This document shows, one piece after another, positions 1-64,000 of a DNA stretch of 64,000 bases (position 1 is its first letter; each line of letters begins with the position of its first letter). Origin of the DNA: an uncultured Lachnoclostridium sp. (lineage in GTDB: Bacteria > Bacillota > Clostridia > Lachnospirales > Lachnospiraceae); NCBI GenBank assembly GCA_930986645.1, contig CAKNJS010000010.1, forward strand, positions 1 through 64,000, read 5' to 3'. The position numbers and the translations under genes are program-made. The notes under the pieces were generated by a model, which searched no databases, was not told the origin of the DNA, and saw only the letters and a list, made by a program, of their open reading frames with translations.

Positions 1-120
1 TAAAATCAGGGATATAGCCGCTTTTTCTCTCTCATAACTGTCAAAGATGGGATTAAATAAATTTTCAATTACTGATTCCCTTTGGATTCGTGTTTCTGCA
101 CAAGTTTCTGTCTGTAAAAT

Positions 121-1050
121 CTACTGCTCAAACAGAGGTGTAGACAGATATCTTTCCCCTGTATCCGGAAGCAGAACAACTATGACTTTTCCTTCGTTTT
201 CTTCTTTTTCTGCTTCTTTTATCGCCGTATGAAGAGCTGCTCCGGAAGTAATCCCCGTAAGCACACCCTCTCTTGCTGCCAGAAGCCTTGCGGCAGCGTA
301 TGCATCCTCTTCTGTAACCGGGCTGACTGCATCATATATTTCTGTGTCGAGTATTTCCGGCACAAATCCGGCCCCGATTCCCTGAAGTCCATGAGGACCG
401 GGAGCTCCGCCCGAAAGGACCGGAGAATTTGCCGGTTCGACTGCAATCAATTTTATCTCTTTCTTTTTTTCTTTCAGATACCTTCCGGTTCCGGTGATCG
501 TGCCTCCCGTACCTGCTCCTGCAATAAATATATCAATATTTCCATCCGTATCTTCCCAGATCTCCGGTCCTGTCGTCCTGTAATGTGCATCCGGGTTCGC
601 CGGATTGACAAACTGTCCGAGCACAACCGCATTTTCAGTTTCCTTTTCCAGCTCATCCGCTTTTTCAATCGCGCCCTTCATGCCTTTTGCGCCCTCTGTG
701 AGCACGATCTCCGCCCCGTAGGCGAGAAGCAGTTTCCGGCGCTCTATGCTCATAGTTTCAGGCATAACAAATACAGCTTTATACCCTTTAGAAGCGGCTG
801 CTGAGGCAAGACCGATTCCGGTATTTCCACTGGTAGGCTCTATAATTGTTGCACCCGGTCTGATGCGGCCTGTCCGCTCAGCATCTTCGATCATGCTGAG
901 CGCTGCCCGGTCTTTCACACTTCCTGCCGGGTTAAAGTATTCCAGTTTTACAAGAACCCTTGCTCTGAGTCCGAACTCCTTTTCCAGATTTTTTACTTCC
1001 AGAAGCGGGGTTCTGCCGATCAGTTCTGTTACACTTTCATATATTTTCAT
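121..1050 (-). CDS. cysK: Cysteine synthase A (O-acetylserine sulfhydrylase)
   Basis: PLP enzyme that makes L-cysteine from O-acetyl-L-serine and sulfide in the cytoplasm. The 309 residues match the usual family length. The PLP-binding lysine is K46 in the motif GSVKDRA, and the phosphate and substrate loop PTSGNTG is at residues 72-78. A glycine-rich GAGTGGT loop follows near residue 180, and the C-terminal VLLPDTGERYLS motif is intact. An AAAGGAG ribosome site lies 9 nt before the ATG, and a promoter is visible just upstream. It is monocistronic on its 5' side and divergent from the cold-shock gene. I see no terminator in the 120 bases after it. O-acetylserine sulfhydrylase is far more likely than cystathionine beta-synthase, given the short single-domain form. 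Confidence 0.95.
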   Translation of the reverse strand: MKIYESVTELIGRTPLLEVKNLEKEFGLRARVLVKLEYFNPAGSVKDRAALSMIEDAERTGRIRPGATIIEPTSGNTGIGLASAAASKGYKAVFVMPETMSIERRKLLLAYGAEIVLTEGAKGMKGAIEKADELEKETENAVVLGQFVNPANPDAHYRTTGPEIWEDTDGNIDIFIAGAGTGGTITGTGRYLKEKKKEIKLIAVEPANSPVLSGGAPGPHGLQGIGAGFVPEILDTEIYDAVSPVTEEDAYAAARLLAAREGVLTGITSGAALHTAIKEAEKEENEGKVIVVLLPDTGERYLSTPLFEQ

Positions 1051-1091
1051 AATTTATGGCTCCTTTCACAATTCAGTCTGCTTTTCCTTCT

Positions 1092-1120
1092 ATTTTAATC
1101 AGGATCCAATATAATTACAA
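1092..1120 (-). promoter_or_regulatory. Promoter of cysK
   Basis: On the minus strand, TTGTAA (1115-1120) and TAAAAT (1092-1097) are separated by 17 bp. They sit about 40 bp upstream of the cysK start. The match is 4/6 and 5/6 to sigma-A consensus. No CymR or T-box-like element was recognised. Confidence 0.55.
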
Positions 1121-1167
1121 CACTCATTCCTCTTTTGTATATTTTTACGAGTGCATTCAGAATTTCA

Positions 1168-1196
1168 TTGACTTTCATTGTTGAATATGCTACACT
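1168..1196 (+). promoter_or_regulatory. Promoter of the cold-shock gene
   Basis: TTGACT (1168-1173), a 17-bp spacer and TACACT (1191-1196) form a good sigma-A promoter. The predicted transcript starts near 1203, giving an untranslated leader of about 60 nt before the ATG. Cold-shock genes often carry folded leaders; none was clear here. Confidence 0.7.
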
Positions 1197-1264
1197 GAGG
1201 CGGTATCGGTTCAGTGAATGAAGCGATGCGGCAACTATTTATTTTTCTTATGGAGGGTAACATA

Positions 1265-1462
1265 ATGACAGGTACAGTGAAATGGTTTAACAACCAGAAG
1301 GGCTACGGATTCATCTCCGATTCTGAGGGCAACGACATCTTCGTACACTATTCAGGCCTTGTAATGGATGGATTCAAAACTCTGGAAGAAGGCCAGTCTG
1401 TCGAGTTTGATGTGACAGAAGGCGCAAAAGGACCACAGGCAACAAATGTAGTAAAACTTTAA
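1265..1462 (+). CDS. cspA: Cold-shock protein (CspA family)
   Basis: A 65-residue single cold-shock domain that binds single-stranded RNA and DNA and acts as an RNA chaperone. The RNP1 motif KGYGFI and RNP2 motif DIFVHY are both present, and the N-terminus begins MTGTVKWFN as is typical. A reading frame runs upstream to 1214, but the GGAGGG site at 1252-1257 places the start at this ATG. It has its own promoter and is divergent from cysK. The strong hairpin at 1544-1575 probably ends its transcript. Which csp paralogue it is cannot be told from sequence alone. Confidence 0.93.
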
Positions 1463-1543
1463 TCAGATTTTTAATGTACCTTTTAATATATAAACCGACT
1501 AGATTTATATTAAAAAGCATTACAGAGAAACGAGATTAAAAAC

Positions 1544-1575
1544 AATACGCCCGGCAGTTTTCGGCCGGGCGTATT
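1544..1575. terminator. Bidirectional intrinsic terminator
   Basis: A 12-bp perfect stem (1544-1555 with 1564-1575) around an 8-nt loop is GC-rich at its core (CGCCCGGC). It is flanked by TTCTTGTTCTT on the plus strand and TTGTTTTTAA on the minus strand. It lies between the convergent cold-shock gene and the paaK/ior operon and can serve both. Confidence 0.9.
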
Positions 1576-1591
1576 TCTTGTTCTTATCTCT

Positions 1592-2035
1592 TTAAAGTTT
1601 GATATTGGAGACGTATGCTTCAGGTGCCTCCCAGATATCAAAGCCGCTTCCTCTTAAAATATCCACGACTCTGGACGGATCATCACATTTCAGAACCGCC
1701 GAGGCATCTGACCCGTTGGCAAACGCATACATATACTCTATGTTTACATCCCCTTCTACGATCTGATGCATGGCACGGCTCAGCGAACCAGTTTCATGGG
1801 GCACTCTCAGCGCCACAACGTCTGTCAGCATGGCTGTGATTCCATTATCACGGAGCACCGCCTTCCCTTTATTCGGATCTGACACAATCATCCTGAGCAT
1901 TCCATATTCTGTCGTATCAGCCAGACTCAGAGCAACGATATTGACATCATTTCCCGCAAGAACAGAAAGCACCTCGTCAAGCCGTCCTTCGCGGTTCTCA
2001 AGAAATACGGATAACTGCTGGATCGTGATTCCCAT
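1592..2035 (-). CDS. Tandem ACT-domain protein
   Basis: 147 residues made of two ACT domains, about 1-68 and 72-147, with the first beginning IQQLSVFLENREGRLDEVLSVL. ACT domains bind small ligands, usually amino acids, and regulate metabolic enzymes. No catalytic domain is attached. It is the last gene of the aryl-acid operon, directly downstream of a phenylacetate-CoA ligase. It is a paralogue of the ACT protein at 3432-3851. The likely role (inference) is sensing an aromatic amino acid or aryl ligand to modulate the ligase or the oxidoreductase. The GGAGG site 8 nt before the ATG is clear. Confidence 0.85.
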   Translation of the reverse strand: MGITIQQLSVFLENREGRLDEVLSVLAGNDVNIVALSLADTTEYGMLRMIVSDPNKGKAVLRDNGITAMLTDVVALRVPHETGSLSRAMHQIVEGDVNIEYMYAFANGSDASAVLKCDDPSRVVDILRGSGFDIWEAPEAYVSNIKL

Positions 2036-2069
2036 AAATTCTACCTCCTATATATGCTTTCTGCTTATT

Positions 2070-3401
2070 TTACAGTTTTCTGTTATCAATGACACGGACA
2101 GCCTTGCCCTCGCTTCTCTGGATGGACTTCGGCTCAACCAGTTTTACGCGAACCGAAATTCCAAGCGCCTGTTTAAGAACAGCAGCAATCTTATTGCGCA
2201 GTGCATCCAGCTTTCTGATCTCATCAGAGAATACCTTTTCATCGACCTCTACCATAACAGTAAGGACATCCATATTATCCTCTCTATCCACGATCATCAT
2301 ATAATGCGGTGCGATTACTCCTCCCATGGAGAGAAGTGCTGTCTCTACCTGAGTCGGGAATACATTGACGCCGCGGATGACCTTCATGTCATCAGTTCTT
2401 CCTGTGAACTTGGAGATTCTCGGCAGTGTCCTTCCGCATTCGCACTTTCCGTAAGTAATGCTCGTCAGATCCTTGGTGCGGTACCGGATCAGAGGCATCG
2501 CTTCCTTGGCAAGCGTGGTAAACACAAGCTCACCTGTTTCGCCCTCTGCACATTTCTCATGGGTTGCCGGATTAAGCACCTCCGGATAAAAATAATCCGC
2601 ATGAACATGAAGGCCGGCCTTATGAATGCAGTCCTGTGCCACTCCCGGGCCTGTCACTTCGCAGAGTCCGTAAATATCAAAGCAGTTAATATGAAGAATA
2701 CTCTCAATCTTCTTGCGCATCTCTTCTGTCCATGGCTCCGCACCGTGGATTCCGGCCTTCAGCTTCATATGGTCGACCAGACCTGCTTCCTGAATAGACT
2801 CTGCCAGATACAGAGCATAGGACGGCGTACACGCGAATGCCGTTGCTCCAAGATCCTCCATAACCATCATCTGCCGCTTCGTATTGCCTGCCGACATAGG
2901 AATTGCTGTAGCTCCGAGCGCTTTTGCTCCGAAATCCAGTCCCATTCCGCCGGTAAAGAGACCGTAACCATAGCATACATGAATGATATCCTCGTTTGTA
3001 AGCCCTGCCATTGTAAGGCCTCGGGCCACACATTCTCCCCACACATCCACATCTTTCTGTGAATAGGGCGCTATTGTAAGCTTCCCGGTTGTTCCGGATG
3101 TTCCCTGTACACGGACAACATCTTTCATGGGGATTGCAAGGAGGCCGAAGGGATAGTTGTTCTTCAGATCCTCTTTTGTAGTAAACGGAAGCTTTTCAAT
3201 ATCTTCAATCGATTTAATATCTCCCGGTTCCACACCTCTTTGCTGCATTTTTTTGCGGTAGAATTCCACATTGTCATATACTCTTTTGACAACATCTGCC
3301 AGACGTCTGCTCTGCAGGGCTGCCATCTCATCCCTGCTCATACACTCGATCTTCGGATCACGAATGCGTTCCACCCAGTTTTCCAGTGCTACTCCTGCCA
3401 T
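2070..3401 (-). CDS. paaK: Phenylacetate-CoA ligase family protein (copy 1)
   Basis: An AMP-forming aryl-acid:CoA ligase of the ANL superfamily, 443 residues. It interconverts aryl-acetate, CoA and ATP with aryl-acetyl-CoA, AMP and PPi. Visible features are the P-loop GTSGTTGK near residue 100 (followed by L rather than the usual P), the YGLCEVTGPGV motif, the LIRYRTKDLT motif, and the C-terminal hinge GRTDDMKVIRGVNVFPTQVE. It lies between two ACT genes and downstream of iorAB. It may therefore run in the energy-yielding direction, releasing aryl-acetate from aryl-acetyl-CoA, or activate imported aryl-acetate. It differs clearly from the second copy at 6230-7540. An AAAGGAG ribosome site precedes the ATG. 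Confidence 0.9.
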   Translation of the reverse strand: MAGVALENWVERIRDPKIECMSRDEMAALQSRRLADVVKRVYDNVEFYRKKMQQRGVEPGDIKSIEDIEKLPFTTKEDLKNNYPFGLLAIPMKDVVRVQGTSGTTGKLTIAPYSQKDVDVWGECVARGLTMAGLTNEDIIHVCYGYGLFTGGMGLDFGAKALGATAIPMSAGNTKRQMMVMEDLGATAFACTPSYALYLAESIQEAGLVDHMKLKAGIHGAEPWTEEMRKKIESILHINCFDIYGLCEVTGPGVAQDCIHKAGLHVHADYFYPEVLNPATHEKCAEGETGELVFTTLAKEAMPLIRYRTKDLTSITYGKCECGRTLPRISKFTGRTDDMKVIRGVNVFPTQVETALLSMGGVIAPHYMMIVDREDNMDVLTVMVEVDEKVFSDEIRKLDALRNKIAAVLKQALGISVRVKLVEPKSIQRSEGKAVRVIDNRKL

Positions 3402-3431
3402 TTCTTTTTTCTCCTTTATTCGCTGATGTAT

Positions 3432-3851
3432 TTATAATTCATCTTCCCCGATGAGCTTCACATCTGCCGCTCTGAGGACATTTTCCGCCTTTTCGTAATC
3501 ATCTGTGCTGAATACCATGACCGGAGCTTTGCCTTCGCGGATCACAAAAGAATAAATATAATTGACATTAATCTGTCCCTCTGCAAGTATTGTGAGCATC
3601 TGGTTCAGATTCCCCTTTTCATCTCTGAGTTCTGCACCTATCACATCGCTGACTCTTGTTACAAACCCCTTTTCTGTCAGACTTTCCTTTGCGCGGACAG
3701 GATCGTCAACTACAAGGCGCATAATTCCGAATTCCGGAGTATCAAATGTCGAAATCGCCCTGATATTTACATGGGCGTCTGTAAGTACGGAAGTCACATT
3801 CATCATGCTGCCCGGCTGGTTCTCCACAAATACTGATATCTGCCTGATCAT
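3432..3851 (-). CDS. Tandem ACT-domain protein (second copy)
   Basis: 139 residues with two ACT domains, about 1-65 and 70-139, starting MIRQISVFVENQPG. It is clearly related to the ACT protein at 1592-2035. A GTG nine bases upstream is also in frame, but it abuts the AAAGGCGG site. The ATG at 3851 sits 8 nt from that site and is preferred. It lies between iorB and paaK copy 1. No enzyme domain is present; regulation by a bound aromatic amino acid or aryl metabolite is inferred from family and context. Confidence 0.85.
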   Translation of the reverse strand: MIRQISVFVENQPGSMMNVTSVLTDAHVNIRAISTFDTPEFGIMRLVVDDPVRAKESLTEKGFVTRVSDVIGAELRDEKGNLNQMLTILAEGQINVNYIYSFVIREGKAPVMVFSTDDYEKAENVLRAADVKLIGEDEL

Positions 3852-3908
3852 TAATATCACCGCCTTTCTCTCATTTTATATCTCTGGCTGCTTTCTGTTC
3901 CAGCAGCT

Positions 3909-4481
3909 TTATTTCATTCCGTATCCCACATCAAATGCTTTCTTATTGATCTCAATGGTTTTCGGCGGTACTGTTTTCTCGATCACCTCATACCACTGCT
4001 CCTTCGTAAAGTCCATATGCTGTGCAGCAACGCCGAGTACGATCAGGTTAAACACTTTGGGATTTCCCAGTTTTCTTGACTCTTCCGTTGCATCCACCCT
4101 GTATACTTTATATTCCTTCTCAAGATTTTCAAGAATATGTTCCGGATATTCAGCATTTCCGATTACAACCGGCATCGGATCAATGCGCCAGTCATTAACG
4201 ATCAGCACGCCATCCTTCTTGAGGAAATGAGCATACCGGAGTGCCTCAAGCCGCTCAAATGCGATAATCACATCAGCCTGGCCTTCCTCGACAATAGGCT
4301 CTGCAACTTTATCTCCATAACGGACAAATGTGACAACGCTGCCTCCTCTCTGGGCCATTCCGTGCACCTCGGAGAGTTTGACATCATATCCTCCCGCAAT
4401 GGTAAGTCCGCCTAAAATACGGCTGGTGAGCAGGGTTCCCTGTCCGCCTACACCGACGATCATAATATTCTTAACAGCCAT
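3909..4481 (-). CDS. iorB: Indolepyruvate:ferredoxin oxidoreductase, beta subunit
   Basis: Gamma-type domain subunit of the two-subunit aryl-pyruvate oxidoreductase, 190 residues. It begins MAVKNIMIVGVGGQGTLL and carries the GVGGQG and EVHGMAQRGGSV motifs typical of the family. With IorA it oxidatively decarboxylates indolepyruvate, phenylpyruvate and hydroxyphenylpyruvate to the aryl-acetyl-CoA, reducing ferredoxin. Translation probably starts at the ATG at 4481, with GGAGG 9 nt upstream, rather than the GTG at 4490 that touches that site. Only 1 bp separates it from the iorA stop, implying translational coupling. Confidence 0.93.
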   Translation of the reverse strand: MAVKNIMIVGVGGQGTLLTSRILGGLTIAGGYDVKLSEVHGMAQRGGSVVTFVRYGDKVAEPIVEEGQADVIIAFERLEALRYAHFLKKDGVLIVNDWRIDPMPVVIGNAEYPEHILENLEKEYKVYRVDATEESRKLGNPKVFNLIVLGVAAQHMDFTKEQWYEVIEKTVPPKTIEINKKAFDVGYGMK

Positions 4482-4482
4482 T

Positions 4483-6228
4483 CTACTCACCCTCCTTTAC
4501 CAGTTCAATCGCATCAAATTTGCACAGGTCTTTGCACAGTCCGCAGCCTGTGCACATTGTATCATCGATATGGATCGTTCCGTCCGCGTTCTTTGTCATA
4601 GCGGGACATCCCGGTTTCATACACATACCGCACTTTTTACATTTGTCTGCATGAGCCGCATAGAGAGGTTTCTTCCTCTTGTCCAGAAGAACGCACGGAG
4701 TCTTTGTAATGATAACAGACACTTCGTCCTTTGCTGTCTCTTCTCTGATGGTCTTCTCAAGAAGAGGCAGATCAAAAGCATTGATCTCATGTACATTCTT
4801 CACTCCCATTGCACGGCAGATTCCCGGTATGCTGATCGCATAAGCCGGATCACCCTGAAGTGTCTTTCCCGTTGCTGCATGATCCTGATGTCCTGTCATG
4901 GCTGTCGTAGAATTATCGAGAATGATCACTGTGCCGGTCGCATGATTGTATACCATATTCATCAGCGAGTTGACACCCGTATGAAGGAATGTGGAATCAC
5001 CGATCACGGCAACCCAGTTCTTAATGTAGTCTTTTCCTTTGGCTTTCTCCATTCCGTGCAGGGTAGAGATACTGGAGCCCATGCACATCGTTGTGTCAAT
5101 TACACTTAAAGGTGCGACTGCGCCCAGCGTGTAGCATCCGATGTCGCCTGCAGCATGCATTTTCAGTCTATTGAGCACATAAAATACGCTTCTGTGCGGA
5201 CATCCCGGACAGAGGATCGGCGGTCTCCCCGGCGCTTCAGCCGGCTTCTTGATATCGAGATCCTGTTTCAGAATGGCCTTTCTGAGCATGTTTGCACTGT
5301 ATTCACCCTGAACTGTAAGAATTTCTTTTCCGATCGCTTTAATTCCCCATGACTTTACCTGCTCCTCGATCACCGGATCAAGTTCCTCTACTATGTACAG
5401 AGTATCTACCTTGGATGCGAAATCCTCGATCAGCTTTCTCGGAAGCGGATTTACCATACCGAGCTTCAGGACAGACGCTTCCGGCATTGCTTCTTTTACA
5501 TACTGATACGGAATACCGCTTGTAATTACGCCGATCTTTGTATCATTCATTTCCACACGGTTGATCGGCAGTGTATTTGCGGCTTCTGCAAGCTCAAGAT
5601 TGCGCTTCTCGATCTCAATATGGCGGATCTTGGCATTGCCGGGCATCATAACATTTTTCTGGATATTTTTCTCATACGGCTTATCCTCAGGCTCTTCGCG
5701 CTCCTGAAGCTCAACCAGTCCCTGCGAATGTGCAAGTCTTGTAGTTGTGCGGAAAATAAACGGACGGTCAAATTTCTCGCTCAGTTCAAAAGCAGTCTTA
5801 AAGAAATCTTTCGCCTCCGCACTGTCTGATGGCTCGATCACGGGAATCTGTGCCGCTCTGGCCACCATTCTCGTATCCTGTTCATTCTGTGAGCTGTAGA
5901 GTCCCGGGTCGTCTGCCACTACAAGGACCAGACCTCCGTTTACTCCCATATAGGAAACTGAATAGAGGGGATCGGATGCTACGTTAAGTCCCACGTGCTT
6001 CATACAGGCCATAGCGCGGACGCCTGCAATGCTGGCTCCTACAGCCACCTCGGCCGCCACCTTTTCATTCGGTGCCCATTCTTCGTATACATCATCCTTG
6101 TACTGGACGAGATATTCACTGATCTCGGTACTCGGTGTTCCCGGATAGGCAGAAGAAACCTTCACTCCCGCCTCGTAGGCACCGCGGGCGATCGCCTCGT
6201 TGCCCAGCATAATCACTTTTTTTCCCAT
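4483..6228 (-). CDS. iorA: Indolepyruvate:ferredoxin oxidoreductase, alpha subunit
   Basis: Thiamine-diphosphate catalytic subunit, 581 residues from the chosen ATG. The order is a pyrimidine/transketolase-like domain (AYPGTPSTEI near residue 35), a central domain, then a TPP domain containing CPGCPHRSVFY near residue 345 and GDSTFLHTGVNS. Two ferredoxin-type 4Fe-4S motifs sit at the C-terminus, CKKCGMC...CP and CTGCGLCKDLC. The upstream in-frame ATG at 6240 lies against the AAAGG site, so the ATG at 6228 is favoured. It starts 1 bp after the stop of paaK copy 2. It acts in the cytoplasm with IorB; the electron acceptor ferredoxin links it to the reduced-ferredoxin pool. Confidence 0.94.
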   Translation of the reverse strand: MGKKVIMLGNEAIARGAYEAGVKVSSAYPGTPSTEISEYLVQYKDDVYEEWAPNEKVAAEVAVGASIAGVRAMACMKHVGLNVASDPLYSVSYMGVNGGLVLVVADDPGLYSSQNEQDTRMVARAAQIPVIEPSDSAEAKDFFKTAFELSEKFDRPFIFRTTTRLAHSQGLVELQEREEPEDKPYEKNIQKNVMMPGNAKIRHIEIEKRNLELAEAANTLPINRVEMNDTKIGVITSGIPYQYVKEAMPEASVLKLGMVNPLPRKLIEDFASKVDTLYIVEELDPVIEEQVKSWGIKAIGKEILTVQGEYSANMLRKAILKQDLDIKKPAEAPGRPPILCPGCPHRSVFYVLNRLKMHAAGDIGCYTLGAVAPLSVIDTTMCMGSSISTLHGMEKAKGKDYIKNWVAVIGDSTFLHTGVNSLMNMVYNHATGTVIILDNSTTAMTGHQDHAATGKTLQGDPAYAISIPGICRAMGVKNVHEINAFDLPLLEKTIREETAKDEVSVIITKTPCVLLDKRKKPLYAAHADKCKKCGMCMKPGCPAMTKNADGTIHIDDTMCTGCGLCKDLCKFDAIELVKEGE

Positions 6229-6229
6229 A

Positions 6230-7540
6230 TCATAAACCATCCTTTCGTAAATCTGTCACTCTCTTTGCCTTCCCTTCAAATCTCTGCAGAGAATTCGGCG
6301 CCACAAGACGGATCTGTGTCGCGAGTCCCAGCTGCGACTTCAGAGCTTTCTTGATTCTGTTCTCGAGCTCGCTGAGTTTTGCATAGCTGTCGAGCAGTCT
6401 GTCGTCAATCAGTTCTACCGTAATAGTCATTACGTCAAGTCTGTTCTTACGCTCAACAAGTATCTCATAATGCGGTCCTATCTCTTCGATCTTGAAGAGC
6501 ACTTCCTCGATCTGGGTCGGGAATACATTGACTCCGCGGATAACGAGCATATCGTCCGCACGTCCGGAAATATTCTCAATCCTGCATGTTGTACGGCCGC
6601 ATTTACACGGCTCATACGTCAGCCTCGTAAGATCTCCCGTACGGTATCTCACCAGCGGCAGCGCTTCCTTGCCGAGACAAGTAACCACAAGCTCTCCCAA
6701 TTCTCCGGGTGGCAGAACCTCTTCGGTCTCCGGATCGATAATCTCCGGAATAAACCAGTCCTCATTGACATGCATGCCGCAGAGCTCCGTACATTCGCCT
6801 GCCACTCCCGGGCCGCAGAGTTCGCTCATGCCGTAATTCTGTGTACATACAAACTGGTCTCCCCACACTTTGTGCATCTCATCACGCATGGGCTCCGTCA
6901 TTCCTTCTCCGCCGAAAAGACCGATATGCAGCTTTAAGTCTTTCGCAGGGTCAATACCGCGGTTTCTGATCTCTTCTCCGAGATGCAGGGCATAGGACGG
7001 AGTTGCCACAAGGAGTGTCACCCCCATATCCTGAAGGAACATAATCTGTTTATTCGTATTCCCCGATGACATAGGGATCACAGATGCTCCGATTTTCTCC
7101 AGACCTCCATGCAGACCGAGCGCCCCCGTAAATGTCCCGTACCCGAACGAAATCTGCGCTACATCATCAGCTGTCGCGCCTCCCATACAGGCAAGACGCG
7201 CCACATTGTTCAGCCACATGTCCAGATCATTTCTCGTATACCCGACCACAGTCGGTTTTCCCGTTGTTCCTGAACTGGCATGGTAGCGGATAATCTCCTT
7301 CTTGCCTACCGCGAACAGCCCGTCCGGATAATTATCCCTGAAATCCGCTTTATATGTAAACGGCATCCGTTTCAGATCTTCCAGTGTCTGCATATCCTCC
7401 GGCTTAACCCCTGCCGCATCCATCTTATCCCTGTAAGGCTTCACCCGGTCATATATGTAGCGTACCGTATCCTTTAATTTGGAAAGCTGGATGGCTTCAA
7501 TCTCTTCTCTGGGGAGAGTTTCCTCCTTGTCCCATATCAT
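6230..7540 (-). CDS. paaK: Phenylacetate-CoA ligase family protein (copy 2)
   Basis: First gene of the aryl-acid operon, 436 residues starting MIWDKEETLPREE. It is an AMP-forming aryl-acid:CoA ligase with the full P-loop SSGTTGKP near residue 93, the NYGMSELCGPGVAGE motif, PLVRYRTGDL, and the C-terminal GRADDMLVIRGVNVFP hinge. A reading frame extends 17 codons further, but a GGAGGA site lies just before the chosen ATG. Its tight coupling to iorA (1-bp gap) suggests it handles the aryl-acetyl-CoA product directly, giving ATP plus free aryl-acetate in reverse. That direction is an inference. Indoleacetate, phenylacetate and hydroxyphenylacetate are the candidate products. Confidence 0.9.
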   Translation of the reverse strand: MIWDKEETLPREEIEAIQLSKLKDTVRYIYDRVKPYRDKMDAAGVKPEDMQTLEDLKRMPFTYKADFRDNYPDGLFAVGKKEIIRYHASSGTTGKPTVVGYTRNDLDMWLNNVARLACMGGATADDVAQISFGYGTFTGALGLHGGLEKIGASVIPMSSGNTNKQIMFLQDMGVTLLVATPSYALHLGEEIRNRGIDPAKDLKLHIGLFGGEGMTEPMRDEMHKVWGDQFVCTQNYGMSELCGPGVAGECTELCGMHVNEDWFIPEIIDPETEEVLPPGELGELVVTCLGKEALPLVRYRTGDLTRLTYEPCKCGRTTCRIENISGRADDMLVIRGVNVFPTQIEEVLFKIEEIGPHYEILVERKNRLDVMTITVELIDDRLLDSYAKLSELENRIKKALKSQLGLATQIRLVAPNSLQRFEGKAKRVTDLRKDGL

Positions 7541-7579
7541 TGTAAGTATCCTCCTTCGATTAAACATTCGCCTTGCTAC

Positions 7580-7608
7580 AGTATACCACAATACTTTGAC
7601 GAGTTAAA
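7580..7608 (-). promoter_or_regulatory. Possible promoter of the paaK-ior operon
   Basis: On the minus strand an extended -10, TGgTATACT (TATACT at 7580-7585), has a weak TTTAAC (7603-7608) 17 bp upstream. It lies in the 83-bp gap after aroD, about 40 bp before the paaK2 start. It would separate the aryl-acid operon from aroD. Confidence 0.5.
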
Positions 7609-7623
7609 GCGGAAAATTAATGT

Positions 7624-8385
7624 TTACATACTTCTGTGAAGCAGATTTAGTGCCTTCCTCATTTCCCCCGCATCGATCTGTCCTGGGGCAGATGTCTTTC
7701 CAACTGCTCCGAATGTAACAGCGGATCCGAATATTTCTCCGCAGAGTCTGCTGATCAATCCGGGACCTGCCATGGACATCGTGATGACCGGGCACTCTGC
7801 ATGCTCTGAGACCATTTCCTCCGTGGCGGCCAAAAGCGTCAGTACATCTTTTGCATTCCGGGGCATCACCGCAATCTTCGGGATATCTGCTCCGAGCTCC
7901 TGCATTTTTCTCAGGCGGGCCACTATCTCATACTTTTCCGGCGTTGCCTTGAAATCGTGGTTGGATACAATCACTTTAACGCCGTATCTGTGAGCAGTAT
8001 CAATCAGTTCTCTTACCGTGCCGTCCCCCATAAACATTTCCGCATCGATCAGATCAGCTGCTCCCGACTGCGCAGCATGACGGTTCAGCGCAATATAGTC
8101 TTCTTTTCCGATTTCTTTTTCTCCGCCTTCCGCCGCAGTCCGGAATGTAAAAAGGAGAGGCATATCGCCAAGGATATCCCGGAGTCTGCAAAGTGTATCC
8201 GCTGTTTTTTCACGATCAAAAACATCTTCATACCAGTCCGCACGCCACTCAGTCAAATCAGCGGCAGACATTCTGATCTCCTCCGCTGCTTTTAAGATTT
8301 CCTTTTGGGTAACACCGACGATGGGTACACATATTTTCGGAATACCTGTTCCAATTTCAATAGTTCTGACTTTTACCGGAATCAT
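7624..8385 (-). CDS. aroD: 3-Dehydroquinate dehydratase, type I
   Basis: Third step of the shikimate pathway, dehydrating 3-dehydroquinate to 3-dehydroshikimate through a Schiff base. The chosen ATG (AAGGAG site 8 nt upstream) gives 253 residues, close to the 252 of the enterobacterial enzyme. H143 in SNHDF and K170 in IPKIAV match the known general base and Schiff-base lysine. The frame extends 17 codons further upstream without a ribosome site. It is alone, between glyA and the aryl-acid operon, with no other shikimate gene nearby. Confidence 0.95.
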   Translation of the reverse strand: MIPVKVRTIEIGTGIPKICVPIVGVTQKEILKAAEEIRMSAADLTEWRADWYEDVFDREKTADTLCRLRDILGDMPLLFTFRTAAEGGEKEIGKEDYIALNRHAAQSGAADLIDAEMFMGDGTVRELIDTAHRYGVKVIVSNHDFKATPEKYEIVARLRKMQELGADIPKIAVMPRNAKDVLTLLAATEEMVSEHAECPVITMSMAGPGLISRLCGEIFGSAVTFGAVGKTSAPGQIDAGEMRKALNLLHRSM

Positions 8386-8449
8386 TTTCTTAGTCTCCTT
8401 GCCTTTTTCAGATTGTTTTATATATTTCTTTACCATAAATCAAAATGCA

Positions 8450-8524
8450 AATCACAAAAAGCCGGCATACAGTCACTGTCATAATTCCGGGACAGCAGCT
8501 TATATTCCGGCTTGTATTTTCCTG
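8450..8524 (-). terminator. Probable terminator after glyA
   Basis: On the minus strand, AGCCGG (8517-8522) can pair with CCGGCT (8460-8465), closing a loop that holds an inner CTGTC/GACAG hairpin (8491-8495 with 8476-8480). TTTTTGTGATT follows. The roughly 60-base branched loop makes it less certain than a simple hairpin. Confidence 0.45.
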
Positions 8525-8590
8525 TCTGCCAGTCAGCCGTATATCCTGTACGCCTTCTGCAGACACAGTCATTACCACATCAGATACTGA

Positions 8591-9826
8591 TCAGCACAGC
8601 GGATATTTTTCGGTCAGCTCCGCTGCCTTCTTCCTTCCCGCCTCTACATTGTCCTCGCTCTCGATTACCATAGCGATAATCTCGGCAATCTTATCCATAT
8701 CCTCTTCTTTCATGCCGCGGGTTGTCACCGCAGGTGTTCCCAGTCTCACACCGCTTGTGACAAACGGAGAGCGGGGATCATTGGGGATCGTGTTTTTGTT
8801 GCACGTAATATGGGCATCGTCCAGACGTTTTTCCAGTTCTTTACCACTGACGTTCTTTTCTGTCAGGTCAACCAGCATCAAATGATTGTCCGTATCTCCG
8901 GATACGATCTTTACACCACGTTTCTTCAGTCCCTCGCAGAGTGCCTTGGCGTTCTTTAAGATCTGCTTCTGGTACTCTTTAAACTCCGGCTGAAGGGCTT
9001 CCTTGAAGCACACAGCTTTTGCGGCGATCACATGCATAAGCGGTCCGCCCTGTATTCCCGGGAATACAGCTTTATTAAAGTTAAACTTCTCATTCATCTC
9101 ATTGCTGGAAAGGATCATGCCGCCGCGCGGTCCTCTCAGCGTCTTGTGGGTCGTTGTAGTTGTCACATGAGCATACGGAATCGGACTCGGATGCAGGCCC
9201 GCCGCCACAAGCCCGGCAATATGAGCCATATCTACCATCAGATATGCTCCGACTTCATCCGCGATCTCGCGGAAACGTTTGAAATCAATAGTTCGTGCAT
9301 AGGCGCTGGCGCCGGCAACGATCATTTTCGGCTTGCACTCTTTAGCGATCTCCAGTACTTTATCATAGTCGATCACGCCTTCGTCATTGACGCCGTAAGG
9401 CACGACATTATAGTATTTTCCGGACATATTGACCGGCGAACCATGTGTAAGGTGTCCGCCGTGATCCAGATTCATACCCATATATGTGTCGCCGGGATTA
9501 AGGATTGCAAAAAATACCGCCATATTGGCCTGTGCGCCTGAATGCGGCTGCACATTGGCATATTCACATCCGAAAAGCTCCTTCGCGCGTTCCCTTGCAA
9601 GATCCTCCACCACGTCAACACACTGGCATCCGCCGTAATATCTCTTGCCCGGATATCCTTCCGCGTATTTATTGGTCAGAGGGCTTCCCATAGCCGCCAT
9701 TACGGCCTTGCTCACCCAGTTTTCAGATGCGATCAGCTCGATGTGTGAATTCTGTCTCTCCATCTCTGCTCTGATCGCATCAGCAATTTCAGGGTCTGTT
9801 GTCATGATCTCATCGAAGTCGTACAT
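8591..9826 (-). CDS. glyA: Serine hydroxymethyltransferase
   Basis: PLP enzyme that interconverts serine plus tetrahydrofolate with glycine plus methylene-tetrahydrofolate, the main one-carbon source. The protein has 411 residues from the ATG that follows a GGAGG site by 8 nt; two earlier ATGs overlap that site. K228 in [11 protein letters not shown] is the PLP lysine. The motifs IASENWVS and [11 protein letters not shown] are intact. It has its own promoter at 9880-9908. A short palindrome, TGTTA-CAT-TAACA (9857-9869), sits in the leader and may be an operator, but I cannot assign a regulator. Confidence 0.96.
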
Positions 9827-9879
9827 TTGCATATCCTCCATTAATCTTTTTCACATTGTTACATTAACACATTGAAGTC

Positions 9880-9908
9880 ATTATAGCACAACGGAAGAAT
9901 CACGTCTA
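9880..9908 (-). promoter_or_regulatory. Promoter of glyA
   Basis: On the minus strand, TAGACG (9903-9908), 17 bp, then TATAAT (9880-9885) preceded by TGc, an extended -10. It lies immediately after the polC stop and about 55 bp before glyA. Confidence 0.7.
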
Positions 9909-9922
9909 TCTATTATTTCCTG

Positions 9923-12900
9923 TTATGCAAAATCAAACAGCGACAGCTGGTTGCTCTGGGGCAGGTCGCCAAAGAGTCCCAGCTCCTGCATCAGATCGAT
10001 TACGGTCTTGCTGACTTTTGTCCTCTGGCGGAAATCATCAAGCGACAGATATGGTCCGTCTTTTCCCGCCTCTTCCACTGCCTCGGCTGCTTTGTCCCCC
10101 ATTCCTTCAATGCTCGCAAAGGAAGGCATCAGCTTGCCGTCCACAATCTGGAACATTTTAGCTTTTGCCTTATACAGATCGATAGGGACAAACTCGAATC
10201 CGCGGGCATACATCTCCTGCACGATCTTCATGTCTTTCATGACATCCTGCTCTTTCTTGCTGAGTGTATCGCTTCTTTTCTTATAATCCTGCATATAGTA
10301 ATTCAGCTTATCTTTTCCCTGACACATAATCTCGTAGGTAAATGCGTCAGCGCGGATGCTGAAATACGCCGCATAATATGCAAGCGGGTAATGGATCTTG
10401 CAGTATGCAATACGGTACGCCATCATAACATAGGCCGCGGCATGGGCTTTCGGGAACATATAGCTGATCTTCTTACATGACCAGATATACCAGTCCGGAA
10501 CGTCCTGCGCTTTCATGGCTTCCTCCCACTCCGGCTTCAGCCCCTTTCCTTTACGCACACTCTCCATGATCGTAAATGCCAGCGCACTTTCCACTCCTTT
10601 ATTGATCAGGTAGATCATAATATCATCACGGGTACAGATTGCAGTCGAAATCGTCGCTTTACCTGATTTTACCAGTTCCTGTGCATTTCCCAGCCATACG
10701 TTAGTTCCGTGGGACAGACCGGAGATGCGGATCAGATCTGACAGAGTCTGCGGTTTCGTGTCCTCCACCATCTGAATAACAAAGTCTGTTCCGAATTCCG
10801 GGATTCCAAGGCATCCCAGCTTGCATCCGTCGATATCCTCCGGTTTGATTCCGAGTACCTCCGTACCATGGAAGAGCTCGATAACTTCTTTGTCATCCAG
10901 AGGAATATCAGTAGCGACAAAAGGATGTTCCTCATTATATTCATTATCCATTGCATCTGAAGTAATATAATCTTCCAGAGTACGGATCATGGTCGGATCA
11001 TCGTGTCCGAGAATGTCAAGTTTCAGCAGGTTGTGGTCAATGGAATGGTAATCGAAATGGGTCGTAATAATTCCGCACTCCATATCATTCGCCGGATGCT
11101 GTACCGGAGTAAACTCATTAATATCATGTCCATGTGGAAGCACGACAATACCTCCGGGATGCTGCCCGGTGCTGCGCCGGATACCGGTACAGCCTTCCGT
11201 GATCCTCTCAATCTCACAGCGGCGTTTTCTCTGCTCTCTCTCTTCATAATAATTCTTAACAAACCCGTATGCCGTCTTATCCGCCAGTGTTCCGATTGTC
11301 CCGGCTTTGAATGTATGCCCCTCTCCGAAAAGCACTTCTGTATACTTGTGGGCTTTTGCCTGATAATCTCCCGAGAAGTTCAGGTCGATATCCGGCTCTT
11401 TATCTCCCTTAAATCCAAGGAAAGTCTCAAACGGGATATCAAAGCCCGCCTTGACAAGCGGTTCACCGCACACCGGACAGTTCTTATCCGGCATATCAAA
11501 GCCGCATCCCCCCGCAAATGCTCTCACTTCTTCCGATTCAAAATCACTGTAATGACATTTTTTGCAATAATAATGCGGGCTTAACGGATTAACTTCTGTA
11601 ATTCCCGACATAGTCGCCACAAAAGATGAACCGACAGAGCCTCGGGAACCTACCAGATATCCGTCCGCATTTGATTTCCACACCAGCTTCTGGGCAATGA
11701 TATACATTACGGCGTATCCGTTGGAAATGATCGAGTTAAGCTCTTTTTCCAGACGTTCGGATACCTGCACCGGCAGCTCTTCCCCGTACATCTCATGTGC
11801 TTTTCTGTAACAGATATCTCTCAGTTCCTGATCGGAATTTTCAATTACCGGAGGACATTTGTTGGGATTTACCGGTGAGATCTTCTCAATCATGCCCGCG
11901 ATCTTCACCGGATTATCCACCACGATCTCACGGGCTTTGGCAGCTCCCAGATAGGCGAACTCATCCAGCATCTCCTCTGTTGTCCGCAGAAAAAGCGGAG
12001 CCTGATTGTCTGCGTCGTCAAATCCTTTTCCCGCCATAATGATCCGTCTGTAAACTTCATCGTCAGGATCAAGAAAATGAACGTCGCACGTAGCGACCAC
12101 AGGCTTTCCGAACTTTTCGCCGAGTTCTACGATCTCCCGGTTTATATTCTTCAGGTCCTCTTCCGAATTTACATCCGGGATTCGGTCGCTTTCAATCATG
12201 AATCTGTTGTTTCCAAGCGGCTGGATCTCATAATAGTCATAAAATTCAGCCAGCTTTGCGATCTGCTGGGCAGAACGTTTTTCAAGCACAGCCTGATACA
12301 GCTCTCCCGCCTCACAGGCACTGCCGATCAGAAGTCCTTCCCTGTGTTCGTTCAGCAGACTTTTCGGAATCCGCGGACGTCTCGCATAATATGTTAAATG
12401 AGATTCTGTAATTAACTGATACAGATTGTACCGGCCTATATCATTTTTTGCCATAATAATAATGTGATGTGTCGGCATCTTGCGGATCGCGTTTACATTA
12501 CGGTCACCATAGTGGTTAACCTCTTTTAACGTATTAATACTATCCTTTTTGAGCATTTCCACGAATTTAACGAAAATCTCCGCAGTCGCCCCCGCATCAT
12601 CCACTGCCCTGTGATGATTCTCAAGGGAGATATTCAGCGCTTTAGCAACCACATTCAGCTTATATTTCGACAATGTCGGCAGAAGCACACGGGCAAGTGC
12701 AACCGTATCCAGATATACAAAGTGGTCGTTTAATCCCAGATTCCTGCAGTTCTGTTCGATAAATCCCACATCAAACCCGGCGTTATGCGCTACAAGAACG
12801 CCGTCGCCGGCAAACTCAAGAAACTGCGGCAGGATTACATCAATAGCCGGAGATTCCATAACCATCTCATCCGTGATACTTGTCAGATTCGTAATCTCAA

Positions 12901-14518
12901 ATGGAATTGGTCTCTGAGGGTTTACGAATGTACTGAACTTATCCACGATCTCACCGTTTACCACCTTGACCGCTCCTATCTCTATGATCCTGTCGCGGAT
13001 AGAACTAAAGCCGGTGGTCTCGATATCGAATACAATGTAAGTATCATCCAGTGTCTGGTCTCCTGCATTTACGGCAATATCCGTCAGATCATCCACTACA
13101 TATCCCTCTACACCATAAAGCACCTTGAACGGATCGTCTTTATCCAGCGTTTCGATATAGTGGTTCGCATCAGGGAAAGCCTGCGCCACACCGTGATCCG
13201 TAATAGCGATTGCCGGATGTCCCCAGTCATGTGCACGTTTCACAATATTCTTTACTTCAGACACCCCGTCCATATCGCTCATCTTCGTGTGACAGTGGAG
13301 CTCCACCCGCTTAACAGGACTTAAGTCCTCTCTTGAGACTGTAAAGTCTCCGATCTTTTTAATCCCTGTGACAGAACCGATCGTCAGTTCCCCGTCGAAT
13401 TTGTCAATAGTGGTAACACCTTTGATCTTGACAAACGCACCCTTCTTTAATTCTCCAAGTATCTCCGGCAGCTGATCGTTCCGTGTGAACATTTTTACAG
13501 TGATCGTATCTGTAAAATCCGTCACGGCAAACATGATGATCGTCTTTTCATTGCGGATCTCACGTGTATCAAAATTAATAATTTTACCGTGGATCGTGAT
13601 CTCTCCCATCTCTGTAACAACCTGATCCAGTGTGATCGGATCATCGTCAAAATTCCTGCCGTAGATCAGATTAGGATCATCCCCCTGTTTGACCGGGCGA
13701 TAGAAATCTTTCTTCTTAAAATCGCCCTTTCTTCCCGTTCTTCTGCCGCCGGCACCTGAGGAATGATGGCCGCTGTTCTTCTTGCCCGCATTATTTCCGC
13801 CTCCTGCACTTGCAGCTTCGGAAGGAGTGCCTGAGCCGGATCCGGGAGTCTTTGATGCAGTCTCTTCAGAGCCTGCAGGTTCCGTTCCCCGCTCTCCTGC
13901 CGGCACATACTCGCCTCGCTGTCTCGCACGTCTCTCAAAGATCGCATTGATCTCCTGCTGCAGCCTCTGCTCGTCATATTCGCGCGTGCCAGCCCCGTCC
14001 GGCTCGCGGTAGGTGATGCGGATATCTGCAGGAATATGAAATCTTTCCTTATATATTTTTTCAAGCAGGTTAAGAATTTCTTCCTTTCGCCCTTCCGACA
14101 CGATCGTATCCAGAAGTTCCAGACAGATCACATTGCCTTCCTCAAAACGGATCTGCGCCTGAGAAAACATACTGGATGCAAGTACACTTTGTTCTTTCAG
14201 TTCCAGTATAATGCTTTCCCTGTATTCGTTCATAAGAGCTTCCGGCGTATACTGACCGGAAAGTGCGTATTCTTCCTCTATGCGCACTTCAACTCTCACA
14301 TTGCCGAACAGCTGATCCTTGATCCTTCTTTCCATCTGCCAGATCTGTTTCTTCTGGATCAGATGACGGCTGAATATATGTACATGAAGAAAATCACGCC
14401 GGGAATTCGTCGTGATTTTCTTTACTTCTACGTCTGCGAAGAGGATCTGAATATCCTCTTCAACCTTCAATGTCGGAAAAACATAGAAAAATGCCTTATC
14501 GTTTCTGGTCTTTTCCAA
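9923..14518 (-). CDS. polC: DNA polymerase III alpha subunit, PolC type
   Basis: Replicative polymerase of Firmicutes, about 1531 residues. The order is an N-terminal domain to about 190, a Ser/Gly/Ala/Lys-rich linker at about 200-270, an OB fold (ITIHGKIINFDTREI), a PHP domain (VELHCHTKMSDMDG), and a DEDDh proofreading exonuclease inserted within PHP (IVFDIETTGF). A zinc-finger region (CKKCHYSDF...CPVCGEP) and the palm domain with PDIDLNFSGD follow. The C-terminal tail contains QLSLF, a sliding-clamp binding motif. The ribosome site AGGAG overlaps a GTG at 14527 but is 8 nt from a TTG at 14518, which I prefer. It is longer than the 1437-residue Bacillus protein mainly because of the linker. 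Confidence 0.96.
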   Translation of the reverse strand: MEKTRNDKAFFYVFPTLKVEEDIQILFADVEVKKITTNSRRDFLHVHIFSRHLIQKKQIWQMERRIKDQLFGNVRVEVRIEEEYALSGQYTPEALMNEYRESIILELKEQSVLASSMFSQAQIRFEEGNVICLELLDTIVSEGRKEEILNLLEKIYKERFHIPADIRITYREPDGAGTREYDEQRLQQEINAIFERRARQRGEYVPAGERGTEPAGSEETASKTPGSGSGTPSEAASAGGGNNAGKKNSGHHSSGAGGRRTGRKGDFKKKDFYRPVKQGDDPNLIYGRNFDDDPITLDQVVTEMGEITIHGKIINFDTREIRNEKTIIMFAVTDFTDTITVKMFTRNDQLPEILGELKKGAFVKIKGVTTIDKFDGELTIGSVTGIKKIGDFTVSREDLSPVKRVELHCHTKMSDMDGVSEVKNIVKRAHDWGHPAIAITDHGVAQAFPDANHYIETLDKDDPFKVLYGVEGYVVDDLTDIAVNAGDQTLDDTYIVFDIETTGFSSIRDRIIEIGAVKVVNGEIVDKFSTFVNPQRPIPFEITNLTSITDEMVMESPAIDVILPQFLEFAGDGVLVAHNAGFDVGFIEQNCRNLGLNDHFVYLDTVALARVLLPTLSKYKLNVVAKALNISLENHHRAVDDAGATAEIFVKFVEMLKKDSINTLKEVNHYGDRNVNAIRKMPTHHIIIMAKNDIGRYNLYQLITESHLTYYARRPRIPKSLLNEHREGLLIGSACEAGELYQAVLEKRSAQQIAKLAEFYDYYEIQPLGNNRFMIESDRIPDVNSEEDLKNINREIVELGEKFGKPVVATCDVHFLDPDDEVYRRIIMAGKGFDDADNQAPLFLRTTEEMLDEFAYLGAAKAREIVVDNPVKIAGMIEKISPVNPNKCPPVIENSDQELRDICYRKAHEMYGEELPVQVSERLEKELNSIISNGYAVMYIIAQKLVWKSNADGYLVGSRGSVGSSFVATMSGITEVNPLSPHYYCKKCHYSDFESEEVRAFAGGCGFDMPDKNCPVCGEPLVKAGFDIPFETFLGFKGDKEPDIDLNFSGDYQAKAHKYTEVLFGEGHTFKAGTIGTLADKTAYGFVKNYYEEREQRKRRCEIERITEGCTGIRRSTGQHPGGIVVLPHGHDINEFTPVQHPANDMECGIITTHFDYHSIDHNLLKLDILGHDDPTMIRTLEDYITSDAMDNEYNEEHPFVATDIPLDDKEVIELFHGTEVLGIKPEDIDGCKLGCLGIPEFGTDFVIQMVEDTKPQTLSDLIRISGLSHGTNVWLGNAQELVKSGKATISTAICTRDDIMIYLINKGVESALAFTIMESVRKGKGLKPEWEEAMKAQDVPDWYIWSCKKISYMFPKAHAAAYVMMAYRIAYCKIHYPLAYYAAYFSIRADAFTYEIMCQGKDKLNYYMQDYKKRSDTLSKKEQDVMKDMKIVQEMYARGFEFVPIDLYKAKAKMFQIVDGKLMPSFASIEGMGDKAAEAVEEAGKDGPYLSLDDFRQRTKVSKTVIDLMQELGLFGDLPQSNQLSLFDFA

Positions 14519-14577
14519 TTTTAACACTCCTGTATTTGTCTCATCCGGTTTCTGACCGGCGTCTTCCGGTACCGGGA

Positions 14578-15633
14578 TTATTCTTTCCAGTTCAGGAGTT
14601 CCTGACGGAGAGTCTCAAGGAGCTGGTCCTCTTTTACTTTTTTAATGATCTCTCCTTTTTTGATCAGGAGCCCTTCGCCGATACCTCCTGCAATACCTAT
14701 ATCAGCCTCTTTTGCCTCACCGGGTCCGTTTACGACACATCCCATAACAGCCACTTTAATATCAAGCGGAATATCGGCGACCATTTTCTCCACCTGATTG
14801 GCCAATCCGATCAGATCGATCTTGGTCCTGCCGCATGTAGGGCAGGATACAACCTCGATGCCGCCTTTTCTTAACCCCAGTGTTTTTAAGATAAGCTTTG
14901 CCGTGCGGATCTCCTCCACCGGATCACCGGTCAGGGAGACGCGGATCGTATTTCCGATTCCCTCATAAAGGATAATTCCAAGGCCGACGGAAGATTTCAC
15001 ATTGCCTGAGTATAGAGTCCCGGACTCAGTAATACCGACATGAAGAGGATACGGGCATTCTTTTGCGATCAGCTCATGCGCTTTCACACACATAAGCACA
15101 TCAGACGACTTGATGCTGACCACAAGATTGTCATATCCCATTTTCTCGATCATATGTACTTTATCCAGAGCACTTTCCACGATCCCTTCTGCAGTGACAC
15201 CGCCGTATTTCTCCAGCAGAGGCTTCTCAAGGGACCCGCTGTTTACTCCTACACGGATCGGGACCCCATATTCTTTTGCCTTATCGACCACAGCTTTTAC
15301 TCTGTCCTCAGAGCCGATATTTCCCGGATTTATGCGTATCTTGTCCGCACCGTTCTCAATCGCGGCAATCGCAAGCCGGTAATCAAAATGTATGTCTGCT
15401 GTAAGCGGAATATGAATCTGCTTTTTGATCTCTTTTAAAGCTTCTGCGGCTTCCATCGTCGGCACAGCACAGCGGATAATCTCACATCCGGCTGCCTCCA
15501 GCTTTAAGATCTGTGCAACAGTCGCATTCACATCCTCTGTCTTTGTGTTCGTCATCGACTGGATCGCCACAGGATTGCTCCCGCCGATCTTTACTCCTCC
15601 GATATTAATCTCTTTCGTCTGCTCTCGTAACAT
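14578..15633 (-). CDS. ispG: 4-Hydroxy-3-methylbut-2-enyl diphosphate synthase (flavodoxin/ferredoxin)
   Basis: 4Fe-4S enzyme of the MEP isoprenoid pathway that reductively opens the cyclic diphosphate to HMBPP. It has 351 residues. The cluster cysteines are C264 and C267 in SCPTCGR and C299 in GCVVNGPGE. The N-terminal TIM barrel begins with VKIGGSNPVAIQSMTNT. An AAAGGGAG site lies 7 nt before the ATG. It is followed 50 bp later by polC, so the two may be co-transcribed. A small AACCGG/CCGGTT hairpin lies just upstream of the ribosome site. Confidence 0.96.
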   Translation of the reverse strand: MLREQTKEINIGGVKIGGSNPVAIQSMTNTKTEDVNATVAQILKLEAAGCEIIRCAVPTMEAAEALKEIKKQIHIPLTADIHFDYRLAIAAIENGADKIRINPGNIGSEDRVKAVVDKAKEYGVPIRVGVNSGSLEKPLLEKYGGVTAEGIVESALDKVHMIEKMGYDNLVVSIKSSDVLMCVKAHELIAKECPYPLHVGITESGTLYSGNVKSSVGLGIILYEGIGNTIRVSLTGDPVEEIRTAKLILKTLGLRKGGIEVVSCPTCGRTKIDLIGLANQVEKMVADIPLDIKVAVMGCVVNGPGEAKEADIGIAGGIGEGLLIKKGEIIKKVKEDQLLETLRQELLNWKE

Positions 15634-15693
15634 ATATTTTCTCCCTTTTTTAACATTTTAACCGGGGAAGCCGGTTTCACGCCCAGTTACAAC

Positions 15694-15721
15694 AGGAGAG
15701 TCCCGCACGCGGAACTCTCCT
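15694..15721 (-). terminator. Strong intergenic hairpin
   Basis: A 12-bp stem (15694-15705 with 15710-15721, one G-U pair) and a CGTG tetraloop start 6 bases after the small membrane protein's stop. Few U residues follow on either strand, so it could be a terminator, a processing site or an mRNA 3'-end stabiliser. Confidence 0.5.
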
Positions 15722-15726
15722 AATCT

Positions 15727-16125
15727 CTATTCCTGCTCACGCATAAACACAAGCTGGTCTCCATATTCGCGTTCTGTCAGCGTCAGTGTATCCTGCTCTA
15801 CATTGTAGTTATAGGTTCCCGGCTGTATAATATCAGAATCAACAGCGTCCTCACCGCCGACTGTAAGCACTTTTGTCTTTGTGTCTACATTGCATCGGAT
15901 CACAGTATATTCGCTGCCATCTTCCGGATGAATGTACATTTCATTATCATCGGTAATTTCAATCGTATCTCCGGATCCTTCGCTTACCCATGTTCCTTCC
16001 AGAGGATTACCTGTAAAAAGCTTTACAATAAAAAATACGGCTATAATTATAATAAGGACAGAGGAGACCGTCAGGATCGTACGCCAGATCGTACTTCTCT
16101 TTTCTTCGTTATTTTCATAGATCAT
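15727..16125 (-). CDS. Small membrane-anchored protein with lipocalin-like exterior
   Basis: 132 residues of unknown function. Residues 1-15 are charged, about 16-37 form one hydrophobic helix (SVLIIIIAVFFIVKLF), and the rest is an acidic, beta-rich domain. The start of that domain, NPLEGTWVSEGSGDTIEITDD, resembles the short lipocalin-like DUF modules that begin with GTW. No lipobox or signal cleavage site is seen, so it is probably a type II anchored protein with the domain outside. It has a perfect consensus promoter, suggesting high constitutive expression. It lies upstream of ispG and polC with a strong hairpin between. Confidence 0.75.
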   Translation of the reverse strand: MIYENNEEKRSTIWRTILTVSSVLIIIIAVFFIVKLFTGNPLEGTWVSEGSGDTIEITDDNEMYIHPEDGSEYTVIRCNVDTKTKVLTVGGEDAVDSDIIQPGTYNYNVEQDTLTLTEREYGDQLVFMREQE

Positions 16126-16152
16126 AAATTCACCCCTTCAAGTTCTGTTTTC

Positions 16153-16181
16153 ATTATAAAGAATCAAACCGGGGCTGTCAA
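16153..16181 (-). promoter_or_regulatory. Perfect consensus sigma-A promoter
   Basis: On the minus strand, TTGACA (16176-16181), 17-bp spacer, TATAAT (16153-16158), an exact match to consensus. It drives the small membrane protein, and by readthrough perhaps ispG and polC. Confidence 0.9.
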
Positions 16182-16206
16182 CGTCCGTAACGCAGCAGAA
16201 AACGGT

Positions 16207-17055
16207 TTACTCTCCACCCAGTTTGGAAGATACGAACCATCCGAGCACAAATGTGATGATACCTGTCACCAGCATTATAATGGAAAAACCGCTCCAGTCC
16301 GTCTTCAGCAGGATTGCGATCGGAGATGCAAGGATCAGTCCGATAATAGCATAATACGCATGGATCTCTGCTTTAGAAAAAATAAATTCGATCAGCTTCG
16401 CAATCAGAAAGATTCCGAGGATCACGCCGATACCGAACGGAATCAGGATCCCGCACTGTACGAGAATATCATGGATATCAAACGCGATCAGCGCATCCAT
16501 GAAATTATTGATCGTCTTAAGGATCGTATCGTAATATCCGAGAAGCATAAGCATCATTGAACCGCTCACTCCCGGAATTACCATGGTCGCAGCCGCAATG
16601 ATGCCGACCACGAGCAGTTTCACAACATTTATAAATCCAAAACTTACATCCGCTGCATTTCCGCTTGTCTCCCCCATAACTGCCATAAGAATCACAACAG
16701 CAAAAAAGATTACAAAACAGATGCCTTTCCCGACTGACACGGCGTGCCCCTTTACTTTTTTGAAGATAAACGGAAGGCTGCCGGCAATCAGACCGCAGAA
16801 CGCAAAATTCGTCGGAATCGGATAATTAGTCAGCAGGAACTCGAAAAGTCTTGACAATGCTGCAATTGCAATAGCCGCACCGAGAAAGATCGGAACCAGC
16901 AGTTTGAGACTCTCCTTAAATTCTGATTTCAAATGGGTGATCGCATGGATCAGTTTGTCATATAATCCCATGGCGACCATCATTGTGCCGCCACTCACTC
17001 CGGGTATGATATTTGCAATACCTACAACCATACCCTGCAGCAATTTCTTTAACAT
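16207..17055 (-). CDS. popT: DUF368 polyprenyl-phosphate transporter (PopT family)
   Basis: Polytopic membrane protein, 282 residues from the ATG at 17055 (AGGAG 10 nt upstream). A TTG-initiated form reaching 17094 is unlikely. The family repeat appears twice, as NIIPGVSGGTMMVAMGLYD near residue 15 and VIPGVSGSMMLMLLGYYD near 160, the inverted-repeat half signature of DUF368. Family members recycle undecaprenyl phosphate across the membrane for cell-envelope synthesis. It starts just after hisC. A second, divergent DUF368 gene lies at 52373-53218. Confidence 0.85.
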   Translation of the reverse strand: MLKKLLQGMVVGIANIIPGVSGGTMMVAMGLYDKLIHAITHLKSEFKESLKLLVPIFLGAAIAIAALSRLFEFLLTNYPIPTNFAFCGLIAGSLPFIFKKVKGHAVSVGKGICFVIFFAVVILMAVMGETSGNAADVSFGFINVVKLLVVGIIAAATMVIPGVSGSMMLMLLGYYDTILKTINNFMDALIAFDIHDILVQCGILIPFGIGVILGIFLIAKLIEFIFSKAEIHAYYAIIGLILASPIAILLKTDWSGFSIIMLVTGIITFVLGWFVSSKLGGE

Positions 17056-17077
17056 TATTCTGATACTCCTGATTTTT

Positions 17078-18148
17078 TTATTCGTCTTTTCCAATCTTTT
17101 TACGAAGAAATGAAAACAGCGTATTCATCTCCTCATCTGTTCCCACAGTAATCCGCAGATACTGCCCGATTCTCTCATCGTTCCAGTGCCGGACATAGAT
17201 ATGTTCCGCTTTCAGTTCTTCAAACAACTTTTCCGCGTCATATTCCGGATGTCTGGCAAAGATAAAGTTTGCTTTTGAATCAGTCAGGACAAATCCGAGA
17301 GACTTCAGTTCTTTCTTTGCCCATTCTCTTGTCTTTACTATTCTGCGGACATTCTCTTCGAAATACGCTCTGTCCTTTACCGCTGCTGCGCCGCAGACCA
17401 GCGCCGCCCTGCTCATGGTATAGGAATTAAACGAATACTTCACGTTATTCAGGCAGCGGATCAGATCCGGATTTGATATAGCGTAGCCGATCCGCATTCC
17501 CGCCATGCTTCTAGACTTAGAGAATGTCTGTGTCACGATCAGGTTGTCATATTTTCCCACAAGTTCTATAGCAGACTTCCCGGCGAAATCCACGTAAGCC
17601 TCATCCACGATCACGATAGAATTTCTGTTGTGCTCCAGAATATCTTCAATAAAATCAAGTTCCTCATAGATCGCCGTCGGAGCGTTCGGATTTGGAAAGA
17701 TAACACCGCCGTTCTCCCGGTAATAATCTTCTTTTACAATGCGGAAATCGTCATTTAACCTCGGACATTCATAAGGTATCCGGTAGAGCTGTGCCCACAC
17801 CTTGTAAAAAGAATATGTAATATCGGGAAACAGCACCGGCTTATCAGAATTAAAAAATGTCAGGAAGCACAGAGAAAGCACATCATCAGACCCGACTCCT
17901 GCAAATACCTGATCTTCACCGACCTGATACTGCTCTGCAAGAGCTTTCACAAGCACGCTTGACGCAGGATCCGGATACAGACGGAATGCATCTGTATCCA
18001 GAGAAGCCAGCGCTTTCTTCACCTCCGGCGACGGAGGATAAGGGTTTTCGTTTGTATTGAGCTTGACAACCTGTTCCTGCGGCTGTTCCCCGGGGACATA
18101 AGGTTCTGCCTGACGTATATTTCTAAGAAGTTCTTCTCTGATTTTCAT
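17078..18148 (-). CDS. hisC: Histidinol-phosphate aminotransferase family protein
   Basis: Class I PLP aminotransferase, 356 residues, normal for HisC, which converts imidazole-acetol phosphate and glutamate to histidinol phosphate. Motifs are KLNTNENPYPPSP near 30, FPNPNAPT near 152, the VDEAYVDF motif, and TFSKSRSMAGMRIGYAI with the PLP lysine near 212. No other his gene is near. A broader aromatic or threonine-phosphate aminotransferase role is possible. It follows the AspB-type aminotransferase by 15 bp in one transcript. Confidence 0.85.
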   Translation of the reverse strand: MKIREELLRNIRQAEPYVPGEQPQEQVVKLNTNENPYPPSPEVKKALASLDTDAFRLYPDPASSVLVKALAEQYQVGEDQVFAGVGSDDVLSLCFLTFFNSDKPVLFPDITYSFYKVWAQLYRIPYECPRLNDDFRIVKEDYYRENGGVIFPNPNAPTAIYEELDFIEDILEHNRNSIVIVDEAYVDFAGKSAIELVGKYDNLIVTQTFSKSRSMAGMRIGYAISNPDLIRCLNNVKYSFNSYTMSRAALVCGAAAVKDRAYFEENVRRIVKTREWAKKELKSLGFVLTDSKANFIFARHPEYDAEKLFEELKAEHIYVRHWNDERIGQYLRITVGTDEEMNTLFSFLRKKIGKDE

Positions 18149-18163
18149 GGTATTCTCCCGTGC

Positions 18164-19351
18164 TTATTTATATTCCTCTGCCAGCTCTGCAAATTTCGGC
18201 AGAGAATTAACGATTGTCTCGTATGCCACGCAATATGCGATCCTTACATATCCGGGACATGCGAAGGAGCTTCCCGGAACAACAAGAATATTATACTTTT
18301 TCGCTGCTGCACAGAATTCTTTTTCATCAGCAACCGGTGATTTTACAAACAGATAGAATGCCCCTTCCGGTTTGATACACTCAAATCCGAGTTCCTTCAG
18401 TCCGTTGTACAGAGTCTCTCTGTTCCTGTCATAGAAAGAGATATCTGTTTTCTCATTCAGGCAGGCCTTTACCACTTTCTGCTGGAGTGTCGGCGCGTTT
18501 ACAAATCCGAGGATACGGGTTGCCACATTTGCCGCTGCGATCAGATTTTTACTGTCTGCAGCCTCGTCCGGGATCACAAGATATCCGATACGCTCGCCCG
18601 GCAGAGAAAGTGATTTGCTGTAAGAATAACCTACAACTGTATTTGCATAGTATTTTGTAAGATACGGGACTTCGACTCCGTCATAAGCCAGCTCTCTATA
18701 TGGCTCATCGGAAATCAGATAAATATCTGTTCCGTACTCTTTCTGTTTATTCTCCATGATCGATGCCATCTTTTTGATCGTATCCTCAGAATAAACGACA
18801 CCGGTCGGATTATTCGGTGTATTTACGATCACGGCGCGGGTTTTCGGAGTGATCTTCTCCTCGAACTCATCCAGTTTCGGCTGGAAATCCGCCGTGTTCG
18901 GCGAAACCTCTACGATGACACCGTCATAGTTGTCTACATAGCTTCTGTATTCACCAAAATACGGAGCAAAGACAACAACTTCATCCCCCGGATTCAGGAG
19001 TGCCTTCAGGATTACGTTAAGTCCGCCCGCAGCCCCCACTGTCATTGTGATATTCTCAGCGGAAAATGCCGTGCCGAAACGTTTATTCAATGACTCCGCC
19101 ACTGCCTGACGCACATCTTCATATCCTGCATTGCTGTTCGTATAGCCGTGCAGCACAACCGGATTTTCTTCATCCAGAAGCTCTATGATCGCCTTTTTCA
19201 CTGCTTCAGGTGCCGGTACGTTCGGGTTGCCGAGACTGAAATCAAATACATTCTCAGCGCCGTAGATTTTTGCCAGTCTGTTTCCCTCCTCGAACATTGC
19301 GCGGATCGCAGAACTGTTTGCCACCATGTTTTCCATTTTCTTAGATATCAT
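18164..19351 (-). CDS. PLP-dependent aminotransferase (aspartate aminotransferase-like)
   Basis: Fold-type I aminotransferase of 395 residues. Visible motifs are FSLGNPNVPAPE near 38, NTPNNPTGVVYS near 176, SDEPYRELAYD, and YSYSKSLSLPGERIGYL containing the PLP lysine near 235. Substrate range cannot be read from sequence; aspartate, alanine or aromatic amino acids are all plausible. The start at 19351 follows CGGAG by 8 nt; a GTG nine bases earlier is less likely. The start sits 6 bp inside the coding-end boundary of the DUF2156 gene, suggesting an operon with DUF2156 and hisC. Confidence 0.85.
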   Translation of the reverse strand: MISKKMENMVANSSAIRAMFEEGNRLAKIYGAENVFDFSLGNPNVPAPEAVKKAIIELLDEENPVVLHGYTNSNAGYEDVRQAVAESLNKRFGTAFSAENITMTVGAAGGLNVILKALLNPGDEVVVFAPYFGEYRSYVDNYDGVIVEVSPNTADFQPKLDEFEEKITPKTRAVIVNTPNNPTGVVYSEDTIKKMASIMENKQKEYGTDIYLISDEPYRELAYDGVEVPYLTKYYANTVVGYSYSKSLSLPGERIGYLVIPDEAADSKNLIAAANVATRILGFVNAPTLQQKVVKACLNEKTDISFYDRNRETLYNGLKELGFECIKPEGAFYLFVKSPVADEKEFCAAAKKYNILVVPGSSFACPGYVRIAYCVAYETIVNSLPKFAELAEEYK

Positions 19352-19356
19352 TGATC

Positions 19357-20256
19357 TCACTCCGTTTCTTTTACTATTCCTTTTTCTTCAAGAAATGCCG
19401 GTTTGTAGGATATTTTTGCTTTTCTAAGCCCCTCCGCTCCGGTATCTTCTTCCCGGTTTACATATTTATATTCCATGCACTCATGCTGTACGAACTGCTG
19501 GTTGATCATAGGATAGGCTCCATCGACATCGGCAAAAGCTTTTTCGATATGGACAACAAACGTGTCATCGCACAGAGGCTCTCCTATCGTAAATGCCACG
19601 ATCTTTCCGCCTGCTTTCAGAACGCCGCCCGTCAGATCCAGTTCCTTATATAAACGCAGGGAATTCAATGTGACGCACATCTCCGAATTCTTCTCCGGAT
19701 CATCTTCACACCCGTTCTGGTTTCTCCACTTCAGAGCCATCTGGAAGCATTCTTCTACATTGTCATCCGAAAGTGTCTCATAAGTCCAGTCCGGATACAG
19801 ATTTTTGAACTTGTTAATATGGTTGCGTTTGCCATGCAGCTTCTTGCCCGCCAATGTTGCAAGCTTTTCCGTCTCGTAAACATAGTCTGCGATGTCACGA
19901 TTATACTCTATTGTAAATCTGCCCGGATACCATTTTTCAAGCTGTGCGAACATTTCCGGAGTCACATTGTAGAAAACAAGCGGACATTCTTTCTCTTTGC
20001 AGTATTCTGTCAGATAATCAACCGCCTTCTTGATATTCTCCGGATCGCCCGCCGGATAAGAAAATGATAATCCATTGTCGTCGCTGCGGAATACAAGAGC
20101 ATCTTCGATCACTGCATATTTCACTTTATAGTGCCGGGACCAGAGGTACACATTCACAAAAGTACGTTCGCAGCTCCTGCTGGGGGATTTGTGAAAGTAT
20201 GATGTGATAATCTCTTTATCCTCAAGTTCCGGGCGTTTAAATTCGGGTTCTGTCAT
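19357..20256 (-). CDS. DUF2156 (LPG-synthetase C-terminal-like, GNAT fold) protein
   Basis: About 299 residues, resembling the soluble C-terminal aminoacyl-transferase domain of lysyl-phosphatidylglycerol synthases (COG4866). No transmembrane segments are present, so it is not a full lipid-modifying enzyme. Recognisable parts are SPSRSCERTFVNVYLWS near residue 24 and KLHGKRNHINKFKNLYPDW near 140. The molecular substrate is unknown. Two ATGs are possible (20265 and 20256); the AAAGG site fits the second better. It lies 40 bp downstream of prfA and overlaps nothing. Confidence 0.75.
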   Translation of the reverse strand: MTEPEFKRPELEDKEIITSYFHKSPSRSCERTFVNVYLWSRHYKVKYAVIEDALVFRSDDNGLSFSYPAGDPENIKKAVDYLTEYCKEKECPLVFYNVTPEMFAQLEKWYPGRFTIEYNRDIADYVYETEKLATLAGKKLHGKRNHINKFKNLYPDWTYETLSDDNVEECFQMALKWRNQNGCEDDPEKNSEMCVTLNSLRLYKELDLTGGVLKAGGKIVAFTIGEPLCDDTFVVHIEKAFADVDGAYPMINQQFVQHECMEYKYVNREEDTGAEGLRKAKISYKPAFLEEKGIVKETE

Positions 20257-20295
20257 AAATTCCATCGCCTTTCTGTCTTTTGTCCCTTTTCCGGA

Positions 20296-21366
20296 TCAAT
20301 CTTCCATCTTCGCCAGTTTCGCCGTCTGGTCTGCTGCGATCAGACTGTCGATAATCTCGTCCAGATCGCCGTTTAAGATAGAATCCAGTTTATGCAGTGT
20401 GAGTTTGATCCTGTGGTCTGTCACACGGCCCTGCGGGAAGTTATAAGTACGGATCTTTTCTGATCTGTCTCCTGTACCAATCTGGCTTCTTCTGGCCTCG
20501 GCTTCCGAAGCCTGCTGTTTCTCCAGTTCCAGATCATACAGCTTGGAACGAAGCAGGCGGAACGCCTTTTCTTTGTTCTGAAGCTGGGACTTCTCTGTCT
20601 GGCTGTAGATCACGATCCCGGTCGGGAAATGAGTCAGACGGACCGCGGAGTCTGTCGTATTGACACACTGGCCTCCGTTCCCGGATGCACGCATAACGTC
20701 GATACGGATATCTTTCTCATCGATCACTACATCCACTTCCTCCGCCTCCGGCATAATGGCAACTGTTACAGTGGATGTATGGATCCTGCCGCCGCTCTCC
20801 GTCTCCGGTACTCTCTGTACACGGTGTACGCCGCTCTCATACTTCAGTCTGGAGTAAGCGCCCTGACCGGTGATCATAAAGACACATTCCTTAAATCCGC
20901 CGATGCCGTTCTCATTTAATGAGATCATCTCCGTACGCCAGCCTCGGCTGTCGGCATAATGTACATACATACGATAGATCTCGGCAGCAAAGAGTGCAGC
21001 CTCATCTCCGCCTGCGCCGGCACGGATCTCAACAATAACATTCTTATCATCATTCGGGTCTTTCGGAAGAAGAAGGATTTTCAGTTCCTGTTCCAGCTCC
21101 TCTATCCGCTTTTTCGACTCGTTCATCTCTTCTTTCGCCAGCTCGCGCATCTCCTCGTCAGACTCCTCCTCAAGCATGGCAAGGCTGTCGTCAACATTCT
21201 GTTTACAATTTTTATATTCCTGATACGCCTCAACGATCGGAGCCAGATCACTCTGTTCTTTCATCAGCTTCCGGAAGCGCTCCTGGTCATCTGCCACGCC
21301 CGGCTCCTGAAGTTCTCCCATCACTTCCTCATATCGGATCAGCAAATCGTCTAATCTGTCAAACAT
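20296..21366 (-). CDS. prfA: Peptide chain release factor 1
   Basis: Recognises UAA and UAG stop codons and triggers peptide release. 356 residues, normal length. The peptide anticodon PxT is PET at 187-189, and the catalytic GGQ is at 231-233 within [18 protein letters not shown]. The glutamine is the substrate of PrmC, encoded just upstream. An AAAGGA site precedes the ATG. Confidence 0.97.
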
Positions 21367-21387
21367 TTCTCATACGTCCTTTTCTAT

Positions 21388-21413
21388 TTTATATATCATT
21401 TTTATATATCATT
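21388..21413. repeat. 13-bp perfect tandem duplication upstream of prfA
   Basis: TTTATATATCATT occurs twice in a row (21388-21400 and 21401-21413) in the prmC-prfA gap, beside a CCGTCT/AGACGG hairpin. On the minus strand the AT-rich copies lie just upstream of the prfA ribosome site, and each contains TATATAA, which could supply a -10-like element. Confidence 0.6.
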
Positions 21414-21487
21414 TCCGTCTCTCATGGACAGACGGTTCTTGTTTACTGTTGTTTCAGGTCCGGTCTGCCCTGTGTTCAGCTCCACAT

Positions 21488-22369
21488 CTAATAATATCGT
21501 CCGCACACAACACGGTCAAGCCCTGCAAGATCCTTTTTGACACAGATATCTTTAAAACCCTGCTCTTTCATCAGTCCGGCCACAGCCTTTGCCTGATCGC
21601 ATCCGATCTCGACGAGCAGATACCCTCCTGTTTCCAGATGCCGGGGGCTCTCCGCAGCAATCCGCCGGTAGAAATACAGTCCGTCCTCTTTTCCGTCCAG
21701 TGCTTCTATCGGATCATAAAGCCTGACTTCTTCCTGCAGCTTCGGAATTTCGCTGCTTCTGATATAGGGGGGATTGGACAGGATCATGAAATACTTCTCC
21801 GTAATGTTTTCAAAAAGATCACTCTCGATGAATTCCGCATTTATCCCGAGTGAATCTGCATTCTCCCGTGCAGTTTCCAGCGCTTTCGGAGATATATCGC
21901 TGCCATTTCCTTCTGCCCGGTCTCCGAAATAATGGAGCACACTGAGCAGGATACATCCGGAACCGGTGCACATATCAAGAAGACGTACTTTTTTCTCCCG
22001 GGAACCGTGTGCCTTGTCAGCCTTTTCCAGAATGTCCAGTGCCGTCTCTGCCAGAATTTCTGTATCCTGCCGAGGGATCAGCACATTTTTGTTCACATGG
22101 AAACGCAGTCCCATAAATTCCTGCTCCCCTGTAATGTGCTGGAGCGGTACGCGCCTGCATCGTATATCAATGAACCTTTCATAATCGTCCCACTGTGTGA
22201 CATCCATTTCCCGGCCGGGATCTGCATAGTATGCTGCCCGTCCGATTCCTGTCACATATTCCAGAAGATACCATGCATCGATTCCGGAGTCGGGAACTCC
22301 GGCCTTTTCCAGCCGTTCAGTTCCCAGTCTGTATGCAAGTTCCAGACTGATTTTCTTATTCCGGTTCAT
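21488..22369 (-). CDS. prmC: Release factor glutamine methyltransferase
   Basis: SAM-dependent N5-methyltransferase that modifies the glutamine of the GGQ motif in release factors. 293 residues from the ATG at 22369, whose ATGA overlaps the stop of the upstream gene. A longer frame begins at 22387, but the AGGGAG site lies inside it. SAM-binding motif LLDMCTGSGCILLS and catalytic NPPY (SNPPYIRSSEIP) are present. Its adjacency to prfA is the usual arrangement. Confidence 0.95.
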   Translation of the reverse strand: MNRNKKISLELAYRLGTERLEKAGVPDSGIDAWYLLEYVTGIGRAAYYADPGREMDVTQWDDYERFIDIRCRRVPLQHITGEQEFMGLRFHVNKNVLIPRQDTEILAETALDILEKADKAHGSREKKVRLLDMCTGSGCILLSVLHYFGDRAEGNGSDISPKALETARENADSLGINAEFIESDLFENITEKYFMILSNPPYIRSSEIPKLQEEVRLYDPIEALDGKEDGLYFYRRIAAESPRHLETGGYLLVEIGCDQAKAVAGLMKEQGFKDICVKKDLAGLDRVVCGRYY

Positions 22370-23280
22370 AAATTCTCCCTCTGCCATGTCCGCCAGTCAA
22401 ACACCTCTTCAACAGCGCGGATCCCAACTTCGATCATGCTGTCATCCGGCTCTTTGGTTGTCATATTCTGCACCCACATTCCCGGACGGCTCAGAAGATT
22501 GACAAAAGCATTATCGCTGTTTCCCGCAAGACGGATGATCTCATAAGAAACGCCCGAAATCAGCGGAAATAATGCGATACGGATCAGAACTCTTGCTGCC
22601 TGAGATTCTGCAGTAATAAAAAAACAGAATATAATACTCACGATCATGACAAAGAACAGAAAACTCGTGCCGCATCTCTTGTGCTGCTTGGAACTCTTTC
22701 TCACATTCTCTACATTGAGTTCCAGACCATGTTCAATGCAGTTGATACATTTGTGTTCTGCCCCATGATACATGAAAGTTCTTTTAATATCTTTTGTCCT
22801 CGAAATCAGGAAAATATAGATCAGAAAGATCACGACACGGATTATTCCTTCAAATATTGTCATCGCCGTTCTGGATGCTGTGTATTTTTCCACAAAACTG
22901 CTCAGGAAATAAGGCAGCACCATAAAAAGAGCGACAGCGATCACTACTGCGGTCACTACAGTCAGATTCATAAATAATTTATCCTGCTTTTCCTGTTTTG
23001 CGGCCTCTTCTTCAGTCAGTGTTTCTCCCTCTTCCTCCTCAAAAAAACTTGCTGAATACATCAGCGTCTTCATTCCGAGCACAAGGGAATCAATGAAGCT
23101 GAAGATACCGCGGATAAACGGAATCTTAAGCGGCGTCTTCCACGGAATCACACTGCGGTAATCCTGTACATCGACCGCAATCTCTCCGTCCGGCCTGCGG
23201 ACCGCGACAGAATATTTCGCGCCGTTTCGCATCATAATGCCTTCCAGCACAGCCTGTCCACCTATGTTTGATGATTTCAT
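22366..23280 (-). CDS. yqhQ: DUF1385 membrane protein (YqhQ family)
   Basis: 304 residues. It starts with the family signature MKSSNIGGQAVLEGIMMRNG, followed by a soluble stretch and about four to five hydrophobic helices (around residues 100-125, 140-160, 200-225, 230-245). A YHGAEHKCINCIEHG motif rich in His, Glu and Cys near 172-186 suggests metal binding. Function is unresolved in the family. GGAGG lies 5 nt before the ATG. The order rpmE-yqhQ-prmC-prfA is conserved in Clostridia. Confidence 0.88.
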   Translation of the reverse strand: MKSSNIGGQAVLEGIMMRNGAKYSVAVRRPDGEIAVDVQDYRSVIPWKTPLKIPFIRGIFSFIDSLVLGMKTLMYSASFFEEEEGETLTEEEAAKQEKQDKLFMNLTVVTAVVIAVALFMVLPYFLSSFVEKYTASRTAMTIFEGIIRVVIFLIYIFLISRTKDIKRTFMYHGAEHKCINCIEHGLELNVENVRKSSKQHKRCGTSFLFFVMIVSIIFCFFITAESQAARVLIRIALFPLISGVSYEIIRLAGNSDNAFVNLLSRPGMWVQNMTTKEPDDSMIEVGIRAVEEVFDWRTWQRENL

Positions 23281-23305
23281 TTTTCCTCCTGTAAAACCCT
23301 CAGCT

Positions 23306-23343
23306 GATAAAACAAAGAGGCTGAGATGCTTCCACCTCAGCCT
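23306..23343 (-). terminator. Intrinsic terminator after rpmE
   Basis: On the minus strand, AGGCTGAG pairs with CTCAGCCT (23336-23343 with 23318-23325) around a 10-nt loop, followed by CTTTGTTTTATC. It lies between rpmE and yqhQ, so part of the transcription would stop before yqhQ-prmC-prfA. Confidence 0.85.
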
Positions 23344-23357
23344 GCTGTGTCTGTTTC

Positions 23358-23558
23358 CTATTTAATACCGTATTTCTTGTTGAACTTATCAACACGGCCA
23401 CGTGCCTGAGCCGCTTTCTGCTGTCCTGTATAGAACGGATGGCACTTGGAGCAGATCTCAACGTGGATATTCTCCTTAGTAGAACCTGTCACAAATGTAT
23501 TTCCACAGTTGCAGGTTACTGTAGCCTGATGATACTCCGGATGGATTCCTTCGCGCAT
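23358..23558 (-). CDS. rpmE: Ribosomal protein L31, zinc-binding form
   Basis: 66 residues from the ATG at 23558 (GAGG 8 nt upstream); an in-frame GTG at 23567 overlaps that site. The start [19 protein letters not shown] and the C-terminal [12 protein letters not shown] give a four-cysteine zinc site, the C+ type of L31. Such forms are commonly replaced by zinc-free paralogues under zinc limitation. It has its own promoter immediately after rho. Confidence 0.96.
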
Positions 23559-23613
23559 GATATTCACCTCTCTATTTTAAAATTATTTATTATAATCTCT
23601 AAACAGCTTTCTA

Positions 23614-23642
23614 ATTGTAGCATAAGATAATTCCTTTTGCAA
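23614..23642 (-). promoter_or_regulatory. Promoter of rpmE
   Basis: On the minus strand, TTGCAA (23637-23642), 17 bp, TACAAT (23614-23619) with an upstream TG, extended -10. It starts 7 bp after the end of rho. Confidence 0.75.
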
Positions 23643-23649
23643 CTGTTTT

Positions 23650-24999
23650 TTATATAAACTTCTGTCTGATTACCTGATGCACCAGTTCGTTGTTTGATTT
23701 TGTGCGGGAAAACATATTCAGAAGATTGTCCGCAGCTTCTTCCGCTTTCATACCGTTCAGGCCTCTGCGCATGATATAGACAGCTTCCTGTTCTTCCTTA
23801 TTAAGAAGAAGATCTTCCCGCCTTGTTCCGGATTTAGCAATATCTATTGCCGGGAACACTCTCTTCTCCTGAAGTTTCCTGTCAAGGATCAGCTCCATGT
23901 TTCCTGTTCCCTTAAACTCTTCATATACAACATCGTCCATTTTGCTTCCTGTATCTACCAGAGCAGTCGCAAGAATTGTAAGACTGCCTCCCTCTCTCAT
24001 ATTTCTCGCCGCGCCGAAGAACCGCTTCGGGCTGTAGAGTGCGGCCGGATCAAGGCCTCCTGACAGGGTTCTTCCCGACGGAGGCACGATCAGATTATAG
24101 GCACGTGACAGCCTTGTGATACTGTCCAGAAGGATCATAACATCCTTTCCATGTTCTACCAGTCTTTTTGCCCTTGCGATCACCATCTCGGATACTCTTT
24201 TATGGTGTTCCGGAAGCTCATCGAACGTAGAATGGATCACTTCAACATTTGGACCGGAAATTGCTTCCTTAATGTCGGTTACCTCCTCGGGCCTCTCATC
24301 GATCAGCAGAATGAGCAGATGCATATGGGGCTCCGACTTCTGCACGGAAAGAGCCACTTCTTTTAACAGAGTAGTTTTTCCTGCTTTCGGCGGTGATACG
24401 ATCATACCCCTCTGTCCTTTTCCGATCGGCGACATCAGATCCATAATTCTCATAGCCGTACTGCTTCCCGGCTGTTCAAGGCGGATACGCTTATTCGGGA
24501 AGATCGGCGTCAGATCCTCAAAGTTCTTTCTCTTCATCGCCTCTGACGGGCGGACTCCGTTAATCGTAGACACATAGAGAAGTGCACTGAACTTTTCTCC
24601 CTGCGTCTTGACCCTTGTATTGCCTGTCAGTATATCTCCGGTCTTAAGTCCGAACCTGCGGATCTGTGCAGGGGATACATATACATCATTTTCGCCCGGC
24701 AGATAATTGTCACTCCTGATAAACCCGAAGCCGTCCTGCATCACTTCAAGAATGCCGTTCGCAGTATGACCGCTGTCGAGCTGTTCAATATCTGTCTCTG
24801 CCTTTTTCTCTTTCAGCTCTTCTTTTACTTCTTCCTTTGCCTCCGTGGCAGCTTCTTTCTGCTCTTCCTGTTCATCCAGCGCAAGCATGGCATCGATCAG
24901 ATCACTTTTCTTCAGCGTGGATATTCCTTTCATCTTTCTTGCCTTGGCTAATTCTTTCAGCGTAGCCAGAGGTAATGATTCATACTTTTCTCTTGTCAT
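23650..24999 (-). CDS. rho: Transcription termination factor Rho
   Basis: Hexameric RNA-dependent ATPase that ends transcription. 449 residues from the ATG at 24999 (AAGGA 8 nt upstream); the frame stays open 34 codons further without a ribosome site. The order is an N-terminal Rho-N domain ([20 protein letters not shown]), an acidic Glu/Lys linker at about 40-75, the cold-shock-like RNA-binding domain ([16 protein letters not shown]), Walker A ([11 protein letters not shown]), Walker B ([12 protein letters not shown]), and the [12 protein letters not shown] region. The 127-nt leader contains a direct repeat and may be autoregulatory. Confidence 0.97.
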
Positions 25000-25017
25000 A
25001 AGCACATTCCTTTCTGA

Positions 25018-25047
25018 TGCAGGTTTCCTTAATTGCAGGTTCCTTAA
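25018..25047. repeat. Direct repeat in the rho leader
   Basis: TGCAGGTTTCCTTAA (25018-25032) is followed two bases later by TGCAGGTTCCTTAA (25034-25047). In the rho mRNA both copies carry an AAGGAA block that resembles a ribosome site, 20-50 nt before the real one. Confidence 0.55.
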
Positions 25048-25132
25048 ATGAAATATAAAAATTAATAAAAATGCTTCGGGAATTTTCGTCTGAATTGACA
25101 TAAAATCGATAAGCTTTTAAAAATCTTTTCTA

Positions 25133-25161
25133 ATTATACATTGCATCTGTGCCCTTGTCAA
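25133..25161 (-). promoter_or_regulatory. Consensus promoter of rho
   Basis: On the minus strand, TTGACA (25156-25161), 17 bp, TATAAT (25133-25138), an exact consensus. Predicted start near 25126, giving a leader of about 127 nt. Its -35 box is shared with the opposing promoter at 25155-25183. Confidence 0.85.
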
Positions 25162-25183
25162 GACAGGCTCAAAGTGCTATTAT
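25155..25183 (+). promoter_or_regulatory. Promoter of the radical-SAM/DUF4364 pair
   Basis: TTGTCA (25155-25160), 17 bp, TATTAT (25178-25183) preceded by TG. The -35 hexamer is the reverse complement of, and offset one base from, the rho -35 box, inside the palindrome CTTGTCAAG. Confidence 0.75.
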
Positions 25184-25290
25184 ATATCAAACCAGTTCAG
25201 CCGTCAGAACAGACGGTTCGGACATCTATTAAACCAGTTCCGGCACGAAGTATGAAACCGGAGTACAGCTTTGCAGATGGAGACAGATTC

Positions 25291-26253
25291 ATGCCAGATA
25301 ACGATAAACTTACAACATATTCATCTAACGTACGCTGGGGCGAAAAACGATATTTTTCACTCGACTTCTTTCTTCGCCGCAGATTCGGGGAAAAGGTGTA
25401 CCGCATAGCCCTGAACGGGGGCATGACCTGTCCCAACAGGGACGGGCTTCTCGGCACTGGAGGCTGTATCTTCTGCAGTGCCGAAGGTTCCGGAGATTTT
25501 GCAGGGAAAGCCTCTCTTTCAATTTCCTGCCAGCTGGCCGAAGGCAAACGCCGGCTTCGCGAAAAACGTCCGGTTCATTCTTACATTGCGTATTTTCAAG
25601 CATTTACAAACACATATGCGCCGGTCAGCTATCTGGAATCTGTCTTTATGGAAGCTGTTTCCGATCCGGAAGTCAAAGTACTCTCTATCGCAACCCGTCC
25701 CGACTGTCTCGGAGAAGATGTAATAGAACTGCTTATGCGGCTCAACCGCATTAAGCCGGTCTGGATCGAACTCGGACTTCAGACAATACATCCCGAAACA
25801 GTACATTTTATCCGCCGCGGTTATGACACAGAAGTATTTGACAGAGCCGTGCGGAATCTGAGGGCGGCAGGAATCGAAGTGATCGTTCATGTCATTCTCT
25901 TTCTTCCCGGGGAAACAGAGGAAATGATGCTTGAGACTATCGACTATTTAAACCGCTGTGACATACAGGGAATTAAACTGCAGCTCCTGCATGTTCTGGA
26001 GGGAACTGATCTGGCTGATGTATATCGCAGAGAACATTTCTATGTTCCTGATGAAGCGGCTTACATATGGACTCTGGGGCGGTGTATTTCCCGCCTCCGG
26101 CCCGATATTGTAATCCACAGGCTGACCGGAGACGGCCCGAAAGATCTGCTGATCGCGCCTCTGTGGACAGCTGCCAAACGCACGGTACTAAATCATATTC
26201 ACCAGTATCTGAAAGAAAAAGATATATGGCAGGGAAAGGAATATCATGGCTGA
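25291..26253 (+). CDS. TIGR01212-family radical SAM protein
   Basis: 320 residues from the ATG at 25291 (GGAGA 7 nt before it). The upstream open frame to 25141 includes the promoter and is not coding. The SAM cluster site is C-x11-C-x2-C in TCPNRDGLLGTGGCIFCS near residue 46, typical of the Elp3-like YhcC/YtqA group rather than the common CxxxCxxC. The Rossmann-like barrel continues with IATRPDCLGEDVI, WIELGLQT and VHVILFLPGE. The biochemical role is unknown; the group has been suggested to act in RNA modification or metabolism. It overlaps the next gene by 8 bp. Confidence 0.85.
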   Translation: MPDNDKLTTYSSNVRWGEKRYFSLDFFLRRRFGEKVYRIALNGGMTCPNRDGLLGTGGCIFCSAEGSGDFAGKASLSISCQLAEGKRRLREKRPVHSYIAYFQAFTNTYAPVSYLESVFMEAVSDPEVKVLSIATRPDCLGEDVIELLMRLNRIKPVWIELGLQTIHPETVHFIRRGYDTEVFDRAVRNLRAAGIEVIVHVILFLPGETEEMMLETIDYLNRCDIQGIKLQLLHVLEGTDLADVYRREHFYVPDEAAYIWTLGRCISRLRPDIVIHRLTGDGPKDLLIAPLWTAAKRTVLNHIHQYLKEKDIWQGKEYHG

Positions 26254-26758
26254 ATCATTCACACTATACAAACTGATTATACTTTATATGCTCAATAAAG
26301 TGGATTTTCCGCTGACTACTTCCCAGATATCCGAATTTGTACTGGATAAGGGTTATACATCTTACTTCAAGCTTCAGGAGGCACTCTCCGACCTTACACA
26401 GTCGGATCTTATCCGGCCTGAGACAACACATAACCGTACACTATACCACCTGACAGAAAACGGTGCAGAGACGATTCTTTATTTCAGCAATAAGATCTCT
26501 CCTGCCATCCGTAAGGATATTGACGATTTTCTGAAAGAAAAGCAGTATGACCTGAAAGAAGAGGCATCTGTGAAGTCCGACTACTATTTAAATACGAACA
26601 GAGAATACGAGGTACGGTGTCAGATCGAAGAAAACGGCTCCAGCCTCGTTGATCTGAAACTCACGGTTCCGACCGAAAAGGAGGCTGAAGCCATCGTAAG
26701 CCGCTGGAATACAAAGAGTCAGGAGATCTACACGTTACTCCTCTCGAATCTTCTTTAA
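26246..26758 (+). CDS. DUF4364 family protein (winged-helix-like)
   Basis: 170 residues. The N-terminal half resembles a winged helix (LYKLIILYMLNKVDFPLTTSQISEF, then an RTLYHLTENG wing), followed by an alpha/beta domain. It is probably a DNA-binding regulator, but targets are unknown. It overlaps the radical-SAM gene by 8 bp, so the two are translationally coupled. Its last 24 bp overlap the end of the convergent rarA gene, an unusual tail-to-tail overlap with no terminator between. Confidence 0.82.
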   Translation: MAESFTLYKLIILYMLNKVDFPLTTSQISEFVLDKGYTSYFKLQEALSDLTQSDLIRPETTHNRTLYHLTENGAETILYFSNKISPAIRKDIDDFLKEKQYDLKEEASVKSDYYLNTNREYEVRCQIEENGSSLVDLKLTVPTEKEAEAIVSRWNTKSQEIYTLLLSNLL

Positions 26759-28051
26759 ATATTCCGCCATAGTTTTTTCATATCCAAGATTGCCGGGTTC
26801 ATAGAATCTGGCGTCTTTTATTTCATCCGGAAGGTACTGCTGCTTCACATAATGGTTCGGATAGTCATGGGCATACTTGTAGCCCGTCCCGTGTCCGAGC
26901 TTCGAAGCGCCCTTGTAATGAGCATCCTGCAGGTGTACCGGCACGGTCGTCCTGTATTTTTTTACAGCCTCATTTGCAGCGAATATGGCATTGCACGCCG
27001 CATTACTCTTCGGAGCACAGGCAACATATGTTACCGCCTGAGACAAAATAATCTGGGATTCCGGCATACCGATCCGTTCCACCGCCTGTGCAGCTGAGAC
27101 CGCTACAGTCAGCGCCATAGGATCCGCATTCCCCACATCCTCCGCCGCGCAGATCATGATCCTGCGGGCGATAAATTTGATATCCTCTCCTGCGTAGAGC
27201 ATTTTAGCCAGATAATACACCGCTGCATCCGGATCGGAACCTCTCATGCTCTTGATAAAAGCAGAAATAATATCATAGTGGTTATCGCCGCGTTTATCAT
27301 AATTTACCACTCGTTTCTGGATGCATTCGGAGGCAGTCTCCACTGTAATATGGATAATACCGTCTTCGCTGCGATCCGTCGTAAGGATGCCGAGTTCTAT
27401 GGCATTGAGCGCATTTCTTGCGTCGCCGCCTGCCATATCCGCCAAAAAATCCAGCGCATCCTCATCGATCTGTGCATGAAAACTGCCCATCCCCTTCTGA
27501 GTATCCTCTGCAGCTCTTCTCAGAAGGACTTTTATATCTTCTTTCTCCAGAGGTTTCAGCTCAAAGATGCTGAATCTGGAGATCAGAGCACTGTTTACCT
27601 CGAAATAAGGATTCTCTGTGGTCGCCCCGATCAGGACCACAGTTCCGTCCTCCACAAATGGGAGAAGGTAATCCTGCTGGCCCTTATTGAATCTGTGAAT
27701 CTCATCGATAAAAAGGATGGTCTTCCTGCCGTACATTCCCTTCAGGTCTTTTGCCTCTTTTATGACCTCTTCCATATCCTTTTTTCCTGCTGATGTTGCA
27801 TTGATCTGCTTAAACTCCGCGCTTGTCGTATTGGCGATCACCTTGGCCAGAGTCGTTTTTCCCGTTCCCGGAGGTCCGTAAAAAATGACGGAGCTCAGCT
27901 TGTCCGCCTTGATTGCCCGGTAGAGCAGTTTACCTTTACCTATAATATGCTGCTGTCCCACCACTTCGTCCAGCGTAGATGGACGCATTCTGGACGCCAG
28001 CGGCGATTCCTTCTCTTTATTTGTCTCTCTCATATAATCAAATAGATCCAT
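26735..28051 (-). CDS. rarA: Replication-associated recombination ATPase RarA/MgsA
   Basis: Clamp-loader-like AAA+ ATPase that acts at stalled replication forks. 438 residues, normal. The N-terminus carries SPLASRMRPSTLDEVVGQQH, Walker A GPPGTGKTT at 59-67, Walker B ILFIDEIHRF near 110, sensor 1 IGATTENPYFEVN, and the C-terminal oligomerisation domain with MRGSDPDAAVYYLAKML. The 17-bp spacing to tcdA suggests an operon. Its 3' end overlaps DUF4364 on the other strand. Confidence 0.95.
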   Translation of the reverse strand: MDLFDYMRETNKEKESPLASRMRPSTLDEVVGQQHIIGKGKLLYRAIKADKLSSVIFYGPPGTGKTTLAKVIANTTSAEFKQINATSAGKKDMEEVIKEAKDLKGMYGRKTILFIDEIHRFNKGQQDYLLPFVEDGTVVLIGATTENPYFEVNSALISRFSIFELKPLEKEDIKVLLRRAAEDTQKGMGSFHAQIDEDALDFLADMAGGDARNALNAIELGILTTDRSEDGIIHITVETASECIQKRVVNYDKRGDNHYDIISAFIKSMRGSDPDAAVYYLAKMLYAGEDIKFIARRIMICAAEDVGNADPMALTVAVSAAQAVERIGMPESQIILSQAVTYVACAPKSNAACNAIFAANEAVKKYRTTVPVHLQDAHYKGASKLGHGTGYKYAHDYPNHYVKQQYLPDEIKDARFYEPGNLGYEKTMAEYLKKIREE

Positions 28052-28068
28052 TCTGCCGCTTCCTTTCC

Positions 28069-28794
28069 TTACTCTGCTCCTGACAGTTCACGGATGACCT
28101 GCCCCGCGATCATAAGCCCGGCCGCCGGCGGAACAAACGAGATACTTCCCGGGACAGATCTTCTCACCCCCGGATCCTCCCCGGTTTCCCGTCCGCTTAT
28201 ATCGACCGGCTTTTCTCTGGAATACAATACTTTCAGATGCAGAATCCCGCGCTGCTTCAGTTCTCTGCGCATAACTCTGCAGAGGGGGCACACGCTTGTC
28301 TTGGACAAGTCGTCGATCTCAAAAAGCTCCGGATGCAGTTTATTTCCGGTACCCATACTGCTGATCAGCCGTATCCCTCTTTTCCGCGTTTCCTCCGCAA
28401 GTGCGATCTTTGCACTCACCGTATCGATAGCGTCTACAATGTAATCGATCTGTTCTTCTCCATCCAGTATACCCGTCAGATTTTCCGGAAGTACGAACGT
28501 CTCATATGTTTTCACCCTGATCGAAGGATCGATATCCCTGATCCGCTCAGCTATCACCTCGGTTTTCGACCGGCCGATCGTGCTGTGATAGGCAATGGAC
28601 TGACGGTTGATATTTGTGAGTGAAACCGTGTCATTGTCAATGATGATCAGTGTGCCGACCCCGCTCCGCGCCAGCGCCTCGATACAGTGGGAACCGACGC
28701 CGCCTGCGCCGAACACCATGACCGATGATTTTCTCAGTTTATCCATTCCTTCCCTTCCGATCAAAAGCTCTGTCCTAGAATATTGATTTACCAT
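28069..28794 (-). CDS. tcdA: tRNA threonylcarbamoyladenosine dehydratase (ThiF/E1-like)
   Basis: Converts t6A37 of tRNA to its cyclic hydantoin form ct6A using ATP. 241 residues from the ATG after GGAGG. It has the E1-like nucleotide loop VFGAGGVGSHCIEALARSGVG, the DNDTVSLTNINRQ motif that binds Mg-ATP, and a CPLCRVMRRELKQRGI segment containing paired cysteines. It sits between an AraC regulator and rarA. Confidence 0.9.
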   Translation of the reverse strand: MVNQYSRTELLIGREGMDKLRKSSVMVFGAGGVGSHCIEALARSGVGTLIIIDNDTVSLTNINRQSIAYHSTIGRSKTEVIAERIRDIDPSIRVKTYETFVLPENLTGILDGEEQIDYIVDAIDTVSAKIALAEETRKRGIRLISSMGTGNKLHPELFEIDDLSKTSVCPLCRVMRRELKQRGILHLKVLYSREKPVDISGRETGEDPGVRRSVPGSISFVPPAAGLMIAGQVIRELSGAE

Positions 28795-28805
28795 GGCTGC
28801 CTCCT

Positions 28806-29645
28806 TCATTTTGCTTTCTTTGATTTTCTGTATTCCGAGGGACTCATCCCCTTCTGCTTCCGGAAGGCTTTTGAGAAATACAGGTTATTCTCAAATCCTA
28901 CAGAATATGCAATGGTCGATACAGACAGGTCTGTCTCCCTTAACAGCCGGCACGCCTGCCGGATCCGGTATCCGGAAAGATAGTCCTTGGGTGATTTGCT
29001 CATATAATTCTGGAATGACCGGAACAGATGGCTCCTGCTGATTCCCACATAATATGCAATATCTTCCACGGTAATCGGATAAGAATAGTTTGTTTCTATA
29101 TAACTCATCGCTTTCTCTACGTACATAACATGAGAGTCTTTTTCCGGCTCCATCCTGTCTGCATAGTGCATAAATACGGCAAGAAGACTGTAAAGGCTTC
29201 CCGTCATTGCGACTGAAGATTCATATGTATTTCCCTTATTCCGATAGATTTCCTCCAGCCCGTTCCTTATCTTCTCATCCGGAATCTTTCCCTTCAAAAT
29301 ATACGGCGTCTCCTTGCTGAATCCGGTATTCCTTATTATAGACGCAGCGTCTGTCCCCATAAATCCGGCCCAGCAGTATTCCCACGGTTCCTCTTTATCC
29401 GCCTGATACTGAAGCTCGACGCCGGGAAACAGGATAAAGGTGTCGCCCGCATTCAGCCGGACTGATACCTTTCCTGTCGTATATACTCCGCTGCCGGAAA
29501 GGATATGATGAATACAGTAATGATCCCGGATTCCCGGCCCCCACTGATATTCCGGCTCGCATTTCTGATACCCCACATTATATACAGACAGAGAGTTCAG
29601 GAAATCCTCTCCCATTTTATATGAATGTTTATATGAATCTGACAT
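28806..29645 (-). CDS. AraC family regulator with cupin sensor, divergent from galK
   Basis: 279 residues. A cupin-like sugar-binding domain (about 15-150: YCIHHILSGSGVYTTGKVSVRLNAGDTFILFPG) precedes an AraC-type double helix-turn-helix (about 180-275: ITVEDIAYYVGISRSHLFRSF and LSVSTIAYSVGFENNLYFSKAFRKQKGMSPSEYR). The divergent galK-galT operon makes galactose or a galactoside the likely signal. Downstream, tcdA and rarA follow within 11 bp, so regulator level and these housekeeping genes may be linked. AAAGGCGG lies 8 nt before the ATG. Confidence 0.88.
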   Translation of the reverse strand: MSDSYKHSYKMGEDFLNSLSVYNVGYQKCEPEYQWGPGIRDHYCIHHILSGSGVYTTGKVSVRLNAGDTFILFPGVELQYQADKEEPWEYCWAGFMGTDAASIIRNTGFSKETPYILKGKIPDEKIRNGLEEIYRNKGNTYESSVAMTGSLYSLLAVFMHYADRMEPEKDSHVMYVEKAMSYIETNYSYPITVEDIAYYVGISRSHLFRSFQNYMSKSPKDYLSGYRIRQACRLLRETDLSVSTIAYSVGFENNLYFSKAFRKQKGMSPSEYRKSKKAK

Positions 29646-29751
29646 ATTATATACCGCCTTTAAGATCCATTATTTATTGCTGCAATGGATATTATAATAT
29701 CACTCTTATTGTTCACGCAACATTTTTACATAAATTTGCACGTAATTTTTA

Positions 29752-29781
29752 TGGACTTCAACGGTCAGGTTTTATTATACT
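29752..29781 (+). promoter_or_regulatory. Promoter of galK-galT with possible AraC sites
   Basis: TGGACT (29752-29757), 18 bp, TATACT (29776-29781), a promoter with a weak -35, as expected if it needs an activator. Upstream, ATTTTTA occurs at 29722-29728 and 29745-29751, 23 bp apart. These could be a direct-repeat site for the neighbouring AraC protein; that part is speculative. Confidence 0.55.
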
Positions 29782-29833
29782 GATAACAGAATAACTTATT
29801 AGTATTTTTTCAGGACTGAGGAGGATCATCAGA

Positions 29834-31003
29834 ATGAAACAGAAACTTTTTGACAAATTTGCAGAGCTTTTCGGAAATTCCGACGGGGCACACTTCTATT
29901 TCTCGCCGGGACGCGTCAACCTGATCGGTGAACATACAGACTATAACGGAGGCCACGTCTTCCCGTGTGCACTCACAATGGGAACATACGGTGCTGCAAG
30001 GAAACGTGAAGACCGCCTGATACATTTTTATTCCATGAATCTTGACAAATTCGGGGTCGTAGAGGCATCTCTCGACGACCTGACAAATAAGAAAGCATAC
30101 AACTGGGCCAACTATCCGCTGGGGGTCGTATGGGCTTTCGCAGAAAAAGGGCACACACTGGATACAGGTTTTGACATGGTCATCTGGGGAAATATCCCGA
30201 ACGGTTCAGGACTCTCCTCTTCTGCTTCTCTGGAAGTCCTCACCGGAGTTATCCTGACTGACCTGTACGGGATCACAGATCTGACCATGACAGATCTTGC
30301 TCTGATCGGTCAGTATTCCGAGAACAACTTTAACGGATGCAACTGCGGTATCATGGATCAGTTTGCTGTTGCCATGGGCAAAAAAGACAACGCAATCTTC
30401 CTTGACACAAATACAATGAAATATGAGTATGCTCCGATCCATCTGGAAGACGCAAAGATCGTAATCACCAACAGCAAGGTCAAACACAGCCTTGTGGATT
30501 CCGCCTACAATGACAGACGTCAGGAATGTACAGATGCGCTTGCAGCTCTGAAAACAAAACTGGACATTAATGCACTGGGAGATCTTACGCCGGAGGAATT
30601 TGAAGCAAATAAAGAGCTTATCACAGATCCCGTACAGCTGAAACGTGCAAAACACGCGGTATATGAGAACCAGCGCACAATCGATGCTGTAGCCGCTTTG
30701 AGAGAAGGAGATATCAATAAATTCGGTCAGCTCATGAACCAGTCTCACATTTCTCTGCGTGACGACTATGAGGTGTCCTGCGAAGAGATCGATATCCTCG
30801 TTGACCTTGCATGGAAGATCCCGGGAGTGATCGGTTCCCGTATCACCGGAGGCGGATTCGGCGGATGTACGGTAAGTATCGTCAAAAATGACGCTGTAGA
30901 TACATTCATCAATGAAATCGGTAAAGTATATAAAGAGAAAGTCGGACATGAAGCAGAATTCTACACGGTAGATATCGGAGACGGAGCTTCCCGGATCGAC
31001 TAA
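29834..31003 (+). CDS. galK: Galactokinase
   Basis: GHMP kinase making galactose-1-phosphate, first committed Leloir step. 389 residues. The signature GRVNLIGEHTDYNGG is near residue 26, the ATP loop GSGLSSSASLE near 123, and the C-terminal GGGFGGC motif near 345. A GAGGAGG site precedes the ATG. It is co-transcribed with galT 52 bp downstream; galE is separate at 50-51 kb. Confidence 0.97.
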   Translation: MKQKLFDKFAELFGNSDGAHFYFSPGRVNLIGEHTDYNGGHVFPCALTMGTYGAARKREDRLIHFYSMNLDKFGVVEASLDDLTNKKAYNWANYPLGVVWAFAEKGHTLDTGFDMVIWGNIPNGSGLSSSASLEVLTGVILTDLYGITDLTMTDLALIGQYSENNFNGCNCGIMDQFAVAMGKKDNAIFLDTNTMKYEYAPIHLEDAKIVITNSKVKHSLVDSAYNDRRQECTDALAALKTKLDINALGDLTPEEFEANKELITDPVQLKRAKHAVYENQRTIDAVAALREGDINKFGQLMNQSHISLRDDYEVSCEEIDILVDLAWKIPGVIGSRITGGGFGGCTVSIVKNDAVDTFINEIGKVYKEKVGHEAEFYTVDIGDGASRID

Positions 31004-31055
31004 TATCCCTCCGGCAGCTGATATGCACATTATTTTCTGAAAGGAGAAATCAGCC

Positions 31056-32546
31056 ATGATTTACGAATCAATTAAGAAACTGGTACAGTACGGGATTAAC
31101 ACTGGGTTGACACCCGAAAGCGAAAGGACATACACGACGAATCTCCTGCTTGACCTTATGAAAGAAGACGATTACGAGGATGTTCCCTGCGATCTGGACA
31201 ATATCGTTCTCGAGGATGTCTTAAAGGATCTTCTCGATGAGGCTGTAAAGCGCGGCATTATCGAAGACAGTATTACATACCGTGACCTTTTCGACACGAA
31301 ACTCATGAACTGCCTTGTACCCCGCCCGGCACAGGTTCAGGAAAAATTCTGGAAGGAGTATGAGAAGTCCCCGGAGGATGCAACTGCCTACTACTATAAA
31401 TTCAGTCAGGATACCAACTATATCCGCCGCGACCGCATTAAACGCGACCGCAAATGGACGGTAGATACACAGTACGGCACGCTGGATATTACCATCAATC
31501 TTTCCAAACCGGAGAAAGATCCGAAGGCTATCGCTGCCGCGGGAGCAGCCAAATCTTCCTCATATCCGAAATGTCAGCTCTGTATGGAGAATGAAGGCTA
31601 TGCCGGACGCGTGAACCATCCGGCCCGCGAGAATCACCGTATCATCCCGATCACGATTCAGGGAAAGAAATGGGGATTCCAGTACTCACCTTATGTATAT
31701 TACAATGAGCATTGTATTGTATTTAATGGAGAGCACATCCCGATGAAGATCGACCGCAATGCATTTGCAAAACTTTTTGACTTCATCAAGCTCTTCCCTC
31801 ACTACTTCCTCGGTTCCAATGCGGACCTTCCGATCGTCGGCGGTTCTATCTTAAGCCACGATCACTTTCAGGGAGGCCACTATACCTTTGCGATGGCAAA
31901 GGCACCGATCATTGAAAACTTTACGGTATCCGGCTATGAAGATGTGGAAGCCGGCATCGTAAAATGGCCGCTGTCTGTCATCCGTCTGTGCGGGAAAGAC
32001 ACAGAACGCATTATCGATCTTGCGGACCATATTCTCGGCAAATGGCGCGCTTACACGGACGAGGATGCATTTATCTATGCTGAGACAGACGGAACACCGC
32101 ACAATACGATCACTCCGATCGCACGTATGAAGGACGGATTATACGAATTGGATCTGACTCTCAGAAACAATATCACTACAGAGGAGCATCCGCTGGGCGT
32201 CTATCATCCGCATGCAAAACTGCACCACATCAAAAAGGAAAACATCGGACTGATCGAGGTAATGGGACTCGCTGTCCTTCCGGCACGTCTGAAAGGCGAG
32301 ATGGAACTCCTGAAGGAATACATTCTCGAAGGAAAAGATATCCGAAGCAACGAACAGATCGAGAAACACGCGGACTGGGTAGACGAATTCCTGCCGTCCT
32401 ATCCCGATGTGAACGCCGAAAACATTGAGCATATCCTCGAGCAGGAAGTCGGAAAAGTATTCTGTCAGGTACTCGAAGACGCAGGCGTGTATAAATGCAC
32501 CGAAGAAGGACTGAAAGCATTCCACCGTTTCATCGACATCCTCTAA
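31056..32546 (+). CDS. galT: Galactose-1-phosphate uridylyltransferase, class II
   Basis: Transfers UMP from UDP-glucose to galactose-1-phosphate. 496 residues, the long class II form of Firmicutes rather than the roughly 350-residue class I. The region GGSILSHDHFQGGHY near residue 260 and the CQLCMENEGYAGR segment near 172 are typical. AAAGGAG precedes the ATG. A strong bidirectional terminator follows. Confidence 0.96.
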   Translation: MIYESIKKLVQYGINTGLTPESERTYTTNLLLDLMKEDDYEDVPCDLDNIVLEDVLKDLLDEAVKRGIIEDSITYRDLFDTKLMNCLVPRPAQVQEKFWKEYEKSPEDATAYYYKFSQDTNYIRRDRIKRDRKWTVDTQYGTLDITINLSKPEKDPKAIAAAGAAKSSSYPKCQLCMENEGYAGRVNHPARENHRIIPITIQGKKWGFQYSPYVYYNEHCIVFNGEHIPMKIDRNAFAKLFDFIKLFPHYFLGSNADLPIVGGSILSHDHFQGGHYTFAMAKAPIIENFTVSGYEDVEAGIVKWPLSVIRLCGKDTERIIDLADHILGKWRAYTDEDAFIYAETDGTPHNTITPIARMKDGLYELDLTLRNNITTEEHPLGVYHPHAKLHHIKKENIGLIEVMGLAVLPARLKGEMELLKEYILEGKDIRSNEQIEKHADWVDEFLPSYPDVNAENIEHILEQEVGKVFCQVLEDAGVYKCTEEGLKAFHRFIDIL

Positions 32547-32573
32547 AAGATTTTGTATAGTATAATAGAAAAC

Positions 32574-32630
32574 AACCCGGGAGACAGGCCGTAAAGATAA
32601 AGCCGTAACATCTCCCGGGTTTTCTTTATT
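32574..32630. terminator. Bidirectional terminator between galT and blaR1
   Basis: AACCCGGGAGA (32574-32584) pairs with TCTCCCGGGTT (32611-32621), an 11-bp perfect stem. TTCTTTATT follows on the plus strand and TTGTTTTCTATT on the minus strand. The 26-nt loop has a possible inner hairpin. Confidence 0.9.
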
Positions 32631-33717
32631 GCTCTTCTTCAGGATAAATCGAAATATTCAATTCATCATTATCTCCATAATCAGCTTCAGCATGATACGT
32701 ATTATCATTCTGCACTGTTACTTCCACATCTGTCAGGCCGTCTTTTGACTGAAAATGTCTGGTACCTGCAGTACCTTTCTCGTCTATTTCCACCATTCCG
32801 GCACTGACTTCGGTGCTTTTTCCCGGTGCAGCAGTGCTTCCGCCGGCGAATACCGTCATTGCCGTACCTGCCAGCAGTACAGCGCACACAATACCAGCTA
32901 TGCTTATCTTCTTAAAATTCATAATTGCCACTATCCTTTCCTGAATTGCACTCTTTCCGAATCCATTCAGAAAGAGAGACCATTGATATTGGGTTTCTGC
33001 CAGATCAAGCAGAGTTTCTGCATACTTTTTCTTCTGCTTTTCTCCGTATATTTCGAGGACTCTTTCATCACATGAAAGTTCGATATCCCGGTCGAAGAAC
33101 AGATACATCATCCATGCAAGGGGATTAAACCAGTGAATGCAGGCTGTCATGAGCATGATCAACTTTAAAAGATTATCAGCTCTCCGGATATGGACCATCT
33201 CATGAGCAAGAACATATTTTAAGTCTATGCGGTCTGCCCTGAGCTGCTTTGGAAGAATAATCCGCGATTGTACCATACCGACTGTCAGCGGTGTAGATGT
33301 TCTGTCAGAAACATATATCTTCACTCTCTCCGGGATCTTCACCAGCATTCGTAAAATCTCATCCTCATCTTTTGATACAGGCAGGGCGTCAGCCAGCCGC
33401 TGAGATTCTCTGTAATAACGTATTCCAAAGATAAACAGCAATATTGCAATCCCAGAGATCCATAACACCATCCTCCAGTCAATAATTCCGGCAGCCGGCC
33501 TGCTCACGTCTAACACTGCTTTTTCAGCATGTACAACTACCGGAGAAACTATCCCGTAACGAAGAGGTAAATCAAAAGGGATCAACAATCGCAATGCGGC
33601 AATCTCCCACAACAACACAAATACTTTTTTCGGAAGCCGTTTTACCGCCAACATTCGCAATGCCATGATCAGAATGATCAGAATCCCGCCGGAAATACTC
33701 ATGTGCATCAACATCAT
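32626..33717 (-). CDS. blaR1: BlaR1/MecR1-type M56 membrane metallopeptidase
   Basis: About 363 residues. Three or four N-terminal transmembrane helices surround a cytoplasmic zinc protease domain with HEMVHIRRADN near residue 175 and a glutamate in ELSCDERV. One further helix (IAGIVCAVLLAGTAMTVFAGG near 277) leads to a short outside domain of about 75 residues. A penicillin-binding sensor domain of normal BlaR1 size (about 250 residues) is absent, so the ligand is unlikely to be a beta-lactam. The start at 33717 follows GAGGTGG. Its partner repressor upstream is truncated, leaving it without an obvious promoter. Confidence 0.82.
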   Translation of the reverse strand: MMLMHMSISGGILIILIMALRMLAVKRLPKKVFVLLWEIAALRLLIPFDLPLRYGIVSPVVVHAEKAVLDVSRPAAGIIDWRMVLWISGIAILLFIFGIRYYRESQRLADALPVSKDEDEILRMLVKIPERVKIYVSDRTSTPLTVGMVQSRIILPKQLRADRIDLKYVLAHEMVHIRRADNLLKLIMLMTACIHWFNPLAWMMYLFFDRDIELSCDERVLEIYGEKQKKKYAETLLDLAETQYQWSLFLNGFGKSAIQERIVAIMNFKKISIAGIVCAVLLAGTAMTVFAGGSTAAPGKSTEVSAGMVEIDEKGTAGTRHFQSKDGLTDVEVTVQNDNTYHAEADYGDNDELNISIYPEEEQ

Positions 33718-33724
33718 ATCCACC

Positions 33725-33910
33725 TCATTGCATTTGATCAATCATATCTCTTAGCTGTTTCAGTTCTTCCGCGTCTAGCATTGACTTATCCGACAACAGA
33801 GCGGCGAAAAACTGCTGCTTTGATCCGTCAAACATTCTCTCAATCAGTTCATGCGTCTCATACGCCTGAACTTCCTCCTTTGAGATGACAGCAAACAGAT
33901 ACGCAAGCAC
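33725..33910 (-). pseudogene. blaI: Truncated BlaI/MecI-type repressor (C-terminal part only)
   Basis: 61 codons that match the C-terminal half of BlaI/CopY repressors: VISKEEVQAYETHELIERMF, GSKQQFFAALLSDK, then a helical AEELKQLRDMIDQ tail. These segments form the dimerisation part. The N-terminal winged helix, about 60 residues, is missing. A TAG stop precedes the first codon at 33911-33913 and no matching reading frame continues upstream, where the palindromic element begins at 33928. No ribosome site is visible. It is probably inactive, though expressed dimerisation fragments can interfere with intact paralogues. Confidence 0.75.
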
Positions 33911-33927
33911 CTAATACAACTCCAACC

Positions 33928-34101
33928 CTGCCGGAGACAAAAAACAGCCGGAACACAGGTATCGCTTAAGGGCCGTAGAGCAACATCAGCACTTAGGCTG
34001 CGTCCTTTGCAGCCTTATGTACTGCTATGTTGCGGCCCGAGCGAAAGCGCGCCCGCAAGCGATACCTGTATTCCGGCGGATTATTTTGCATCTCCGTCAG
34101 C
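33928..34101. repeat. Large palindromic element (candidate MITE, structured RNA or terminator)
   Basis: About 174 bp forming nested inverted repeats. The outer pair CTGcCGGAGA/TCTCCGtCAG is near 33928 and 34100. The main arms CCGGAACACAGGTATCGCTT (33948-33967) and AAGCGATACCTGTATTCCGG (34057-34076) match at 19 of 20. Inner pairs are GGGCC/GGCCC, GCAACAT/ATGTTGC with AGCA/TGCT, and AGGCTGC/GCAGCCT. A GCGAAAGC mini-hairpin sits off one arm. On the minus strand it starts four bases after the fumB stop and ends at CTGTTTTTTGTC, so it can act as the terminator of the fum/frd operon. No protein is encoded. Confidence 0.8.
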
Positions 34102-34104
34102 TAA

Positions 34105-34662
34105 TTATTTCTTAGAATCAAGATAAGCTTTTCTTCCCTCTTCGTAAAGGTTATTTCCCTCACTGTCAATAATAACAACGAGCGGCATATCCTCAACGTA
34201 GAGCTTTCTCAGCGCCTCTGCGCCGAGATCTTCGTATGCGATAAGCTCAGCTTTCTTGATACATTTTGCAAGAAGAGCTCCCGCGCCGCCAATGGCTCCG
34301 AAATAAACGCCGCTGTACTTTTTCATGGCTTCTACAACTTCCGGAAGACGTGCGCCTTTTCCGATCATTCCGCGGGCTCCTACTGACATCATTGTCGGAG
34401 CGTATGCATCCATACGTCCGCTGGTTGTCGGGCCTGCGCTTCCGATTACATGACCCGGTTTTGCCGGAGTCGGTCCTACATAGTAGATCGTTGCATCCTT
34501 CGGATCAAACGGAATATCCTCACCTTTGGCGAGTGCTTCACACATTCTCTTGTGTCCGGCATCACGGGAAGTGTAGATTGTTCCCGTAAGAAGTACCTGA
34601 TCTCCTGCATGGAGTGTCTTAGCAAGTTCCTCTGTAAGTGGTAATGTAATCTTTCTTGCCAT
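34105..34662 (-). CDS. fumB: Fumarate hydratase, class I, beta subunit
   Basis: C-terminal half (swivelling domain) of the iron-sulfur fumarase, 185 residues. It begins MARKITLPLTEELAKTLHAGD and has GPTPAKPGHVIGSAGPTTSGRMD, the conserved substrate-loop segment. With the alpha subunit it interconverts malate and fumarate. The gene starts directly after the alpha stop (TAAATG), with GGAGG overlapping the alpha coding end. It is last in the mdh-hdr-flx-frd operon. The beta designation reflects its domain, not the E. coli FumB isozyme. Confidence 0.93.
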   Translation of the reverse strand: MARKITLPLTEELAKTLHAGDQVLLTGTIYTSRDAGHKRMCEALAKGEDIPFDPKDATIYYVGPTPAKPGHVIGSAGPTTSGRMDAYAPTMMSVGARGMIGKGARLPEVVEAMKKYSGVYFGAIGGAGALLAKCIKKAELIAYEDLGAEALRKLYVEDMPLVVIIDSEGNNLYEEGRKAYLDSKK

Positions 34663-35505
34663 TTATATCACCTCCGTTTTGTGACGTGTCACGTGACAGT
34701 TGATATTAACTGCACACGGCATTCCTGCGATATGTGTCGGCATAGTCTCAATATTGAGACCGATCGCTGTTGTCTTTCCGCCGAATCCCTGCGGTCCGAT
34801 TCCCAGCTCATTGATCTTCTCCAGCATCTCTTTCTCAAGATCTGCATAGAACGGATCCGGATTAGATGAATCAAGAGGTCTCATAAGTGCTTTCTTTGCA
34901 AGAAGCGCGCACTTGTCAAATGTTCCGCCGATTCCTACGCCCACTACCATAGGCGGACACGGGTTCGGTCCCGCTGTCTCAACAGCCTCAATGATGAAAT
35001 CTTTGATGCCCTGAAGACCTGCTGACGGCTTGAACATACGGATCTGGCTCATGTTCTCACTGCCGAATCCCTTCGGTCCAACTGTTACTTTGATATTCTC
35101 GCCTGGCACGATTTCCGTGTAGAGCATAGCCGGTGTATTGTCACCTGTATTTCCGCGGCGGACCGGATCCTTTACAACAGATTTACGCAGATATCCGTTT
35201 GTATAACCGCGGCGTACGCCCTCGTCTACAGCCTCTGCCAGATCTCCGCCTACAAGATGAACATCCTGTCCGATCTCGAGGAATACGCATGCCATTCCGG
35301 TATCCTGACAGATCGGTACGTTTTCATTGTCAGCGATCTCATAGTTCTCGATAATGTTGTCAAGAACTCCCTGTGCGATCTCGCCGTCCTCACAGGCACG
35401 GCAGCCGCGGATCGCGCATTTTACATCCTCCGGGAGATGTTCGTTTGCTTCGATGCACAATCTCTCGATCACATCAGTAAGTGTACTTACATTGATTTCA
35501 CGCAT
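34663..35505 (-). CDS. fumA: Fumarate hydratase, class I, alpha subunit
   Basis: 280 residues, the 4Fe-4S half of the two-subunit fumarase. Cluster cysteines are visible in CRACEDGE-type context near 40, VPICQDTGMACVF near 65-72, and GIGGTFDKCALLAKKAL near 195. The ATG at 35505 has GGAG 9 nt upstream; a TTG nine bases earlier is weaker. It follows the antiporter gene after a 123-bp gap with no visible terminator. In this operon its likely direction is malate to fumarate. Confidence 0.93.
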   Translation of the reverse strand: MREINVSTLTDVIERLCIEANEHLPEDVKCAIRGCRACEDGEIAQGVLDNIIENYEIADNENVPICQDTGMACVFLEIGQDVHLVGGDLAEAVDEGVRRGYTNGYLRKSVVKDPVRRGNTGDNTPAMLYTEIVPGENIKVTVGPKGFGSENMSQIRMFKPSAGLQGIKDFIIEAVETAGPNPCPPMVVGVGIGGTFDKCALLAKKALMRPLDSSNPDPFYADLEKEMLEKINELGIGPQGFGGKTTAIGLNIETMPTHIAGMPCAVNINCHVTRHKTEVI

Positions 35506-35628
35506 GAAAGTCAACTCCTTCCCTACTTACATTTCATTTTCTTAATATTCTGCATGAACCGCGAAGATACTTCAGCATCCGCACGGTCCATAACAAACAA
35601 ATATAACAATTTTGTACGGCCGGACTGT

Positions 35629-36798
35629 TTATAAGAAGATTCCGATAAACTGGCAGGCCAGTACGACAAATACGAGTGCCACCGGATAAGTTGCGGCGTA
35701 AGCAGATGCCACATCGTCTGTTCCGGTTACACGGATCAGTGTTCCAAGTGCCGGAGTACTCGTCATTCCGCCGCAGATAGAGCCAAGCGTATTGAACAGG
35801 CTCAGCTTCATCAGCTTTGTAGCAACGAAGTAGCCGACTATCATCGGGATCAGCGTGATCAGCGCACCGTATACAAACAGGATCAGCCCCTGCTCTTTCA
35901 GGATTTCGATAAATCCGGCGCCGGCTTCTACACCTGCTCCGATGAGGAACAGTGCCAGACCGAACTCTCGCAGACACTCAAGCACAGATTTCTCCACATG
36001 GAAGCTGATCTTTCCTGCATGGCCGAAATGTCCGAGGATCAGACCTGCAATCAGCGGTCCGCCCGACGTTCCAAGAGAGAACTGTGCACCGCCCGGAAGC
36101 GGGATAACAATCTTAGCAAGAATGATTCCGAGTGCGATTGCCAGTGCAAACGCGAAGAATCCCATCGAATCTACATGGAACAGATTATCTTTTTTCTGCA
36201 CATCGCTTACATTCTGCGCGGCTTCAAACTTTGCACGCTCCGCATCCATATCCGTCTTAAGGAGCTTCGGAACCAGCTGTACAAACAGCACAACACCTAC
36301 TACGCCGAACGGGTAAGCAATGCCATATCCGATAGATGCGTTTGCAGATCCTGTGGCGTCCAGAGCAGCTGCAAGTCCCGGCGTACTTGTCAGAGCGCCT
36401 GACATCATACCAACCGTAATGTCTGTCGGTACACCTGCGATCTCAATGATCCCTGCTGTAACGAGGGCTCCGATCGCAATGATGATAAAGCCGAGCAAAA
36501 TGTATGATTTTGCATTGATTTTGAAGTTACGGAAAAATTTGGGGCCGGCAATAAAACCAACGGAAGTCACAAAACAGATCAGCCCGAGATCCTGAAACAT
36601 TCCAAGTCCATCGATCAGATCTTCGTTATTGCCGATAAAATGTCCGAACACGAGGGCGACAAGCAGTACGCCTGCCGTCCCCAGCTCAACCCCTTTGATC
36701 GTAATACTTCCTACGAGATAGCCTATCGCAGCTACGAGGAATAAGATCATCAGGGTCTCCCCCATCACACTTTCCTGAAACCAATTAACTATAAACAT
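35629..36798 (-). CDS. AspT/YidE/YbjL-type antiporter
   Basis: 389 residues with about ten transmembrane helices. It has the internal duplication typical of the aspartate:alanine exchanger family, with the paired motifs GMMSGALTSTPGLAAALD near 128 and GSICGGMTSTPALGTLI near 345. The cytoplasmic TrkA-C domains found in AspT and YidE are absent, so only the permease core remains. Its place between frdA and fumA suggests exchange of C4-dicarboxylates, for example succinate out with fumarate, malate or aspartate in; that is inference. AAGGAAG lies before the ATG. Confidence 0.8.
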   Translation of the reverse strand: MFIVNWFQESVMGETLMILFLVAAIGYLVGSITIKGVELGTAGVLLVALVFGHFIGNNEDLIDGLGMFQDLGLICFVTSVGFIAGPKFFRNFKINAKSYILLGFIIIAIGALVTAGIIEIAGVPTDITVGMMSGALTSTPGLAAALDATGSANASIGYGIAYPFGVVGVVLFVQLVPKLLKTDMDAERAKFEAAQNVSDVQKKDNLFHVDSMGFFAFALAIALGIILAKIVIPLPGGAQFSLGTSGGPLIAGLILGHFGHAGKISFHVEKSVLECLREFGLALFLIGAGVEAGAGFIEILKEQGLILFVYGALITLIPMIVGYFVATKLMKLSLFNTLGSICGGMTSTPALGTLIRVTGTDDVASAYAATYPVALVFVVLACQFIGIFL

Positions 36799-36813
36799 TC
36801 TCTTCTTCCTTTC

Positions 36814-38415
36814 CTATCTCTCATGTCTTGCGTATTTCGGAAGAAGGAGCGGAGAAACATCTCCTGTGTCAATTCCGGCCTCTTTCAGCTCTTCTGCATA
36901 TGCCTGAATGTGATCCAGATTCATATTGCCAAGCTCTACATTTTTAGCCTTTGCTGCAGCAGCTTTTCCTGCGTTGCGTCCGAATACGATGATATCCAGA
37001 AGTGAGTTGCCCATCAGTCGGTTTCTTCCGTGGATTCCTCCGACAGCCTCTCCTGCAACAAGCAGATTGTCGATTACCTTTGTAAATCCGTCGCCGCCGA
37101 TCTCAAGTCCGCCGTTCTGGTAGTGAAGGGTCGGATATACAAGGATCGGAAGTTTTCTCATATCGATATCATATCTCATGTACATACGGAGCATTGCCGG
37201 GATGCGTTTTTCAATCGTTCCCGGTCCGCCGATTTCTTCGATCATCGGCGTGTCAAGCCATACGCCGCTTCCAAGAGGTGTAGTTACACCTTTGCCGCGT
37301 GCTGTACACTCGCGGATGATACCTGCGGCAGCAACATCACGTGTCTCCAGCGGATGCATAAATGCCTCTCCGTCAACATTGACAAGCTGTGCGCCTACGG
37401 AACGAACTTTCTCTGTTACAAGGGCGCCGAAAATCTGTGACGGGAACGCTACTCCTGTAGGATGATACTGGATCGTATCCTGATACAGAAGCGGAGCACC
37501 CATACGGTATCCGAGGATCAGACCGTCTGCTGTAGCGCCGTAGTGGTTTGAAGTCGGGAATCCCTGATAGTGCATACGTCCTGCACCGCCTGTAGCGATG
37601 ATGACTGTCTTTGCCTTTGCGACAAGGTAATCCTCTGTCTCCAGATTCTGAAGAACAGCTCCTGCAACCTGTCCTCTGTCGTCTCTGATCAGCTCTACTG
37701 CTACAGTGAACTCGGCAACCGGGATCTGACGGTTTAATACTTCATCGCGAAGTGTACGCATGATCTCTGCTCCGGAGTAATCCTTGCAGGCATGCATTCT
37801 CTTTCTGGATGTACCGCCGCCGTGTGTAGTGATCATTCTTCCGTCTTTATCTTTGTCAAACATAACGCCCAGATCATTGAGCCATTTGATCGCATCCGGT
37901 GCTTCCATAACAAGACGTTTCAGAAGTTCCGGTCTAGCGGCAAAATGTCCGCCTCCGAACGCATCCAGATAATGCTGTACCGGAGAGTCATTCTCCTTAT
38001 CAGCTGCCTGAATACCGCCCTCTGCCATCATTGTATTTGCATCACCGATACGGAGCTTTGTCACGATCATGACATTTGCTCCCGCCTCATTCGCCTCGAT
38101 TGCTGCAGATGCGCCTGCACCGCCGCCTCCGATAACGAGTACATCAACGTCATAGTCTACTTTGTTAATATCAACTTTGTCTGTAAGCAGACGGCTGTTG
38201 GAGTGGAGCAGATGCACAAGCTCTTTCGGTGCTTTCTGTCCTTTGTTCGGTCCTACTTTGATCTCTGCGAATGCTTCTTCCCTGTAATCAGGATGGAATT
38301 CCTTAAGGAGAGCATCTTTCTCATCCGCCGTCATTCGTCTCGGCTCTACACCCAGACGCTGTGCTCTGGTGGCCTCCACTTTTTTTACGGATTCCATCAT
38401 TTCCGGTGTAAACAT
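36814..38415 (-). CDS. frdA: Soluble fumarate reductase flavoprotein subunit
   Basis: 533 residues. An 85-residue polar N-terminal extension precedes the FAD Rossmann motif GGGGAGASAA (96-105). The active-site set of fumarate reductases is complete: HPTG at 318-321, R359 in ETRDVAAAG, H431 in LHYQNGG, and R466 in GRNRLMGNS. The histidine that binds FAD covalently in membrane FrdA is replaced by N127 (ANTMMAEGG), so FAD should be non-covalent. The usual C-terminal helical domain is missing; only about 50 residues follow the FAD fold. No signal peptide or heme motif is present, so it is cytoplasmic. It should reduce fumarate to succinate with electrons from the Hdr/Flx subunits encoded beside it. 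Confidence 0.85.
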   Translation of the reverse strand: MFTPEMMESVKKVEATRAQRLGVEPRRMTADEKDALLKEFHPDYREEAFAEIKVGPNKGQKAPKELVHLLHSNSRLLTDKVDINKVDYDVDVLVIGGGGAGASAAIEANEAGANVMIVTKLRIGDANTMMAEGGIQAADKENDSPVQHYLDAFGGGHFAARPELLKRLVMEAPDAIKWLNDLGVMFDKDKDGRMITTHGGGTSRKRMHACKDYSGAEIMRTLRDEVLNRQIPVAEFTVAVELIRDDRGQVAGAVLQNLETEDYLVAKAKTVIIATGGAGRMHYQGFPTSNHYGATADGLILGYRMGAPLLYQDTIQYHPTGVAFPSQIFGALVTEKVRSVGAQLVNVDGEAFMHPLETRDVAAAGIIRECTARGKGVTTPLGSGVWLDTPMIEEIGGPGTIEKRIPAMLRMYMRYDIDMRKLPILVYPTLHYQNGGLEIGGDGFTKVIDNLLVAGEAVGGIHGRNRLMGNSLLDIIVFGRNAGKAAAAKAKNVELGNMNLDHIQAYAEELKEAGIDTGDVSPLLLPKYARHER

Positions 38416-38427
38416 GATCTTCCCTCC

Positions 38428-39102
38428 TTATTTCTCAATCTCTCTGTTGTTGTAAAGTTCCTGCATCTCTTCGATTGGCTTCTCCATGATCTGCTCGATC
38501 AGCTGATCGTAATCGCCGTGGTGAATCTCTTCCACACGTTTTGTCAGGTGTTTGGACTCCGGTGCAATATATTTACCTGTAAGTCTTCTTGCCAGAACAC
38601 CTACCATCGGGTGGGAGATCTCTGCCGGACATCTTACGGAGCAGCATCCGCATCCGATACAGTCGAATGACTCTTCGGCACACTTCTCAAACTCACCGCG
38701 CTGTGCGTACGCAATGTACTGCATTACGTTCAGGTCCTGAGTACATGCCTTTGTACAGGCATTACATCCGATGCAGCTGTAAATCTCCGGATACAGATCC
38801 ATCATGATCCTCTGCTCCGGTTTGATATCTTCAATGTCATATGTTCTCTTGTCTGTCGGGAAGAACGGAACAGTTGCCACATACATTCCCTCTTCTACCT
38901 GTGTCTGGCAGGCGAGGCATGTCTTCAGCTCGTTCTTGCCCTTAATCCTGTAGATCGTCGCACAGGCACCGCAGAAGCCGTGACGGCAGCCGCATCCTCT
39001 TTTCAGTGTATAGCCCGCGTATTCCATCGCTGTCATAATCGTCAGGTCTGCCGGCACACTGTATTTCTTACCGAAAAAATATACATTTACCATATTTTCC
39101 AT
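38428..39102 (-). CDS. frdB: Fumarate reductase iron-sulfur subunit, HdrC-like
   Basis: 224 residues. The N-terminal 2Fe-2S ferredoxin fold has C39-x4-C44-x2-C47 and C62/C65. The C-terminal half has two 4Fe-4S motifs, C110-x2-C-x2-C-x3-C120 and C148-x2-C-x2-C-x3-C158P. Classical FrdB would use a 3Fe-4S cluster near the quinone site; here the second motif looks like a full 4Fe-4S and the half resembles HdrC. Unlike methanogen TfrB it has no CCG domain; a separate HdrB in the operon supplies that. No cytochrome or anchor subunit is encoded. It lies 12 bp upstream of frdA. Confidence 0.85.
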   Translation of the reverse strand: MENMVNVYFFGKKYSVPADLTIMTAMEYAGYTLKRGCGCRHGFCGACATIYRIKGKNELKTCLACQTQVEEGMYVATVPFFPTDKRTYDIEDIKPEQRIMMDLYPEIYSCIGCNACTKACTQDLNVMQYIAYAQRGEFEKCAEESFDCIGCGCCSVRCPAEISHPMVGVLARRLTGKYIAPESKHLTKRVEEIHHGDYDQLIEQIMEKPIEEMQELYNNREIEK

Positions 39103-39119
39103 GATATTTCTTCCTTTCC

Positions 39120-39974
39120 CTAGTATTCATTCGGCATCTCATCGATTTCATCGCACCGAAATACCGGACCGTCTTTACATACATATTTTGAGCCGATGTT
39201 ACATCTTCCGCACTTTCCGATTCCGCATTTCATGCGAAGTTCAAGTGTGGTGTATATCTGATCTCTGGAGAATCCCAGTTCTTCCAGACCTGCCAGTGTG
39301 AACTTGATCATGATCGGAGGTCCGCAGATCAGAGCTGTCTTGTTTACATCGAATCCCAGTTCCTTCACATAATTCGGCACGAATCCTACATGTCCGTCCC
39401 ATCCTTCCTGCTCGCGGTCGATCGTCAGATGAACGTGTACGTCAGGAGCTTTCATCCATACTTCCTGAATCTCCTTTAACTGAACCAGATCGTCAGCGGA
39501 ACGGGAACCGTAGACGATATCAACTGTACCATAATCGTCACGGTTGTCCAGCACGTAGTTGATAACGGAACGCAGCGGCGCAAGACCGATACCGCCGGCG
39601 ATGAAAAGCAGGTCTTTTCCTTTAAGCTTATCCTCTACCGGGAAATGATTGCCGTACGGTCCTCTGACCGTGATCTCATCGCCCACCTCCAGACTATGGA
39701 GATATTCTGTAAGCATCCCGCATTTTTTAATGCTGAATTCCTGATATTCTTTATTGGTCGGCGAAGAAGTAATTGAAAACATACCTTCGCTGACTCCCGG
39801 TGCACAGAGCATTGCGCACTGTCCCGGCATATGCTCGAACAGCTTGCCGCCCTCCGGAGCATTGACGCGGAACGTCTTTACGTCCGGCGTCTCCTCGCGG
39901 ATGTCAGTGATCACTCCTACCTTCGGGATCAGGGTATCCAGTGTATAATTTTTGTGACATGTACATTCACTCAT
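39120..39974 (-). CDS. flxA: FlxA-like FAD/NAD(P)H oxidoreductase subunit (AsrB-like)
   Basis: 284 residues. An FAD-binding beta barrel (about 15-105, with FSITSSPT near 67) is followed by an NAD-binding domain (LLFIAGGIGLAPLRSVINY near 122, YGSRS, CGPP near 219). A C-terminal cysteine site CGIGKCGRCNIGSKYVC (near 250-266) binds a 2Fe-2S cluster, as in dihydroorotate dehydrogenase electron-transfer subunits. In FlxABCD-HdrABC complexes this is the NADH entry point. Its ATG overlaps the flxB stop (TAATG), and GGAGG precedes it. Confidence 0.87.
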   Translation of the reverse strand: MSECTCHKNYTLDTLIPKVGVITDIREETPDVKTFRVNAPEGGKLFEHMPGQCAMLCAPGVSEGMFSITSSPTNKEYQEFSIKKCGMLTEYLHSLEVGDEITVRGPYGNHFPVEDKLKGKDLLFIAGGIGLAPLRSVINYVLDNRDDYGTVDIVYGSRSADDLVQLKEIQEVWMKAPDVHVHLTIDREQEGWDGHVGFVPNYVKELGFDVNKTALICGPPIMIKFTLAGLEELGFSRDQIYTTLELRMKCGIGKCGRCNIGSKYVCKDGPVFRCDEIDEMPNEY

Positions 39975-41014
39975 TACTTTTCACCTCCCTGTTTTGCAAA
40001 CGCCTTAATAACTTTTACGATATTTAAGGATTCCGGGCATTTCTCCACACATCTTCCGCATCCCACGCAGGAATACATTCCGTCGTTATTTGCCGGATAG
40101 TATACCAGTTTGTGCATGAATCTCTGGCGGAATCTCTCTTTTTGTGTCTTACGGTTGTTTCCTCCGGCCATCATAGTGAAGTCAGAGTACATACAGGAAT
40201 CCCAGCAGCGGTATCTCTGCACGCCGTTCTTTCCTGTATCATAGTCCTTGATGTCGTAACACTGGCATGTCGGACATACAAACGTACATGTTCCGCATCC
40301 CAGACACGGTTTGTACAGTTCATCCCACAGCGGAGAATCAAACTTCTCCATTGTGACATCTCCGTTCCATCCCTCAAGGGAGAGATGTGTATACGGGAGC
40401 TGCTCAATGATATTGTGGATTGCTTCTTTCTCTTTCTCAACAGTCTCGTCCGCGCCTGCATCCTCTGTGAGCAGGTCGGCAACAGCTTTCGTGAGCGCTT
40501 CTCCTTTTTCTGTAAGCGCTTTCCAGTACAGATCCTCTCCGATCAGCCACGCAGCAACATCAGCAGCCGGCTCTGCCGCATCGATGCCGAATACCTTACA
40601 GAAGCAGGTTTCCTCCGGCTCATGGCAGGCGAGGGCAACGATCGTGCCGTGATCTCTTCTGGCCGCATAGAATGTATCGAGCGGATCTACAAGAAATACT
40701 TTATCCAGCACTTCCACGCCTCTCACATCGCAGGCTCTCATTCCGAATACGACGAAATCCTGTTCTTTCAGCGCTTCCGGCTCAATATTTATTTTCTTTC
40801 CATCCCTGACACAGGTATAAAGTGTTTCGCTCTGCGGGAAGAAAGCGTCTTTCGGAGATTTTACTGTCTTTAACGTATCGATATCAACAGTGGCATCCTC
40901 AGACCATGCTGCAAAGTTTACCTGGCCTTCGTTTCTTACCGGAAGATATAATTCCTGTTCTGCGGCAATCTTCTGAAATAATGCCGTCAGATTTTCTTTC
41001 GCTATCTTATACAT
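39974..41014 (-). CDS. flxB: FlxB-like iron-sulfur protein (AsrA-like)
   Basis: 346 residues, resembling anaerobic sulfite reductase subunit A and hydrogenase beta-type proteins. The first two thirds form the AsrA-like domain (VVFGMRACDVRGVEVLDKVFL near 90). Two 4Fe-4S motifs follow: CLGCGTCTFVCPTCQC near 238 and CVGCGRCVEKCPES near 317. It should relay electrons between FlxA and the Hdr core. The flxB/flxC naming is by similarity to the sulfate-reducer operon and could be swapped. Confidence 0.8.
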   Translation of the reverse strand: MYKIAKENLTALFQKIAAEQELYLPVRNEGQVNFAAWSEDATVDIDTLKTVKSPKDAFFPQSETLYTCVRDGKKINIEPEALKEQDFVVFGMRACDVRGVEVLDKVFLVDPLDTFYAARRDHGTIVALACHEPEETCFCKVFGIDAAEPAADVAAWLIGEDLYWKALTEKGEALTKAVADLLTEDAGADETVEKEKEAIHNIIEQLPYTHLSLEGWNGDVTMEKFDSPLWDELYKPCLGCGTCTFVCPTCQCYDIKDYDTGKNGVQRYRCWDSCMYSDFTMMAGGNNRKTQKERFRQRFMHKLVYYPANNDGMYSCVGCGRCVEKCPESLNIVKVIKAFAKQGGEK

Positions 41015-41017
41015 ACA

Positions 41018-41992
41018 TTATCCCCTTTCTGCCACAATTCCCGGCTCTGCGTCTTCTACATCATAATTGGTGAGCGGAGTTCTAGGCTCCAGATCTGCAC
41101 CTGCCTGATACTCTCCGTAGAGCTCGTTGATATCTTTGATAAATTTCCGGTTGAACAGGTGAAGACGGATTCCCTGCGGACAGACTCTGCTGCACTCGCC
41201 GCAGTCTGTACATCTTCCCGCCACATGGAATGCGCGGATGATGTGGAACATCTTTTCCTCGAAGGAATCTACATTCGCCTTCTGTGAACTGTCAAACTTA
41301 TTGCTGTCAAATACACATTTACGGCAGCTGCAGGCCGGGCATACATTACGGCAGGCATTACAGCGGATGCATTTGCTCAGCTCTTTCTGGAAGAATGCAA
41401 ATTTATCTTCCGGGCTCATTGCCTCAATCTTTTCGACCTCCGCAAATCTGTCGGCGTCTTTTGTGTCTTTGGACTCGCCGATGATCTCGTCGAAGATCAT
41501 GTGATCCTTGCCTTTGCAGACGTGGCATCTCTCCAGCATAGCGTCTTTGTACGCACAGCTCTTCTCTCCGTAAATTGTATCGATCGTAAGCGTTTCTGCC
41601 TCGTCTTCGATCTCTGCGCCGGAGATACTTTTGATACCTTTAATGCCCATAGCTCTGATCTTTTCGATGTCAAGCTTTCCTTTGCAGCCCACACCGATGA
41701 TATACGCTTTGTCCCTGTCCACACGGTGCTCTTTCATCAGCTCCTGAAAGCTGTATGTATCACAGGGTTTTAAGCACACAAGCGTCTTTCCTTCCAATTT
41801 GGAAGCCTCGATCATATATTTGCTTAAGTTTGCCCCGCAGAATCCGTTGTACACGAAATCCGCGAAGTCTTCTTCTTTCTCAAAGTAAGCCGGTTCCGGA
41901 TTGTAAGGCAGGTCCCCGGCTTTCCATCCGAGCACTCTTGCCACAGTTCCATCGGCCAGAAGCTCTTTTGCGCGGTTGATTAATTCCTGCAT
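41018..41992 (-). CDS. flxC: FlxC-like iron-sulfur protein
   Basis: 324 residues. The N-terminal part resembles F420-hydrogenase beta-type domains (LVCLKPCDTYSFQELMKEHRVD, then GVGCKGKLD). Two ferredoxin motifs follow: CIRCNACRNVCPACSCRKC near 209 and CTDCGECSRVCPQGI near 262. Extra cysteines (CHVCKG near 156) may bind another cluster. Its start lies 13 bp inside flxD, with GGAGG upstream. It probably bridges flavin and Hdr subunits. Confidence 0.8.
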   Translation of the reverse strand: MQELINRAKELLADGTVARVLGWKAGDLPYNPEPAYFEKEEDFADFVYNGFCGANLSKYMIEASKLEGKTLVCLKPCDTYSFQELMKEHRVDRDKAYIIGVGCKGKLDIEKIRAMGIKGIKSISGAEIEDEAETLTIDTIYGEKSCAYKDAMLERCHVCKGKDHMIFDEIIGESKDTKDADRFAEVEKIEAMSPEDKFAFFQKELSKCIRCNACRNVCPACSCRKCVFDSNKFDSSQKANVDSFEEKMFHIIRAFHVAGRCTDCGECSRVCPQGIRLHLFNRKFIKDINELYGEYQAGADLEPRTPLTNYDVEDAEPGIVAERG

Positions 41993-42423
41993 CTTAAATC
42001 CTCCAATCTTACGTTTTTACCGAGAGATGTGATCTTGTCCACAAACTCATGCATAGTCTGTGAGAACTTGGCACCCTCGGCTGCGGATACCCACTCTACA
42101 CGGGTACGGCCGTTTTCTACTCCGATATAATCCAGCATGGAGAAGAGAAGCGTCATACGTCTTCTTGCGTAATAATTTCCGGAAGTATAATGGCAGTCGC
42201 CCGGATGGCATCCGCACATGATAACTCCGTCTGCTCCTCTTTCAAATGCTCTTAAGATGAACATCGGATTGACACGGCAGGAACAGGGAACGCGGATGAT
42301 CTTGACGTCGGCCGAATAGGACATACGGCTGCTTCCCGCCAGATCCGCTCCGGCGTAACTGCACCAGTTGCAGCAGAACGCCACGATCTTTGGTCTGAAT
42401 TCTTCATTCTTTTCTATCGACAT
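41980..42423 (-). CDS. flxD: FlxD / MvhD-type delta subunit
   Basis: 147 residues from the ATG at 42423 (GGAGG 10 nt upstream), overlapping hdrA by 10 bp. A longer frame to 42522 lies within hdrA. It is the MvhD family 2Fe-2S protein, with CCNWCSYAGADLAG near 16, VPCSCRVNP near 47, and GCHPGDCHYTSGN near 71. In methanogens and sulfate reducers this subunit docks the electron-input module onto HdrA. Its presence is the strongest single indication of a bifurcating Hdr complex here. Confidence 0.9.
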   Translation of the reverse strand: MSIEKNEEFRPKIVAFCCNWCSYAGADLAGSSRMSYSADVKIIRVPCSCRVNPMFILRAFERGADGVIMCGCHPGDCHYTSGNYYARRRMTLLFSMLDYIGVENGRTRVEWVSAAEGAKFSQTMHEFVDKITSLGKNVRLEDLRCRN

Positions 42424-44402
42424 ATCGCATCTACCTCCGCTAGAATCTGTCTGTTCGAGAATCCCTGCAGGTCCATTGCTCCGGACGGACACGTTACGGT
42501 GCAGGCACCGCATCCCTGACAAAGCGCATCGTTTACAACCGCAATACGTCTTGTCTCGCGGACTCCGTGATCATTCACCTCTTTATCTTCGTAGGTGATC
42601 GCTCCGTACGGACATACATTAGCACACTGGGAACATCCGTTACACAGAAGCTCATCAGAATGTGCCGTACACGGATTGGTCAGCAGTTTATCTTTGGCAA
42701 GAAGTCCGATTGCTTTTACTGCAGCCGCTCCTGCCTGAGATACCGTCTCCGGAATATCCTTCGGTCCCTGACACACACCGGAAAGGAAGATACCGGCTGT
42801 CGGTGACTCTACCGGACGAAGCTTCGCGTGTGCTTCTGTGAGGAAGTTGTTTGTATCGATACTTGCTGTCAGCATTGTAGCAATCTTTCTTACATCCGGA
42901 TTCGGCTCGATCGCTGCAGCAAGAACAACCATATCAGCCTCTTTTAAGATCTGTTTGTTATCCAGAAGGTCAGCTCCCTGAACGAGCAGTTTTCCATTCG
43001 GCTGCGGAATAACTTTTCCGACCTGTCCCTTGATGTAGTTTACTCCGTAATCTTCTACGGCTCTGCGGTAGAACTCATCAAAGTTCTTGCCCGGTGTTCT
43101 CACATCAATATAGAAAACCGTTACATTTGTATCCGGATACTTATCGCGGATAAGCATTGCGTGTTTTGCTGTGTACATACAGCAGATCTTGGAGCAGTAG
43201 CTCTTTCCTCTGTTGTCTGCGCAGCGGCTTCCCACGCACTGGATAAACACCATTTCCTTCGGAGCTTTGCCGTCGGAAAGGCGCTCGAGATGTCCGCCTG
43301 TCGGTCCTGCTGCATTCATGATACGCTCCAGCTCGAGAGATGTGATAACATCCTTGCTCTGGCTGTATGCATACTCATCATATTTATCAAGCTTGATCAT
43401 ATCGAAGCCTGTTGCTACAACGATAGCGCCGTACTTCTCTGTCACGATCTCGTCGATCTGATCATAATCAATAGCTCCTGCCTGACATACTTTTGAACAG
43501 ATACCGCATTTTCCTGTCTTGAATTTGATGCAGGCGTCACGGTCGATAACCGGAACGTTCGGAACTGCCTGTGCAAACGGTGTGTAGATAGCACTTCTTG
43601 TATTTAAACCGCGGTTGAACTCGCTCGGCGTCTTCTTGCTCGGGCATTTTTCCTGACACACGCCGCAGCCTGTACATTTGTTCATATCCACGCTTCTTGC
43701 TTTCTTGCGGATTTCAACTGTGAAATCCCCTACGAAACCGGATACGCTCTCTACTTCACTGTATGTATAGATATTGATGAGCGGATGTGCGTTCACCTCT
43801 CCCATCTTCGGTGTCAGGATACAGGATGAACAGTCCAGTGTCGGGAATGTCTTGTCCAGCTGTGACATTCTTCCGCCGATACTCGGTGTCTTCTCAACGA
43901 TATCAACCGGATATCCCGCCTCTGCAATATCAAGCGCAGTCTGGATACCTGCAATACCTCCGCCTATTACGAGCGCTCTCTTTGTAACACGGCTCTCACC
44001 CGGCTTAAGCGGTGCGTCCAGATTTACTTTTGCAACTGCCGCACGCATCAGGATGACAGCTTTTTCCGTCGCTTCCTCAATATCTTTGTGAATCCATGAA
44101 CAGTGCTCACGGATATTTGCGATCTCTACCATGTACGGGTTAAGTCCCGCTTTCTCCGCTGCATTTCTGAATGTCGTCTCGTGCATACGCGGAGAACATG
44201 AACAGACGACAAGTCCTGTCAGATGTTTCTCTTTGATCGCCTTATGGATGAGCTCCTGTCCGGCCTCGGAACACATATATGCGTAGTCCTCAGCATGAAC
44301 AACACCCGGCTCATGGAGCGCCATCTCAACGACTTTCTTTACGTCTACCGTTGCCGCGATATTTGTACCGCAGTGGCAGACAAATACTCCTATCCTCTGC
44401 AC
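42414..44402 (-). CDS. hdrA: HdrA-like FAD iron-sulfur subunit
   Basis: 662 residues, GTG start with GGAGG 9 nt before. The order is an N-terminal domain with VCSCSPRMHE near 67, the FAD Rossmann motif LVIGGGIAGIQTAL at 144-157, CSSCILTPKMGEV near 191, and an inserted ferredoxin motif CTGCGVCQEKCP at 243-254. A CGICSKVC site follows near 299, and two C-terminal 4Fe-4S motifs are CNGCSQCANVCP and CQGCGACTVTCP. HdrA carries the flavin that splits electron pairs in heterodisulfide reductase complexes. No selenocysteine codon is needed. The electron split between ferredoxin and fumarate is inferred, not shown. Confidence 0.9.
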   Translation of the reverse strand: MQRIGVFVCHCGTNIAATVDVKKVVEMALHEPGVVHAEDYAYMCSEAGQELIHKAIKEKHLTGLVVCSCSPRMHETTFRNAAEKAGLNPYMVEIANIREHCSWIHKDIEEATEKAVILMRAAVAKVNLDAPLKPGESRVTKRALVIGGGIAGIQTALDIAEAGYPVDIVEKTPSIGGRMSQLDKTFPTLDCSSCILTPKMGEVNAHPLINIYTYSEVESVSGFVGDFTVEIRKKARSVDMNKCTGCGVCQEKCPSKKTPSEFNRGLNTRSAIYTPFAQAVPNVPVIDRDACIKFKTGKCGICSKVCQAGAIDYDQIDEIVTEKYGAIVVATGFDMIKLDKYDEYAYSQSKDVITSLELERIMNAAGPTGGHLERLSDGKAPKEMVFIQCVGSRCADNRGKSYCSKICCMYTAKHAMLIRDKYPDTNVTVFYIDVRTPGKNFDEFYRRAVEDYGVNYIKGQVGKVIPQPNGKLLVQGADLLDNKQILKEADMVVLAAAIEPNPDVRKIATMLTASIDTNNFLTEAHAKLRPVESPTAGIFLSGVCQGPKDIPETVSQAGAAAVKAIGLLAKDKLLTNPCTAHSDELLCNGCSQCANVCPYGAITYEDKEVNDHGVRETRRIAVVNDALCQGCGACTVTCPSGAMDLQGFSNRQILAEVDAICR

Positions 44403-44408
44403 CTGTTA

Positions 44409-44798
44409 TCACCTCCTGTATCTTCTGAGTGCACTTACGAGAAGCTGCTGCGGTGTATCGGGATCTATAAGTTCCGGTATGTCGTCCGCCAGCAGATAAT
44501 TCTTGCCTCTCTCACGCACAACAATCTGTCTTGCAGCGTCGATCAGCTTGCCCGGCTTTACATCGCGCGGACATCTCTCTACACATGCAAAGCAGGAGAG
44601 ACATTTCCAGAGTGATTTTGATTTAACCAGTGACTCAATGTCCTCGTTGATCACATAGGAAACAAACTGGTGCGGTTTAATATCCATTTCATTGTAGGAA
44701 GGGCAGGAAGCGGAACATTTACCGCATTTCATGCATTTCAGCGGATTCACGCCGCTGATCTCTTTGATCATCTCTGCGCGACTGTGTTCTGTTTTCAC
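44409..44798 (-). CDS. hdrC: HdrC-like iron-sulfur subunit
   Basis: 129 residues with two 4Fe-4S motifs: CMKCGKCSASCP near 22 and CLSCFACVERCP near 65. It starts with GTG whose GTGA overlaps the hdrB stop; GGAGG lies 10 nt upstream. HdrC passes electrons from HdrA to HdrB. No membrane helix is present, so the complex is soluble. Confidence 0.9.
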   Translation of the reverse strand: MKTEHSRAEMIKEISGVNPLKCMKCGKCSASCPSYNEMDIKPHQFVSYVINEDIESLVKSKSLWKCLSCFACVERCPRDVKPGKLIDAARQIVVRERGKNYLLADDIPELIDPDTPQQLLVSALRRYRR

Positions 44799-45592
44799 TG
44801 CTCATCCACCTCCTCTTTGAGTCCCAGCGCCTCTGCCAGAAGTTCTGTAAAGTAGTAAACCGGCAGGTTGCCGCCGTTATTCTTGTTCAGATTATACATG
44901 CACAGCGGACAGGCTGTGATCAGCATATCAGCGCCGAATCCTGCTGCACTCTCCTCAATCTTGCGGCACATGTTTTTGGACATATCTTCTTCTTTCAGTG
45001 ATATGTATCCGCCGCAGCATTCATTTCTGTACGGATAAATTACCGGTTCAGCTCCGATGGCACGGATAAAGTCCTCCATGATCGTCGGATTCTCCGGATC
45101 ATCAAATGCCATCAATTTGCCCGGACGCAGAAGCAGGCATCCATAATATGCGCCGATTTTTTTGCCTGTAAGCGGTTTTACAACTTTTTTCTTCAGCTCG
45201 TCAAATCCCACGCGGTCACGGAGCACCTCCAGATAATGAAGTACTGTCGTCTCTCCGGCGTAAGGCTCATCGAGTTTCATATAGTTGTTCGCTCTTGTAC
45301 GGATATCATCGACATTTTTCATGTCATCATTTACCCTTTTAATCACATGATGGCAGGCTGAACAGACTGTGACCAGATCCTGTCCGTGCTCTTTTGCGTC
45401 ATTGAGTGCACGTACAGAAGCCAGCTTTGTAGCAATCTCATCTGTTCCCAGCGGATAAACGCCGCCGCAGCACTGCCACTCGCTGATTTCTTCCAGCTCG
45501 AAGCCCAAAGCCTCAGCGGATACTCTGGCATAGTGATCCAGATCCACTGCCTTGTTCTTCAGAGTACAGCCGGGGAAATAGCTGTATTTCAT
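44795..45592 (-). CDS. hdrB: HdrB-like CCG-domain subunit
   Basis: 265 residues from the ATG after GGAGG (8 nt). Two CCG modules are visible: SEWQCCGGVYP near 40 with CSACHHVIK near 76, and RNECCGGYISL near 190 with CPLCMYNLNK near 229. In methanogens these bind two non-cubane 4Fe-4S clusters that reduce the heterodisulfide. Here no thiol cofactor genes are nearby and a soluble FrdAB is encoded downstream, so HdrB may instead hand electrons to FrdB. A GC-rich hairpin sits just upstream of the ribosome site. Confidence 0.88.
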   Translation of the reverse strand: MKYSYFPGCTLKNKAVDLDHYARVSAEALGFELEEISEWQCCGGVYPLGTDEIATKLASVRALNDAKEHGQDLVTVCSACHHVIKRVNDDMKNVDDIRTRANNYMKLDEPYAGETTVLHYLEVLRDRVGFDELKKKVVKPLTGKKIGAYYGCLLLRPGKLMAFDDPENPTIMEDFIRAIGAEPVIYPYRNECCGGYISLKEEDMSKNMCRKIEESAAGFGADMLITACPLCMYNLNKNNGGNLPVYYFTELLAEALGLKEEVDEQ

Positions 45593-45615
45593 AGTGTTTA
45601 CCTCCTTGTCTGTCA

Positions 45616-45634
45616 GGCGGGCATCAGACCCGCC
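45616..45634 (-). other. Intercistronic hairpin before hdrB
   Basis: GGCGGG (45616-45621) and CCCGCC (45629-45634) form a 6-bp GC stem with a 7-nt loop, about 24-42 bases upstream of the hdrB ATG in the 100-bp mdh-hdrB gap. No U tract follows, so it is a likelier mRNA processing or stability element than a terminator. It could set the ratio of mdh to Hdr/Flx/Frd expression. Confidence 0.5.
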
Positions 45635-45692
45635 CCGTTGCCGAATCATCTTTCTGCCTTTTACCAGCAGAATAAATAACCCCGGATCAAAA

Positions 45693-46640
45693 TTAGATGT
45701 CTAACTGAGCGATTACTTCTTTCAGCTTATTTGCGCTTGACTGAAGCTTCTCAATCTCTTCGTCTGTCAAATGCATCGGAACCTTGCCCTGTACTCCGTT
45801 CGGTCCGACAAGTGAAAGAACGCTTAAGCATACGTCGTCAACGCCGTATTCGCCGTGCATCATAGAAGATACCGTTGCGACAGAGTCAGAAGCTGCGAGT
45901 ATCAGGTTGCACAGCTCTACAACAGAAACAGCTACTGCATAGAATGTAGCTCCTTTCTTTGCGATAACCTGTCCGCCTGATTTGTGCACATATTCTTCCA
46001 TTCCCGGTTTGTCAAGCTCTTCCAGATCTGCTCCGAGAGCTTTCATTTCTTTATAATAGTCGTCGATCGGCATGCTTGCAATGTTGGCTCCTGACCACGG
46101 AACAAAGGAAGAATCGCCGTGCTCGCCGTATACATAGGCATGGATATTCTTCTGTGCTACTTTGAAATGTCTGGACAGTCCGTAGCGGAGACGCGCTGTA
46201 TCAAGAAGTGTACCGGAACCGATGATCTGATTCTCCGGAAGTCCTGAGATTTTTGTAAATACATATGTCAGAATGTCAACCGGGTTGCTTACAATGATGT
46301 ATTTTGCATCCGGCGCTGCTTTTACGATTTCCGGTGTGATAGATTTGATGATATTGACATTTGTCTGTGCGAGCTCGATTCTTGTCTGGCCCGGCTTACG
46401 TGCGATACCGGATGTGATAATAACGATATCTGATCCTTTTGCATCCTCGTAATCGCCTGCAACGATGGAAATCGGGCTTCTGAAACATGTGCCCTGCTCA
46501 ATATCCATTACTTCGCCTTCTACCTTATCCTTATTAATGTCGATCATAACGATCTCAGATGCGAAGTCCTCGTAGGACAGTTTGTACGCAATTGTAGCTC
46601 CGACACTTCCGGCGCCGATGATAGTAATTTTGCTGCTCAT
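45693..46640 (-). CDS. mdh: LDH-fold malate dehydrogenase
   Basis: 315 residues of the lactate/malate dehydrogenase family. The NAD motif GAGSVGATIAY at 9-19 and acidic D34 after the second strand indicate NAD(H). The substrate loop reads ARKPGQTR with R81 at the position that is Gln in lactate dehydrogenase; Arg there binds the second carboxylate of oxaloacetate. The rest (GEHGDSSFVPWS) looks LDH-like, as in the clostridial malate dehydrogenases with an RKPGETR loop. Context with fumarase and fumarate reductase supports malate. First gene of the operon, with GAGGAG before the ATG. Confidence 0.8.
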   Translation of the reverse strand: MSSKITIIGAGSVGATIAYKLSYEDFASEIVMIDINKDKVEGEVMDIEQGTCFRSPISIVAGDYEDAKGSDIVIITSGIARKPGQTRIELAQTNVNIIKSITPEIVKAAPDAKYIIVSNPVDILTYVFTKISGLPENQIIGSGTLLDTARLRYGLSRHFKVAQKNIHAYVYGEHGDSSFVPWSGANIASMPIDDYYKEMKALGADLEELDKPGMEEYVHKSGGQVIAKKGATFYAVAVSVVELCNLILAASDSVATVSSMMHGEYGVDDVCLSVLSLVGPNGVQGKVPMHLTDEEIEKLQSSANKLKEVIAQLDI

Positions 46641-46675
46641 AGTTTCTCCTCTGCCTTTCTTTAAAATTTTTCAGG

Positions 46676-46796
46676 AAATAAAAAAAGAAATCATGATTAG
46701 TGACCTCGTTGTCATTGTAGCTTTCAACCTAGTTTTTATCTAACACGTAATTCTACATCGGTTTGTGACTCCTCGTTTCATTAATCAGATTTCGCT
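46676..46796 (-). ncRNA. Structured leader of the mdh-hdr-flx-frd-fum operon (candidate attenuator)
   Basis: The transcript should start near 46796. Its first bases GAAATCTGATTA (46793-46782) can pair with TAATCATGATTTC (46699-46687). Seven U residues (46686-46680) follow immediately, which is terminator-like. The enclosed roughly 80 nt holds an AUGUAG/CUACAAU helix and a direct repeat AACGAGG-(AG)-TCAC. The end of this structure lies about 40 nt before the mdh ATG. It matches no riboswitch class I recognise, and T-box landmarks are absent. Confidence 0.5.
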
Positions 46797-46802
46797 TTTT
46801 TC

Positions 46803-46831
46803 ATCATATCACATTGTTAATAATTTGACAA
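46803..46831 (-). promoter_or_regulatory. Promoter of the mdh operon
   Basis: On the minus strand, TTGTCA (46826-46831), 17 bp, TATGAT (46803-46808), each 5/6 to consensus, with a TG two bases before the -10. The -35 box lies inside the Rex-type operator. Confidence 0.85.
46814..46831. promoter_or_regulatory. Rex-type NADH-responsive operator
   Basis: TTGTTAATAATTTGACAA is an inverted repeat that matches the clostridial Rex consensus TTGTTAA-N4-TTAACAA at 13 of 14 fixed positions. It covers the -35 box and spacer of the mdh promoter, the position expected for repression. Rex leaves DNA when NADH is high, which fits an operon that disposes of NADH by making succinate. The rex gene itself is not in this window. 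Confidence 0.75.
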
Positions 46832-46899
46832 CATATGTTTTCTATATTTTTCAGTTTTCAGTTCAGCCATCTGTCATGGTATTCTCACTTTGCCGGTTA

Positions 46900-49029
46900 T
46901 TATAAGCTCTGTGCTGCTTCCTGTCCGGAAGGCGCTGCAGGCGAAATGTTAATTCTGTGTACCCTGCTTTCTTCCAGATACTCCGTCATTTCGGGATGTT
47001 CCTTCAGAAGTTTTTTACGAAGTTTCTTTCTCCGATTATCGATAAGACCGGCGATACGCTCTTTCTCTCTGATCAGCTGTTCCGGGAACTCGCCGATATG
47101 ACCTTCGATAGAACGGAGAAGAAGATCTTCATCCAGATTTCCCAAAAATCCCCATGAGCTCACCAGCTTGTCAACGCCTTCTTCTGACAGCTTCACCACA
47201 TCATCCATGGTCCTGATCAGACTGATCACATAAAGAGCTCTTTTCTCAATTTCTTTTTCAGAGTCTTTCCCAAATGCCCACACAAATTCCTCGAGTGTAT
47301 TTTCCTCTCCCTGCGGATTTGCACGATTGCCAAGTCTCTCCAGTCTGACGGCATCTTCTTTTGGCATATCCAGTCTGCAGGGCACTTCAATACCTGCATC
47401 TCTCAGGGCAGCGAGGATTGTGCGCCTCACTCTTCCATCATCTATCAGATGACCGATGCCGAGATGCCTCATTTGTGCGTTGATCAAATCTGTATGACCT
47501 GTGATATAGAAACGGATTCCTCTCTTTTCCAGACTGGCGGAAAGCATCTCGACAGCATCTGCCGCGGTAAAATCAATACTGTTAACTGCTTCCGCATCTA
47601 TGATCACTGCTTTTGTATCATCTCTTACTGCATTTTCGATATCACTCTGCAGTATTTTGATATTTGCGAAAAACATATCCTCACTGAAGCGATAGATAAT
47701 CACATTTTGAATCGGATAAGCAAAACGGTTTTTATCCAGATCATAATACCCTGATTTCCCCGGAACCATTCCACGGAATGCTCTCGGCGGATTAGTGGCT
47801 TTGAGAATCATTGCAACAAAGGAAAGGATAATACCGATCAGGACACCGTAAATCGTCCCCAGACACAGCACACCGACTCCCGCTGCAATAAAGATATAAA
47901 ACTCCGATTTGCTCACTTTAAAGAGGCGTACCGCAAGATGTGCCTCCACCACATTGAGAAGTGCGGAAATCACGATCGCCGTCAGTACCGGGACCGGCAG
48001 ATAACCGATAAATCCGGTTGCTGACAGAAGGATTACCGCCATTACAAATGCCGCAACAACAGAGACAGCCTGAGTCCTTCCTCCATACTGCTCATTCATA
48101 GATGTACGGGAAATACTTCCGTTTGCCGGACAGCATCCTGATGCCGCTGCCGCCAGATTTCCCGCTGCACATGCAAGAATTTCCCGACGTATGTTCAGCT
48201 TATATCCATTCTTTACGGCAAAGCTGTTCTCTGCCAGCAGCGTCTCTGCCATAACTACAACCGCCACCATAAGACCTCTGCCGGCAGCATGTGTCAAATC
48301 CACGCGGTGGAATTGCGGTACGAATAACTTTGGAAGACCGGGCTCTACAGATGATAAAAGAATCACGCCTTTCTCGTCCACATGAAAAAAGACTGTTGCA
48401 AGGACACCAAGCACCATAATAAGAATCGCCATCGGAAATCTTGGAATATATTTCTTTGCAAGGATGAGGATCACTAAAGCTCCCGCTCCCATGGCAAGCG
48501 ACAGCCAGTTTATGTATGGAAGAGAATTCCAGATATGTTTTGCCAGTTCCAGAATTTCCCCCCGCCCCGCAGGGCTTCCCATTAATTTCGGCACCTGCAT
48601 CAGAATGATCGTAACAGCGATGCCGCTGATAAAACCTCCCATAACCGGCGTAGAGATGAAGTCTACAATCTTGTCCGCCCTCAGGAAATAAAACAAAATC
48701 AGCCACAGGCCGGTGAAAAGCGCGACCATTGGAATATAAAGCATAGCCTGCTCCGATTCGCTCACAAATCCGTGCGCTGCGATTGCACCGCCTACGATCG
48801 CGGCAGGAGTCGCATCCACTCCAAATACAAATTGCCTTGAAGTTGAAAACAGTGCAAAGAACAGAATTGGGAGCACCGATCCGTACAGGCCGTACACGGC
48901 AGGCAGGCCTGCGATCTGTGTATATCACATAGCAATCGGGATCGATACTGCTGCGATAATGATCCCTGAAAAGATATCTTTCGGAAGATACTCCAATTTA
49001 TAGTCTCTCAGTGTTGGAAATAATCTCAT
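46900..49029 (-). pseudogene. SulP family anion permease with STAS domain, interrupted by an in-frame TGA
   Basis: From the ATG at 49029 (AGGAG upstream) the frame encodes MRLFPTLRDYKLEYLPKDIF and the start of the first SulP helix. Codon 35 is TGA (48925-48927), exactly where relatives have Gly in AMGYAQIAGLPAVYG. The frame then continues uninterrupted to 46900, with the rest of the permease, a STAS domain (KAVIIDAEAVNSIDFTAAD) and a further acidic, helical tail of about 130 residues. One base change (GGA to TGA) explains it. Initiation inside, at the GTG at 48897, would lose helix 1. Substrate could be sulfate, bicarbonate or a dicarboxylate. Confidence 0.8.
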
Positions 49030-49104
49030 AAACTTTCTCTCCTGTCCTTTGTCTATCTATCAGCTTTATCTTCTGCATATCCGCACTTTTTTATCCACAC
49101 TCTT

Positions 49105-49785
49105 TCACTGAGGCGCCATGCCCAGCTTTTCTCTTACTTCCGTCATCCTTGCGCGGAACTCCTCATAGAACCCGATGTCATCCTGAGACATATAGGGGGC
49201 TTCGTAAAATCTGCGGAGTACATATAGTGTCAGGATTCTTTTGTTATCATCATTTAATGTTTCCAGTTCATTCTCACATACATTTAGGAAATCGTGCCAC
49301 TCCATGATATAACTCTCATAGGCTTTCAGATTCGGGATGCCGAGCCACTTTTTAATCTTGACTTTTCCCCGGTCTTTCCTTGAGCACTCATGAATCTGGA
49401 TAAAATACTTAAATCCTTTTTCCTCATAATATCTTCCAAGAGGAAACAGGCGGCAAAGGCCCGGCCTGCAGCTGTGTATCGAGCACCGGTCATCATCATC
49501 GAGAAACGGACAGGCATCTTTTTGTACATTCATCTTCAAATTTGGCAGGATCATGCCGTCCACAACTCCGAGCTCGATGCAGTTTTCTTCCAGCAGCGCC
49601 GGGAAATCTTTTTTTATTCCTCTGTACAGCCGCCAGATATCCATCGGATCAAGGATGATCGAACTCCCCATTCCCCGGCAGCAGTCCGAACATCCTTTAC
49701 AGTCATGGCAGTCTGCTTTCACCATATCCCCGGAAGAATAAAGCCTGCCGTCGGATATTTCTTTTATATCTACGTTGCGCTTCAT
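49105..49785 (-). CDS. YkgJ-family cysteine-cluster protein
   Basis: 226 residues from the ATG at 49785 (AGGAG 10 nt upstream). The N-terminal cluster DCHDCKGCSDCCRGMGSSI near 26-44, with later CPFLDDDDRCSIHSCRPGLCRLFP near 92-115, is the pattern of the zinc- or iron-chelating CxxCxxCC family. Function is unknown; a metal-binding or cluster-related role is likely. It stands alone between the SulP gene and galE with no operon partner. Confidence 0.8.
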   Translation of the reverse strand: MKRNVDIKEISDGRLYSSGDMVKADCHDCKGCSDCCRGMGSSIILDPMDIWRLYRGIKKDFPALLEENCIELGVVDGMILPNLKMNVQKDACPFLDDDDRCSIHSCRPGLCRLFPLGRYYEEKGFKYFIQIHECSRKDRGKVKIKKWLGIPNLKAYESYIMEWHDFLNVCENELETLNDDNKRILTLYVLRRFYEAPYMSQDDIGFYEEFRARMTEVREKLGMAPQ

Positions 49786-50003
49786 ATAAAATTTTCTCCT
49801 GTCTCTCATCTATATGTAGATACACATAACGGATAAACTTTCTTGTCCTGTCATGCATATATTTTTTATTATATATCATCCAGCAGTCATGTTCTATGTT
49901 TTTTCTCATACTCGGCCATTCTTTTCCAAAATCAGCGTTTTTTTACTGTTTCAGACTAATTTTCAGTCGGGACCGCGAATACACTTTCAGAACATCTTCA
50001 GTC

Positions 50004-50050
50004 AAAAAATCCGGGAAATGCCTGAATTACTCATGCTATTTCCCGGATTT
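50004..50050 (-). terminator. Intrinsic terminator after galE
   Basis: On the minus strand, AAATCCGGGAAAT (50050-50038) pairs perfectly with ATTTCCCGGATTT (50019-50007), a 13-bp stem with an 18-nt loop, and the T run 50009-50004 follows. Confidence 0.92.
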
Positions 50051-50079
50051 CTGTTACTCATATCCGTTATAGGGCTTTA

Positions 50080-51096
50080 TTAATCATTATATCCGTTCGG
50101 GTTCTGGCTCTGCCATCTCCATGAATCTTCACACATCTCGTCAAGTCCCCGCTCTGCAACCCAGTTCAGCTCATTCTTTGCTTTTGTTGCATCGCAGTAG
50201 CATGTAGCAATATCTCCCGCACGGCGAGGTTTGATCTCGTAGGGGATTTCCTTGCCACAGGCTTTCTCAAATGCCTTAACCATATCAAGGACTGAATATC
50301 CGTTGCCTGTTCCCAGATTGTAGACAGACACTCCTGCTTTTTCTTTCAGTTTTTCAACTGCGCGCACATGTCCGATGGCAAGATCTACTACATGGATATA
50401 ATCGCGCACTCCTGTTCCGTCCGGTGTGTCGTAGTCGTTGCCGAATACACCGAGACATTTCAGTTTGCCGATAGCAACCTGTGTAATGTAAGGCATCAGG
50501 TTATTCGGGATACCTTTCGGATCCTCGCCGATCAGTCCGCTCTTATGTGCGCCGATCGGGTTGAAATATCTCAGAAGGACAACATTCCACTCCGGATCAG
50601 CCGTATGCAGGTCAGTCAGAATCTGCTCCAGCATCCATTTCGTCCATCCATACGGGTTTGTACAGGTTCCCTTCGGGCATTCCTCTGTGATCGGGATAAA
50701 TGCCGGGTCGCCGTATACCGTTGCGGAAGAACTGAAGATGATGTTCTTCACACCGTGGTTTCTCATGACATCGCAGAGTGTGAGCGTTCCGCCGATATTG
50801 TTCTCATAATATTCGAGCGGTTTCTGTACGGACTCGCCTACAGCCTTAAGTCCTGCAAAATGAATCACGGATTCGATTTCTTCTTTGTCGAAAACCTCAT
50901 TCATTGCCTCTCTGTCACGGATATCCGCTTTATAAAATTTCAGATCCTTTCCTGTGATCTGTTTTACTCTGTCCAGAGCTTTCTCAGAAGCATTGTACAG
51001 ATTATCTGCTACAACAACATCATAGCCTGCATTTAACAATTCCACACAAGTATGGCTTCCGATAAATCCGGCTCCTCCGGTTACTAAAATAGACAT
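50080..51096 (-). CDS. galE: UDP-glucose 4-epimerase
   Basis: Completes the Leloir pathway by interconverting UDP-galactose and UDP-glucose. 338 residues from the ATG after GGAGG. The NAD motif [11 protein letters not shown] is at residues 6-16, catalytic S in SSSATVYG near 122, and YxxxK as YGWTK near 148. A short-chain dehydrogenase of this type may also epimerise UDP-GlcNAc. Monocistronic, with promoter and terminator both visible, and far from galKT. Confidence 0.96.
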
Positions 51097-51151
51097 GATC
51101 GTTTCCTCCTTAAGATAAGACTGCAAATTATGTTTTCCTGTTTACGTGCCC

Positions 51152-51157
51152 AGTATA
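51152..51157 (-). promoter_or_regulatory. Extended -10 promoter of galE
   Basis: On the minus strand, TGcTATACT with TATACT at 51152-51157. The -35 region is weak (AAGAAA at 17 bp). The expected transcript starts about 50 bases before galE. Confidence 0.55.
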
Positions 51158-51203
51158 GCACATACCGCGGGATATTTCTTTATAATTTTAAATCATCTTT
51201 TGG

Positions 51204-51240
51204 TAAAAATGTTGCATGCCGCTGTTTCCACAGCAGCATG
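51204..51240 (-). terminator. Terminator after the sugar nucleotidyltransferase
   Basis: On the minus strand, CATGCTGCTGT (51240-51230) pairs with ACAGCGGCATG (51225-51215) through a GGAA tetraloop, an 11-bp stem with one G-U pair. CAACATTTTTACC follows. Confidence 0.9.
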
Positions 51241-51252
51241 TATGTCACCATA

Positions 51253-52170
51253 TCACCATAATTTTTCAGGATAGAGTCCCGCATCTTTCAGTGACTGGAT
51301 CGCAGCTTCCACTGCCGGCTTATCTTCTTTGTACGTAACACCATACCATTTGTCCTCTGACTCCAGCACAGCCACAGCTGCTTTATTCTCTGCCAGAAGG
51401 GTGCTCACTACCGCCGGAAGATAGTACTCACATTTTAACGGATTTTCTTTCAGTCCTTTTTCGAGGAATTCCGGAAATCCTTTTTTGATCTCATCCAGCA
51501 TACTGCGCGTAAATCCCCACATATTCATTGAAACGAGTGTATCGCCGTCAATAGAATTCCATGTTTCTCCATCGTCTTCAGAGTAGGCGGTTCCCCCGTC
51601 TCTCTTCTCGATTCTGGTCCGCTCGGTCACACTGACAAGCTCCTTATTTTCGTTCAGTTCACAGACGCCGCGGGAGACATATCCATTGTCTGTCACTGTA
51701 TTTTTCAGCCGGTACCCTACCATTGTATAGCGGTATTTTTCATCGTCTTCATGAGTAGTGAGATATTCATAAATGACTTTAAAAGCATGCCGTCCGTAAT
51801 AATCATCCGCATTGATCACAGCGAACGGCCCGTCTATCTCATCAATGGCACTTAATACTGCATGGGCAGTTCCCCACGGTTTCACACGTCCCTCCGGAAC
51901 GGCAAATCCTGCCGGAATATTATTAATATCCTGATAAGCATATGCGACTTCCATAGACTTCTCGATCCGGTTTCCGATCGCCTCTCTGAAATCATTTTCA
52001 TTTTCTTTCTTAATAATAAATACGACTTTCTCAAATCCCGCCTGCTTTGCATCATAGATAGAAAAATCCATAATGATCTGCCCTTCTTTATCTACAGGAT
52101 CGATCTGTTTTAGACCGCCGTATCTGCTTCCCATACCTGCTGCCATTATGACAAGAACCGGTTTCTTCAT
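51253..52170 (-). CDS. Sugar-phosphate nucleotidyltransferase family protein
   Basis: 305 residues. The NTP-binding loop VIMAAGMGSRYGGLKQIDPV near residue 7, AVINADDYYG near 117 (metal site), and WGTAHAVLSA near 99 place it with glucose-1-phosphate nucleotidyltransferases. The exact sugar and nucleotide are unclear; in Clostridia this group appears with hexosamine and galactose genes. It is upstream of galE but has its own promoter and a strong terminator between. GGAGG lies 11 nt before the ATG. Confidence 0.82.
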   Translation of the reverse strand: MKKPVLVIMAAGMGSRYGGLKQIDPVDKEGQIIMDFSIYDAKQAGFEKVVFIIKKENENDFREAIGNRIEKSMEVAYAYQDINNIPAGFAVPEGRVKPWGTAHAVLSAIDEIDGPFAVINADDYYGRHAFKVIYEYLTTHEDDEKYRYTMVGYRLKNTVTDNGYVSRGVCELNENKELVSVTERTRIEKRDGGTAYSEDDGETWNSIDGDTLVSMNMWGFTRSMLDEIKKGFPEFLEKGLKENPLKCEYYLPAVVSTLLAENKAAVAVLESEDKWYGVTYKEDKPAVEAAIQSLKDAGLYPEKLW

Positions 52171-52200
52171 ATCAATGTTCTCCTCCTGATCATTTATGTC

Positions 52201-52221
52201 TTTGGAATATCTGATTCCAAA
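52201..52221. promoter_or_regulatory. 21-bp palindrome at the nucleotidyltransferase transcription start
   Basis: TTTGGAAT and ATTCCAAA, 8-bp perfect arms around ATCTG, lie directly downstream of the -10 box (52226-52231) and cover the expected start site. The position suits an operator for a repressor; no family was recognised. Confidence 0.5.
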
Positions 52222-52225
52222 AGTT

Positions 52226-52254
52226 ATTTTAATCTATAAGGCAGGGAAAATCAA
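52226..52254 (-). promoter_or_regulatory. Promoter of the nucleotidyltransferase gene
   Basis: On the minus strand, TTGATT (52249-52254), 17 bp, TAAAAT (52226-52231). Confidence 0.6.
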
Positions 52255-52296
52255 TTATCTGCTCCTGTCATTATTCTTAAGAAATTACATATACTC

Positions 52297-52325
52297 TTGA
52301 AAATAGCTGTAAAACATAGTATAAG
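52297..52325 (+). promoter_or_regulatory. Promoter of the second DUF368 gene
   Basis: TTGAAA (52297-52302), 17 bp, TATAAG (52320-52325), each 5/6 to consensus. Transcript start near 52332, about 40 bases before the chosen ATG. Confidence 0.7.
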
Positions 52326-52372
52326 TAAATATGTTTTTGAAATCAGAAAGCAGTGAAAGGATCAATGAACAT

Positions 52373-53218
52373 ATGAATCAGAAAATGAAAAAAAATGTAA
52401 ATCCGCTCCAGTTCGTCTACCGCATCCTGCAGGGCGCGCTGATCGGACTGGGCGCAGTACTTCCCGGCATATCCGGCGGTGTGCTGAGTGTGATCTTCGG
52501 TATCTATAAACCGATCATGGAGCTTCTGTCCAATCCGTTTAAGAACTTCAAATCGCATGTACCTCCGCTGATTCCGGTATTTATCGGCTTTGTCGTTGGT
52601 TTTTTAGGAGTGGCAAATGTCCTTGCCTTCTTCCTCGAAAAATATCCGGATCCGTCTGTCTGTGTCTTTATCGGACTGATTACCGGAATGCTTCCGTCGC
52701 TGTTCCGGGAAGCGGGCGAGCAGGGACGCAGCAAAGGCTCCTTTATCTCAATGATCATCTGCATGATCGTAATCTTTGCGATACTGATCGGACTGCAGAT
52801 GTTCTCTGTTGAAGTAACGCCGAATTTCGTCTGGTACCTGTTCTGCGGTTTCTGTCTGGCGCTCAGTGTGATCGCGCCGGGCATGAGCTTTTCCACACTG
52901 CTCATGCCTCTGGGACTCTACACACCATTCGTGGACGGGATCGGACATTTTGACATGAGTATTCTGGTGCCGGCAGGCATTGGAGCCGTTGTCACAGTGA
53001 TCTGCCTTGCCAAAGCGATCAACGCGCTGTTTGACAACTTCTATTCTATCGCATTCCACGGCATTATCGGTATTGTGATCGCGGCGACTATCATGATCAT
53101 CCCGGTATCCGGATTCATGAGCGCAGGGACAGCGATTGTGAACATCATATGCATCGCGGCCGGTATTGTGATCGCGTTACTGCTTGATAAATTTAACAGC
53201 AGGGTGAAGGTGGAGTAA
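52373..53218 (+). CDS. popT: DUF368 polyprenyl-phosphate transporter (second copy)
   Basis: 281 residues from the ATG at 52373 (AAAGGA 11 nt upstream). It carries the family repeats AVLPGISGGVLSVIFGIYK near 28 and VIAPGMSFSTLLMPLGLYT near 165, and about eight hydrophobic helices. In the second repeat the usual PGVSGS is PGMSFS, so one half-site is altered relative to the copy at 16207-17055. Family role: flipping undecaprenyl phosphate back to the inner leaflet. It has its own promoter and a terminator that begins within its last codons. Confidence 0.83.
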   Translation: MNQKMKKNVNPLQFVYRILQGALIGLGAVLPGISGGVLSVIFGIYKPIMELLSNPFKNFKSHVPPLIPVFIGFVVGFLGVANVLAFFLEKYPDPSVCVFIGLITGMLPSLFREAGEQGRSKGSFISMIICMIVIFAILIGLQMFSVEVTPNFVWYLFCGFCLALSVIAPGMSFSTLLMPLGLYTPFVDGIGHFDMSILVPAGIGAVVTVICLAKAINALFDNFYSIAFHGIIGIVIAATIMIIPVSGFMSAGTAIVNIICIAAGIVIALLLDKFNSRVKVE

Positions 53219-53244
53219 TCCGCCTGCCCTGCTGTTATTTTTTT
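53195..53244 (+). terminator. Terminator overlapping the end of the second DUF368 gene
   Basis: AACAGCAGGG (53195-53204, inside the coding end) pairs with CCCTGCTGTT (53227-53236), and ATTTTTTTCT follows. The stop codon lies in the loop. Confidence 0.9.
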
Positions 53245-53251
53245 CTAAAGA

Positions 53252-55825
53252 TCAATCTGCAGGCTCCACCGTCCACACATATCTCCCCGCCTTTATCTCA
53301 AATGGTTTCATTCCGGGAATTACTATGAGTGCCGTTGTATTCGATGGTATCTCAACAATATATTTCACGCCTTTATCATTTTTCTCCCACCGGCACGAAA
53401 CTTTCCCGTACACACTGTCATAAGATGCCCCTGCATAAGCAAATTTCCCACCCGGTTTGGGACAGATCCGGAAGTGGTTTTCTCCGTCAATCCGTATCCC
53501 GCACATAGTCTCAAACAGCCATGCGCATACTGCACCTTTAGAATAATGGTTCAATGATGCGATCCCGTTCTGCGCCTCAGTTCCTTCCCATGACTCCCAT
53601 ACAGTTGAAGCACCGTGTTTCGGCATAAAGAGCCAGCCGGGCATCTCCTCGTTTTCCAGAAGACGATAGGCATATTCAATATTGATCTCTGAGAGCACAT
53701 CGAGGATTAATGGCGTGGAGAGGAATCCGGTGCCCAAACGCCAGTCATAATGTTCCAATGCTTTGACAAGCCGTTTCTGCGCATATTCTCTTTCTTTCTT
53801 ATCCAACAGGTTCATATACAGCGGGCGTACCAGCATTGCCTGCCGGTCTGTATCCAGAGTATACTCCGGCAGTTTGCGGATTTCCTGATAGGCTCTGCGC
53901 ACCTGATCTGCATATTCCCTGTAAACCGCAGCATCTTTCTTCTCTCCCAGTTCGGATGCGATTTCCGCCATATGTTCCATAACAAAGCAGGTATATGCAG
54001 TGGACACCTCCGGGTGAGGCAGGATCATATCCGTCCACTTGTTAGGATGAACGTCCTCGGGCTCCGCCCACTCTCCATAGGATTGCCCCGCATTTACCGC
54101 GTACTTTCTGTACGCTTTCGGAATCCGTAAAGGTTTCGACAAAATGGTGTGTTTCCCGCAGCGTTTCATCATAAACCATGCATACTCCTTCATGCCTTTA
54201 TAATACTTTTTCAGAATAGAACTGTCTCCATAGTGTTTCCAGAACCGGTAAGGGATCAGCACGCCTGCATCCGCCCAGCCTACAGATCCGTTCATTGTAT
54301 ACATATAAGGATCTACTCCTCCTTCCGGGACGATCTGGGGCAGACAGCCGTCCTTTCTCTGCCAATCGAACATATCCTGTACGTATTTTCTGGAAAATGC
54401 GGCGCAATCAAAAAGCCAGCTTGCCGTATCAAAGAAAATCTGGGCGTCTCCGGTCCAGCCGTGTCTCTCTCTGGTAGGGCAATCTGTCGGTATATCCAGA
54501 AAATTACTCTTAGCTGACCAGATTGTATTCTCCACAAACCGATTGAGCAGACTATTGGAACTGTCGAAAAATCCCGTCTGTTTCATATCAGAATAGACAG
54601 CGACAGCCGTGAAATCTGCATCCTCAAGATCAGAGAAATCATCCGCGTCCACCTCACAGTAACGGAAACCGAACACCGCAAATCTCGTCTTATACTCATT
54701 TTTTCCTTTTTTGCACCTGTAAATGATCCTCTGCAGAGGCGTTGTCTTCTTTTTATTGCTGCACTGGATATTTTTCAGCGTCAGTTCTCCTTTTTCATCC
54801 AGCATCTCGCCGAATCTCAGGCTCATTCTTCCTGTCCGTTCCGCATAAAAAGAGAACCGGATATATCCCGCCATATTCTGGCCGAAATCAAGGAGCAGTT
54901 TTCCTGACGGAGTCTTTGTCCTGACCGGGGTGAAATGTTCATGTTCTGTAACCGGTACATTATTTGAGGCAGAGGGGAACACGTTGCAGGAAGTCTTTCG
55001 GGCTTTTCCCGAATAGGAGGGCTCTCTTTTCGCATCCACGATCTCGCCGTCCTTATTGTCCGCAAACCGGATAGGGCCGTCATCAGACCATTCCCAGCTT
55101 CCGTCCGCAGCGATTGTCTTACGAGAGCCATCCAAGAACGTCAGTTCCAGCTGAACCAGAAGTTTTGTCTCAGTCCCGTACTGATTTACAAGACCCCAAG
55201 CTCCGGTACTTCCCCGATACCAGCCGTCAGCCAGCTGGAAAGTCAGTTCATTTTCACCATCCCTTATCAGTTCTGTGATATCGTAAGTCTGATACTGTAT
55301 CCGCTTCTTATAGTCCGTCACTCCCGGGGCAAGGACAAAGTTTCCGATCCTGCTGCCATTTATACAGCCCTCATAAACTCCGCAGGCTGCGGCATAGAGT
55401 CTTGCTTTTGACACGTTACGGCACACAAACCGTTTCCTGAAGCAGTCCACCGGATATCGCTTTTTCGGATTCACCTTATAGTCTCCGCAGATCCATGATG
55501 CCGTCCAGTCAGACGGGGACAACAGACCTGTTTCAAAGAAAGCCTCCTCAGACCACTCCCCCTGTCTGTCCTGTTCATCCCACAGACATACCTTCCAAAG
55601 CACCCGGGTTCGGCTCTTTAATGTTTTTCCAGAATAAACGGTCCGCATGGCACTGTCCATTACTTTTCCCGTGTCCCACAAAAAATGACCTCCGTCGTCT
55701 CTGCATATGATCTGATACGCAGTCTGTGCAGCTCCGCTTTCACAGTTCCAGAGCAGCTGCGGATTTGCAATATCGATCCCCATGGGATTTTCCAAATATT
55801 CTGTTTTAAGTCGTACCGCTTTCAT
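53252..55825 (-). CDS. Alpha-L-rhamnosidase, GH78 (copy 1)
   Basis: 857 residues, with no signal peptide, so cytoplasmic. It has N-terminal beta-sandwich domains (Bac_rhamnosid_N-like, WICGDY, then [15 protein letters not shown] near 305). The (alpha/alpha)6 catalytic barrel carries [23 protein letters not shown] near 450, which holds the general-acid region. The WESWEG segment near 750 precedes the C-terminal sandwich. It removes terminal alpha-L-rhamnose from glycosides. Its ATGA overlaps the stop of the upstream transporter gene. It is clearly divergent from copy 2. Confidence 0.92.
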
Positions 55826-57279
55826 GATTTGCCTCCATTCTCTTTTCTCGCTTTAATCTCTGCCTGCTCTTTGTCAATGTCCCGTTCCACATTCAGGAAT
55901 TTCAGAAGTATGGCGATGACCACTGCAGTAATAACTTCCAGCCCCACGAAAAAGAAGATAAACACATTCTGTGTTGCCGCATTCTGCACAAATCCTGTAG
56001 TCTGTTGTGTGATCTCATTGTATTCCGGAGCGGCATAGCCGGACAGGGACAGACAGAGGTTCAGGATTCCGGTGCTCACCCCCATACAGACTGTCGCCAC
56101 AATAGTATTGACAGATGTAGAGATCCCGTCGCAGCGGAAACCGTACTTCCATTCAATATGATCCAGAACATCGGCAAAAAGCGCCATAAACACATAAGCG
56201 GACGGCAGGCCTCCGATATTCTTGATAAACTGCCCGGTCAGCACAACGGCCATGCTCCGGGGTGCCAGACAGCAGATCAGGCTGCCTGCCGCATAAAGGA
56301 TAAAGCCGGCCATAGTCACATTCCGCTTTCCGAACTTCTTTGCCAGCGGCCACACGGCAAAAAGACCGATCCCCATGGGGAGACCTCCGATCACTGAGAT
56401 CATCGTCTGGGTAATCCCGTCATTATAAGTTCCAAGGACATAATTGCAGTAATAGACCAGCGAAGCGTTTTTAAAGTTCGCCCCCAGAGTATATATGATC
56501 AGATACACTATGAGAATGACCCAGTATCTGTCATGGAGCACTGCTCTTAATTCTTCCCGTATAGGCCTTACTTCCATGGAACCGTCACCCTCAGCCGTAA
56601 TCCGCTCTTTTGTAAAAAAGTATTCCATCAGAGTAAGCGGCAGTATAAGGACAGCAAGAATACTCATGGTCAGAAGCCATAGATTTCTGTTGACTCCCAG
56701 AGCAGGCATTACAACCATCGGAAATACAAGCGCTGCGATGATTCCGCTCACCATCACTGACGCGATATTGTTAAATACTGACAGACTGCCTCTCTCTGTT
56801 GTATTTCGTGTGGACAGAGGCACCATCAGGGTGTGGCTCATATTGTAGATCGTATAGGCGATCGAATAAAACAGATTATAAGACACCATGATCCAGATTA
56901 CCTGAACCGTTTCCGAGGCTCTTGGCACTGTAAAAAGGAGGATCCCGGTAACCGGCATCAGGAAAGCCGACAAAAGCAGCCACGGCCGTGCCTTTCCTTC
57001 TTTGGATCTTGTATGGTCTATAATACGTCCCATGATCACATTGGTAATAGCGTCTATGATCTTTGAAATGATGGGGAAAATCATCAGGAAAGCGCCGCCC
57101 CACACGCCGGTCAGCTTCAGAACATCGGTGTAAAATACATTCAGGTAAGTCGCCAAAACCGCATTAAACAGAAGCGCACCGCTGGGGCCAAGCAGATAGC
57201 CCAGCCACTTTTCCTTTCCTGTGGTATGTTCTGTCCGGATGCGCGTTGCCGGAAGTTTATGTAATCTGATCTCTCTCAT
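55822..57279 (-). CDS. GPH-family glycoside:cation symporter
   Basis: 485 residues from the ATG at 57279 (AGGGAAGG 9 nt upstream). Twelve hydrophobic helices. GPH signatures include [23 protein letters not shown] near residue 25, the [29 protein letters not shown] loop near 75-100, and a central loop near 220-240. It imports sugars or small glycosides with Na+ or H+. Flanked by GH3 and GH78 genes in one operon, it probably brings in rhamnose- or glucose-bearing glycosides intact. Confidence 0.9.
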
Positions 57280-57284
57280 ATCTA

Positions 57285-59747
57285 TCATCCTTCCCTGTGA
57301 TTTCTTTCATCTTTTTTACAGTCTTTCGGTAGTTTTGGCACTTTCACCGGCGACAGAAAGAAACGCACTCCTTTGAGCAGATGTCCGTTAGCTAATTCGC
57401 GGAATCCGCAGGCGAAATGGTAAGGCATGGATTTCCCCGCCGACATAGACATACTGATCAGGGAATTAGACTCCAGAATCCTTTTTAGGAATACAGCCCC
57501 TTTCCTCTTATTGTCCTTTTCCGTTCCTTCCGGCATATGCTCTGCCTCTTTCATCTGTTTCTCTGCTGTGCTCAGTACCGCGCGGAACAGGATTCTGCCA
57601 AGAAACGACTGGTTCAGCTCCGTAAATCTGGATTCCAGCGTCACCGGACGGGATGCAGGAAGTTTCGGGATTGTTCTGCCGCTCATCTTCATAAACAATT
57701 CATCCGTTGCCTTTTCCAGATCTGCATGGGCGTAGACCGCTTCTACATCCGGGGAATATGGAGATTCCGCCTCTTCTCCGGCAAGAGATAATGTCTCTGA
57801 CAGCCTTACGGTACAGCAGTCAGAACAGAGCTGAAATTCATACCTGCCGGGTTCCATGATCCAGCGCTTCTGCCTGATATGATAATACCGCAGATCATCC
57901 TTTTTTACTGACAGCTCGATCTGTGCACTCTCTCCCGCTTTTATGCAGACCTTGCGAAAAGCCCGCAATTCTTTCTCCGGTTTGAAAATGCCGGTACGGG
58001 GCGCCCTGACATAAAGCTGCACCACTTCGGCGCCGTCCCGGGCGCCTGTGTTCTCCACCTGACAGCTGACCCGGAATCCGTCTTCCGTCTCAGTGACAAG
58101 CATCTGCTTATATGAAAATACAGTGTAAGACAAACCGTATCCGAAGGGAAACCGTACTTTCTTTCCCACAGTCAGGTAATACCGGTATCCCGCAAAAATA
58201 CTTTCTCTGTATATCTCCTGAATCCCTTTTCCAAATGTGTCTGAAAACGGAACATCTTTGTAAGTTTCAGGCCATGACTCTGCCAGACGGCCGGATGGAT
58301 TAACTTCTCCATATAATAATCGTACGGCTGCGGTTCCCCCGTTCTGTCCCGGCAGGAACATATGCAGGATTGCCTGTACCTGATCCGCAAACGGGATTTC
58401 GACAACGGAGCCCCCAAAAAGAACGACAATGATCTTCTTTCCAGTCTCGGCAAGCGCACGGATCAGTTCCAGCTGGTTTTCCGGCAGACGCATATTTTCC
58501 CGGTCACAACCTTCGCTCTCCGCATAGTCTGTGAGCCCGGCAAACACCAATACCGTATCATATTCTGCAGTTTGCTCAACAGCGTCTCTGAGCAGGCCGC
58601 GGTCAATCTCAGTACTGTTCTCCCTGTATCCCCGGACATATTCAAAGGGGATATTTCGCTCTTCAAATGCGTCTTTTGGAGTAGTGACCTTGGTCGGATG
58701 GATCATAGAACTTCCTGCTCCCTGATATCGCATCTTCTCAAACAGCTCGCCGGCGGCAAGTATCTTTTCCCCGGTTTTCAGCGGCAGTATCCCGTCGTTT
58801 TTTAAAAGTACTGCCGAATCCTCCGCAATCTGTGCGGCTAAAGAATGGTGGGCTTTCCAGTCAACCGAGTCTGCTTTTTCTGTCTTTGTATACTGATCGA
58901 CCCACCTCAGAATGTTCCGGACTGCCTGATCAAGAGTATTCATAGAAAGTTTTCCACTCTGAACCGCATCCAGTATCCAACGGCGGCAGATGGCAGTATC
59001 TCCGGGCATTTCCAGATCCAGTCCTGCTTTCAGGCTTTTCCCCCTGTCATGCATGGCTCCCCAGTCCGTCATTACGACACCGTCGAATCCCCACTCTTTC
59101 CGCAGCACATCTGTCAGAAGCCATCTGTTTTCCGAACAGTAAGTACCGTTAATCCGGTTATATGCGCACATCAGGGAAGAAGGGGCAGCTTCCTTTACGA
59201 TCTGTTCGAAAGCTTTCAGATAGATTTCTCTGGCAGCACGTTCGTCAACAATACTATCTCCCATAAACCGATAGTTTTCACTGTTGTTAAGGGCGAAATG
59301 CTTTACCGATACACCCACACCCTGAGACTGCACCCCCTGCACCTCTGCCGCCCCCATCGCGCCTGCCAGAAGGGGATCTTCGGAAAAATATTCAAAATTG
59401 CGTCCGCACAGCGGATTTCTCTTAATGTTCACGCCCGGGCCGAGAAGGACGTGCACTCCGTAATACCTGCACTCCTCTCCGATCGCCTGCCCGATCCTGC
59501 GTGCATTGTCCGGATTCCATGAAGAGGCGGCAGTCACTGCAGTGGGAAAAGCTGTGGCAGGCTCGCTCTGTGCGATGCCGTTGTCCTGTTCCCCGGTCTG
59601 TTTGCGCAGCCCGTGAGGTCCATCCGCCATACAGAGAGACGGAATCCCGAGACGCGGGATAGGATTTGTATACATGAAGTCTGTTCCCGATACAATGGCT
59701 GCTTTCTCCTCTGTGGTCATTTTTTTGATCAGTGTTTCAATGTCCAT
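57285..59747 (-). CDS. GH3 glycoside hydrolase (beta-glucosidase-like)
   Basis: 820 residues without a signal peptide. The TIM barrel carries [10 protein letters not shown] near 41, [23 protein letters not shown] near 103, KHFALNNSE, and [10 protein letters not shown] with the catalytic aspartate near 231. The alpha/beta sandwich ([13 protein letters not shown]) and a fibronectin-III-like domain ([22 protein letters not shown]) follow. About 150 extra C-terminal helical residues (from [11 protein letters not shown]) are not part of the core fold. Likely beta-glucosidase; beta-xylosidase activity is not excluded. First gene of the glycoside operon, GGGAGG before the ATG. Confidence 0.9.
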
Positions 59748-59781
59748 TTGTCTGTCCTCCCGAATCGGTATATTCTATGTA

Positions 59782-59806
59782 ACAGTCCGGTCATGCCGCG
59801 GACTGT
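59782..59806. promoter_or_regulatory. 25-bp inverted repeat in the GH3-AraC intergenic region
   Basis: ACAGTCCG (59782-59789) and CGGACTGT (59799-59806) are perfect 8-bp arms with a 9-bp spacer. It lies 35 bp upstream of the GH3 ATG. It may be an operator or a leader hairpin in the GH3 mRNA. Confidence 0.5.
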
Positions 59807-59865
59807 ACTGTTATGATCCATCTGATTTTCTACTATCAATCTTACCAGACAGCAGGCTATATATC

Positions 59866-59894
59866 TTGCATATTTGTATTCCATTTTATATAAT
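59866..59894 (+). promoter_or_regulatory. Promoter of the AraC-type regulator
   Basis: TTGCAT (59866-59871), 17 bp, TATAAT (59889-59894). The expected start is about 24 bases before the ATG. The opposite promoter for GH3 was not clearly resolved in this 177-bp region. Confidence 0.7.
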
Positions 59895-59924
59895 TGTATC
59901 TAATGATCAAAAGGAGATGATCTC

Positions 59925-61151
59925 ATGGCTGATAATCTGAAAAATGAAGAAGGTCTTCGCTATATCTGTTCTGTGATCGGAAACCTTTCCGGCGTACCGG
60001 TCCGCATTTATAAAAACGCTGTACAGATTTTTTTCCATTCTGTTGTATGGCTTCCCGTGGATCCGATCTGTCTGTGCGAAGATGAGATTTTAAATATAAG
60101 ATCCCATACCGGATACTATACGACTCAATTTTTTTATTACTACGGCATCGTCAACTATGAAGATTACAGTATCATTGCCGGTCCTACCAGACTAACAGCT
60201 GCACCGGTACAGGATCTGCGTGAATTAGCCTTTCTCGCCGGCGTGCCGTCCGAAGAGACAGACACTTTTGTCTCCGGTATGAGATCCGTGATGTCCATGC
60301 CTCTGGAAAGCCTGATGCAGATGCTCCTTGCCGTAAACTATTTTTTAAACGAAGAAATGCTCGAGCTCAAAGATATCACGATCTACGAAAAGGAACAGCA
60401 GATGTACGAACATCAGCTGGGCAAGGAACAAACAGAACAGAGATATAACGAAGATCTTATGGAGCCTGTTCCTCAGGAAATACACAATACATACACAACA
60501 GAGCAGTCTCTTATGGATCTGATCAAAAAGGGCGACACCGATGCTTTGGACAGCTGGCTGAAGCACGCTCCTGCGGTGCGTCCCGGCAGCATGTCTCCCG
60601 ACCAGCTCAGGCAGGTGAAAAATACGTTCATCGTCACAGCCACCCTCGCATCCCGATCAGCGATCCGGGGCGGGATGGACGTGGAAGACGCCTTTTCTCT
60701 GAGCGATGCCTATATCCGGAAGTGCGAACTTCTGCAGACTCCGGACCGGATCGCAAATCTCCAGTATCACATGGTTCAGGATTTTGCCGCTCAGGTGTCA
60801 CGCCTGCAGAATCAGGGACATCATTCTGCGCTGGCGGCATCCGTGGCAAATTATGTCCTCCATCACCTGTCCGAACCTGTCTCCACGGAAAAACTAGCGG
60901 AAGAACTGCACTTCAGCCGGACATGGCTGTCCAGAAAATTTCACGAGGAGGCAGGGATCCCGCTGACAGATTTTATCCTGACAAAAAAAACAGAGGAAGC
61001 ACAGCGCCTCCTCCGTTATACGGATAAACCTTTGAAAGATATCAGTGTATATCTCGGTTTTTCCTCCCAGAGCCATTTTTCCAGAGTATTTAAGAAATAT
61101 ACGGGCATGACTCCGACAAAATACCGTATAAACTGCAAAACCACGGAATAA
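59925..61151 (+). CDS. AraC family regulator of the glycoside locus
   Basis: 408 residues. The N-terminal half (about 1-150) is a non-cupin sensor resembling PocR-like ligand domains of anaerobe regulators; that assignment is tentative. A middle helical segment (about 190-300) follows. The C-terminal double helix-turn-helix (about 305-405) has STEKLAEELHFSRTWLSRKF and LKDISVYLGFSSQSHFSRVFKKYTGMTPTKYR. It is divergent from the GH3-GPH-GH78 operon, the arrangement of a local activator. AAAGGAG precedes the ATG. Confidence 0.87.
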   Translation: MADNLKNEEGLRYICSVIGNLSGVPVRIYKNAVQIFFHSVVWLPVDPICLCEDEILNIRSHTGYYTTQFFYYYGIVNYEDYSIIAGPTRLTAAPVQDLRELAFLAGVPSEETDTFVSGMRSVMSMPLESLMQMLLAVNYFLNEEMLELKDITIYEKEQQMYEHQLGKEQTEQRYNEDLMEPVPQEIHNTYTTEQSLMDLIKKGDTDALDSWLKHAPAVRPGSMSPDQLRQVKNTFIVTATLASRSAIRGGMDVEDAFSLSDAYIRKCELLQTPDRIANLQYHMVQDFAAQVSRLQNQGHHSALAASVANYVLHHLSEPVSTEKLAEELHFSRTWLSRKFHEEAGIPLTDFILTKKTEEAQRLLRYTDKPLKDISVYLGFSSQSHFSRVFKKYTGMTPTKYRINCKTTE

Positions 61152-61179
61152 TAAATTACAAGACCTTCATATGGATATC

Positions 61180-61198
61180 CGGCAGTTCTACACTGCCG
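61180..61198. terminator. Small hairpin between convergent genes
   Basis: CGGCAG (61180-61185) and CTGCCG (61193-61198) with a 7-nt loop lie in the 52-bp gap between the AraC gene and the second rhamnosidase gene. U content after the stem is modest (CTTCCTTATTCC), so termination may be weak. Confidence 0.5.
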
Positions 61199-61203
61199 CT
61201 TCC

Positions 61204-63927
61204 TTATTCCTGCGCATTTAGAGCCGCCACAACAGCTTCAAACATCGGTCTTGCATCCGGTGCTGCCCCCAGCATCTCGGCCAATGTCATATGCATGGCG
61301 AACTGGATCATAGGTCCGTCCAGCATCCCCGGTGCGAACTGTTCAAACATCTGTACTGCCAAAGGCTGAGTCACGATTTCCGCAAGAGTACTGTCCATAC
61401 TGAACCGTTCTGCTTTCAGGCTTGTTGCAGTGTCATATTCATAATCATAGATTCCGGAACCGGTCTCGATCTCTCCTTCCTTTTCCGGAAGGATAATAAC
61501 TGCGGTCGTATTTGCCGGTATTTCCACATGGATCCGTATCTTGCCGTCTTTGCAGCTGTATCTGCATGCAATCTTTCCGTAAGGAGATTCCAGCTCCGCT
61601 CCAGCTTCCTCAATTCCTTTGACAAACATAGGCCTGATCAGGATCTTCTTATATCCCGGTTCCAGCTGGTTGATCCCCGCGATCTTCCGGTACATCCAGT
61701 CCCCGATAGAGCCATAGGCGTAATGGTTAAGGGAATTCATTCCCGATTCATCAAAAGTACCATCCGGTTTGATCGAATTCCATCTCTCCCATATTGTTGT
61801 TGCTCCCATATTCACTGCATACAGCCACGAAGGATAGTCCTCCCTCATAAACAGCGTACACGCCATATCGTGGGCGCCGTTTTCTGACAGGGCATGGCAG
61901 ATATAAGGAGTCCCAACAAATCCGGTTGCCAGATGATTCTTGTGATTCTCAATATTGGTAAGCAGGGTCTTCAGGATCCTGCCGCGGTCTTTTTCTCTTG
62001 CGAGATTAAAATACAGGGAAAGAATACATCCGGTCTGTGTTTCGCTGACAATTCTTCCGGTCTCTGTATAGTATTCCTTTTGGAATGCCGCAAGTGTTTT
62101 TTCGTACAAATGTGCATATTTCTCCGCTTCATCCGCAAATCCGAGCACCTCAGCCGTCTGCTTTACCAGATCTGTCACGTAGAGATAATAGGCATTGGCA
62201 ATCATATATTTGTCCGTAGCACCGGTACGGTCCGCACTCTCCTCCTTATCAAGGGCGAGCCAGTCGCCGTACTGGAATCCAGTCATCCACAGCCCGTTCT
62301 CCTCGCAGTGATTTGTGATATAATCCACCCACTCGTGCATACATTTCCAGTTTTCTTCCAGAATCCGCTTATCGCCGTAAGTCTGATACACTACCCACGG
62401 AACTATGACCGCCGCATCGCTCCATGCTGATGAACTGTACTGTCCCAGAATATCGGGGACCACATGGGGTACGCCCTGTTCCAGAGAAGAATCCGCCGAT
62501 ACATCCCTCATCCATTTTGTAAAGAACAGCGCCGTATTTCTTAAATAAGAAGCTGTCCATGAAAACACCTGAGCATCTCCCATCCAGCCAAGACGTTCAT
62601 CCCTCTGGGGACAGTCTGTAGGGATGTCAAGGAAATTGTCTCTCATTCCCCATGAAATATTGCTCTGCAGCTGATTTACCTTCTGACTGGAACAGGAAAA
62701 TGTCCCGGTCTGCTCCATATCCGAATGCATGACACAGGCGGTGAACATCTCCGGTTTCATCTCTTCAATCCCATCCACTTTGATATAGCGGAAACCGTGG
62801 AAAGTAAAATGAGGGAGAAAGGTCTGCTCTTCCCCATTGCAGATGTATGTATCTTCTGATTTGGCGGAGCGAAGTGTCTCAGGATAGAAATTTCCATCCT
62901 TATCCAGTGTCTCGGCATGGTGTATTACAATCTTCTGTCCTTTCTCACCTCTTAGCTTCACTTCCACCACACCGGTCAGATTCTGTCCGAAATCAACAAG
63001 GTGCTCCCCTTTCGGAGTCACGATCAGTTCTTTTGCGGGAATCCGCTCTGTAATTCTGACAGGCTCGTTTTCCTGTGCCGTCAGGACCGACTTGTCAAAC
63101 TCCATGACAGAGACCTTTCCGGTACGGTAATCCGCCGTCACCGTGTCGATGGTCTCTCCCATGTAGATCTCACTGTAACGGATCTCTCCGGTACGTACGC
63201 TCCAGCTCTCATCCGTCACTATTATTTCTTTTTCCCCGTCCTCATAGGTAATATGGAGTTCCGCAAAGGCGGCCGTCCTGTCTCCGTATCGGTCCGGCCT
63301 TAAATCGAATCCGAAGATTCCTTTGTACCATCCGTTTCCGACAATAATCTCTGCAAGATTGTCTTTCTGTATCTGCTGTGTGATATCATATTCCTGATAC
63401 TGGAGTCTTTTATGATAACTGGTCCATCCGGGAGTCATCCTGTCCTGCCCGATCTTCACACCGTTGACACGCATTTCATACACTCCCAGAGATGTCGCGT
63501 ATGCAACTGCCTTTGCCACCGGTTTTTCTGTCCGGAAACTGCGGAAAAATACGGGACATGCCGTTTCATCTTCCGGGAAATCATGGGTAATCATCTGAGC
63601 CTGAAATGACTTCGGATCAAAAACACCTGTCTCAAAAGAATCTTCCACGCTGTCTGCCCTGCCATAATTATCCCATACCGTCACTTTTACCTGATAAAGA
63701 GTTTCATCCTTCAGCTGCTCACCTTCATATGGAATAAGCACGGAATTGCTGCTTTCTGTCATCCCTGTATCCCAAACGGAACGCTCACCCTCCGCGACCT
63801 GTATCCGATAGATGGTCTGGATCACATTCTTCTCATCCGAACGCATCTTCCATGAAAACCGCGGATGATACACAGATAATCCGAAAGGAGCTTTTCTGTA
63901 TTCTGTTCTGAGATCATATATTTTCAC
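61204..63927 (-). CDS. Alpha-L-rhamnosidase, GH78 (copy 2) with C-terminal extension
   Basis: 907 residues, GTG start with GGAGG 8 nt upstream, no signal peptide. N-terminal sandwiches (LVDFGQNLTGVVEVKL near 312) precede the catalytic barrel with [24 protein letters not shown] near 435 and TTIWERWNS near 708. After the C-terminal sandwich (IPANTTAVIILPE near 798), an added tail of about 65 residues (843-907) has two TLAE boxes (STLAEIVTQPLAVQMFEQF and MTLAEMLGAAPDARPMFEA). This tail resembles short helical modules seen at the ends of gut Firmicute glycosidases. It lies outside the GH3-GPH-GH78 operon, on the same strand, and converges on the AraC gene. Confidence 0.92.
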   Translation of the reverse strand: MKIYDLRTEYRKAPFGLSVYHPRFSWKMRSDEKNVIQTIYRIQVAEGERSVWDTGMTESSNSVLIPYEGEQLKDETLYQVKVTVWDNYGRADSVEDSFETGVFDPKSFQAQMITHDFPEDETACPVFFRSFRTEKPVAKAVAYATSLGVYEMRVNGVKIGQDRMTPGWTSYHKRLQYQEYDITQQIQKDNLAEIIVGNGWYKGIFGFDLRPDRYGDRTAAFAELHITYEDGEKEIIVTDESWSVRTGEIRYSEIYMGETIDTVTADYRTGKVSVMEFDKSVLTAQENEPVRITERIPAKELIVTPKGEHLVDFGQNLTGVVEVKLRGEKGQKIVIHHAETLDKDGNFYPETLRSAKSEDTYICNGEEQTFLPHFTFHGFRYIKVDGIEEMKPEMFTACVMHSDMEQTGTFSCSSQKVNQLQSNISWGMRDNFLDIPTDCPQRDERLGWMGDAQVFSWTASYLRNTALFFTKWMRDVSADSSLEQGVPHVVPDILGQYSSSAWSDAAVIVPWVVYQTYGDKRILEENWKCMHEWVDYITNHCEENGLWMTGFQYGDWLALDKEESADRTGATDKYMIANAYYLYVTDLVKQTAEVLGFADEAEKYAHLYEKTLAAFQKEYYTETGRIVSETQTGCILSLYFNLAREKDRGRILKTLLTNIENHKNHLATGFVGTPYICHALSENGAHDMACTLFMREDYPSWLYAVNMGATTIWERWNSIKPDGTFDESGMNSLNHYAYGSIGDWMYRKIAGINQLEPGYKKILIRPMFVKGIEEAGAELESPYGKIACRYSCKDGKIRIHVEIPANTTAVIILPEKEGEIETGSGIYDYEYDTATSLKAERFSMDSTLAEIVTQPLAVQMFEQFAPGMLDGPMIQFAMHMTLAEMLGAAPDARPMFEAVVAALNAQE

Positions 63928-64000
63928 GTTCTATTCCTCCTGACTCTGCCTTTTCATTATTCTGACACAGCGGACCACAGGATTACCCGCGCTCCGCTGC
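63928..64000. other. Window edge, no gene resolved
   Basis: Upstream region of the second rhamnosidase gene. It holds the GGAGG ribosome site for that gene; I see no complete promoter or open frame in these 73 bases. Confidence 0.5.

Follow-up and report, generated by a model that had tools for sequence, protein, structure and literature searches.

A flx-hdr-frd operon of gut-type Firmicutes as a candidate for NADH-driven, ferredoxin-coupled fumarate reduction

Introduction

Textbook fumarate reduction needs quinones, and succinate is an important gut metabolite. The 64,000-nucleotide stretch of DNA analysed here (the window) comes from a Mediterraneibacter-like MAG and places fumarate reductase genes in one operon with hdr and flx genes.

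The operon and its genes

Thirteen reading frames on the minus strand run in the order mdh-hdrB-hdrC-hdrA-flxD-flxC-flxB-flxA-frdB-frdA-aspT-like-fumA-fumB (Table 1); there are 12 if fumAB is counted as one. The first-pass annotation described a contiguous, mostly overlapping operon without a membrane or quinol subunit, and both points hold: all genes lie on one strand where it had placed them, those from hdrB to aspT overlap or nearly touch, and none of them all encodes FrdC/FrdD, a cytochrome b or a quinol subunit. The two larger gaps are between aspT and fumA (114 bp) and between mdh and hdrB (43 bp by open reading frame, or about 100 bp when counted from Met20 (45592), the likely start of HdrB, where alignments with solved HdrB begin). 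A scan for promoters and terminators was uninformative: it gave 24 promoter-like sites where 17.6 are expected, and 10 terminator-like sites where 10.1 are.

Table 1. Genes of the operon, with positions in the window
Gene	Product and features	Position	Strand
mdh	Probable malate dehydrogenase of the LDH/MDH family, with Arg at the specificity position	45693..46640	-
hdrB	"Frd-type" HdrB, two CCG domains, ten cluster cysteines all present	44795..45649	-
hdrC	Short form, 129 aa, two 4Fe-4S motifs	44409..44798	-
hdrA	Flavoprotein of bifurcating-Hdr type, full length, nearest solved chain 5odc_A	42414..44402	-
flxD	MvhD/FlpD family, PF02662 at 180.9 bits	41980..42426	-
flxC	4Fe-4S protein, FrhB_FdhB_C trace	41018..41992	-
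flxB	HydB/AsrA-like 4Fe-4S protein	39974..41014	-
flxA	NADH dehydrogenase subunit binding FAD/NAD	39120..39974	-
frdB	2Fe-2S and two 4Fe-4S motifs, without HdrB fusion	38428..39102	-
frdA	TfrA-like flavoprotein, N-terminal extension of about 88 residues, without covalent-FAD His, full fumarate site	36814..38415	-
aspT-like	AspT/YidE-type permease, short, 389 aa	35629..36798	-
fumA	Class I fumarase, alpha subunit	34663..35514	-
fumB	Class I fumarase, beta subunit	34105..34662	-

Judged by its sequence, the mdh product is probably a malate dehydrogenase. NCBIfam would call it an L-lactate dehydrogenase, with 348 bits for that model and 283 bits for the malate dehydrogenase model; its loop reads ARKPGQTR where 4m1q_A has AQKPGETR. 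The Arg in place of Gln presumably points to malate dehydrogenase, as Gln102Arg does in LDH/MDH biochemistry; because 1y6j_A, deposited as lactate dehydrogenase, has Arg at the same position too, it is a pointer only. The AspT/YidE-type permease is perhaps a dicarboxylate carrier, with succinate as its candidate substrate. Among 58 loci, 34 have an AspT-like gene whose start lies within 4 kb of frdB, fumA and fumB are both found in 46 of the 58 loci with enough downstream sequence, and an mdh-like gene (>50% identity) occurs in 37 of the 52 with enough upstream sequence.

Proposed electron supply through Flx and Hdr

HdrA aligns with 5odc_A over residues 3-660 of 662, cysteine motifs included, and by this alignment has FAD and the full Fe-S set of an FlxABCD-HdrABC system; FlxA with its NAD/FAD domains, FlxB, FlxC and FlxD (FlpD) lie in the same cluster. 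From the operon we infer, with fair confidence, a soluble NADH-driven bifurcating fumarate reductase complex that works towards succinate and reduces ferredoxin. The operon would comprise the reductive C4 branch, which leads from oxaloacetate to succinate and its export, together with its own electron supply. Hydride from NADH would enter at FlxA and pass by way of FlxB, FlxC and FlxD to the flavin of HdrA, which would split the pair, sending one electron to ferredoxin via its ferredoxin domains and the other through HdrC, HdrB and FrdB to FrdA, at whose non-covalently bound FAD fumarate would be reduced to succinate. The net reaction would be 2 NADH + fumarate + Fd(ox) -> 2 NAD+ + succinate + Fd(red, 2e-). 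The reduced ferredoxin would be recycled either by Rnf, which would build an ion gradient, or by a group-B [FeFe] hydrogenase of monomeric type, which would release H2; genes for RnfC and RnfD, PEPCK and a group-B hydrogenase are present in the host genome. With bifurcation, the computed energetics are -33 to -53 kJ per succinate for ferredoxin at -500 to -400 mV.

The Flx-Hdr proteins could also wire NADH to FrdBA as a non-bifurcating soluble NADH:fumarate reductase, with ferredoxin uninvolved. We regard this as unlikely, given that HdrA would be superfluous in a simple NADH:fumarate enzyme and that the full-length HdrA aligns throughout with 5odc_A, the HdrA of a ferredoxin-reducing Hdr. On the other side, about 68 kJ per succinate would just be lost, and the published model for Blautia luti has a simple fumarate reductase that depends on NADH, in a text that contains neither "Hdr" nor "Flx" (PMC12773636). 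The available part of PMC8578096 further reports that the HdrABC-MvhD-MetFV complex of Moorella thermoacetica gave no ferredoxin reduction and that bifurcation could not be shown. This result lowers our confidence in bifurcation and in the direct HdrB-to-FrdB transfer considered below, and slightly raises that in non-bifurcating wiring and in two separate enzymes.

The Blautia luti genome contains the core of the operon, and the organism forms 0.42 succinate per glucose, transcribes frdAB highly and has a fumarate reductase activity of 504 mU/mg with reduced methylviologen (PMC12773636); part of this activity may come from a second SdhAB-like pair. PMC8578096 (in the part available) lists HdrABC-MvhD as present in four Blautia, B. 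luti among them, and discusses it in relation to methylene-THF reductase. Strain MSK.6.26, filed as B. schinkii, carries the operon, and the same paper marks B. schinkii DSM 10518 as without Hdr.

A probably quinone-independent fumarate reductase

FrdA position 127 is Asn in 102 of 102 sequences, where aligned complex II chains have the covalent-FAD His, and the catalytic residues of the fumarate site are kept in 101-102 of the 102 (four of the 105 loci yielded no FrdA reaching 450 aa). The whole 2.7-Mb, 89%-complete genome gave no match to Sdh-type cytochrome b (PF01127) and none to UbiA prenyltransferase, with 14 of 14 controls positive. A quinol-linked complex II is rejected on the FrdA Asn and the lack of PF01127 and UbiA matches in this 89%-complete genome.

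Hdr machines are reversible in principle, and the complex could therefore run backwards by confurcation, oxidising succinate and reduced ferredoxin to make NADH. Such a direction is very improbable: FrdA lacks the covalent-FAD His, a loss that we take, from E. coli work, to favour fumarate reduction, and mdh, fumAB, the permease and PEPCK suit the reductive branch. Succinate is moreover produced by both B. luti (PMC12773636) and Pseudoclostridium thermosuccinogenes (PMC7282089, in the part available).

The best-scoring model for FrdA is the TfrA equivalog, at 323.1 bits against a cut-off of 718. FrdB (224 aa) and the separate HdrB reach 35 and 40 bits against TfrB (cut-off 385), a profile whose single chain combines an FrdB-like with an HdrB-like part. 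The N-terminal extension of FrdA, 90-95 residues ahead of the FAD motif, was considered as an Hdr-specific dock and rejected, as it is present in all 102 FrdA, also where no hdr gene is near.

The HdrC-HdrB arm

HdrC separates from its ordinary Flx-Hdr counterparts along with HdrB, narrowly (78-115 versus 62-76 bits). No such separation is seen for HdrA or FlxC in the same two-class comparison, where the classes were defined by HdrB and gene order and the separation of HdrB is by construction. Because HdrC splits with HdrB and the other two do not, the HdrC-HdrB outlet arm looks specialised and the bifurcating core does not. Other markers failed: HdrA similarity does not distinguish Frd-type from ordinary Flx-Hdr, and NCBIfam does not separate the HdrB types, both of which fall well below the cut-offs for TIGR03288 and NF042965 with no consistent winner. 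Against the SdhE equivalog, the anchor of 8-methylmenaquinol:fumarate reductase, HdrB scores 143.8 bits (cut-off 500). Cysteine loss as a sign of a changed role was likewise rejected, the ten cluster cysteines being kept in 25 of 25 and 14 of 14 sequences; since they are kept in all 25, a disulfide substrate is still conceivable for HdrB.

The two HdrB types were divided by score in a gap between 220.4 and 207.9 bits, a line set after the gap was seen. G541 (207.9 bits) is without FrdB, and G290 (206.6 bits, FrdB present) is Frd-type by the tree only. In the HdrB tree, 19 of the 25 Frd-type rows are the window or loci found through FrdB, so that their tie to FrdB follows from how they were selected; the remaining six were hand-picked from HdrA matches. 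L147 and L159 were left out (extracted frame <200 aa), and the placement of the long branches L144_1, L144_2 and L166 is unsure. The co-occurrence count among 398 phylum genomes is the fairer test.

A more specific reading, put forward tentatively as one that may fall either way, is that FrdBA is a plug-in fumarate module for Hdr machines and that the HdrC-HdrB subclass acts as an electron wire whose noncubane clusters would pass electrons directly to FrdB. Such an arrangement amounts to a split thiol:fumarate reductase without the thiol, with HdrC-HdrB formerly a disulfide reductase.

Gene order and co-occurrence

The order hdrBCA-flxDCBA is kept ahead of frdB in 59 of the 59 loci with at least 6.7 kb of upstream sequence, and this synteny excludes a chance arrangement; as the loci nearest to the query, they are a biased sample. 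These loci, with the family and phylum genomes, also rule out a synteny limited to one strain. Among 200 family genomes, FrdB is found in 20 and HdrA in 22, and all 20 are common to both; the two genes lie on the same contig within 5.5 kb in 18 and on separate contigs in two. The two genomes with HdrA only have a classical HdrB. In the phylum sample, frdBA may lie downstream of hdr-flx (L154), upstream of it (L132, L134, L140 and L143) or beside hdrCB alone (L133, L141, L145 and L149).

All 27 of the 398 phylum genomes with window-type HdrB also encode FrdB (Fisher p 6.7e-33, as a value inflated by shared ancestry), seven of them with HdrB and FrdB on separate contigs. By family, all ten families with Frd-type HdrB fall among the 16 with FrdB, in a sample where family numbers run up to f138. 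Frd-type HdrB is absent from 11 of the 39 FrdB genomes (12 by score), and FrdBA therefore probably accepts electrons from other donors too.

Two enzymes might instead share one operon, with Flx-HdrABC reducing a thiol/disulfide carrier and FrdBA fed by that carrier or by ferredoxin, without HdrB-FrdB contact. The intact set of ten HdrB cluster cysteines and the genomes that have FrdBA without Frd-type HdrB would fit this arrangement, and routing by ferredoxin and a DsrC-like protein has been named as an option for Riftia symbionts (PMC11636981, in the part available). It seems nonetheless rather improbable, as the HdrB type goes together with FrdB also in genomes that have the two unlinked, hdrCB and frdBA adjoin without hdrA nearby in four of 25 fetched loci, and the TfrB profile joins the FrdB-like and HdrB-like parts in a single chain.

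Conserved synteny, which the first-pass annotation had proposed as a check, is borne out. Its proposal that FrdBA is the high-potential acceptor of HdrABC-FlxABCD is partly supported, by the synteny across several orders, the co-occurrence of one HdrB/HdrC type with FrdB even without linkage, the lack of quinone-gene matches in the host genome and the presence of Rnf. The physical complex and its reduction of ferredoxin are still putative.

Comparison with known systems

FlxABCD-HdrABC of Desulfovibrio, reportedly described by Ramos et al. in 2015, has by description the same seven subunits, whereas the window has FrdBA attached and an HdrC-HdrB subclass unlike that of ordinary Flx-Hdr loci of the phylum. 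The fumarate reductase of Hydrogenobacter thermophilus is said (Miura et al., 2008) to be likewise soluble and NADH-linked, but to be encoded by five scattered genes. Methanogen TfrAB resembles the window in that TfrA is the best model for FrdA and that the TfrB profile has both FrdB-like and HdrB-like parts; it differs in that FrdB and HdrB are separate genes in the window, where the donor would be HdrA rather than thiols.

Ferredoxin-linked Hdr-Flx fumarate reduction is not a new idea. It is in print for P. thermosuccinogenes, a heat-loving clostridium, where it was assumed for a "succinate operon" (PMC7282089, 2020, in the part available, citing the 2019 preprint 10.20944/preprints201912.0288.v1) that was about 4-fold up under CO2 limitation, not significantly for all subunits. 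Compared by description, that operon likewise has a fumarate hydratase, Flx-Hdr (RS03360 down to RS03330), two tags for fumarate reductase and a putative succinate transporter, but its fumarase is at the other end and the available text names no mdh. The window shares its defining arrangement, with frdBA contiguous with seven hdr/flx genes and a fumarase. For tubeworm symbionts, a Flx-Hdr/TfrAB complex with direct transfer has been proposed (PMC6315080, 2019, in the part available). In these symbionts and Thioflavicoccus, Flx-Hdr genes are also interspersed with fumarate reductase genes, but within a reductive TCA cluster with KorABCD, in Gammaproteobacteria and with a TfrAB-type reductase (PMC6315080 and PMC11636981, both in part). 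The tfrAB expression pattern in Riftia symbionts is unlike that of the Hdr-Flx cluster, which counts against the complex proposed here (PMC11636981, in part). A view that no such assembly had been described fails in general (PMC7282089, 2020; PMC6315080, 2019; the parts available); the first-pass annotation knew of no standard description in gut Firmicutes, and for these none was found in the literature searched. What appears to be added here, from comparison of sequences, is that the operon occurs in many gut-type Firmicutes and is tied to a special HdrC-HdrB outlet arm.

Implications

If the bifurcating reading is true, it would explain how quinone-free Lachnospiraceae reduce fumarate yet save energy, with a computed gain of about 0.56 ATP per succinate if all ferredoxin goes to Rnf. 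That B. luti uses HydM, a ferredoxin hydrogenase, was described as unexpected (PMC12773636); NADH-derived ferredoxin from the fumarate reductase would supply HydM, with up to 0.42 ferredoxin pairs per glucose versus 0.17 H2 measured (PMC12773636). The HdrB/HdrC subclass provides a testable marker at genome level. If direct transfer from HdrC-HdrB to FrdB is true, the HdrB type would predict fumarate reduction coupled to ferredoxin also in genomes with scattered genes, and much of the gut succinate made by quinone-free Firmicutes would yield ferredoxin as a by-product, feeding Rnf or H2.

Conservation of the Operon

The first-pass annotation had described an operon joining HdrABC and FlxABCD to a soluble fumarate reductase (FrdBA) and proposed that it encodes an NADH-driven, electron-bifurcating fumarate reductase. 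The operon itself is borne out, with all 13 of its frames found in series (Table). HdrA aligns over residues 3-660 with solved HdrA 5odc_A, HdrB retains both CCG cysteine sets and is alignable to solved HdrB chains, and FrdB has the motifs for one 2Fe-2S and two 4Fe-4S clusters.

In 102 FrdA proteins, Asn (Asn127) occupies the position at which, by alignment, complex II has its covalent-FAD histidine. Non-covalent FAD, which L-aspartate oxidase and flavocytochrome c also have, suits a fumarate reductase working in one direction only. His318, Glu335, Arg359, His431, and Arg466 are invariant in the same proteins and Thr334 is Thr in 101; from work on complex II, we take all of these to be catalytic residues.

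Scanning 84,980 species genomes by FrdB alignment gave at least 591 confirmed stretches, and the best 80, that is, the loci closest to the query, were retained. The conserved synteny that had been put forward as a check holds among these best 80: hdrBCA-flxDCBA is ordered before frdB in 59/59 loci with at least 6.7 kb upstream, and frdA follows frdB in 77/77 with enough downstream sequence. Also among the best 80, mdh is present at >50% identity in 37/52 loci, fumA and fumB in 46/58, and an AspT-like gene within 4 kb in 34/58; among loci with a name, those of Mediterraneibacter MAGs are nearest (L051-L056, FrdB identity 95-99%), the window's own record perhaps being absent. In an even sample of 200 family genomes, counting the window's own, FrdB is found in 20 and HdrA in 22. 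All 20 FrdB genomes also have HdrA, 18 of them on the same contig within 5.5 kb; in G044 and G057 the two are on separate contigs, and FrdB sits either at the edge of its contig or on one of 4 kb.

Table. Coordinates of the operon and of individual genes in the window, fetched loci (L) and sampled genomes (G)
Sequence	Coordinates	Strand	Feature	Match
Window	46640 to 34105	-	mdh, hdrB, hdrC, hdrA, flxD, flxC, flxB, flxA, frdB, frdA, short AspT-type permease, fumA, fumB	
Window	46900-48897	-	SulP-family anion transporter, upstream of mdh, same strand	277 bits, cut-off 380
Window	32626-33741	-	BlaR1-like membrane peptidase-type protein, between galT and operon	97 bits, cut-off 400
G098:C44	14550-16504		HdrA in two pieces (candidate causes: frameshift or assembly error)	query residues 1-186 and 196-662
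L150 (G238)	9654-10316		NrfH match, upstream of frdBA	70.7 bits, below cut-off 134.2
L151 (G580)	10448-10867		small multihaem cytochrome c-like gene, upstream of frdBA	by eye
L152	5227-6213		formate dehydrogenase gamma cytochrome b match, after frdA	61 bits, below cut-off
L184 (B. luti MSK.16.34)	464-2730		second SdhA/SdhB-like pair	

Co-occurrence of HdrB Type and FrdB

With the window HdrB as query, 156 of 398 phylum genomes match at E 1e-25 or better. Matches of at least 220 bits (Frd-type HdrB, by a line drawn post hoc) occur in 27 of the 398, the next scores being 207.9 and 206.6 bits. FrdB is encoded in 27/27 of these genomes vs 12/371 of the others (Fisher p 6.7e-33). For 20 of the 27, at most 10.3 kb separates HdrB from FrdB; for the other seven, the two are on different contigs. 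The separation in G564 may reflect a contig break, since its hdrA begins 770 bases from a contig end; the fetched hdr-flx stretches of G209, G384, G409, G433, G548, and G568 have no frd gene (L158 ends at a contig end after flxB). G290 (206.6 bits) has HdrB and FrdB on one contig, separated by about 1.5 Mb.

A 39-row HdrB tree separates the Frd-type from the classical type of ordinary Flx-Hdr with 100/100 support. All 25 Frd-type rows are from FrdB genomes, 19 having been selected via FrdB, and 5 of the 14 classical rows are from genomes also having FrdB. The split is not due to host phylogeny alone, since families f1 and f54 and genome G498 each contain both types; G479 and family f123 likewise hold both, but on long branches.

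The Proposed HdrC-HdrB Outlet Arm

Similarity to the window proteins was compared between seven Frd-type Flx-Hdr loci unlinked to frd and 13 classical loci. HdrB scores do not overlap, by construction; HdrC scores do not overlap either, by a narrow margin. HdrA (p 0.25) and FlxC (p 0.94) show no difference, and for FlxD, FlxB, and FlxA the two sets overlap, with less marked shifts (p 0.005 to 0.011). Frames for HdrC span 126-160 aa in Frd-type vs 188-227 aa in classical loci, with the classical L170 and L171 frames (277 and 542 aa) outside this range as overcalled or running on, and the 202-aa call in L144 adjoining that locus's second, classical HdrB. Ten HdrB positions discriminate the classes: T29, P66, L67, L92, T94, V102, R105, and Y215, all no more than six residues from a cluster cysteine, and H138 and E192. 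This proximity is suggestive only, as conserved positions cluster there anyway. Judged from these sequences, the NADH inlet and bifurcating core would be common to both classes, and the HdrC-HdrB arm would be specialised to serve FrdB. An HdrC-HdrB subclass tracking FrdB across genomes is the chief new result and part of the added value over earlier work.

Many phylum HdrA matches (e.g., G212, G459, G297) contain one in-frame TGA, perhaps encoding selenocysteine; the window HdrA has none.

FrdBA with Other Partners

FrdB is present in 39/398 phylum genomes, and regions were fetched for 25 of the 38 other than the window's own. The varied arrangements show frdBA to be a module with several partners: frdBA precedes hdrBCA-flxDCBA in four regions (L132, L134, L140, L143), hdrCBA-flxDCBA-frdBA occurs in one (L154), hdrCB-frdBA without nearby hdrA in four (L133, L141, L145, L149), and no hdr gene in 12. 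In the remaining four (L144, L146, L147, L155), hdrCBA, a second, long HdrA-like protein, and flxD precede frdBA. The second HdrA-like protein of L146 (1092 aa) matches HdrA-type profiles; by eye, L144 has succinyl-CoA synthetase-like (sucCD-like) genes nearby, and L146 has genes resembling sucD and korB. This arrangement may represent a further bifurcating fumarate reductase, here in the context of a reductive TCA pathway. From their gene neighbourhoods, the L150, L151, and L152 lineages may have gained membrane partners for FrdBA (Table); two L138 genes tested gave no match.

Host Metabolism and Earlier Proposals

The window's genome (2.70 Mb, 95 contigs, 89% complete) encodes RnfC and RnfD, the two Rnf subunits searched, ATP-type PEPCK, and a [FeFe] hydrogenase of the monomeric group-B type (612 bits against a cut-off of 450). 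Sdh cytochrome b and UbiA prenyltransferases have no match in it (UbiA: 14/14 control genomes positive); at 89% completeness, their absence is likely, not certain. The coupled reaction is computed to yield 33 to 53 kJ per succinate with ferredoxin at -500 to -400 mV, when E0' is taken as -320 mV for NAD and +33 mV for fumarate. Ferredoxin-coupled fumarate reduction by Flx-Hdr-FrdBA is probable, if unproven.

The assembly had been thought undescribed in gut Firmicutes, and the open-access literature searched gave no account of a Flx-Hdr-linked fumarate reductase there, but the central idea is already in print. For Pseudoclostridium thermosuccinogenes, a fumarate reductase coupled to the reduction of ferredoxin is assumed "as proposed previously," with a 2019 preprint among the works cited (PMC7282089, 2020), and Flx-Hdr of tubeworm symbionts is suggested to complex with TfrAB and KorABCD (PMC6315080, 2019), a model repeated later with tfrAB off the cluster's expression pattern (PMC11636981, 2024). 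Termite-gut Deferribacterota differ in having Flx-Hdr plus a separate FrdABCD (PMC12887300). The Moorella Hdr-MetFV complex is described in PMC8578096 as giving no ferredoxin reduction.

Blautia as a Test Case

Two loci, one filed under Blautia luti (MSK.16.34, L083) and one under B. schinkii (MSK.6.26, L085), have hdrBCA-flxDCBA-frdBA-fumAB; mdh and AspT-like genes have no match within these stretches. According to the main text of PMC12773636 (2026), B. luti converts glucose to acetate, succinate, lactate, formate, and H2 (0.42 succinate and 0.17 H2 per glucose), with high transcription of frdAB and a fumarate reductase activity of 504 mU/mg, assayed with reduced methylviologen. The enzyme is modelled there as NADH-dependent, "Hdr" and "Flx" appear nowhere in that main text, and use of the ferredoxin hydrogenase HydM is termed unexpected. 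Reading of the published activity is complicated by the second SdhAB-like pair that MSK.16.34 has besides the operon's frdBA (Table), and the strain studied may differ from MSK.16.34. Apart from its operon copy, the B. schinkii MSK.6.26 genome gave only matches that are partial and weaker. The relevant passages of PMC8578096 (2021) list HdrABC-MvhD as present in B. coccoides, B. luti, B. producta, and B. wexlerae and absent from B. schinkii DSM 10518, give no quinones for these Blautia, and draw no tie between Hdr and fumarate reductase. The operon in MSK.6.26 vs the Hdr absence listed there for DSM 10518 could reflect strain difference, misnaming, or missed annotation.

Proposed earlier for a clostridium and for reductive TCA symbionts, the system gains in this operon a new, widespread member and, as a further addition, a direct connection to a gut species that has been studied. 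If the operon encodes the active B. luti reductase, the ferredoxin reduced by that enzyme could feed HydM.
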